Positions 1 through 36,073 of a DNA stretch of 36,073 nucleotides are shown here, one piece after another; within the stretch, counting starts at the first letter, position 1; each line of letters begins with the position of its first letter. Under the pieces are notes generated by a model, which was not told where the DNA came from, searched no databases, and saw only the letters and a program-made list of their open reading frames with translations. The translations under genes were made by a program, and so were the position numbers. Source of the stretch: Planctomycetota bacterium (GTDB lineage: Bacteria; Planctomycetota; UBA1135); the NCBI GenBank assembly GCA_027020785.1, contig JALUVI010000159.1, forward strand, positions 1 through 36,073, written 5' to 3'.

Positions 1-1420
1 GGGGCCGAGGTTGACCGGAGAGAACGAACCGGCCTCGCCGTTGCCGGGGTAGAGGTAGAAACCGACGCTCTCCCCGTCGTGGAACCAAGGGACCCGGATC
101 TCGCCCTTCTCGTCGGTCACCTGCCGCGGGAAGAGCTGGCGCATCCAGGGGATGTCCGAGATGGGCAAGGGCTGGACACCGAGGTTCGGGATGGGAAGCC
201 CCGCCTCGTCGAGGAACCGGAAGGTGACGCCGCCCTCCGGCGGAGCGAGGTGGAGGTCCTGCTCGACCTCGGCGCCGGGAACGGTCGCCGCCGAAGGGAC
301 CTCGGCAAAGGCGTACTGGTCGTCGTGACGGGCCTCGAGGGCGTAGCGCCGGCCCGGAGTGAGATGGACCCGATAGTGACCTTCATCGTCGGTATAGACC
401 TGGCCGAGGAGGACCCGATGCCACACGCCGTCCTCGGTCTTGATGCCCATGTTCCCCATCCCACCATCGAATCCGTCCCAATCGACCTCCGGCGGCTCCC
501 CGTCGGTCGGGATGGTGATCAGGTTGAAGCGGGCCTCGGGCAGCGGCCGCCCGTCGACGTCGTAGATGGTCCCGAACAGGACCGCCCGGCGACCGATCTC
601 GGCTTCGCCGGAGAAGACGTCGCCGGGGCCGACCTCGCCGCGTCCCCAATCGAAGTACCAGCCCTCCTTGCGTACGGTGAACACGAACTCGCCGACCATG
701 GGCGGCGTCAGCCGATGGAGTCCAGGCTCGCCCTCCACTTCCTCGGCGGTCATCCAACCCAGGGCCTCTTCGGCGGCCTCTTCGTCGCTCCGCGGACTGA
801 GGAGGTTCACGCCGTAGACCTCCTGCTTGTAGCGGGACATCAAGGAAGCATAGGTCTGGCGCGGCACCGGCTGGAGGGCCTCCTCCGGCCGGACCTCGGC
901 CTTGCGGAGCCCCTCGGCCTGGAGGAAGGCGAAGCGCACTTCGGCGCCGGAAACCGGCTCGCCCTGGTTGGGTTCGCGAACGCGCACCTCGAGACGCGGG
1001 GCACGCGGGAGCACGAAGGTCCCCGGCTGCTCGCTCCTCGACTCGGCGACCGACACCTCGGCCGCCACCGGCCCGTCCGGCGACGCTACCTCGTACGCCC
1101 AGTGCGACCCGTCCGCCTCGAGCACCGGCAGCGGGATCTCGGTCGCGGCAGGCAGCCGGTCACCGCTTCCCGTCACCAGGGTGACCTCCTCCGCCGGGAC
1201 CTCCTCCCCCGACCACCGGTCCAGGAACCGCGGGGTCAGGACCTCGTCGTGGCGCTCGGGCGCCGGCTCGCCCGCCAGGGGCTCGCCGGCGACCGGAGCA
1301 GGCGCCTCCCGGACCTCCTCGGCCCCACCGCCCTCACCGGGCCGCCCGCCGGCCAGGAACCACAGCAGGCCCAACCCGACGAGGACGAGGACCGCAAGGA
1401 ACAGGAGACGCCGATCCATG
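1..1420 (-). CDS. Carboxypeptidase regulatory-like (CarboxypepD_reg/CnaB-type) domain protein, single N-terminal TM, C-terminus truncated by window edge
   Basis: Not in the ORF track because no stop lies in the window. Reverse complement from ATG at 1420 reads MDRRLLFLAVLVLVGLGLLWFLAGG...RAVLFGTIYDVDGRPLPEARFNL...TDDEGHYRVHLTPGRRYALEAR...; N-terminal hydrophobic helix and the G-x-V-x-D-x-x-G-x-P-L-x-x-A beta-sandwich signature. Confidence 0.8.
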
Positions 1421-1615
1421 CCTAGCACCCGGGGTCAGGAGGCGGCAACTGGCCGAACCCGGCATCGGCGGAGCCCAACGTGCCACCGAGGCCATCGGCG
1501 CCAGGCTGCCCCTCGGGGAAACCGCCTCCTCCCCCCAGCCCTCGGCCGCCGGCAAGCCCACCGATGGCCGTCACGCTGCCGCTCCCGGTCACGTCATCGA
1601 GCCTCCCCAAGCCCC

Positions 1616-1660
1616 GCACGGGGGGGGGAGCAAGAAGGGCCTTCTTCACGCCCCCCACGC
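1616..1660. terminator. Large imperfect stem-loop, possible terminator for the upstream minus-strand genes
   Basis: AAGAAGG-G-CCTTCTT inverted repeat at 1632-1646 flanked by a G9 run (1620-1628) and a C6 run (1651-1656) able to pair; lies about 80 nt downstream of the 1740 stop codon. No U-tract. Confidence 0.35.
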
Positions 1661-1739
1661 TACACCTCCGCCTCGCCCCGTCAAGTCCACCACGGGAGCG
1701 AGGAGAGATAAGGGAACTCCTAGGCCCCTGCGCCAGGCG

Positions 1740-2597
1740 TCAGTCGTAGCGGTAGAAGCCCTCGCCGGTCTTGCGGCCCAGTTTGCCGGCGGCGCGCATG
1801 CGGCGCAGGTTCGGGGCGCAGCGGAACTTCGGGTCGCCGAACTGCTCGTGGAGGTAGTCGAGGATGTCCACCACCACGTCGATGCCGATGAGGTCGGCCA
1901 GGGCCAGCGGGCCCATCGGGTGGTTCATCCCGTACTTCATGATGGTGTCGATGTCCTCCGGCGTGGCGACGCCCTCGTAGAGGCAGAAGGCGGCCTCGTT
2001 GATGAGCGGCATCAACACGCGGTTGCTGACGAAGCCGGCGTAGTCCTGGGCCACGCCGACCACCTTGTCGAGCCCCTCGGCGATGGCCTTGGTCCGGGCC
2101 ACGACCTCGTCGGAGGTCTTCTCGCCGCGGACGATCTCGACCAGCTTCATCAACGGCACCGGATTCATGAAGTGCATGCCGATGACCGACTCGGGGCGCC
2201 GGGTCACGGCGCCGAGCGCGGTGATGGAGATGGACGAGGTGTTGGACGCCAGGATGGCGTGCTCCGGCGCGTGCTCGTCGAGCGCGCGGAACACCTCCTC
2301 CTTGACCTGGGGGTTCTCGAACACGGCCTCGACCGCCAGATCCACCGCCGCTACCGCCTGGGCGAGGTCGGTCTCGGGCAGGACCCGGGCCAGCACCGCG
2401 GCGGCCTCGTCCTCGGTCATCTTCTCCTTCTTCACGAAGCGCTGCAGCGACTTCTGGATGCCCGCCCGGGCGCGCTCGAGCGCGGCCTCGGAGGCGTCCA
2501 CCAGGTGGACCTCGTGGCCGAAGGTGGCGAAGGTCTGGGCGATGCCGCTACCCATGGTGCCGGCACCGATGACGGCGACGTCGAGTCGTTCGGTCAT
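1740..2597 (-). CDS. 3-hydroxybutyryl-CoA / 3-hydroxyacyl-CoA dehydrogenase
   Basis: MTERLDVAVIGAGTMGSGIAQTFATFGHEV (Rossmann GxGxxG), ASNTSSISI, GMHFMNPVPLMKLVEIVRG, GRKTGEGFYRYD. Confidence 0.95.
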   Translation of the reverse strand: MTERLDVAVIGAGTMGSGIAQTFATFGHEVHLVDASEAALERARAGIQKSLQRFVKKEKMTEDEAAAVLARVLPETDLAQAVAAVDLAVEAVFENPQVKEEVFRALDEHAPEHAILASNTSSISITALGAVTRRPESVIGMHFMNPVPLMKLVEIVRGEKTSDEVVARTKAIAEGLDKVVGVAQDYAGFVSNRVLMPLINEAAFCLYEGVATPEDIDTIMKYGMNHPMGPLALADLIGIDVVVDILDYLHEQFGDPKFRCAPNLRRMRAAGKLGRKTGEGFYRYD

Positions 2598-2631
2598 GTC
2601 GTCGAAGGGGTTCGTGGGCTCGGGGAAGGGT

Positions 2632-3813
2632 CTAGAGGAGCTCGACCGACAACGCCACCGCGTTGCCGCCGCCGAGGCAGAGGGTGGCGAGACCGCGCTT
2701 GCCGCCGCGCTGCTTCAGCGCGTGCAGCAGGGTCACCAGGATGCGGCAGCCGCTGGCGCCGATGGGGTGGCCGAGAGCGACCGCGCCGCCGTGCACGTTG
2801 ACCTTCGCGGGGTCGAGGTCGAGGCTCTCGATCAAGGCCAGCGAGCCGACGGCGAAGGCCTCGTTGATCTCGACGAGGTCCATGTCGTGGCGCGACAGGC
2901 CGGTCCGGGCCTCCCAGTTCTCGACCGCCGACTTCGGCGCCATCATCACCCACTCCGGCGGCATGCCGCCGGCGGCGTAGCCGGTGACCCGCGCCATCGG
3001 AGTGACGTCGAGCCGCGCCGCGGCGTCGGCCGAGAGCACGGTGACGGTGGCGGCGCCGTCCGAGATCTGCGAGGCGTTGCCGGCGGTCACGCTGCCGCCC
3101 TCCTTGAACGCCGGGCGCAGCTTGCCGAGCGACTCCATCGTGGTGTCGGGGCGCACGCCCTCGTCGCGGTCCACCACCTTGGGCTCGCCCTTGCGCTGCG
3201 GCACCTCGACCGGGAGCACCTCGTCCGCGAAGGCGCCGGACTCCCACGCCGCGGCGGCGCGGCGGTGCGACTCCAGCGCGAAGGCGTCCTGCTCCTCGCG
3301 CGAGATGCCGTACTCGTCGGCGACCAGCTCGCCGGTCAGCCCCATGTGCAGGCCCGAGTAGACGTCGGTCAGGCCGTCCCACACCATCGCGTCCACCAGC
3401 TCGGCGTTGCCGAGCCGGGCGCCGGTGCGCGCCGAGGGCACCAGGTACGGCGCCTTCGACATGCTCTCCATGCCGCCGGCGACGAGGACGTCGGCGTCGC
3501 CGGCCTTGACCGCCTGGGCGGCGAGCATCACCGACTTCAGCCCCGAGCCGCAGACCTTGTTCACGGTGAACGGCGGCACCGCGTCGGGCAGGCCCGCGCC
3601 GCGCGCCGCCTGCCGCGCCGGGTTCTGGCCGACCCCGGCCTGCAGCACGTTGCCGAGGACGACCTCGTCCACGGCGTCCGGAGCGACGCCGGACCGACGC
3701 AGGGTCTCGGCGACGACGAGGGCGCCCAACTCGGGGGCGCGGAAGCTGGAGAGGCCGCCGAGGAAGCGCCCCATGGGGGTGCGCACGGGGCCGGCGAGGA
3801 GGACTTCGGTCAT
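2632..3813 (-). CDS. Acetyl-CoA C-acetyltransferase (thiolase)
   Basis: [40 protein letters not shown] (active Cys), [43 protein letters not shown]. Confidence 0.96.
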
Positions 3814-3865
3814 GGGTTCCTGGGGCGCCTCGGGACGGGGATGGAGGCGCGCGGGGCGGGGGATT

Positions 3866-4729
3866 CTACCCCTCCCCCGAAGCCGCTCCCAGGGAAGCGG
3901 AACGCCCCGGCGCCAGTCCTGCGCGCTCCAGGTCGCGACGCAGCGGCAGGGCGCGCTGCGCCGCGGCTCGCCGCGCCGGGTCGAGCTCGGCGACCAGGAG
4001 CATGCCGTCGTCGGTCCGCGCCACCTCGTCGCCGAAGGGGTCGCACAACGCCGCGCTGCCGGGGAACTCGAGCGGACGTCCCGGCTCGAGTTCGGCGCGC
4101 CCGGCCCGGTTGCAGCCGAGGACGAAGACCTGGTCCTCGCAGGCCCGCGCCCGCAAGAGGAGCTCCCAGGCCGCGGCCCGCGGCGTCGGCCACTGCGCCG
4201 GCACGCAGAGGAGGTCGCAGTCCTGGAGGAAGGCCTCGCGGGTCAGCTCCGGGAAGCGCAGTTCGTAGCACACCAACGCCAGCACCCGGCCCACGCCGTC
4301 GAGGTCGAAGGCGCGCGGCGCGGCGTCGCCGCGGGCGACCTGGCGGCCCTCGCCGGTCGGCGAGAACAGGACGCGCTTGGCCCACGGCCGCAGCACGCGC
4401 TCGCCGCCGAGGACGACGACGCGGTTGAGCGGACGCTCGCGCCCCGGCTCGGGGTCCGCCACCGAGCCCAGGACATGGACGCCGAGGTCGCGCGCCGCGC
4501 CGTGGAGCTCGGCCACCGCGGCGGCGCTGCGGACCAGGAGGTCGTCGGAGTACGACGGCAGGAACGAAGTGGTCCACTTCTCGGGCAGGAGCAGGAGCCG
4601 CGCCCGGGCCGCCGCGGCTTCCTCCAGCCCGGCCCGGGCCACCGCGGCGTTGTGCTCGACCTCGCCGGGACGGACGTCGAAGGGCAGGGCGGCGACGCGG
4701 AAGGGCGCGGAGTCGGCGGACACGGGCAT
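3866..4729 (-). CDS. Carbon-nitrogen hydrolase (nitrilase superfamily)
   Basis: Glu-Lys-Cys triad contexts LLLLPEKW, WAKRVLFSP, LVCYELRFPEL; about 287 aa. Confidence 0.88.
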   Translation of the reverse strand: MPVSADSAPFRVAALPFDVRPGEVEHNAAVARAGLEEAAAARARLLLLPEKWTTSFLPSYSDDLLVRSAAAVAELHGAARDLGVHVLGSVADPEPGRERPLNRVVVLGGERVLRPWAKRVLFSPTGEGRQVARGDAAPRAFDLDGVGRVLALVCYELRFPELTREAFLQDCDLLCVPAQWPTPRAAAWELLLRARACEDQVFVLGCNRAGRAELEPGRPLEFPGSAALCDPFGDEVARTDDGMLLVAELDPARRAAAQRALPLRRDLERAGLAPGRSASLGAASGEG

Positions 4730-4801
4730 GGCCGGAAATGGACGGGAATCGGGACCGAGGCTATCCTATTCGCCCTCGGTGCCGCGAGGCATCCCGGGAG
4801 T

Positions 4802-4877
<76 letters not shown>

Positions 4878-4947
4878 TTCCCGCCCCGATGCGCTCCGGG
4901 GCGCGCCCGGCCGGCGAAGGCCGAGCCCCCGGCGGATTCCACCCCTT

Positions 4948-6237
4948 CTAGTCGGCGGCCCGGGAATCCGGTTCCGATTGGTCACCGGTGAGGCGACGGA
5001 GTTCGGCGAGACGCTCCAGCGCGCCGGGCCAGTCGTTGGCGATGCGGACGACCTCCTCCAGGGCGTCGCGCTCGGCCTCCAGGTCGCCGCGTCCGCGGGC
5101 GACCATCGCCCGGTCCCAGGCCTCGCCGGCGGCGGCCACCGCCTCCTCCAGGCGCGCCGCCCGCTCGGCGGTGTCCTCCCAGCCGAAGCCGACCGACTCC
5201 TCGAGGATCTTGCGGTAGAGCTCCAGGGCGTGGACCGCCTGGCCGTCGAGTTCGTAGGCCCGGGCGAGACGGTAGTCCAGCCGATGCTGCTCCTCGTCGG
5301 CGAGCTGCACCAGTTCGCCGCGGCGCTCGGGGGCGAGGTCGGGCGCCAGTGCAGCGGCCGCGGCGACGTCGGCGCGCGCCTCCTCCGGGCGCCCGCCCCG
5401 CACCGCGAGGTCGGCGTGGCCGAGCAGGGCCGCGGCTTCCTGGCGCGCGGCGAGTTCCTCGGCCAGGTCCCGGACCTCCGGGTCCTCCGGCGCCAGACGC
5501 TCGGCGTCGCGCACCCAGAAGAAGGCCGAGCCGAGGTCGTCGGCGTCGAGCGCTTCGCGCGCCATCTCGAGGTCGGCGCGGACCAGGTCCTCGAGCAGGG
5601 CGTCGAGCCGGCGCTCCGCCCGGCTGTCCGGGCCGAGGGCGCGCGAACCGTGCAGGAACGCGGTGAGGGCGCGTCGGTCGCGCTCGTGGCGCAACTGGTC
5701 CAGACCCTCGAAGTAGAGCGACTCGCCGTAGCGACGCAACTCCTCCAGGTGTCCGCGCGTGCGGTCGAGCAGGACCGCGGCCCGCTCCAGGGTCGGGTCC
5801 AGGGACAGCGCCTGCTCGAACAACGGCACTGCCTCCTCCTCGCGGTCCGCCTCCATCAGCGCGAAGCCCTGCTCGGTCAGGACCCGCGCCTTCTGCCGGC
5901 GCGCCCGGTCGCGGAGCTCGACGAGCTCGTCGCGACGGTCGGGTGGCGCGAGGGCCTCGAGTCGGTCGAGCAGCGCGAGGGCCTCGTCGGTGCGTTCCAG
6001 CGCGAGGAGGTCGCGGACGTGGTCCTCGGCCCGGAAGTAGCGGGTCCGCTCGATGCGCGCAGCGAGCTCGGGGTCGGCATCGGGGTCGCCGGCCGCCTCG
6101 TAGGCCAGCAGGGCGAGCGCGTAGTCGCGGCGCTCGAAGGCCGCGTCGCCGGCGGCGAAGCGGGTCGAGCTCTGGCAGGCCGCGAGCACGACCACCGGGA
6201 GGAGGGCGGCGAAGGTGACCGGACGCATGGACCCCAT
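4948..6237 (-). CDS. TPR-like repeat lipoprotein (start may be 6228)
   Basis: MGSMRPVTFAALLPVVVLAACQSS signal with LAAC lipobox, followed by alanine/leucine-rich helical repeats such as GDAAFERRDYALALLAYEAAGD and ALELYRKILEES. Confidence 0.75.
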   Translation of the reverse strand: MGSMRPVTFAALLPVVVLAACQSSTRFAAGDAAFERRDYALALLAYEAAGDPDADPELAARIERTRYFRAEDHVRDLLALERTDEALALLDRLEALAPPDRRDELVELRDRARRQKARVLTEQGFALMEADREEEAVPLFEQALSLDPTLERAAVLLDRTRGHLEELRRYGESLYFEGLDQLRHERDRRALTAFLHGSRALGPDSRAERRLDALLEDLVRADLEMAREALDADDLGSAFFWVRDAERLAPEDPEVRDLAEELAARQEAAALLGHADLAVRGGRPEEARADVAAAAALAPDLAPERRGELVQLADEEQHRLDYRLARAYELDGQAVHALELYRKILEESVGFGWEDTAERAARLEEAVAAAGEAWDRAMVARGRGDLEAERDALEEVVRIANDWPGALERLAELRRLTGDQSEPDSRAAD

Positions 6238-6300
6238 TGTGACGCGCGCCGGGGGCCGCGTCCTGCCCCAATTCCACCGGCTTCCGGCCGGGGAGCGGCG

Positions 6301-7359
6301 TCAGGTGCGCATCCGGGCGGAGGCCGCCATGCCGAGGCCGCCGAAGAGGCCGAGGGGACCGAGGCCGGCGAGCCACGGCGACAGGGCGCCACGGGTGGCG
6401 AAGTCGCGCAGGACCAGTTCGACGACGAAGGCGAGGGCGCAGAGGCCGAGGCCGCTGGCGAGGCCCTCCAGCGAACTGCGTCGCTCGAAGCGCAGGGCGA
6501 AGGGCAGGCCGAGGGCGAGCAGGACCAGCGGGGCCCAGAGGGCGGCGCGCCAGCTCCAGGCCAGGGTCGCGGCCTGGCGGTGGCCCGGGTCGGCCGCCAG
6601 GAGGGCGCGGCAGTCGGCGACGGTCAGGTCGAGGGGGCGGACGCGGGCGAACCAGGCGCGCTCGCAATCGGCCGGGGCCAGGCCTTCGCGCGAGAAGAGG
6701 CGCAGCGGGCTCTCGCCGCCCCCATCCACCAGGCGGCCGTTCTCGAGCTCCCAGGCGTCTCCGGTCCAGGTGGCGGCGTCGGCGCGGACCAGGCGCTCAC
6801 GCTCGGCGCCCGGCAGGAAGACCTGGAACTCGTGGATGCGCGGCCCGCCGCTGGCGGCCGGCACGAACTCGGCGGCGTGGAGACGGAACCCGCCCGGCGC
6901 CCGCACCCAGAGGTCGGTCGGCTTCCAGGGACGCTGCTCGAGGAGCGGCAATCGCAGCGACTCGTGCGCCGAGCGCAGGCGCGGGAAGCCCAGCTCACGC
7001 AGCTGGCCGAGGGCGAACGCGATGGCGAAGGCGGCGACGAACATCGGCAGGAAGGCGCGCCATGCGCTGCGTCCGGCGACCAGGGCGGGAATCCACTCGT
7101 GATTGCGCAGGAAGCTGGTCACGGTGCCGAGAGCGGCCAGCAGGGTGACGTAAGGGCCGAGCTGGACCAGCAGGAACGGGAGGCTCATCAGGGCGAAACG
7201 GGCGACGTCGGCGGAATCCACGCCGAAGCGCGCGGCCTGCCCGTACTCGTCGGCGTGCCCCAGCATCTCGAGGCTGCTGAACAGGGCCAGCAGGCCGAAG
7301 GCGATGACCGCCCACCACGCGAGGTAGTTGCGGAGGACGTAGCGGTCGTAGCGCTGCAT
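6301..7359 (-). CDS. lptG: LptF/LptG family permease (LptG-like)
   Basis: MQRYDRYVLRNYLAWWAVIAFGLLALFSSLEMLGHADEY... with N- and C-terminal TM bundles. The tracked 745 aa ORF (6301-8538) overextends through the neighbouring gene in the wrong frame; start corrected to 7359, 2 nt after the upstream stop codon. Confidence 0.82.
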   Translation of the reverse strand: MQRYDRYVLRNYLAWWAVIAFGLLALFSSLEMLGHADEYGQAARFGVDSADVARFALMSLPFLLVQLGPYVTLLAALGTVTSFLRNHEWIPALVAGRSAWRAFLPMFVAAFAIAFALGQLRELGFPRLRSAHESLRLPLLEQRPWKPTDLWVRAPGGFRLHAAEFVPAASGGPRIHEFQVFLPGAERERLVRADAATWTGDAWELENGRLVDGGGESPLRLFSREGLAPADCERAWFARVRPLDLTVADCRALLAADPGHRQAATLAWSWRAALWAPLVLLALGLPFALRFERRSSLEGLASGLGLCALAFVVELVLRDFATRGALSPWLAGLGPLGLFGGLGMAASARMRT

Positions 7360-7361
7360 GG

Positions 7362-8468
7362 TCAACGGAGCCGGGAAGCGCCGCGGGAGAGGAGGACGAC
7401 GAGCGGGAGCAGCGCCAGGAAGGGGATCCAGCCGGCGAGGCGCGGCTCGACGGCGTCCGATTCGTAGAGCGCTTCGCCGACGTAGTAGGCGGGGTAGAAG
7501 ACCAGCACCAGGAGCCCCATCGCGGCGCCGAGGCCGGCGAGGAAGCCGCCGCGGCGCAGGCGCCAGCCGATGAGGGCGCCGATGAGCCCGAGCGGAAGGA
7601 GGCAGGCCGACAGGGCGCGGCGCTGGGCGATGGAGTGGAGGGCGCTGCGCTCCTGCTCGGGATCGAGGTCGCCGCGGGCCAGCCGCCGGAGGAGCTCCGA
7701 GGTCGGCAGGTCCTTGGCGCGGTACTCGGGGAGGTTGTTGGCGACGACGCTGGCGAGGTCGAGGACCAGGAAGGTGGTGCCGTCGTTCTGGACCGTCCAC
7801 CCCGCCTCCTCGTCGGTGGTGCTGAAGGCGCGCAGGCCCTCGAAGGAGAAGATCACACGCTCGCCCTCGACACGCAAGCGGGCGCGGTCGGCCAGCACCC
7901 GGAGTTCGCCGACCGCCAGCGGCAGCTCGCGGTCGGGCGAGGCGCCGCGGAACTGGAGGAGGACGTCGCGAAAGGCGCCGTCCTCGTCGCGCCCGTTCCA
8001 GAGCAGGTGGAGCCCGCCGTGGTGGAGTTCGCTCGCCCCCGGCCGCGTGTTCTCCAGGGCGGCGACGCGCACCCGCGCGCCGAGCTCGCGCATCTTGCGG
8101 TAGAGGTCGGGAAGCACCTCGGAGCTGAACGGGTGGAGCGCCGCGGCGGTGAGCGTGCCCAGGAGGGCGGCGGGCAGGAGCAGCCGCGCCGGATGCGCGC
8201 CGGCGGCGAAGGCGGCGACGTGCTCGCCGTCGGCGGCCATCCTCCCGTAGCCGAACACCACCGCGGTCAGGAGCGCCAGCGGCAGGAAGTAGGGCAGGGC
8301 CTGGCCGACGATCAGCGGCACCAGCGACATCGGCAGCCACACCGGGGCACCCTGACTGATGGAGGAGGCCCGAACCAGGCCGCCGAGGCCGATCAGGAAG
8401 GTGACCCCGCCGGTCGTCAGGAGCAGCCTGCCGACGAGTTCCAGGAGGTGGGCGCGGGCGAGCCGCAT
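7362..8468 (-). CDS. lptF: LptF/LptG family permease (LptF-like)
   Basis: MRLARAHLLELVGRLLLTTGGVTFLIGLGG...ALPYFLPLALLTAVVFGYGRMAADGEHVAAFAAGAHPARLLLPAALLG (YjgP/YjgQ hallmark region); start chosen at internal ATG of the 7362-8501 ORF. Confidence 0.85.
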   Translation of the reverse strand: MRLARAHLLELVGRLLLTTGGVTFLIGLGGLVRASSISQGAPVWLPMSLVPLIVGQALPYFLPLALLTAVVFGYGRMAADGEHVAAFAAGAHPARLLLPAALLGTLTAAALHPFSSEVLPDLYRKMRELGARVRVAALENTRPGASELHHGGLHLLWNGRDEDGAFRDVLLQFRGASPDRELPLAVGELRVLADRARLRVEGERVIFSFEGLRAFSTTDEEAGWTVQNDGTTFLVLDLASVVANNLPEYRAKDLPTSELLRRLARGDLDPEQERSALHSIAQRRALSACLLPLGLIGALIGWRLRRGGFLAGLGAAMGLLVLVFYPAYYVGEALYESDAVEPRLAGWIPFLALLPLVVLLSRGASRLR

Positions 8469-8523
8469 CGCCCCATGGTCCCCGGGACGGCCACCCGGCA
8501 CAAGCCGGGGTTATCCTCCCGCC

Positions 8524-9456
8524 GTGCACCCCCTCCACGTGCGCGCCCTGGACGTCTGGCGGGACGCCCGCTGCGGCGATCCGCTGCTGTCCGACCTGCT
8601 CGACCGCGCGCTGCGCGGCGAGGGAGAGGTGCTCCGGCTCTCGCCGCGGCGGCTGGTGCTCCGCCTCGCCGACGCCGACGGCGCGCCGTGGGTGCTCAAG
8701 CTGGACGCGCCGCAGCGCCGCTGGGAAGGGGTGCGCCGGCTGCGGACTCCCCCACCCCTGCGCGAGGCTCGGCTCGCGCGGCGGCTCGCAGCGCGGCTGC
8801 CCGAGTTCCCGCCGGCCCGGGCCGCGAGCGCGGGACGAGGGCGCTCACTCCTGGCGCGCCCCTTCGTTCCGGGCGCCGACGCGGCCCGGACCGCGCTCGA
8901 GGCGCCCGAAGCGGTGGCCCACGGGCTGGCCCGTCTGCACGAGCTCGGCTGGAGCGACGACGACCTGAAGGCCGAGGACCTGTTGTGGACGCCGACCGGG
9001 GCGCTCCTGCCGATGGACCTCGGCCGCGCGCGGCTCCACGGCGGAGCGACCCCGGAGCGCCGGCGGCGCGGCGACCGCATCCGACTCCTGGCCTCCCTCC
9101 CCCCTGCCACGGCCGCACGGCTCGCCGCCCCGGTCCTCGACGCAGCCGGGTCGCGCGACGACCCCGAGGAACTGCTCGTCGCCGCGGGCACGCGGCGCGA
9201 GCGGGCGCTGCGCCGCCAGGCGCGACGCGCGCTCCGTGAGAACCGCGACTTCCGCCTCCGCCCGGACGGCGGCATCGAGCGCCGCGAGCCGCCCGACGGC
9301 ATCGAGGAGGTCCACCTGCTCGGCCGCCGCGCCGCCCGGGCGCTGTGGCTGCGTCGCTACGAGGACGAACTCCACGGCCGCCCCGGGCCGCGGGTCGTCG
9401 CCCTGACGCCGCGCGCCGACGGCTGGGCCGTGGTCCTGCGACGGCCTGCGGGCTAG
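8524..9456 (+). CDS. Lipopolysaccharide (Kdo/WaaP-type) kinase-like protein
   Basis: GTG start; LHELGWSDDDLKAEDLLWTPTGALLPMDLGRARL resembles the catalytic loop / metal loop of LPS kinases (xDL...N..(I/L)..DFDRAR); VLKLD beta3-like Lys. Divergent from lptFG. Confidence 0.6.
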   Translation: MHPLHVRALDVWRDARCGDPLLSDLLDRALRGEGEVLRLSPRRLVLRLADADGAPWVLKLDAPQRRWEGVRRLRTPPPLREARLARRLAARLPEFPPARAASAGRGRSLLARPFVPGADAARTALEAPEAVAHGLARLHELGWSDDDLKAEDLLWTPTGALLPMDLGRARLHGGATPERRRRGDRIRLLASLPPATAARLAAPVLDAAGSRDDPEELLVAAGTRRERALRRQARRALRENRDFRLRPDGGIERREPPDGIEEVHLLGRRAARALWLRRYEDELHGRPGPRVVALTPRADGWAVVLRRPAG

Positions 9457-10799
9457 AACGGCCGCGACGCGCGCATCCGCGCCAGCAGCTCCATCGAGAG
9501 CGCCAGGAAGAGGCCGCCCGCGAGCCCGGCGATGGTGCAGAACAGGTAGAGGCCAGCGGTGGTCGGCACCTGCTTGGCCCTCTCGGGACGGGCCCGCATG
9601 GCGTCGGTCATCACCGAGAAGTCGAGCCCGGCGCGGACGTGGAAGTCGAGCTCGCTGCGCCGCGAGGCCACCTTCTCCCAGTACGAACGCGCGGAGGCCA
9701 GATGGCTCTGGCGCTCGGCGACCTCGGCGCGATAACTCGGCACCCGCTGCAAACGTGGCTCGATCTCGGCGATGCGCTGCGCCCACACCGCACGTTGGGC
9801 GTCGTAGCTGGCTTCCACTACGTCCATCGCCGCCAAACGGCGCATCCATTCCGTGACCTGGGCGTCGCGGGTGGTGACCTCGGAGTCGAGCCGCATCTGC
9901 TCCTCGGCGAGCTCCTCGGCCTCGCGCTGCACGACCTCGAGCTCTCGCTGCAGGCGCTGGATCTCGGGGTGGACGTCGCGGTATTCCAGCCGCGCCACGG
10001 CGAGCTGGGCCGAGAGGTCCCGCGCCCGGGCCAACAGCTTGTCGAACGCGTCGTTGCGCTGGAACTTCCGCAACGAAGTCAACATCTCCGGACGCTCGGC
10101 CAGCGCCGCCTCGAGCACCGGACGCTCGGCCTGCCCCTTGACCCGATGGAGCTCCAGCTGCAGCAACTGCTCCTCGACCTTGCGCCGCTCGGTCAGGAGT
10201 TGGGCCGTCTCGCTGTCGAGGTCCACGGTGTCGATGCTCGCGAGATAGTCCACCAGCGCCTGATGGGCCTCGCGGTACCTCTGCTCCGCCAACGGCTCCT
10301 CGCGGACGAAGGCCTCGAAGGAACGCCGCAGCGATGCCAACGTGATCTCCTCGAGCTCGGCCTGGAAGGCCTCGGCGTAGTCGTTGGCGAGCTCCGCCGC
10401 GAGTTCCGGCGTCGGCGCGTAGGCCAGGACCTGGATGTTGCCGCCGCGGTCGATGTTGCCGCGGATCGCCTTGCGCAGGGCCCGCGGGTCGTAGTCGGGA
10501 TGCTCCGCGGCCATCCGGTCGTAGACCGCTCCGCTGGCGAAGATGCCGAGCGCGCCGACCCGCGCATCGTCCGAGAGATCGGGAAGGAGCGGCCCCTTGG
10601 GCAGGTTGCCGCCCTCGGTGGACAGCGAGATGCCCACCGGGTCGTTGGGGATCATCACCGAGGCCGCAGCCACGTAGTCCGGACCGACCAGACGCGCGTA
10701 GAAGGTCCCGGCGAGCAGCGAGCCGACCAGGACGAGGACGATGGTGAGCCGACGCCGGTAGAGGGCGCCGAGCAGCGAGCCGAGGGTCTCTTCCGGCAT
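9453..10799 (-). CDS. Polysaccharide chain-length determinant (Wzz/GumC-type), no BY-kinase domain
   Basis: MPEETLGSLLGALYRRRLTIVLVLVGSLLAGTFYARLVGPDYVAAASVMIPND..., long coiled coil, C-terminal TM AGLYLFCTIAGLAGGLFLALSMELLARMR. Confidence 0.85.
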   Translation of the reverse strand: MPEETLGSLLGALYRRRLTIVLVLVGSLLAGTFYARLVGPDYVAAASVMIPNDPVGISLSTEGGNLPKGPLLPDLSDDARVGALGIFASGAVYDRMAAEHPDYDPRALRKAIRGNIDRGGNIQVLAYAPTPELAAELANDYAEAFQAELEEITLASLRRSFEAFVREEPLAEQRYREAHQALVDYLASIDTVDLDSETAQLLTERRKVEEQLLQLELHRVKGQAERPVLEAALAERPEMLTSLRKFQRNDAFDKLLARARDLSAQLAVARLEYRDVHPEIQRLQRELEVVQREAEELAEEQMRLDSEVTTRDAQVTEWMRRLAAMDVVEASYDAQRAVWAQRIAEIEPRLQRVPSYRAEVAERQSHLASARSYWEKVASRRSELDFHVRAGLDFSVMTDAMRARPERAKQVPTTAGLYLFCTIAGLAGGLFLALSMELLARMRASRPF

Positions 10800-10800
10800 G

Positions 10801-12306
10801 TCAGGCTGGGGTCGGTCGAGGGGGCGGCAGGAAGATCAGGTCGTCGGGATCACGCCCGGTCTGGTTGCGGGAGACCATGTACACGACCTCCATCAGGATC
10901 ACCATCAGCCACAGGAATCGCACCCAGAGGAACATCACGAAGGCGTTCTGGATGAGGATGACGACGAAGGCGAGCGAGATGCCGAGGACCCAGTCCCGGT
11001 CGAAGGAGAAGCGGCTGGTCAGGTAGGTCTTGGTCAGGTGCCAGACCACCAGCCCCATGAAGGAGCCGAAGGCGAGGACTCCGAACAACCCCATCTCGGC
11101 GAGCACCTGCTTGTAGGTGTCGTGGACCTGGAGTCGCCAGGGATTGTAGTAGTCCAGGATGCCCATCGTGCCGATGCCGAACCACGGGTGCCGCGAGAAG
11201 GCTTCGATGGCCAGGTGGTCGATGCGCCAGCGGAAGTCGGCCGAGGCCTTCTGCAGGTTCTCGACCGCGTGGTAGGTCGCCTCCAGCAGTCCGGTCTTCC
11301 AGCCGATCGCCGCCGACAATCCGAGGGCCATGAGGTAGAGCGGGGCCAGGCGCGGGAACCGGAACACCGGCACCACCATCGAGGCCAGGCCGAGGGCGAG
11401 CCAGCCGGAGCGGGAGAAGGTGAACAGGACCCCGAGCGCCAGCCACACGTAGGCCGAGAGGTAGAAGACCCGCTTGCCCAGGGAGAGCGCCCGACGCGGC
11501 CGCAGGCCGAACCAGAGCGCCAGCACCGCCAGGGTGGAGATGCAGTTGGACTGCAGGTTGGGGTGGATCTGGAGGCCGGTCAGCCGCGGGAAGGTGCCGA
11601 AGGAGGTGGTGACCTTGTCGTACGCCGTCTCGCCGGCGAGGAAGGTGATCGGTCGGTGGGCGACGGCCGAGAGCGCGAACTGCCCCCACTCGACGGCCAC
11701 CGAGATGCAGGCCGAGACCAACAGGAAGTGGAAGAAGATCTCGAGCTGACGCCGGGTGCGGATGATCGCCGGCAACAGGGCGACGATCAGGAAGTTGGCC
11801 GTCAGACGATAGCCGAAGGTCGGGATGATCGGCAGGAACTCGTTGGTCAGGACGAAGGTCGTCGCATAGCTGATCAGGATCAGGAGCGCCGGCAGCATCA
11901 GCAGCGTCGTCGGAAACGGCATGTCGCCATGACGCAGGATGCGCTGCGCCAGGAGGAGGAGCAGCAACAGCAGGCCGGCCTGGGACAGGACCGGGAAGGC
12001 CTCGGCGACGAAGGAGAACGCGATCAGGCCGAGGACCGGCCGGTCGAGGGAGCCGCTCTTCAGGACCCAGGCCACGAAGCCGGCGAGGGCGAGCAGGAGG
12101 CCGACGAGCCCGAGGCTGGGCAGGAACGGAAGGTCGTCCACCAGGGGCAGCTCCGGGCCGAACAGATCGATCTGGAGGCGCAGATGGAGGCGACCGTCCA
12201 TCCACACCAGCCACCCCACCAGGGCGCCGAAGGCGAGCCCCGCGGCGCCGGCCAGGACCCGGCCGAGCGGCCCCCAGTCCTGGAGCGGAAGCGACCGGTC
12301 AGTCAT
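10801..12306 (-). CDS. O-antigen ligase / Wzy-type polymerase, multi-TM
   Basis: About 12 hydrophobic segments; periplasmic-loop motif RWRIDHLAIEAFSRHPWFGIGTMGILDYYNPW...VHDTYKQVLAEMGLFGVLAF typical of the Wzy_C/O-antigen ligase family. Confidence 0.87.
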   Translation of the reverse strand: MTDRSLPLQDWGPLGRVLAGAAGLAFGALVGWLVWMDGRLHLRLQIDLFGPELPLVDDLPFLPSLGLVGLLLALAGFVAWVLKSGSLDRPVLGLIAFSFVAEAFPVLSQAGLLLLLLLLAQRILRHGDMPFPTTLLMLPALLILISYATTFVLTNEFLPIIPTFGYRLTANFLIVALLPAIIRTRRQLEIFFHFLLVSACISVAVEWGQFALSAVAHRPITFLAGETAYDKVTTSFGTFPRLTGLQIHPNLQSNCISTLAVLALWFGLRPRRALSLGKRVFYLSAYVWLALGVLFTFSRSGWLALGLASMVVPVFRFPRLAPLYLMALGLSAAIGWKTGLLEATYHAVENLQKASADFRWRIDHLAIEAFSRHPWFGIGTMGILDYYNPWRLQVHDTYKQVLAEMGLFGVLAFGSFMGLVVWHLTKTYLTSRFSFDRDWVLGISLAFVVILIQNAFVMFLWVRFLWLMVILMEVVYMVSRNQTGRDPDDLIFLPPPRPTPA

Positions 12307-14143
12307 CCGAATCCCCGTCGGGCTCCTCGGCGCCCCAGGAGAGCTCGACCATCACCGCCGAGAAGGGCGGCACCTTGAGCTCCATCGTGCCCTCCACGGG
12401 CACCCGGACCCACTGCGAGCGGTCCACCGGAGCCGGGAAGGTGGCAGGATGCCGAATCAGCTCCGCAGGCAGCTCGTCCTGGAGCCAACGTGCGTGCTTC
12501 TCGAAGAGGTCGCGGACCCGACGCCGCGTGTCGGCGTCGAGCGCGTCCAGGGGCTGGAGGGACTTCTGCTCCAGGGCCTTGCCCACGGCATCGAGGACGC
12601 TGGGGTCCGCCCCGCCGCGCTCCAGGTCCTGCAGGGTCATCTCGGCGGCGTTCGGGAACCAGCCGCGTTCGAACGGCTCCACCCGCTCGCGGAAGGACGC
12701 ATCGTCGCGCGGATTGCCCCGCTGCCGATCGATCACCCACACCCCGACGACGTGGGCCGGGGCGTCCTCCAGGCGCAGGGTCAACCAACGCTCCTGGGCC
12801 GACTTCTCGCGGGCCAGCGCCTTCATCTCCCGCCGAACCCGCTCCCAGACCGGCTTCTGCCGCTGGGGCAGCCCGGTCCGGTCGTAGGGCACGCGCCCCG
12901 TCACGTAGCCCTGGATGGCGCGGTCCTGCCCCTTGAGCGAGGTCGGGTCCACCCCCAGCCACTCCACCAGCTTGCGCATGTGCTTCTCCTGCTTGCCGAA
13001 CAACGAGGTCGCGACGAGGAAGCCGCGGTCGCCCTCGCGGGTGGCGAGGACTCCGAAGTTGGGGGTGACTTCGTCCGTGTACTCCACCGGGACCGCGGGC
13101 AGCGCTCCGGCCCGCCGCGCCATGCGCATGCCGGCGAGGACCGACTTCGGCAGGCCGTGGATGGTGAAGACCCCGACCGACTGGCCGGCGTAGTCGCGCT
13201 TGGCCTCCCAGGTGCCGTCCTGGAGCATGAAGAACAACGAATGCTTCACCGGCGAATAGGCCAACGCGGTGGTCATGGCGACGAAGTTGACCGCGGCGCG
13301 GTGGTCGTCCAGCGACAGGTTGACCGGCGACGGCAGACCGATGTTCCACTCGGACAGCACCAGCTCGGGCATCGGCAGGTTGCGCGAGCGCACGATGTCC
13401 CGCACCTTGCGCGCCGTCGAGTAGTGGAACTCGTCCATCGGGAAACCGTTGTACTCGTGCCACGACAGGAAGTCGGGCTGGAATCCGACCTCGACGCAGG
13501 CGTCGGCGATCCGACGGAACAGCCGCAAGCCGCCGCCGAAGTTGCTCGCCATGCTCGGCCCGCCGATGCGGACGTCGTCGGAGACGAGCGGTCGCAGGGC
13601 GGCGCCGGCCTCGGCGAAGAAGCGCGCGAAGCTCTCGGGGTCCCCGCTCCAGTTCTTCGGCAGATCGGGCTCGTTCCAGATCTCGAGGTACTCGACTGCG
13701 AAGCCCTTCTCCTGGAACCGCCGTACGTCCCGCGCCACCTGCCGGACCCAGCGCTGGGGATCGGGGGCGCGCAGCGGATCGTCGGGGGACGGCTTCATCC
13801 GGACCTCGGGATCGCCGAGGAAGGTCAGGTACAACCCGAGCCCCGCGGCCCGAGCCTGCTCCGCGGCCTGGAAGTGGCGGTCGTTGAGCTTGCCCAGGTG
13901 GTACTGGACCCAGATCCGCACCACGCCGTCCTCCGGCTGGACGGCCTCCCGCCACGCCTTCCACACGCCGGGAGAGGCGTTCTGGAGGTCGTTCAGCCCG
14001 GTGAGCACGCCGGGGGCGATGGGCGTGCCGGGCTGGTCGAACCGGACCACCACTTCGGGCTCCTGGGCGGCGGGCGCGGCGGCGGCAACGGCCAACCACA
14101 CCGCCAGGGCGGCACGGGGGAGGGAGAAGCGGGACATGGCCAC
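12299..14143 (-). CDS. GH39-like glycoside hydrolase (PslG-type), secreted
   Basis: Signal peptide MAMSRFSLPRAALAVWLAVAAAAPAAQ; YLEIWNEPD (acid/base Glu) and ELVLSEWNIGL (nucleophile Glu) in a TIM-barrel-type protein. Confidence 0.75.
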   Translation of the reverse strand: MAMSRFSLPRAALAVWLAVAAAAPAAQEPEVVVRFDQPGTPIAPGVLTGLNDLQNASPGVWKAWREAVQPEDGVVRIWVQYHLGKLNDRHFQAAEQARAAGLGLYLTFLGDPEVRMKPSPDDPLRAPDPQRWVRQVARDVRRFQEKGFAVEYLEIWNEPDLPKNWSGDPESFARFFAEAGAALRPLVSDDVRIGGPSMASNFGGGLRLFRRIADACVEVGFQPDFLSWHEYNGFPMDEFHYSTARKVRDIVRSRNLPMPELVLSEWNIGLPSPVNLSLDDHRAAVNFVAMTTALAYSPVKHSLFFMLQDGTWEAKRDYAGQSVGVFTIHGLPKSVLAGMRMARRAGALPAVPVEYTDEVTPNFGVLATREGDRGFLVATSLFGKQEKHMRKLVEWLGVDPTSLKGQDRAIQGYVTGRVPYDRTGLPQRQKPVWERVRREMKALAREKSAQERWLTLRLEDAPAHVVGVWVIDRQRGNPRDDASFRERVEPFERGWFPNAAEMTLQDLERGGADPSVLDAVGKALEQKSLQPLDALDADTRRRVRDLFEKHARWLQDELPAELIRHPATFPAPVDRSQWVRVPVEGTMELKVPPFSAVMVELSWGAEEPDGDSDD

Positions 14144-14163
14144 AGCCTACCGCTCGCCCGCCC

Positions 14164-15825
14164 TTATTGGATGTAGCCCAGACCGCGCAACGATTCTTCG
14201 ATGGCCTTGGACTGCTCCTCGCTGAAGGCCTCCTCCAGGCCTTCGCCGGCGGACGGTTCCGGCGACTCGTCCCAGACCGGCGCGCCGGGCTCGGCCAGGA
14301 CCTCGCCGCGAATGGCCCCGTCCATCCAACGCGGCACGGCCTCGCCCACCGCATAGAGCAGGGTCGGCGTGGTGTCGCGGATGTGCATGTCCTCGATGGT
14401 GCGTCCGGCGGCCACCCCCGGCCCGGCCAGGGCGAAGATGCCGGGGAACCGATGCTGCCCGCTGATCGGTGCGTTCTTGCGCCGGACGAAGAGGTCGCGC
14501 GTGCCCCAATCCTCCTTGGGGATGCAGGTCAGCCCCAGCATCTGGTACTGGAGGTCGGGCGCCTCGGCGGTGCGCGGCCCGTCGTAGAACGACTCCTTGA
14601 CGACGGTGTAGTCCACGGCCGGACGACCGTCCGGGCCCTGCAGCGCCTGCAGGCGCTGGACGATCTCGGCCAGCACCTGGCGATAGCCCTCGCCCTGGGG
14701 GACGATGCCCTCGGGCTCGCGGCCTTCGAGGTTGACGCAGATGCCGTGGAGCTGGGCGAACGCCCGGGTCTTCGACCACACCACGTCGCCCTGGTCGGGC
14801 ACGGTCTTGCGTTGCGGCCGGCCCAGCGGCAGCCGCGCCAGCGGGCCGAGGAGGCGGGCCAGCCCGCCGAGCCCGAGCCGCCCCAGGACGCGGCCGAGGT
14901 CGGTGCCCTTCCAGCGCCAGTACGGGGTCTTGCGCCGCACCAGGAACCCCTCCTCCTCGAGCCACTGGTTGACGTGGAAGTCGAGGTGCTGGGGGCCGAA
15001 ACCGTGGTCGCTGACCAGGGCGATCGGGGTGTCGTCGCCGACCAGGTCGCGCACCCGCCCGACGAATTCGTCGGCCAGCCGGTAGGCGTCGCGGATGACC
15101 TCGCCGTAGCGGCGCTCGCCCTCCTCGGTCCAGCCGGCGTGGCTGCGGTCCTGGAACTTCCAGAAGTAGTGCTGGGCGCGGTCGGTGACCGACACCACGG
15201 TGAAGAAGAAGTCGGTCGGGTGCTCCCGCAGGTAGTGCTCGACCAGGCGCAGGCGGTCGCGCTCGATGTCGAACAGCTCGTCCCGCAGCCGCGCATAGAG
15301 CTCCAGGTCGTCGCGCTCGCCCTCGGTGTCCCCGTCGTACGGCCCGTAGTCGACGTCGGGCCGGTAGGGGTGACCGAGCACCTGCTCCATCCGGTCGGTC
15401 GTGCCCGGCGGCCAGGCGATGGTGTCTCCGGTCAGGGGCATCGGAATGCCGCTGACCATGTAGCCGCCTTCCACCGGGAACGGCGGATAGGTCATCGGCA
15501 CCGACAGCGCCCCCACCGTCCACTTCCGCTTGGACAGCAGGCTCATCACGTCCTTGCCGGCGTAGTGGCGGCTGTCGTTGAGCTCGACCTCGTAGGTGCC
15601 GAGCTTGCGCCGCACGAAGTGGAAGATGCCGTGCTTGCCCGGATTGAGTCCGGTGAACATGGAGGTCCACGCCGGCGGGGTCATCGGCGGGGTCTCCGAA
15701 TACAGCTCGCCCGACGCCCCCTCGCGGAGGATGCGGGCGATGTGGGGGAGCTCTCCCGCCTCCACCATGGGGCGGATGACGTCGAAGGTGGCTCCGTCGA
15801 TGCCGACGATGGCGAGGCGGGTCAT
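14164..15825 (-). CDS. Alkaline phosphatase superfamily (type I phosphodiesterase/nucleotide pyrophosphatase-like) protein
   Basis: MTRLAIVGIDGATFDVIRPMVEAGELPHIARILREG...PPMTPPAWTSMFTGLNPGKHGIFHF...LVSDHGFGPQHLDFHVNQWL...ISGQHRFPG; ends LRGLGYIQ. Start corrected from 15939 to 15825. Confidence 0.9.
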   Translation of the reverse strand: MTRLAIVGIDGATFDVIRPMVEAGELPHIARILREGASGELYSETPPMTPPAWTSMFTGLNPGKHGIFHFVRRKLGTYEVELNDSRHYAGKDVMSLLSKRKWTVGALSVPMTYPPFPVEGGYMVSGIPMPLTGDTIAWPPGTTDRMEQVLGHPYRPDVDYGPYDGDTEGERDDLELYARLRDELFDIERDRLRLVEHYLREHPTDFFFTVVSVTDRAQHYFWKFQDRSHAGWTEEGERRYGEVIRDAYRLADEFVGRVRDLVGDDTPIALVSDHGFGPQHLDFHVNQWLEEEGFLVRRKTPYWRWKGTDLGRVLGRLGLGGLARLLGPLARLPLGRPQRKTVPDQGDVVWSKTRAFAQLHGICVNLEGREPEGIVPQGEGYRQVLAEIVQRLQALQGPDGRPAVDYTVVKESFYDGPRTAEAPDLQYQMLGLTCIPKEDWGTRDLFVRRKNAPISGQHRFPGIFALAGPGVAAGRTIEDMHIRDTTPTLLYAVGEAVPRWMDGAIRGEVLAEPGAPVWDESPEPSAGEGLEEAFSEEQSKAIEESLRGLGYIQ

Positions 15826-15879
15826 GGGGGTGCCCGGACCGGGGCCGGGGGGGAGGGTCGGGGCCGCCCTCCCCCCCAT

Positions 15880-15907
15880 TTGACCCTCACCGCGATTCCG
15901 GGACAAT
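15880..15907 (+). promoter_or_regulatory. Candidate sigma70-type promoter for the wza-like gene
   Basis: TTGACC (15880-15885), 16 nt spacer, GACAAT (15902-15907), 38 nt before ATG 15945. Confidence 0.4.
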
Positions 15908-15944
15908 AGGGGCGGCTCCGGTTCCGGCGGGAGCCCCACATCCG

Positions 15945-16724
15945 ATGCCGTCCGCCCTCTTCCGTCTCCTCACGCCCACCCTGCTCCTCCTGGCGCTGGG
16001 CTGCTCGATGTCTCCGCACGCGGAGGGCCCCGACCTCGGCAGCAATCCCGACCTGCTCGGCCCGAACGTGACCCCAGAGGTCCAGTACGGCCAGTTCTTC
16101 GTCGGCCCCGGCGACCAGGTCCGGCTCGACTTCCTGCGCCACGAGGAGCTCAACAAGCAGTACCGGGTCCGTCCCGACGGCACCCTCTACTGCCACCTCG
16201 TCGGCCCGGTGGCGGCCAGTGGGATGACCCAGGAGGAACTGCGTGACCTGCTCGCCGAACGCTACGGCGAGTACCTGGTGAACCCGAGCCTCTACCTCGA
16301 GGTCGAGTACTCGCCGTCGCGCAAGGTGGCGGTCCAGGGCTACGTGGACAAGCCGAGCGTGATCTCGCTGACCGATCCGCAGACCACGGTGCTGGACGTG
16401 ATCGCCCTGGCCGGCGGCGTCTCCGAGGAGGGCGACAAGACCGCCATCCTGATCGCGCGGCGCGTGGAGGGGAAGGTGCAGGTCCGCCACTACGACATGG
16501 AGGCCCTGTTCGCCCCCGACGACCCCGAAGCGCGGGTCGAGATCCCGTACGTCCAGCCGGGCGACTACGTGTACGTGCTGCGGACCTGGCAGGGCCGATT
16601 CGACGAGGAGGTCTCGCGCTGGACCGAGCTGCTCCGCGGCGTGGCCTTCCTGGAGCGCGACCTGCTGAACGCACCGCGGGCCACCGAGGCGCTGCAGGGC
16701 GACTTCAGCGAGGACAACTTCTAA
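15945..16724 (+). CDS. Polysaccharide export lipoprotein (Wza-type, poly_export/SLBB)
   Basis: MPSALFRLLTPTLLLLALGCS lipobox; FFVGPGDQVRLDFLRHEELNKQYRVRPDGTLYCHLVGPVAASGMTQEELRDLLAERY; SLBB-like KVAVQGYVDKPSVISLTDPQTTVLDVIALAGGV. Confidence 0.92.
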   Translation: MPSALFRLLTPTLLLLALGCSMSPHAEGPDLGSNPDLLGPNVTPEVQYGQFFVGPGDQVRLDFLRHEELNKQYRVRPDGTLYCHLVGPVAASGMTQEELRDLLAERYGEYLVNPSLYLEVEYSPSRKVAVQGYVDKPSVISLTDPQTTVLDVIALAGGVSEEGDKTAILIARRVEGKVQVRHYDMEALFAPDDPEARVEIPYVQPGDYVYVLRTWQGRFDEEVSRWTELLRGVAFLERDLLNAPRATEALQGDFSEDNF

Positions 16725-17983
16725 CCGAGCCAGAGGCGGCGGTCGGCGCCCGAGGCGCGGAACGCCGCCAGGTAGTCGGCGGCGGGGAGCACCCAGAAGC
16801 TCTCTGCGTAGTCGGCGCCGTCGCGGTCGCGCGCATGCCAGCGGGCGAGTCCGTGCTCGACCCGCAGGTAGTCCACTGCGGCGAGCTGCGAACGATAGGC
16901 GCGCACCGCCTCGTCCTTGCGCCGCCGCATCCCGGCGTCGAGCGGCAGGAGCGCGCGGCCGGGCAGCGGCGCCCACACTCCGCACACGGCGAGGGTGACG
17001 TCGCCGTACCCCGTCGGCAGCGCGGCGCGCAACAGGCGTGACACCTCGTAGTGGTCCACGTGGTCGTCGGCCCACCACACGAGGTGGATGCGGTCGGGGT
17101 CGAACTCGGCGATCAGGTCGTGGAGCCGACGGCGCCACGGGCCGCGGGCGCGCAGCCGCTCCTCCGGAGCGCCCAGGAAGTGGAGGTCCGAGACGCCGAG
17201 CACGCGCATCGCAGCCTCGCCTTCGGCGCGGCGGATGCGGGCTGACTCTTCGGGGGACGCATCGGGAACGCCGCGCGCTCCGTCGGTGAGCCAGACCACG
17301 CGGACCTCGGCGCCGGAGGCCATCGCCGCGAGCATGGCGCCGCCGGCCTGCAGGGACTCGTCGTCGTAGTGGGGCGACAGGACGAGCACGCGCCGCGCCG
17401 GCGGCAGGACGTCGGGGCCGGGGCGGGATGCGACCGCCTCCAAGGCGCGCTGGTGGTCGTGGGCCGTGACCAGGAAACGGCGGTGGACCAGGTCGCCGAG
17501 CGGCCCACGCTTCGGTGGGCGTCGCCCGGAGAGCAGGAGGTCGAGGCGCCGCGCGTCGAGGACCTGATAGGCCTCGGCCAGGCCGCGGCCGCCGTGACGG
17601 AAGGCCGAGCGGTAGGCGCGCAGCCCCTCGGCCGGGGTGGCCGGCTCAGCGGCGCCGTCGCCGCCGTCGTGGACCAGCAGGTTGGGCCACACCGGGACGT
17701 CGCGTTCGTAGAGGACCACCGGGGTCGCGGGCGGGACCTCGGCGAGCGCGGCCCGCAGCGAGGCGACGCCGTCCCCCGGCTCGGGGGCGGGCGCGAGGAG
17801 GGCGTCGTAGTCGGCGCCGGGCACCCACGGCAGGACCTCCTCGGCGGCGGCCAGCGCGGTCGGGGCCCACTCTTCGGGGCTGCCGTGGAGGAAGGCGAGG
17901 CGCCGCCAGGGCAGCGCGCGCGCGACCGCCGGGACCTGGATCAGGTTCCGGGGCCGGCGGATGGGGACCGGGAGCCTCGGCAC
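16721..17983 (-). CDS. PIG-L/LmbE-family deacetylase with an extra N-terminal region of about 195 aa
   Basis: RRVLVLSPHYDDESLQAGGAMLAAMASGAEVRVVWLTDG...WWADDHVDHYEVSRLL; metal-binding H-DD...H motifs retained. Confidence 0.85.
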   Translation of the reverse strand: MPRLPVPIRRPRNLIQVPAVARALPWRRLAFLHGSPEEWAPTALAAAEEVLPWVPGADYDALLAPAPEPGDGVASLRAALAEVPPATPVVLYERDVPVWPNLLVHDGGDGAAEPATPAEGLRAYRSAFRHGGRGLAEAYQVLDARRLDLLLSGRRPPKRGPLGDLVHRRFLVTAHDHQRALEAVASRPGPDVLPPARRVLVLSPHYDDESLQAGGAMLAAMASGAEVRVVWLTDGARGVPDASPEESARIRRAEGEAAMRVLGVSDLHFLGAPEERLRARGPWRRRLHDLIAEFDPDRIHLVWWADDHVDHYEVSRLLRAALPTGYGDVTLAVCGVWAPLPGRALLPLDAGMRRRKDEAVRAYRSQLAAVDYLRVEHGLARWHARDRDGADYAESFWVLPAADYLAAFRASGADRRLWLG

Positions 17984-17993
17984 GCCGGCCAGC

Positions 17994-19664
17994 CTACTCC
18001 ATGTAGCCCAGGGCCTTCATCGTCTCGAGGATGCGGGCGTCGTCGTCCTGATCGGCCTCGCCAAAGGGCCGCGGTCGGAGCTCGATCCGCCCCTCGTTCA
18101 CCCGGACCGGGTTGCGCTCCAGGTAGCCCGGCGCGAAACAGCCCTCCATCACGCGCCCGTCCATGTAGTCCTCGACCGGCAATCCCAGCAGGTGGAGGAT
18201 GGTCGGCGCCATGTCGGCGATCTGCGGGCCGGCGACGCGCTCGCCCGACCGGAAGACTCCTTCACCCTCCCAGCCGTAGATACCGGTGACGCGATGCATC
18301 GCGGGCCGTCCCTCGACCGCCTCCTCGGCGACCACGGGGTGGACCGGCGACGGCGACATGTTGCAGGCCGTGTCCACGGTCAGGCATTGGATGTCGGGCG
18401 CGACGTGGAGCTGCGGGCCCTCCCAGAGCTCCTCGCGGCGGAAGGCCTGCGAGACGATGCGCGCGCCATCGGGGGCGCGCATGCCGGGCAGTTTCTCGAT
18501 GATCTCGTCGCGCAACCGCTCGTACTCCTCGCCGGGCTCGACGATGCCCTCGGGCTGACGTCCCTTGAGGTTGATGAGGACGATGTCCTCGCCGCCGGAG
18601 AACGACGAATAGGCGCGGGTCTTCGACCAGTCGATCATGTCGTGGATGATCTGCTCCTGGCTCGGCAGCTTGTGGCCGCGGCGGGTCATCGCCTTGAGCA
18701 GGCCGGTGCGCCGGAGCAGCCCCTGCCACTTGCGTTGGGTCCAGAGCCGGAACCGCTGCCAGCTTGCGCCGCCCTTCAGCACCAGGTAGCCCTGGTCCAC
18801 CAACCACTTGTTCATGTAGTAGCGGTAGGTGATGCGCCCGAAACCGTGGTCGCTGCAGGTGCCGAAGGCGACTTCGCCGTCGAGCGTCTTGGCCTTGTCG
18901 CGGATGCGCCCGAAGGCGGCGTCCACCGCCTCGTACACCTGGGCCAGGAGTTCGGCCCGCGACTCCCACTTGCCGGGGTTCTTGGCCTGCCACTCCGGAT
19001 CCTGGTAGCACCAGGCCTGGTGGCTGGCGAGGTCCACCTGACGATAGACGATGGCGAACAGGTCGGGGTCGTAACGGTCCAGGACGTACTCGCCGATCCG
19101 CGTGATCTGCTCGATGACGTGGTAGAGGCTGGCCACGGCCTCGTCCTCGCCGGCGGTGTGGAACAACATCTCCGGCTCGTTGTCGGCGGGGACGTCGCCG
19201 ACGGCGGCCTCGAGCTCCTGACGCAGTTCGGGCGGGTGGATGAAGTCGCTGTGGCGGTCGGGCGTGAGCAGCCCTCCGACCATGCAGCCGTTCACGTCCT
19301 CGACCGGGAAGGTCAGCGGCACGGTGATGACGCACACCTTCTTGCCGGCGTCGCTGGCCAGGCGCCAGATGCTGGGGGCCTGGACCGAGTCCCAGGACAC
19401 CACCGGTCGGTGGTAGGTGCCGGGGCGCTGCTCGCGGAAGAAGAAGATGCCGTGCTTGCCGGGGTGGACGCCGGTCTGGAAGCTGGTCCAGGCCAGCGAC
19501 GAGTTCGGCGGCAGGGTGCTCTTGAGGGGCCCCGTGGTGCCCTCGCGCATCATGGCGGCGAGGTTGGGCAGTCGGCCCTCGTCGACCATCGGTTCGATGA
19601 TCTCCCAGGTGGCGCCGTCGATGCCGGCGAAGACGACGCGTTTGCGCTTGGAGGACTCGGACAT
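17994..19664 (-). CDS. Alkaline phosphatase superfamily protein (second cytoplasmic copy)
   Basis: MSESSKRKRVVFAGIDGATWEIIEPMVDEGRLPNLAAMMREGTTGPLKSTLPPNSSLAWTSFQTGVHPGKHGIFFF...GTCSDHGFGRITYRYYMNKWLV; ends MKALGYME. Start corrected; the tracked 1299 aa ORF overextends. Confidence 0.9.
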   Translation of the reverse strand: MSESSKRKRVVFAGIDGATWEIIEPMVDEGRLPNLAAMMREGTTGPLKSTLPPNSSLAWTSFQTGVHPGKHGIFFFREQRPGTYHRPVVSWDSVQAPSIWRLASDAGKKVCVITVPLTFPVEDVNGCMVGGLLTPDRHSDFIHPPELRQELEAAVGDVPADNEPEMLFHTAGEDEAVASLYHVIEQITRIGEYVLDRYDPDLFAIVYRQVDLASHQAWCYQDPEWQAKNPGKWESRAELLAQVYEAVDAAFGRIRDKAKTLDGEVAFGTCSDHGFGRITYRYYMNKWLVDQGYLVLKGGASWQRFRLWTQRKWQGLLRRTGLLKAMTRRGHKLPSQEQIIHDMIDWSKTRAYSSFSGGEDIVLINLKGRQPEGIVEPGEEYERLRDEIIEKLPGMRAPDGARIVSQAFRREELWEGPQLHVAPDIQCLTVDTACNMSPSPVHPVVAEEAVEGRPAMHRVTGIYGWEGEGVFRSGERVAGPQIADMAPTILHLLGLPVEDYMDGRVMEGCFAPGYLERNPVRVNEGRIELRPRPFGEADQDDDARILETMKALGYME

Positions 19665-19699
19665 GTTGGGGGGAGCGCCGGGGACGACGGCCCGCCATT

Positions 19700-21238
19700 C
19701 TAGGAGGAGCCGCGGCGACGCCCGGGCAGACGCTCGAGCAGGGCCGGGTCGGCGAGGCCGAGGAGCAGCGTTGCGGCGACGTAGAGCGACGCCGCGAGCG
19801 GCAGGCCGAGGATGGGTCGCTCGGCGAGCCCCAGGGCGAAGGCCGCGGCGACGGCGGCGGCGGCGAGGCCGAGATGGGGCAGGGTGCGCAGGAAGATGGG
19901 CAGCGGATTGCCGAGGAGGCGGGCGACGATGCCGACCTTGAGGAGGAACTCGACCGAGGAGGCGCCGAGGGCGGCCCAGGCGGCGCCGAGGAGGCCGAAG
20001 CGCGGCACCAGGACGAGGTTGAGGACGAGCGAGGTCGTGAGCAGGGCGGCGCCGATCCAGGGGATGCGGCGCTCCAGGTCGCGGACGCCGAGCATCAACA
20101 TGCCGACGGGGCCGCCGACGGCGTCGAGGGCGACCGCCGGGAGGAGGACGCGGAGGACGTCGGCGGTGCCGTGGGTGAGCCCGGCCTCGGGGATGCCGAA
20201 GCGGTAGGCCGGACCGAACCAGCCGGCCACCGGGGCGGCCCAGGCCCACAGGGCGACCGCGAGGGGGAGCGCCCACCACGCCTGCCAGCGCACCGCGCGT
20301 TCGTACTGGATGCGGGCGCCGCCGAGGTCGCCGCCCTGCTCGGCGCCCTGGGTGAGTCGAGCGAAGCGCGGGAAGACGGCGGTGTTGAACGCCATCGTCA
20401 TGGTGTGGAACAGCAGCGCGACCCGAACCGCCTGCACGTAGAGACCGCGCGCCTGGTTGGGGTCGGCGGCGGGTGCGTAGGCGAGGACGAGGACGCCGAG
20501 GATGACGACGTCGAGGCGGTTGCGCAGCATGCGCAAGACCCGGAACACCGCGATGGCGCCGCTTTGGCGGATCATGGCCAGGCCCTGGGCCAGGCGGGCG
20601 GAGAGATGCGAACGCGGCGGGAGGGCGCCGAGGAGGAGGCGGCGGCGCAGGAGGCGGGGCAGGAGCCAGGCGCGAAGGGTCGAGCCGATCAGGAAGCAGA
20701 CGAAGATGCCCTCCAGTCGCCAGCGCTCGGGCAGGACGACGAGGGCGAGCATGGCGCCGCCGGCGCGGAAGGCGCCGGTCTGGATCTCGATGAGGGCCGG
20801 CAGCGCCATGCGTTCGAACCCCTGGAAGACGGCGTCGGCGACCGAGCCCAGGCCTTCGGCCAGGACGATGGCCATGCCGATCGCGAACAGGACGAGGAGG
20901 CGCGGGGTGAGGTCGTCGGTGTAGAGGCCCTCCCCCACCAGCCAGGCGCCGAGGACCAGGACCGAGAGGCCGACTCCGAGGAAGACGGCGCTGCGGCCGG
21001 CGGCGTGGACGGCGGCGGCGCGGTCGGGGTGGCGCGCGACCTCTCGGGTCAGGACCAGGGGGACGCCGAAGCTGGCCAGCATGCCGCCGAAGAACATCAG
21101 CGACATGAGGTAGCCGTAGAGGCCGTTCTCCTCGACGCGGACGAAGACCGGGAGGAGGAAGCCGAGGGCGGCGTAGATGCCGACCGAGAAGGTCTTGGCG
21201 ACCGTCAGGAACAGCGTGTTGCGGGCGAGGGAGGCCAA
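19700..21238 (-). CDS. Flippase / polysaccharide biosynthesis membrane protein (Wzx/MOP superfamily)
   Basis: MASLARNTLFLTVAKTFSVGIYAALGFLLPVFVRVEENGLYGYLMSLMFFGGMLASFGVPLVLTREVARH; about 12-14 TM segments, 512 aa. Confidence 0.88.
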   Translation of the reverse strand: MASLARNTLFLTVAKTFSVGIYAALGFLLPVFVRVEENGLYGYLMSLMFFGGMLASFGVPLVLTREVARHPDRAAAVHAAGRSAVFLGVGLSVLVLGAWLVGEGLYTDDLTPRLLVLFAIGMAIVLAEGLGSVADAVFQGFERMALPALIEIQTGAFRAGGAMLALVVLPERWRLEGIFVCFLIGSTLRAWLLPRLLRRRLLLGALPPRSHLSARLAQGLAMIRQSGAIAVFRVLRMLRNRLDVVILGVLVLAYAPAADPNQARGLYVQAVRVALLFHTMTMAFNTAVFPRFARLTQGAEQGGDLGGARIQYERAVRWQAWWALPLAVALWAWAAPVAGWFGPAYRFGIPEAGLTHGTADVLRVLLPAVALDAVGGPVGMLMLGVRDLERRIPWIGAALLTTSLVLNLVLVPRFGLLGAAWAALGASSVEFLLKVGIVARLLGNPLPIFLRTLPHLGLAAAAVAAAFALGLAERPILGLPLAASLYVAATLLLGLADPALLERLPGRRRGSS

Positions 21239-21241
21239 GCT

Positions 21242-21976
21242 TCAGACGCGGCTTCCACCGAACAGGGGCAGCAGCGTGCCTTCCAGTTTGCGGTAGAGGT
21301 CGGCGGTGGCCCGGGTGTCGCGCAGGCAGTACTCGGCGATCTCGTCGTAGCGCCCTTCGCGCGCCTTCTCGGCGACCTGGGAGCCGTCCATGCGCCCCTT
21401 GGGCGATTCCACGCCGAAGCGGCGGCACCAGAAGTCGAGCGAGTAGCTGGGGCGGGCGGCGCCGTGGAAGTCGAGGACGTCCATCAGGTCGCAGTGTTCG
21501 TCGATGCGGTAGCGCTGGCCGGCGAGGTGGCGGGTCGGGGCGATGCCGAGGATGGCCGAGCGGGTCATCAGCACCGGGCCGTCGTAGGAGCGTCCGTTGA
21601 AGGAGACGATGGTGCCCCAGCTCGAGGCCAGCTTCCAGAACTCGCGCAGGATCTCGGTCTCGTTGCCGCGGTGGATCTTGGTGCCGGGGATCTCCTCGAA
21701 CGGCTCCCACTTGGCGCCGCTGCCCTGGGACAGGACGGCTCCGGTGTCCTTGTCCAGGTTCCACATCCCGATGGCGACCACGCGCCCGAGGCCGCGGACC
21801 AGGGCGAGGCGGTGGCGTACGTTCTCGGCGTCTTCGGCGTTCTTCTCGCGCGCCATGAGGTAGTGGCGCGTGGCTTCGTCGAGCTCTTCCCACTCGAGGC
21901 CGGCGACCTCGATGTCCACCGCGACCACCGGCCGGCGGACCGGCGCGCTGCGCATCGGAGGCGGAGCGTCGGTCAT
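21242..21976 (-). CDS. Predicted 3'-5' exonuclease, PolB-type RNase H-like fold
   Basis: VVAVDIEVAG ... WGTIVSFNGRSYDGPVLMTRSAILGI ... CDLMDVLDFHGAARPSYSLDFWCRRFGVESPKGRMDGSQV...EYCLRDTRATADLYRKL (DEDD-type exonuclease motifs). Confidence 0.85.
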   Translation of the reverse strand: MTDAPPPMRSAPVRRPVVAVDIEVAGLEWEELDEATRHYLMAREKNAEDAENVRHRLALVRGLGRVVAIGMWNLDKDTGAVLSQGSGAKWEPFEEIPGTKIHRGNETEILREFWKLASSWGTIVSFNGRSYDGPVLMTRSAILGIAPTRHLAGQRYRIDEHCDLMDVLDFHGAARPSYSLDFWCRRFGVESPKGRMDGSQVAEKAREGRYDEIAEYCLRDTRATADLYRKLEGTLLPLFGGSRV

Positions 21977-22452
21977 TCCTCGAGGTCGGGGACGTCGCCC
22001 TCGTGGACCGTCAGCACCGGGACGCGGGCCATACGGACCACCTTCTCGGCGGTGGAGCCGAGCAGGACGTGGGCGAGCCCGCTGCGCCCGTGGGTGGCGA
22101 GCACGATCACGCTGCACTCGAGCTCGGTCGCCGCCTCGACGAGCACGTGCGAGGGTTTGTTGCCCTCGAGCAGGTGCGTCTCCACCTCGGCCCCGAGCGA
22201 TCGCACCTTGTCGGCGGCCTCGGCAAGAGCCTTCTCGGCGCCGCGACGGAACTCCTGGCGATAGACCCCGAGGTCGAGGGCGCCGGGTTCGACGTAGTGC
22301 GCGAAGATGGGCGCGCTGGCGACGAGGTCGTCCTCGAGGACGTGGGTGAGGACGACGACCCCCTTCCCGAGCTGGGCGAGCCGGGCCGCCCAGGGGTAGG
22401 CGGCTTCGCTGGCTTCGGAGAAGTCGGTGGAGAGGAGGATGCGGCGGAACAC
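21973..22452 (-). CDS. Universal stress protein (UspA family, ATP-binding type)
   Basis: VFRRILLSTDFSEASEAAYPWAARLAQ...VIVLATHGRSGLAHVLLGSTAEKVVRMARVPVLTVHEGD (G2xG9xGS-type loop). GTG start at 22452 is my choice; ORF is open in frame further upstream into the insertion element. Confidence 0.88.
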   Translation of the reverse strand: MFRRILLSTDFSEASEAAYPWAARLAQLGKGVVVLTHVLEDDLVASAPIFAHYVEPGALDLGVYRQEFRRGAEKALAEAADKVRSLGAEVETHLLEGNKPSHVLVEAATELECSVIVLATHGRSGLAHVLLGSTAEKVVRMARVPVLTVHEGDVPDLEE

Positions 22453-22464
22453 CACCCCAGGATA

Positions 22465-22492
22465 GCCCCGGAAACTGGCGCCGGGAAGTGTG
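22465..22492 (+). repeat. Left terminal inverted repeat
   Basis: GCCCCGGAAACTGGCgCCgggaaGTGTG. Confidence 0.8.
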
Positions 22493-22570
22493 TGAGAGCC
22501 GTGAAGAAAGGCGTGACCCGGCGCCGTCTCGATCGTCGTCCTGGATGGAAACCCCACCCAGAGACCGAAC

Positions 22571-23677
22571 GTGCGCTTCGAACCTCCCTTCTGCCCCAAC
22601 CCGACCTGCGCCAGCCGAGCCCGGGAGGGCTCCTTTCGCTACCGACGCATCGGCACGTACCGCCGCAGCACCGACGGCCGCAAGGTCCAGCGCTTCCTGT
22701 GCCGGACCTGTCGGCGCAGTTTCTCCACACAGACCTTCCGGCTGGACTACCGCTTCAAGCTGCCCCATCACGACGTCCTCGTCTTCAAGGCGCTGGTCTC
22801 GAAGGTCACGCAGCGGCAGGCCGCGCGAATGCTCGGCATCGACCGCAAGAGCATCCAACGCCGCATCCGACGTTGGGGGCCGGCGATGCGCGCGCTCCAC
22901 GAGGCCGCCCTCGAATCGGCCGCCCGCCGCGGGGGTCTGAACGGCACCTACTGCCTCGACGAGCTCGAGACCTTCGAACGGAACCGACGCCTGATGCCGG
23001 TCACCGTTCCCTTCCTCGTCGATGCCAACCGCTTCTTCGTCGTGGGCGTGGAGGCCGACACGCTCCCCGCCCGCGGCAACCTCCGGGCGCGGGACCGCGT
23101 GCGGAAACTCCAGCTGGAGCAGGAGTTCGGACGACGTCGCAACCACTCGAAACGAGCCGTCGGTACGGTGCTCCGGGCCTGGGCCGAAGCCCACTCCCCC
23201 GAGCTGACGCCGCGCCTGATCTCGGACAAGAAGTCGAGCTACGGAAGGCTCTACCTGGAGGCCTTCGGGGGCCGCCGACGCGAACACGTCCGGGTAGCCT
23301 CTTGCGCCACCCGCAACCGCAGCAATCCGCTCTTCCCGGTCAACCATACGCTGGCCATGGCACGGGACCAGGTGTCGCGCCTGGTGAGGCGGAGTTGGGG
23401 GGCGAGCAAGTGCCGCCACCGGCTGCGCGACCACCTCTGGGTCTGGGTGGCGTGGCGGAACTACGTACGCCGTCTGACGAATCGGACACCAGGCGTGACG
23501 CCGGGCACGGCCGTCGGGGCGGCCCGCCGGATGGCGACGATCAGCGAACTCCTGAAGTGGAGGTGGCCGAAACGGATGCTACCTGCGTTCCTCGTCCCGC
23601 CTCGCCACACGAAAGGGGGCCAGTTTCCGGGGCGGGGGGGCGGTGGGCCTCACTCCTCGGTCTCCCCTCCCACGTAA
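22571..23677 (+). CDS. IS1/InsA-like zinc-ribbon transposase-like protein
   Basis: FCPNPTCASR...RRSTDGRKVQRFLCRTCRRSFSTQTFRLDYRFK zinc ribbon; VTQRQAARMLGIDRKSIQRRIRRWG HTH; TYCLDELETFE and LISDKKSSYGRLYLEAF acidic motifs; NHTLAMARDQVSRLVRRSWGASK C-terminal region. Confidence 0.8.
   Translation: MRFEPPFCPNPTCASRAREGSFRYRRIGTYRRSTDGRKVQRFLCRTCRRSFSTQTFRLDYRFKLPHHDVLVFKALVSKVTQRQAARMLGIDRKSIQRRIRRWGPAMRALHEAALESAARRGGLNGTYCLDELETFERNRRLMPVTVPFLVDANRFFVVGVEADTLPARGNLRARDRVRKLQLEQEFGRRRNHSKRAVGTVLRAWAEAHSPELTPRLISDKKSSYGRLYLEAFGGRRREHVRVASCATRNRSNPLFPVNHTLAMARDQVSRLVRRSWGASKCRHRLRDHLWVWVAWRNYVRRLTNRTPGVTPGTAVGAARRMATISELLKWRWPKRMLPAFLVPPRHTKGGQFPGRGGGGPHSSVSPPT
23606..23633 (-). repeat. Right terminal inverted repeat
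   Basis: CACACgaaaggGGgCCAGTTTCCGGGGC; reverse complement of the left repeat with a mismatched middle. Confidence 0.8.
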
Positions 23678-25029
23678 CCCAGCGCCGTGAACGACTGCAT
23701 GAACACCTCGTTCGCATTCCCGATCGGCACCCGCGCCGGCTGCGGGGGCCGGAATTCCGGGGTCGCGACTCTCGGTCGTTCCGGATGAGCGGACCGCCAC
23801 TCCTCGGTCATCAGGCCGCGCAGCGACCTTCCGCTCATCTCCTGGCATGCCGGGAGGCCCAGCAGGTCGAGGATGGTCGGGGCCACGTCGTAGAGGTCGC
23901 CCAGCCGACGGCGATTCGCGGGGAGCAGGCCCTGCTTGCGCACGCCGCTGCCGGAGAGGACGAACACGCCCGGTTCGCCCTTCTCGTGACCGCCCGATTG
24001 GGGATGGTTCGGCTTGTCCACGTTGTAGGCCTTCATACCGTGGTCGGCGATCACCATCACCACGTGGTCCTCGGGCAGGACCTCCAGGACCTCGCCGATC
24101 CAGTCGTCCACGGTGCGGTAGGCCTTGCGCACGTGGTCGTGGAAGAAGGCGACCTGCTCCTCGGGGATCGGGTAGCGGTAGGCCTCCGGCTCGTGGTACT
24201 TCCACCAGAAGTGGCCTGCCACGTCGGTCAGCCCGAAGTACACCATCTGCAGGTCCGCCGGCTCCTCGCCGGCCAGCTTCACGAAGATCCGCTCGTGGGT
24301 GCGGTCACCGGCATAGGCCAGCCTGAACAAGGCCTCCCGCTCGTGCGCCCGCTTCCAACTCGGCGGGCACAGCCCGAAACGGTCCACGTACTCGGCGGCG
24401 ATCGGACCGTCCGGCGCTCCCTCGGCGAGGATCGGGCGGATCTCGTCGATCAAACCCTGCGGCCAGGTCAGCTCGGGGAGCCCCTCGGCCCAGACCCCCG
24501 ACTTCCACAGGATGGCCCCCTGCGCCTGGGCGGCATAGCTGGCGACGATCCGACCGCGACGCACCGGCTCGGCCGGCCACGACACCCACCAACCGACCAC
24601 CAGCGGCGACAGCCCGGCATCTCCGACCAGGTTCCACACCGCCGGCACGCGACGCATCTCGGAGGTGTAGGGAAGCCCGTTCCGCTTCGGCTGACCGGTG
24701 CGGGTGTCGATCTCGCTGAAGAACAAGACGCCGTGCTCCCGCGGTGAGCGCCCGGTCGCGATGGTCGTCCACAACACCGGCGAGAAGGTCGGCACCTCAC
24801 TGGCCAACACGCCGCCGACCCCGTCGTCCACCAAGCGCTTCAGGTTCGGCATCTCGCCCGCCTCCATCAGCGCCTCGGCGACCGACCACTCCATGCCGTC
24901 GACGCCGATCACCGTGAGTTGGACCGGCTCGCCCTGCGGAGCCGGATAGCCGAGGCCGTCGCCGCCGCCGCAGGAGGGGAACACCCCGACCGACAGGGCG
25001 GAAACCAGGAGGAGGACGGAGCGATGCAT
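23650..25029 (-). CDS. Alkaline phosphatase superfamily lipoprotein (type I phosphodiesterase-like)
   Basis: MHRSVLLLVSALSVGVFPSCGGG lipobox-like; TVIGVDGMEWSVAEALMEAGEMPNLKRLVDDG...VPTFSPVLWTTIATGRSPREHGVLFF...VIADHGMKAYNVDKPNHPQSGGHEKGEPGVFVLSG; ends FTALGYVGGETEE. Confidence 0.9.
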   Translation of the reverse strand: MHRSVLLLVSALSVGVFPSCGGGDGLGYPAPQGEPVQLTVIGVDGMEWSVAEALMEAGEMPNLKRLVDDGVGGVLASEVPTFSPVLWTTIATGRSPREHGVLFFSEIDTRTGQPKRNGLPYTSEMRRVPAVWNLVGDAGLSPLVVGWWVSWPAEPVRRGRIVASYAAQAQGAILWKSGVWAEGLPELTWPQGLIDEIRPILAEGAPDGPIAAEYVDRFGLCPPSWKRAHEREALFRLAYAGDRTHERIFVKLAGEEPADLQMVYFGLTDVAGHFWWKYHEPEAYRYPIPEEQVAFFHDHVRKAYRTVDDWIGEVLEVLPEDHVVMVIADHGMKAYNVDKPNHPQSGGHEKGEPGVFVLSGSGVRKQGLLPANRRRLGDLYDVAPTILDLLGLPACQEMSGRSLRGLMTEEWRSAHPERPRVATPEFRPPQPARVPIGNANEVFMQSFTALGYVGGETEE

Positions 25030-25033
25030 CGGA

Positions 25034-26380
25034 TCAGTCGGTGTAGCCCAGGCCCCGGGTCAGGTTCTCGCGGAACAACTCCGACGCATCCTCGGTCGGG
25101 GCCCGCGGCGGCAGCGGCGGCCGGAAGTCCGGAGTCGGAACCCGTTCCGGTTCGGGATGGGCCGCGCGCCATCCGTCGGTCATCAGACCGCGCAACGAAT
25201 GCCCCGGCATCTCCTCGAGCGCGGGCATCCCGAGCAGGTCGCACACCGTCGGCGCCACGTCCAGCAGATGACCGAGACGGCGCTCCTCCGGCGGCAGCAG
25301 GCCGCGGTCCGTCACCGACGGTCCGGACAGGACGAAGACGCCGGGTTCGCCCTCCTTGTGCCCACCGGAGCGCGTCCCCTCGGTGCCGTCGAGGTTGTAG
25401 GCCCTCATGCCGTGGTCGCTGACCAGCAGCACCGTGGTCTCGGGCGGCGTCACCGCCAGGATCTCACCGATCCAGTCGTCGAGCGCCTCGTAGGTCTTGT
25501 CGATGTGCTCGCCGAAGAAGCGGATCTCGCGCGGCCGAATGCGGTAGTGGTACGCGTCCGGCTCGCGGTAGCGCCACCAGAAGTGGCCGGCGACGTCCGG
25601 CGTCCCGAAGTAGACCATCGCGAGGTCGGGCATCTCCTGCTCGAGCAGGTGGACGAAGATGCGCTCGTGCGTGCGGTCGGCATGCCAGGCGAACCGGAAC
25701 AGCCCCTCGGTGTCGACCAGGCGGTGCCACTTCTCGGGCATCAGGCCGAAGCGCGCCACGTACTCGTCCTTCACCGGCCCGTCGAGCGCCCCCTCCCTCA
25801 GGTAGGGCAGGATCTCGTCCTGCAACTCGCGCGGCCACGTCAGCTCGGGCAGCCCGTCGGCCCAGACCCCGCCCTTCCACAGCAGGGTGCCCTGGGCCTG
25901 GGCGGCGTAGCTCGAGACGATGCGCGCCCCGGCGACCGGCTCGGCGGGCCAGGTCACCCACCAACCGACCAGGGCCGTGGACAGCCCCGCGTCCCCGGCC
26001 AGGTTCCACAACGCCGGGACCTTGCGCGTCTCGGAGGTGTAGGGAACCCCACGCTCGGAAGGCTCTCCCGTCTCCGGGTCCATCCCGAAGTGGAGGATGC
26101 CGTGGTCCTCCGGCTGCCGCCCCGTGGCGACGGTGGTCCAGAGCATGGGCGAACGCGTCGGGATCTCGGTCTCGAGCACGCCACCGACCCCGTCCTCGAG
26201 CAGCCGCGCGAGGTTCGGCATGCGGCCGGCCTCGAGCAGCGGCTCGGCGACGCTCCACTCCATGCCGTCCACCCCCAGGACCAGGACCGGAGGGCGCGCC
26301 TCCCGCGCCTCGCGGCCGCAGGCGGCGAGGACCAGGCCGAGGGCCAGCGTCAGGATCCGAAACGGGGCGGGACGATGCAC
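25034..26380 (-). CDS. Alkaline phosphatase superfamily lipoprotein, tandem paralog of the 23650-25029 gene
   Basis: MHRPAPFRILTLALGLVLAACGRE lipobox; VLGVDGMEWSVAEPLLEAGRMPNLARLLEDGVGGVLETEIPTRSPMLWTTVATGRQPEDHGILHF...LLVSDHGMRAYNLDGTEGTRSGGHKEGEPGVFVLSG; ends LTRGLGYTD. Confidence 0.92.
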   Translation of the reverse strand: MHRPAPFRILTLALGLVLAACGREAREARPPVLVLGVDGMEWSVAEPLLEAGRMPNLARLLEDGVGGVLETEIPTRSPMLWTTVATGRQPEDHGILHFGMDPETGEPSERGVPYTSETRKVPALWNLAGDAGLSTALVGWWVTWPAEPVAGARIVSSYAAQAQGTLLWKGGVWADGLPELTWPRELQDEILPYLREGALDGPVKDEYVARFGLMPEKWHRLVDTEGLFRFAWHADRTHERIFVHLLEQEMPDLAMVYFGTPDVAGHFWWRYREPDAYHYRIRPREIRFFGEHIDKTYEALDDWIGEILAVTPPETTVLLVSDHGMRAYNLDGTEGTRSGGHKEGEPGVFVLSGPSVTDRGLLPPEERRLGHLLDVAPTVCDLLGMPALEEMPGHSLRGLMTDGWRAAHPEPERVPTPDFRPPLPPRAPTEDASELFRENLTRGLGYTD

Positions 26381-26460
26381 GACGGACGCTCCATCCTACC
26401 CTTGGGACGCCGGAGAGGCCGCCTCCATTCCCTCCACCCGCGGATGCAGGGGGTCCGCAG

Positions 26461-28740
26461 TCACGCCGCGATCCGCTGCGGCGCCGGCCGGCGCAGCCGC
26501 CGCTCGACCCAGAAGGCGAGGTAGGCCGCGACCCAGAGGACCAACGCGAGCAGGTCGCCGCGCGCGGAGTCGGCTCCGGCCGGCCCCGCCGTCACCATGC
26601 CGCCGCACCCCCCGCCGCCGGGCAGACTGGCCCCGCTGCCGCCGAAGCTGGACGAGCCGCTGACGACGAATCCGCTGGCCACGGCGCCCTGACCGGTATC
26701 GGTCACCGCGACCACGCCGACCGTACCGATCTTCGCCAGCTTCGGGGTCAGGGTGCGCAGCCGACCCGACCCCTGGACCTCCACGCTCGGCGCCGCCGTG
26801 CCGCCGAGGGCGCTGACGGGGTCGGCGCCGAAGCGCACCTCGACCACGCGGTCCAGGTTCTGCCCGAACAGCTCCACGGTCACGCCGCCGTCCTGCGAAG
26901 CGCTCGACGGGGTGAAGCTCGTGATCTTCGGATCGGGAGACGAGACGAATGTGAACGCCTTCTCCACCACCGTGTCCGGCATGCCCGGGTTGCGCAGGAC
27001 CAGGTCCACCTTGCCGGCGTCGTGCGGCGAAGTCGTCACCCGCAACACCTTCGACGACAGGTACTCCACCGCGAGCGGCAACCCGTCCATCAGCACCTGG
27101 ACGTCGGTCGAGAAGGCGTCGCCCGCGATCAGGACCTCGGTGCCGCCGCCGACGTTCCCGGCCTTGGGGAAGAGCTGCCCGAACACGGGCTGCGCCGTGA
27201 AGGTGAAACCGTCGGCCAGCTCGTCGTGCTGGCCGTCGGGGTTGTGAACCGCGACGTCCACCACCCCGGGCGCGGCCGCGGGCGTGGTCGCCACCACCGT
27301 GGTCGAGTCCACGAAGGTGGTGGAGGCGGCCTCGATCCCGCCGAACAACACCCAGCATCCCGCCTGGAAGCCGGTGCCGCTCACGGTGACCGTATCGCCG
27401 CCGGCGGCGTTGCCCTCGCCGACGTCCACCCCCTGAACCACCGGCTTCTGGGCCACCACCTCGACGAGGCCGCTCGCAGCCTCCCACTCCCCTCCGGGGC
27501 CGGTGACGAACACGTCGTAGGTGCCGAATGGAGCGCCCGAGGCGACCGTGACCAGACCGCGCACCCAAGTCCCGCCGCTCTGGACCGAAGTGAAGGTCAG
27601 GTAGGGGCTCTTCGAAGTCAACCCCATCTGCCCCGAGGAGAACCCCGAGCCATAGACGTTGACGTACTGCGATTGACCGCGCCGCAGGATCAGCGGCGAG
27701 CTGGTGGTCTCGACCAGCGGCCGGTCGCCGGCGACCGTCACCTCGCCGACGTCGAGGGTCTGCCCCGAGGCGAGGACGACCGAGGTCGGGCTGGAGAAAC
27801 CGCCGAGGAAGGCCGGCGCGAAGTCGGTCTGCACCGTCCCGTTCCCGGTCAGGTTGTCCGAGTCCATCCCCCCCTCGAGGGGCGCCGCGTAGAGCAGGTA
27901 GCTGCCGGCGGGCAGGCCCTTGATCTGGAAGTTGCCCCCGGTCGAGGAAAGCGCGTTGCCGGCGACGCGCCCGTCCGCCGCGCGCAAGGCGTGGACCACG
28001 GCCCCGACCACGGCGCTGCCGTCGCTCCGACGCACCACGCCGGTCAACTTGGCCTGGCCCGCCCGCGCCGCCACCGCGACCGCACCGGCCTGGTCGTCGG
28101 CGGACAGGCTGCGGTGCAGCCACTGGTTCTGCGCCACGTAGGGCCACATGCTGGCGGCGATGCTCGGCGAGTGGTCGAGCCCGATGAAGTGCCCGATCTC
28201 GTGGGTCAGGACGTCCTGGACGTCGAAGGTCCCGAGCGAGCCGTCCACCGACCACGCGTAGTCACGGCCGTTGAAGATGACGTCGGCGTCCAGGATGCGC
28301 CCCCCCGAGTCGTACGAGATCGGGGTCAGCGCCACGATGCCGGCGCCCTGCGGGAAGTAGCCGGTGGATCCGTCCTCGTCCCACATCACGACGTGCGTGC
28401 CGGCCCCGGGACTGGGGTTCACGACGTCGGCGCCGCGCACGAAGTCCACCTTCGAGCCGGCGACTCCGGCCCACTGCTCGAAGGCCTTCTCGATGGCGGC
28501 GACGTGGGCGCCCTCGGGCAGGTCGCTCGAGCCCTCCGCCGCGATCCGGTACTCGACGGTGGGGTTCTGCCACGCCAGCGACTTCCCGTCGATCACGATG
28601 CGCACGTAGCCGTGCAGGGCGGGGACGCCGGCGAGGCCGAGGACCACGCCCACCGCCAGCGCGGTCAGGGCGTGGCCGATGCGGCGACGGCGGTCAGCGG
28701 CCGGCCTGGACTTCCTGGAGGATGCGGGCGACGAAGGCAT
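26461..28740 (-). CDS. Matrixin-type zinc metalloprotease with IPT/TIG repeats and a C-terminal sorting/anchor tag
   Basis: DVQDVLTHEIGHFIGLDHSPSIAASMWP (HExGHxxGLxH + Met-turn); repeated VVQGVDVGEGNAAGGDTVTVSGTGFQAGCWVLFGG and PVFGQLFPKAGNVGGGTEVLIAGDAFSTDVQVLMDG TIG units; C-term PGGGGCGGMVTAGPAG..LLALVLWVAAYLAFWVERRLRRP. Start could be 28770, 28740 or further downstream. Confidence 0.85.
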   Translation of the reverse strand: MPSSPASSRKSRPAADRRRRIGHALTALAVGVVLGLAGVPALHGYVRIVIDGKSLAWQNPTVEYRIAAEGSSDLPEGAHVAAIEKAFEQWAGVAGSKVDFVRGADVVNPSPGAGTHVVMWDEDGSTGYFPQGAGIVALTPISYDSGGRILDADVIFNGRDYAWSVDGSLGTFDVQDVLTHEIGHFIGLDHSPSIAASMWPYVAQNQWLHRSLSADDQAGAVAVAARAGQAKLTGVVRRSDGSAVVGAVVHALRAADGRVAGNALSSTGGNFQIKGLPAGSYLLYAAPLEGGMDSDNLTGNGTVQTDFAPAFLGGFSSPTSVVLASGQTLDVGEVTVAGDRPLVETTSSPLILRRGQSQYVNVYGSGFSSGQMGLTSKSPYLTFTSVQSGGTWVRGLVTVASGAPFGTYDVFVTGPGGEWEAASGLVEVVAQKPVVQGVDVGEGNAAGGDTVTVSGTGFQAGCWVLFGGIEAASTTFVDSTTVVATTPAAAPGVVDVAVHNPDGQHDELADGFTFTAQPVFGQLFPKAGNVGGGTEVLIAGDAFSTDVQVLMDGLPLAVEYLSSKVLRVTTSPHDAGKVDLVLRNPGMPDTVVEKAFTFVSSPDPKITSFTPSSASQDGGVTVELFGQNLDRVVEVRFGADPVSALGGTAAPSVEVQGSGRLRTLTPKLAKIGTVGVVAVTDTGQGAVASGFVVSGSSSFGGSGASLPGGGGCGGMVTAGPAGADSARGDLLALVLWVAAYLAFWVERRLRRPAPQRIAA

Positions 28741-29221
28741 CGTGGTCGAGTACGGAAGTTGCCGCACCACCCACCCCGTCGCGGACCACGGCGGCGCCCT
28801 GCGCCTCCTGGACCACCCGGAACGCTCCTTCGGCGAGACCGACCGGCATCCGCCAACCGAGCTCGTTCGGGGCCGAAAGGAAGAGGATGGCGCGCTCGCC
28901 CTCGTCGAGGCGCGGCAGGCCGGGGATCAACAGGCCGCGTCCCGCGACCTCTCCCCCGGGCATGCGCAGCTCGGTGATGGACGACATCGCGCCTTTCATC
29001 GGCAGGACGGTCGCCAGGCTGTAGCGGGTCTCGATGCGCCCGTCGGGCAGGAGGACCGAGACCCGGTCCAGCACCTCGACCTCGCACACCGTCTCGGCGC
29101 GCGACACGAGGTCGGCGAGGTCGGCCTCGCCGAGGACCGTGGAAGAAGAGGCCTCCAGCCGTCCCGTGGCGAACAGGACGAGCGGGATGCCGAGGAGACC
29201 TGCCAGGATGGGGACTCGCAT
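28694..29221 (-). CDS. Small secreted protein of unknown function preceding the metalloprotease
   Basis: MRVPILAGLLGIPLVLFATGRLEASSSTVLGEADLADLVSRAETVCEVEVLDRVSVLLPDGRIETRYSLATVLPMKG...; signal peptide, same strand, overlaps the metalloprotease start. Confidence 0.8.
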   Translation of the reverse strand: MRVPILAGLLGIPLVLFATGRLEASSSTVLGEADLADLVSRAETVCEVEVLDRVSVLLPDGRIETRYSLATVLPMKGAMSSITELRMPGGEVAGRGLLIPGLPRLDEGERAILFLSAPNELGWRMPVGLAEGAFRVVQEAQGAAVVRDGVGGAATSVLDHDAFVARILQEVQAGR

Positions 29222-29275
29222 GTCGCCCCCTTGGCGGACGGCCCGGGCCCGGGCTCCAGGGGAAAATCGGATTTC

Positions 29276-31279
29276 CTATCCGCCCCCGGCGTCGGCTCCG
29301 CCCACGTAGCCGGCCTGGTCCAGGGCGCGCATCGCGGCCTCGCCCCCGGCCTGTCCGGCCCGCTCCACCCGCGGCGGCCGCTTCGCGTAGCGCCGGACCA
29401 GCTCCGCCAGGCGCTCGAGGACCCCGGGGTCGTCGGCCAGGTCCCGGCGCTCGCCGGGGTCCCGCGCCAGGTCGAAGACGCGCACCCGCTCGGGCCCGGG
29501 CCCGTAGAGGAACTTCCAGTCGTCGTCGCGGACCGCCCACTCCGCATCCCAGGGCGCATCGCTCTTCAAGAGGTTCTCGCTGAACGCCGGGCGCGGCTCG
29601 AGGGCGGCCGCCAGGTTCCGCCCCGGCATCCGGTCCTCCGGGCGTTCGGCCGGCGGCGGCGCCAGCCCCGCCGCCGCCAGCAGGGTCGGCGCCAGGTCCA
29701 CGTGGGCGACGACCGCGTCCTCGACCGTGCCCGGGGCGCGCCCCTTCAGCCCCTGGATCACCAACGGCACTGCGAGCAGCTCCTGCCACAGCGCGTGGCC
29801 GTGCTCGATGCCGCCGTGCTCGAAGAACTCCTCGCCGTGGTCCGAGGTCAGGACGATCACCCGCCCCCGCGGCGGCGGCGGCCCGAGGCCGTCCAGCAGC
29901 CGCACCAGAGCCCGGTCCACCCGCCGGGCCTCGGCCGCATAGGCGCGATGCAGCAGCGCCTGGCCCTCGTCGCTGCGCCAGAAGGGATCGGCCCGGAACA
30001 GGTCGGCGTCGCCCCGCTCGAGCTCCATCCGCCGCCGCCACGGAACTCCGGACAACTCTTCGGCGTGACGATACGGGAAGTGGACGTCGTAGAACTGCAG
30101 CCACAGGAACAACGGATGGTCCTCCCGCCGCGCGGCGACCACCTGGAGCGCCTCGTCCACCAGGTCGTCGGCGGTGCGGAACGGGCGACGTCCGGTCAGG
30201 CCGAGCGCAGTGGCGACGTGGGCCAGGAACGGCCGCGCCTCGTGCGTCTTGCGGGTCCGCGGCAGCGCCCAGCGCGTCATCGAATCGTCCGACCGCCACA
30301 CGCGGAACCCGCGATGGAAGCCGAAGGCCTCGCCGCAGACCGAATTGTGGATCAGGCCCGCCGTGTCGTAGCCGGCGCGGGACAGGAGTTCGGCGAGCAC
30401 CGGCGTCTCGTCGGAGAGGCCGACGTACTTCCAGCCCGGTCCGCTGCCGGCGCCGTGCGACCACGGCGGCAGGCCGGTCATCACCGTCGCCATGGACGGC
30501 AGCGTCCACGGCCCGGCGGCCTGGACCCGCGGGAACTCGACGCCGGACTCCGCCAGCCGACGGTACGACGCGAGCGACCGGGCGGTGTCGGCGCGGAGGG
30601 TGTCCACGCACAGGAGGACGACGTCGGGACGCCCTTCGCCCGCGGGCGGCGCCGCGTCGTCCCAGGACACGTCGAGGGGACGGACCGGCAAGCCGCCGAA
30701 GACGAACCCCACCGCGACCAGGAGGACGCTCGTGACCCGCCGCCGGGCGAAACCGACGAAGACGGCGTAGCCGCCGAGGACGCCGAGCAGGGTGACGAGC
30801 GGCGGGAGCGCCCCCTGGAGCAGCCACCAACCCAGCAGCGTCGCCAGGGACAGGAACACGGCGCCGCGCCACGCCGGGGCCGCCGGCGTCCCGCCGCGCC
30901 AGGCCTGGACCGCACACACCGTCGCAGGCAGGAGCAGAGCGGCCAGGAAGGCGATGGGCCCGAGGATCGGGCGCTCCATCGCCGCCGGCGCGTAGAGGAC
31001 GCCGGCGGCGGTCACCCCGAGCGGGAGGGTGGATGCCGCGCCGAGGAGGGCGCGCCACGGGCGGGCCGGCAGGAACCGGCGCAGCCCGAGCACGCTCCAG
31101 GTCGGCAGGAGGGCGATGGCGACCAACCCGGCGAGGGACAGCACCAGGTCGCGCGGCGCCTGCGGGTCGCTGGTCAGCCGCGCCAGCCACGCTTCGCAGA
31201 CCCAGAGGAAGAGCGCCAGTCGCAGCGTCGCGCCCGGCACGAAGGCGGCGGGGTCGGCGGCCTCGGAGCGATCAGGCAT
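29276..31279 (-). CDS. Membrane sulfatase-like hydrolase/phosphotransferase (AP superfamily) with N-terminal TM domain
   Basis: N-terminal TM segments, then DVVLLCVDTLRADTARSLASYRRLAESGVEFPRVQAAGPWTLPSMATVMTGLPPWSHG...VIVLTSDHGEEFFEHGGIEHGHALWQELLAVPLVI; start chosen at ATG 31279. Confidence 0.9.
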   Translation of the reverse strand: MPDRSEAADPAAFVPGATLRLALFLWVCEAWLARLTSDPQAPRDLVLSLAGLVAIALLPTWSVLGLRRFLPARPWRALLGAASTLPLGVTAAGVLYAPAAMERPILGPIAFLAALLLPATVCAVQAWRGGTPAAPAWRGAVFLSLATLLGWWLLQGALPPLVTLLGVLGGYAVFVGFARRRVTSVLLVAVGFVFGGLPVRPLDVSWDDAAPPAGEGRPDVVLLCVDTLRADTARSLASYRRLAESGVEFPRVQAAGPWTLPSMATVMTGLPPWSHGAGSGPGWKYVGLSDETPVLAELLSRAGYDTAGLIHNSVCGEAFGFHRGFRVWRSDDSMTRWALPRTRKTHEARPFLAHVATALGLTGRRPFRTADDLVDEALQVVAARREDHPLFLWLQFYDVHFPYRHAEELSGVPWRRRMELERGDADLFRADPFWRSDEGQALLHRAYAAEARRVDRALVRLLDGLGPPPPRGRVIVLTSDHGEEFFEHGGIEHGHALWQELLAVPLVIQGLKGRAPGTVEDAVVAHVDLAPTLLAAAGLAPPPAERPEDRMPGRNLAAALEPRPAFSENLLKSDAPWDAEWAVRDDDWKFLYGPGPERVRVFDLARDPGERRDLADDPGVLERLAELVRRYAKRPPRVERAGQAGGEAAMRALDQAGYVGGADAGGG

Positions 31280-31814
31280 CTCGGATCTCGCTGCGTGCGG
31301 CCTGGACGGCGCGCTCGAGCTGGGCAGCGGCCCGGGGCAACTCGGCACGAGCGTCCTCGAGGTAGCCGTCCGCCGCCATGCTGCGGGCCCGCGCCGTCAG
31401 GCGCTCGGCCGCGGCGAAGCCGTCCCAGATGCGTGAGAAGACGCCGGCTCCGAGGACACGGAAGTACTCCTCGCTGTGGTTGCCGAGCTCGGCGAAGCGG
31501 ACCAGGAGTTCGTCGAGCTCGTGGACCAGGTGGTCGCGGCTCCACTCGCCCGCTGCGGCCTCGGCGTGGCGCAGCTCCTGGAGGATGGCCTCCATGTGCG
31601 CGGTCAGGGCGCCGAGGTCGAGCTCGCCGCCGCGCCCCTCGGCGCGACGGCGGCGATGCCGCGCGCGCAGCACCGCGCCGCCGGCGACGGTCGCGGCGAG
31701 CCCTCCGAGGTAGAGCGGCCAGGCCGCCCCTTGCGGCGGGTCGGAGAAGCCGGCGCCGCCGAGCACCGCGAGGCAGAAACCGGCGAGGAACAAGAGGCGG
31801 GCGAGGAGGTCCAT
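31272..31814 (-). CDS. Small membrane protein with two N-terminal TM helices and a helical cytoplasmic domain, unknown function
   Basis: MDLLARLLFLAGFCLAVLGGAGFSDPPQGAAWPLYLGGLAATVAGGAVLRARHRRRRAEG...; abuts the OPT stop codon and overlaps the sulfatase-like start. Confidence 0.75.
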   Translation of the reverse strand: MDLLARLLFLAGFCLAVLGGAGFSDPPQGAAWPLYLGGLAATVAGGAVLRARHRRRRAEGRGGELDLGALTAHMEAILQELRHAEAAAGEWSRDHLVHELDELLVRFAELGNHSEEYFRVLGAGVFSRIWDGFAAAERLTARARSMAADGYLEDARAELPRAAAQLERAVQAARSEIRDA

Positions 31815-33766
31815 CAGAACGAACTCGCGACCTGGTAGACCGCGAACAGCACGTTGACGAGGGCGTCGCCCACGATGAGCCCGGCGGCGACGGGAACGCC
31901 GACGTTCTCGATCCACTTCTCGCCCTTCAGCCGCTGGGCGAGGAGGGCGAGCAGGCCGCCGATGCCGAAGACGGCCATGTACTCGAAGGGCAGGTACAGC
32001 GAGAGACCGACCATCACCCCGATGCCGGGCGAGACCAGCACCGAGACCAGGAGGCCGAGCAACGCTCCGGCGAGGTACTTGCCGAGCGGGACGTCGCCGG
32101 ACTGGACGATCTGGATGGCCGCCTCGAGGGCGCTGGCCTGCGGCGCGCCGAGCTCGGGCGTCCCCTTGGGCAGGGTGTCGGGGCTGCCGCCCAGCGCGAC
32201 GTGGTGCTCCAGGGCGACGCCGCCGGCGGCGACCGCACGCTCGTGGAGGATCCTCGCCTGCTCGGGCCCGAAACCGTAGGCCTTCCACAGGACCACCACG
32301 GTGGCCAGTGCGATGGCGGGGCCGATCCAGCACGTCAACAACTGGGCGAGTTGCTGGCGGATGGGGCGCGAACCGACCAGGTAGCCGGTCTTCAGGTCGG
32401 CCATCATGTCGGCGCACATGGAGGTGGCGACGCAGATGGCGGCGCCGATGGTGACGGCGGGCACGATCATCTCGCGGCCGGTGCCGAGGATGCCCATCAT
32501 GATCGCGATGGCGATGAGGGCGAGCCCGGACAGCGGCGACCAATCGGTGCGTCCGGTGGTCTGGGCGACGACCAAGCCGGCCACCCACAGCCACACGGCT
32601 CCGGCGAGGGTGGCGAGCAGGGCCTTCACCACCCCGACCTCGCCCCCGCCGGCGACGAGGGTGGCGACGAACAACATCACCAGACCGACGACGGTGCCGA
32701 GGTTCAGGACCGAGACCGGCAGTTCCTCGCGCTCGCCGTCGCCGCCACCGCCGGAGCGGATGCTCGCCAGCGCGGCCTTCAACGCCGGAGCCGCGACCAG
32801 GATGCCGGCCACCGCACCGCCGAGGATGAGCCCGATGCCGAGGTGGCGGCTGGTGAAGTGGGCGAAGGCGCCGAAGAAGGCCTGGGCCGGAGCGCCGTGG
32901 GGCAGGGCCGTGAGGTCGCCCGAGGCCAGCCCCTCAGCCCCCTCCGGCAGGTGCTCCGGCAGCCAGCCGAGGAGGATCGCGGCCGGGATCAGGAACCAGT
33001 AGTTCAGGAGCGTGCCGTAGAGGACGACCAGGCCGCCCCGCCCGGCGATGAAGCCGGCGCCGAGGGACAGCAGGCTGACGGCGAGCCAGAAGTTGAACGA
33101 CGCCGGCACGTGGAGGAAGGCGCCGAGGTCGAACTCGGCGGGCAGGACCGGCACCTTCGGCACGGTGCCGTCGGGCATCGGGGCGGCGCCGGGGGCGGGG
33201 ACGAGACGGGCCTGGGTCAGGAAGGTCACCAGCCCCGACACCACGATGCCGCCGATGAGGAGCAGCGACTTCTGCAGCCCGGCGCCGGGCGCGCGCAGGA
33301 TGGCGGCGACGGCCGTGCCCTCCGGGAAGCGCAGCCGCTCGTACTCGATGATCTGCTTGCGCAGCGGGACGATCAGGACGACGCCGAGCAGCGCACCGCC
33401 GACCGAGGCCAGGAGCAGCGAGCTGAAGTGGATGTCCTGCTCCAGGCCGAGCAGGAAGAGCACCGGCACCGTGAAGATGATGCCGGCGTTGACGGTGTTG
33501 ACCCCGCTGGCCACGGTCTGGAAGACGTTGACCTCGAGGATGGTCCCCCGGCGCAGCAGACCGCGCAGGATGCCGAAGCCGAGGACGGCGGCGACCGCGC
33601 TGCCGACGATGGTGAAGCCGATCTGGAGGCCGGCGAAGACGATGCCCATGTTGAGCACCGCGCCGAGGAGGACGCCGCCGACGACGGCGGCCGGAGTCAG
33701 CTCGCGGTAGGCGCCCCGTCGGGAGGGGCCGGGGTCGGGATCGCGTTGGAAGGCGCGGTCGGACAC
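31814..33766 (-). CDS. OPT-family oligopeptide/metal-chelate transporter
   Basis: ELTPAAVVGGVLLGAVLNMGIVFAGLQIGFTIVGSAVAAVLGFG...LRFPEGTAVAAILRAPGAG...MCADMMADLKTGYLVGSRPIRQQ; 650 aa polytopic. Confidence 0.92.
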   Translation of the reverse strand: MSDRAFQRDPDPGPSRRGAYRELTPAAVVGGVLLGAVLNMGIVFAGLQIGFTIVGSAVAAVLGFGILRGLLRRGTILEVNVFQTVASGVNTVNAGIIFTVPVLFLLGLEQDIHFSSLLLASVGGALLGVVLIVPLRKQIIEYERLRFPEGTAVAAILRAPGAGLQKSLLLIGGIVVSGLVTFLTQARLVPAPGAAPMPDGTVPKVPVLPAEFDLGAFLHVPASFNFWLAVSLLSLGAGFIAGRGGLVVLYGTLLNYWFLIPAAILLGWLPEHLPEGAEGLASGDLTALPHGAPAQAFFGAFAHFTSRHLGIGLILGGAVAGILVAAPALKAALASIRSGGGGDGEREELPVSVLNLGTVVGLVMLFVATLVAGGGEVGVVKALLATLAGAVWLWVAGLVVAQTTGRTDWSPLSGLALIAIAIMMGILGTGREMIVPAVTIGAAICVATSMCADMMADLKTGYLVGSRPIRQQLAQLLTCWIGPAIALATVVVLWKAYGFGPEQARILHERAVAAGGVALEHHVALGGSPDTLPKGTPELGAPQASALEAAIQIVQSGDVPLGKYLAGALLGLLVSVLVSPGIGVMVGLSLYLPFEYMAVFGIGGLLALLAQRLKGEKWIENVGVPVAAGLIVGDALVNVLFAVYQVASSF

Positions 33767-33804
33767 GCCGCTAGTGTAGGAGCGCCCCGAGGCCGTCGAG
33801 CGAA

Positions 33805-33834
33805 GCGGCGGCCCGACCGGAACCGGGCCGCCGC
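33805..33834 (-). terminator. Strong hairpin downstream of the porin gene, candidate terminator
   Basis: Perfect 11-bp stem GCGGCGGCCCG / CGGGCCGCCGC with loop ACCGGAAC; 22 nt beyond the 33857 stop codon. No U-tract. Confidence 0.5.
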
Positions 33835-33856
33835 AGAGGAGACGAGGAACGAAGGG

Positions 33857-34936
33857 TCAGAAGTCGAAGGCGAACCGGAACGCCACGATGGTGGTGGCGT
33901 CGGCCCCCTGCAGGTCGGCCTGGAGGACGTCGAACATCAACCTCACGCGGCTCGTCAGGTAGCCGTTGAGGGCCACGCCCAAGGTGTCCAGGTCGGGCTG
34001 ACCCAGGTCGCCGAGGTCCAGGGTGGAGGCGCGGGCGGCCAGCTCCCAGGCGCCCACGCCGCCCGCGAAGGCGTCGCTCTTCGGGTGGACGCGGCTCCAC
34101 GCCCCCGACGAGGTCCGGTAGCCCCGGTGCTCGCCGGTCACGAACCAGCCGAGCTGCGCGGTGGCGCCGGTGGCGGACGGGCTGCTTCCGGCGGTGGCGT
34201 TCAGGTCGGCCCGGACGACCTCGACCGAGGCGTGGAAGGGTCCTTCCTGGAGCGCGGCCTCCAGACCGAGCAGGACGTAGTCGTCCACCATCATGGAGCC
34301 GTCCACGAAGTCGGGCAGGAAGTGGTTCTCGGGACGCGCGGCGAAGGAGGCGTCGCCGTCCGGGTTGCGGAAGCTCACCGCCGCGCCGAAGTGGAGCAGG
34401 CTCGCGCCGTCGTCCTCGTACCAGGGCCGCCAGACCACGCGACCGGTGGCGCTCCAGGCCTGGTCGGTGCTCTTGCCGGTCTTGTCGGTCTTGCGGAAGA
34501 CGCCCGCGGCCCAGGTCACCGAGTCGGAGGCGTCCGACACCATGAGGCCGGCGTTGCGGCTCGGCGCGAAGGCGTCGGCGACGAGGCTCCGCTCGAGGAA
34601 GGTGATGAAGCGGCTCGAGGTCAGCTCTTCGAGGCCGAAGGGCTCCTTGAAGTGGCCGAGCTTCCACCGGCCGAGCGGACCGTCGGTCCACTGGCCGTAG
34701 ACGTCGGCGAGCGCAGCGCTGCCGCCGGCGAACTCGAACTCGGCCTTGTACTCCAGGCCTTCGGCGAACTCGCCCTTGGCGCCGAGACGCACACGGCGCA
34801 CCTCGGTGCCGCCTTCGAGGGATTCGCCGAGCGCGGCCTCGGTGGCGGAGCCGGCCGAGACGAAGGTCCAGTCGCTCTGGAAGCGCCCGAAGATCTCGGG
34901 AGCTCCCTGGAGGAGGAGGAGGGTGGTCAGGATCAT
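33857..34936 (-). CDS. OprO/OprP-type (phosphate-selective-like) porin
   Basis: FAEGLEYKAEFEFAGGSAALADVYGQWTDGPLGRWKLGHFKEPFGLEELTSSRFITFLERSLVADAFAPSRNAGLMVS; C-terminal FRFAFDF beta-signal. Start chosen at MILTTLLLLQG. Confidence 0.88.
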   Translation of the reverse strand: MILTTLLLLQGAPEIFGRFQSDWTFVSAGSATEAALGESLEGGTEVRRVRLGAKGEFAEGLEYKAEFEFAGGSAALADVYGQWTDGPLGRWKLGHFKEPFGLEELTSSRFITFLERSLVADAFAPSRNAGLMVSDASDSVTWAAGVFRKTDKTGKSTDQAWSATGRVVWRPWYEDDGASLLHFGAAVSFRNPDGDASFAARPENHFLPDFVDGSMMVDDYVLLGLEAALQEGPFHASVEVVRADLNATAGSSPSATGATAQLGWFVTGEHRGYRTSSGAWSRVHPKSDAFAGGVGAWELAARASTLDLGDLGQPDLDTLGVALNGYLTSRVRLMFDVLQADLQGADATTIVAFRFAFDF

Positions 34937-35352
34937 GGGGTGTGCGTTGGGGGTTGGTCGGGAAGGGCCCGGCCGCGCCGGGGGTTCGTCCTTCCGTTCG
35001 GCGGGAAGGATGCCCGCCGACGGGGAGCGCAACGGGAACGCTTCGGGAAGGTCCCGTGAAGACGGCCAATCCCGTGCCGTCCCCGGAGGGGGCCGGAGGC
35101 GCGGTTCCGTTCCCCGTGGGGAACGTCGGGGACCGTGCAGGTCGGGTATGCTCGCCCCGATACGGCCCCCACCGCTCCGGCGGCCCAGGCCCGCCCCGCC
35201 TTCGGGGCCGGCTCCGGACGGCTCCGCAGGGGGCGACGGGGGTCGTCCCCTCCAGGGCCGGGAAGGCCCGAACGCGTACGCCGGAGCGGCTGCCTCGGCT
35301 CCACGCGTCCCGTCCCCCCCACCGCCGCCCCGCCTCGGATCGCGCCCACGCC

Positions 35353-35766
35353 GTGAACCCGCCGCTTCGTCTCCTCTTCGTCTGCGTCGAGAACGCCAAT
35401 CGCAGCCAGATGGCCGAGGCCTTCGCCCGCGAGCTCGGCGGCGACGCCGTGGAGGCGTGGAGCGCGGGCTCGCGGCCGGCCGAGCGCGTCGGCGCCGGCA
35501 GCGTCGCGGCGATGGCGGAACTCGGCCTCGACCTCTCCGGAGCCCGGCCGAAGTCGCTCGACGAGCTGCCGCCGGGGCCCTGGGACGCGGTCGTCACCAT
35601 GGGCTGCGGCGACGCCTGCCCCCACCTGCCGGCGCACCGCCGCGACGATTGGGCGCTCCCCGACCCGCGCACCCTGGGCCCCGACGCGGTGCGCACCGTG
35701 CGCGACGACATCCGCGCCCGCGTCGCCGCCCTGCTCACCGAGCTCGGCGTCGGGCCCGCGGGCTGA
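35353..35766 (+). CDS. arsC: Low-molecular-weight phosphatase / ArsC-type arsenate reductase
   Basis: GTG start; LLFVCVENANRSQMAEAFAREL (P-loop variant), VVTMGCGDACPHLPAHRRDDWALPDP. Confidence 0.85.
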   Translation: MNPPLRLLFVCVENANRSQMAEAFARELGGDAVEAWSAGSRPAERVGAGSVAAMAELGLDLSGARPKSLDELPPGPWDAVVTMGCGDACPHLPAHRRDDWALPDPRTLGPDAVRTVRDDIRARVAALLTELGVGPAG

Positions 35767-35768
35767 CG

Positions 35769-36073
35769 TCAGGGCAGGAGTTCGGTGACGCCCAGGGTGG
35801 AGAGGGTCCAGATGGTCGGGTCGCTGGGCGAGGTCCGCACCACCGCCCGGGTGTAGAGGGTCGTGCCGACGAGGTTCGGGTCCGGCGGCAGCGGCACGTG
35901 GATCGTGCCCCGCCCCTGCGCGTCGAGGGTCGTCTCCATCGCGGACGCGTTCAGCGAGCGCGTCAGCCAGGGGTCGGGAGCGAGGTGGCTCTTCCAGCCC
36001 TGCAGCAGCCGCCCGCCGGCGCCGTCGAAGGCGCGTGACAGGACCAGGCGGCAGGGGCGGTTGGCGCCGCTCG
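35769..36073 (-). CDS. C-terminal part of a secreted/hypothetical protein, continues past right edge
   Basis: Open minus frame with stop at 35771-35769: ...SGANRPCRLVLSRAFDGAGGRLLQGWKSHLAPDPWLTRSLNASAMETTLDAQGRGTIHVPLPPDPNLVGTTLYTRAVVRTSPSDPTIWTLSTLGVTELLP. Too short for family assignment. Confidence 0.6.
   Translation of the reverse strand, partial: SGANRPCRLVLSRAFDGAGGRLLQGWKSHLAPDPWLTRSLNASAMETTLDAQGRGTIHVPLPPDPNLVGTTLYTRAVVRTSPSDPTIWTLSTLGVTELLP

Follow-up and report, generated by a model that had tools for sequence, protein, structure and literature searches.

The components of a single Wzx/Wzy pathway can be encoded in separated gene clusters, as is the case in Myxococcus xanthus, where they are found in eps and in MXAN_1025-1052/MXAN_1915 (PMC7484181). 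In Pseudomonas aeruginosa, the Psl locus encodes a GH39 hydrolase, PslG (PMC11912335).

The planctomycete locus described here recalls both systems. In common with M. xanthus, it encodes Wzx, Wzy_C, polysaccharide co-polymerase (PCP) and outer-membrane export (OPX) proteins, and the parts of the pathway appear to lie in separated clusters. It differs, however, in that the glycosyltransferases (GTs) and initiating enzyme are located wholly outside the cassette of assembly genes, in the lack of a kinase domain match for the PCP and in the presence within the cassette of two predicted cytosolic enzymes of the AP superfamily (AP1 and AP2). A possible resemblance to Psl lies in a putative GH39-family hydrolase gene found among polysaccharide assembly genes, although the PF01229 match is weak here and, by gene content alone, neither the Psl gene order nor Psl-type GTs are seen.

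The assembly and export cassette

The window analysed, 36,073 bp in length, comprises one entire contig (C159) of a draft Planctomycetota genome (2.47 Mb, 270 contigs). Eight genes located between 9453 and 21238 are supported by good coding scores and Pfam matches. The preliminary description of this DNA listed analogues of Wzz, Wzy or ligase, Wza and Wzx together with a GH39 hydrolase and a PIG-L deacetylase; coding scores and Pfam matches show all of these to be present and correctly placed, and this gene content supports the Wzx/Wzy-type assembly and export set proposed there.

Seven of the genes form two minus-strand runs, Wzx-AP2-PIGL and AP1-GH39-WzyC-Wzz, with intergenic gaps of -8 to +35 bp, so that strands and spacing bear out the earlier picture of two operon-like runs with one AP protein in each. 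The first run comprises a Wzx-type flippase (19700..21238; PF01943, 50.8 bits; around ten TM-like segments), the putative phosphoesterase AP2 (17994..19664; PF01663, 110.4 bits), which is a paralogue of AP1, and a PIG-L deacetylase (16721..17983; PF02585, 91.4 bits at residues 200-321). The second begins with AP1 itself (14164..15825; PF01663, 126.5 bits), also a putative phosphoesterase, followed by a GH39-like glycoside hydrolase with a signal-peptide-like N-terminus (12299..14143), whose PF01229 match is weak (28.2 bits against a cut-off of 26) and extends over ~93 residues only. Next comes a protein with ~10 TM-like segments and a Wzy_C domain (10801..12306; PF04932, 55.5 bits), a domain that also defines ligases, such that the protein may be either a polymerase or a ligase. 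Last in the run is a Wzz-like PCP (9453..10799), which scores slightly below the PF02706 cut-off (24.3 against 25.5 bits) and far below that of TIGR03007 (51.9 bits) but has a TM-like segment near each end (residues 17 and 414) and orthologues conserved in relatives. The eighth gene, encoding a Wza-type OPX protein (15945..16724, plus strand; PF02563, 65.7 bits, with SLBB; lipoprotein-like N-terminus), lies between the two runs and is divergent from AP1, ~120 bp away.

The cassette has conserved flanks. At one edge are two LptF/LptG permease genes (6301..8468, minus strand; PF03739, ~115 bits each) and at the other a gene for a PolB-exonuclease-like protein, exoPolB (21242..21955, minus strand; PF10108, 62.9 bits). 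The latter is a marker of the cassette edge that lies outside the pathway, being present also in relatives that lack the cassette.

Location of the glycosyltransferases

None of the window proteins that were scanned has a GT or PF02397 domain, in agreement with the preliminary description, which had reported GTs and an initiating transferase to be missing. As the window is a single whole contig of a draft assembly, this absence is in part an assembly limit. The conserved N-terminal domain of the PIG-L protein (~190 residues, with no assigned function) was considered as a hidden GT and rejected as a detectable one, as hhalign comparison with the GT2 and GT4 families of the same genome gave a probability of <1%; it has no Pfam match at E values up to 5. 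The PIG-L model (pLDDT 88) has fold matches to diacetylchitobiose deacetylases and their relatives.

The missing GTs lie elsewhere in the genome and have not been replaced. Six PF00535 and 12 PF00534 matches (one of these below the PF00534 cut-off) are found in this genome, all outside the window contig, along with a single PF02397 initiating transferase on contig C224. Contig C4 carries the cluster Wzz2-GT2-GT4-GT4-GT4 together with genes for two small membrane proteins (91 aa and 106 aa) and an alginate_exp barrel; FtsK is among the genes nearby. No Wzx, Wzy or Wza was seen among the scanned C4 proteins. A C4-type GT cluster and initiating transferases are found in every cassette-bearing relative tested. 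GTs and an initiating enzyme are thus present outside the window, but no GT cluster directly adjoins the AP block of relatives. Among the PF00534 matches listed, that conserved block contains no PF00534, PF00535 or PF02397 match; the nearest GTs on the same contig, again among matches listed, are ~16.5 kb from AP2 in one relative (G025), ~17 kb from the AP1 unit in another (G016) and at least 35 kb away in several more. An ordinary GT cluster directly adjoining the block, which the preliminary description had named as counting against its view, is therefore absent from relatives and, as far as the contig ends, from the genome itself. Given that split Wzx/Wzy pathways exist, the lack of GTs within the locus makes the locus less typical but does not weaken the case for the pathway.

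The preliminary description had seen the AP enzymes as standing in the place of GTs. The window indeed contains no GT, and the conserved block of the fetched relatives likewise gave none, but functional replacement of GTs by AP enzymes is extremely improbable in light of the conserved GT cluster and initiating transferases in the same genomes and the finding of AP homologues adjoining GTs in the planctomycete family f45 and in one genome of the Armatimonadota (see below).

Conservation, loss and relocation of the cassette

Across the family the gene order is conserved with some variation, running from M10/TIG-AP3-Usp-exoPolB through the cassette (Wzx-AP2-PIGL-Wza-AP1-GH39-WzyC-Wzz) to LptFG-TPR-CN hydrolase-thiolase-HCDH, and AP2 is 54-76% identical in relatives. 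In six genomes (G002, G008, G009, G011, G012 and G019) the flanks are kept, within the limits of the contigs, but the Wzx-AP2-Wza-AP1-GH39-WzyC-Wzz core is absent. A short PIG-L is retained in the cassette gap of G002 and G009. In the exoPolB tree, the six cassette-less genomes form two groups among the cassette-bearing ones, which, for a tree of one short gene, suggests that the cassette may have been lost on two separate occasions. One cassette-bearing relative (G020) lacks AP2 although Wzx and PIG-L are present, indicating that AP2 is dispensable or replaceable.

The same six genomes bear on two neighbouring genes. AP1 and AP2 vanish with the cassette while AP3, encoded nearby, remains, ruling out AP3 as a pathway member. 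The kinase-like gene at 8524-9456 was considered as a phosphate-adding partner of the AP enzymes but is also kept in cassette-less G009 and G012, which weakens its candidacy.

Membership of the AP superfamily is in itself unremarkable here, as the genome contains 24 PF01663 matches and the window encodes three further AP-superfamily proteins: AP3 (23650-25029) and AP4 (25034-26380), with lipoprotein-like N-termini unlike those of AP1 and AP2, and a sulfatase-like protein (~29276-31279). With so many AP genes, two might fall within the cassette by chance, making AP1 and AP2 mere bystanders. We regard this as very unlikely: the positions of AP1 and AP2 are conserved, neither survives where the cassette is gone, unlike AP3, both shift together with the Wza/GH39/WzyC/Wzz unit where that unit relocates and homologues outside the family recur near wz and GT genes.

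Two lines of evidence connect the cassette to the C4 cluster. The first is co-occurrence. Of the 26 family members, 20 have an orthologue of the C4-type GT2, and all but one of these (19) have AP1; the remaining six have neither gene (Fisher p 3e-5, for 26 draft genomes and with no correction for relatedness). GT2 is found without AP1 in one genome only (G018, 84% complete) and AP1 is never found without GT2. The second line is relocation. The Wzz2-91aa-106aa trio accompanies the GT cluster in the genome under study and in G001, G005, G007, G014, G017, G018 and G020, and partly in G013, whereas in G003 and G016 homologues of the trio are instead directly beside the Wza of the AP1 unit. The trio can therefore be found at either locus, which links the two physically.

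Gene content and the linkage between the loci are well supported. Taken together, the co-occurrence of GT2 and AP1, the relocated trio and the complementary contents of the two loci (a cassette with no GT, a C4 cluster with no Wzx, Wzy or Wza) make it quite likely that a single Wzx/Wzy pathway is divided between the two loci, presumably serving a shared polymer, with AP1 and AP2 among its members. It could be argued instead that the C4 GTs make another glycan, with the cassette either using the product of scattered GTs or, if the Wzy_C protein is an O-antigen ligase, serving LPS. LptFG genes adjoin the cassette, Wzy_C fits polymerase and ligase alike, further GTs are found on other contigs of the genome and C4 has its own Wzz2 and barrel gene. 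Against this, the six genomes without GT2 all lack AP1 as well, the trio shifts from one locus to the other, LptFG stays in place after the cassette has gone and a dedicated OPX protein (Wza) favours export over LPS, and we consider this alternative unlikely.

The division between cassette and GT cluster shows why annotation by neighbourhood alone would label such a locus incomplete, and the two loci form a concrete pair whose gains and losses can be traced together through the family.

AP homologues outside the family

Strong AP homologues (E at most 1e-70) are present in 73 of 392 genomes of the phylum, the family itself included. Of 28 AP regions from other families (stretches of ~20 kb), 15 contain a GT and ten a wz gene, compared to none of 12 control stretches for either (one-sided Fisher p 0.0009 for GTs and p 0.015 for wz genes), the controls being few and drawn from a subset of the same genomes and the 28 regions not being independent, with seven coming from a single family (f45). 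AP homologues are thus commoner near wz and GT genes than controls would predict, which speaks against the random placement that the preliminary description had named as grounds for abandoning its view, though in 12 of the 28 regions neither type of neighbour was detected. The assignment of AP1 and AP2 to a polysaccharide locus is upheld by this enrichment, by their retention beside Wzx/PIG-L and Wza and by their loss with the cassette.

In the planctomycete family f45, the arrangement Wza-Wzx-AP-AP-PIGL-GT4 is found in several genomes. The wz clusters of this family (such as that of G339, isolate H5_AMX3) resemble the cassette in having two to three tandem AP paralogues with Wza, Wzx and PIG-L, but differ in that GT4 genes adjoin the AP genes. 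One-to-one orthology between these tandem AP proteins and AP1 and AP2 was considered and is not supported by the tree. In an Armatimonadota genome, the order is GT2-GT4-GT4-GNAT-AP-unknown-Wzx.

A proposed pathway

The reading that we favour as a whole, a split Wzx/Wzy pathway with dedicated AP1 and AP2 and the steps set out here, is probable. The PF02397 transferase encoded on C224 would probably start a lipid-linked repeat unit that the C4 GT2-GT4-GT4-GT4 cluster would build in trans, and PIG-L may deacetylate an N-acetylated sugar. Before flipping, AP1 and AP2 would act at the cytoplasmic face of the membrane on a phosphorylated glycan precursor, which could be a sugar-phosphate, a nucleotide-sugar or a polyprenyl-linked intermediate. 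The cassette at 9453-21238, bounded by exoPolB and LptFG, would then supply the flipping, polymerising and exporting half of the pathway: Wzx would flip the repeat unit, Wzy_C and Wzz would polymerise the flipped units and Wza would export the polymer, while GH39 may trim the polymer or clear stalled chains.

AP1 and AP2

AP1 and AP2 are 30-33% identical and both lack a signal peptide and any TM-like segment, confirming the earlier description of two paralogous AP-superfamily proteins without signal peptides. The metal ligands D10, D215, H219, D273, H274 and H458 (AP1 numbering) are invariant across AP1, AP2 and distant homologues, and the nucleophile position is occupied by threonine or serine (T49 in AP1, S55 in AP2); these positions we take to be the ligands and nucleophile by analogy with known NPP and PhnA enzymes. 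The model of AP2, of mean pLDDT 73 but poorly predicted near the active site (residues 55-95), matches the folds of phosphonoacetate hydrolase and NPP with a probability of 1.00, albeit with a TM-score to the query of only ~0.4, and both AP1 and AP2 have weak sequence matches to PhnA/NPP. In these fold and sequence matches and in the pattern of metal ligands the two proteins resemble PhnA/NPP, but identity over the fold alignment is only ~11-15% and AP1 and AP2 are ~150 residues longer. From their sequences, they are probably cytosolic NPP/PhnA-type two-metal phosphoesterases.

AP-superfamily enzymes form a covalent phospho-enzyme intermediate, some members transfer the phospho group and PIG-N belongs to PF01663. 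This chemistry, and the Thr/Ser nucleophile of AP1 and AP2, would also suit a phosphotransferase role, in which the repeat unit would receive a phospho-substituent. To our knowledge, however, the known bacterial AP-superfamily transferases work in the periplasm, anchored to the membrane, whereas AP1 and AP2 have no TM segment, and the solved structures closest to AP1 and AP2 in sequence and fold are those of hydrolases, so that a transferase role appears rather unlikely. That AP1 and AP2 are precursor phosphoesterases, which may trim nucleotide-sugars or lipid-linked phosphates as the preliminary description suggested, is a reasonable possibility, if one that falls somewhat short of even odds.

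A literature search of incomplete coverage found no paper linking AP-superfamily enzymes with Wzx/Wzy loci. More tentatively still, cytoplasmic NPP/PhnA-type AP enzymes might edit, proofread or phospho-decorate lipid-linked units before flipping, and might do so as a regular, previously undescribed Wzx/Wzy component both in Planctomycetota and in one or more further phyla. If AP1 and AP2 do act on lipid-linked or nucleotide-activated units, they would represent an extra enzymatic step absent from the standard Wzx/Wzy scheme and could serve as a marker of polysaccharide loci in Planctomycetota.

A further difference from PhnA/NPP is a conserved segment that follows the SDHG motif in AP1 and AP2. 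The hydrophobic moment of this segment is unexceptional, and an amphipathic membrane-binding helix was accordingly rejected. The segment is cationic, with a net charge of +6 to +13 in proteins whose overall net charge is -28 to +1 (figures that leave out the AP2 sequences of G021, G024 and G025).

Variation of the cassette in related genomes

The polysaccharide cassette encodes two cytosolic AP-superfamily paralogues, AP1 (14164-15825) and AP2 (17994-19664). In G020 (stretch L102), AP2 is absent precisely between the genes for PIG-L (805-2070) and Wzx (2092-3633); G013, a member of the same genus, has kept it. In three other relatives, G024, G025 and G021 (L087-L092), the block formed by the cassette and its conserved flanks keeps Wza-AP1 but lacks GH39, WzyC and Wzz at that site. 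A second AP1 paralogue, 50-53% identical to AP1, is encoded on another contig in G006, G021 and G025 (L103, L104 and L106), with a BNR-repeat-like protein nearby in L103 and L104.

Two further AP-superfamily proteins, AP3 and AP4, are encoded in tandem on the reverse strand (23650-25029 and 25034-26380) and have lipoprotein-like N-termini; AP3 is still carried by genomes that lack the cassette. A Leu-Gly-Tyr motif lies at or near the C-terminus of each of the four proteins AP1 to AP4, and is invariant in AP1, AP2 and distant homologues of both.

The PIG-L protein (16721-17983, reverse strand) begins with a conserved alpha/beta domain (residues 1-190) for which no Pfam match was found, even at E-values up to 5. 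A short PIG-L of 268-273 amino acids, without this N-terminal domain, is retained in the cassette-less genomes G002 and G009, where it lies immediately after the flanking gene exoPolB (from 10940 in L197 and from 1099 in L201, respectively). At the cassette edge, a conserved protein with weak protein-kinase matches (8524-9456, forward strand) is found beside LptFG in cassette-less genomes too, and its G009 homologue weakly matches Kdo/WaaP kinase.

Between Usp and AP3 lies a forward-strand transposase-like ORF (22571-23677); its start resembles a zinc ribbon, and it gives weak matches to helix-turn-helix domains. As homologues with 65-66% identity are present on two other contigs of the same genome (C4, which carries the glycosyltransferase cluster, and C211), and as relatives lack the ORF at this site, it looks like a recent insertion.
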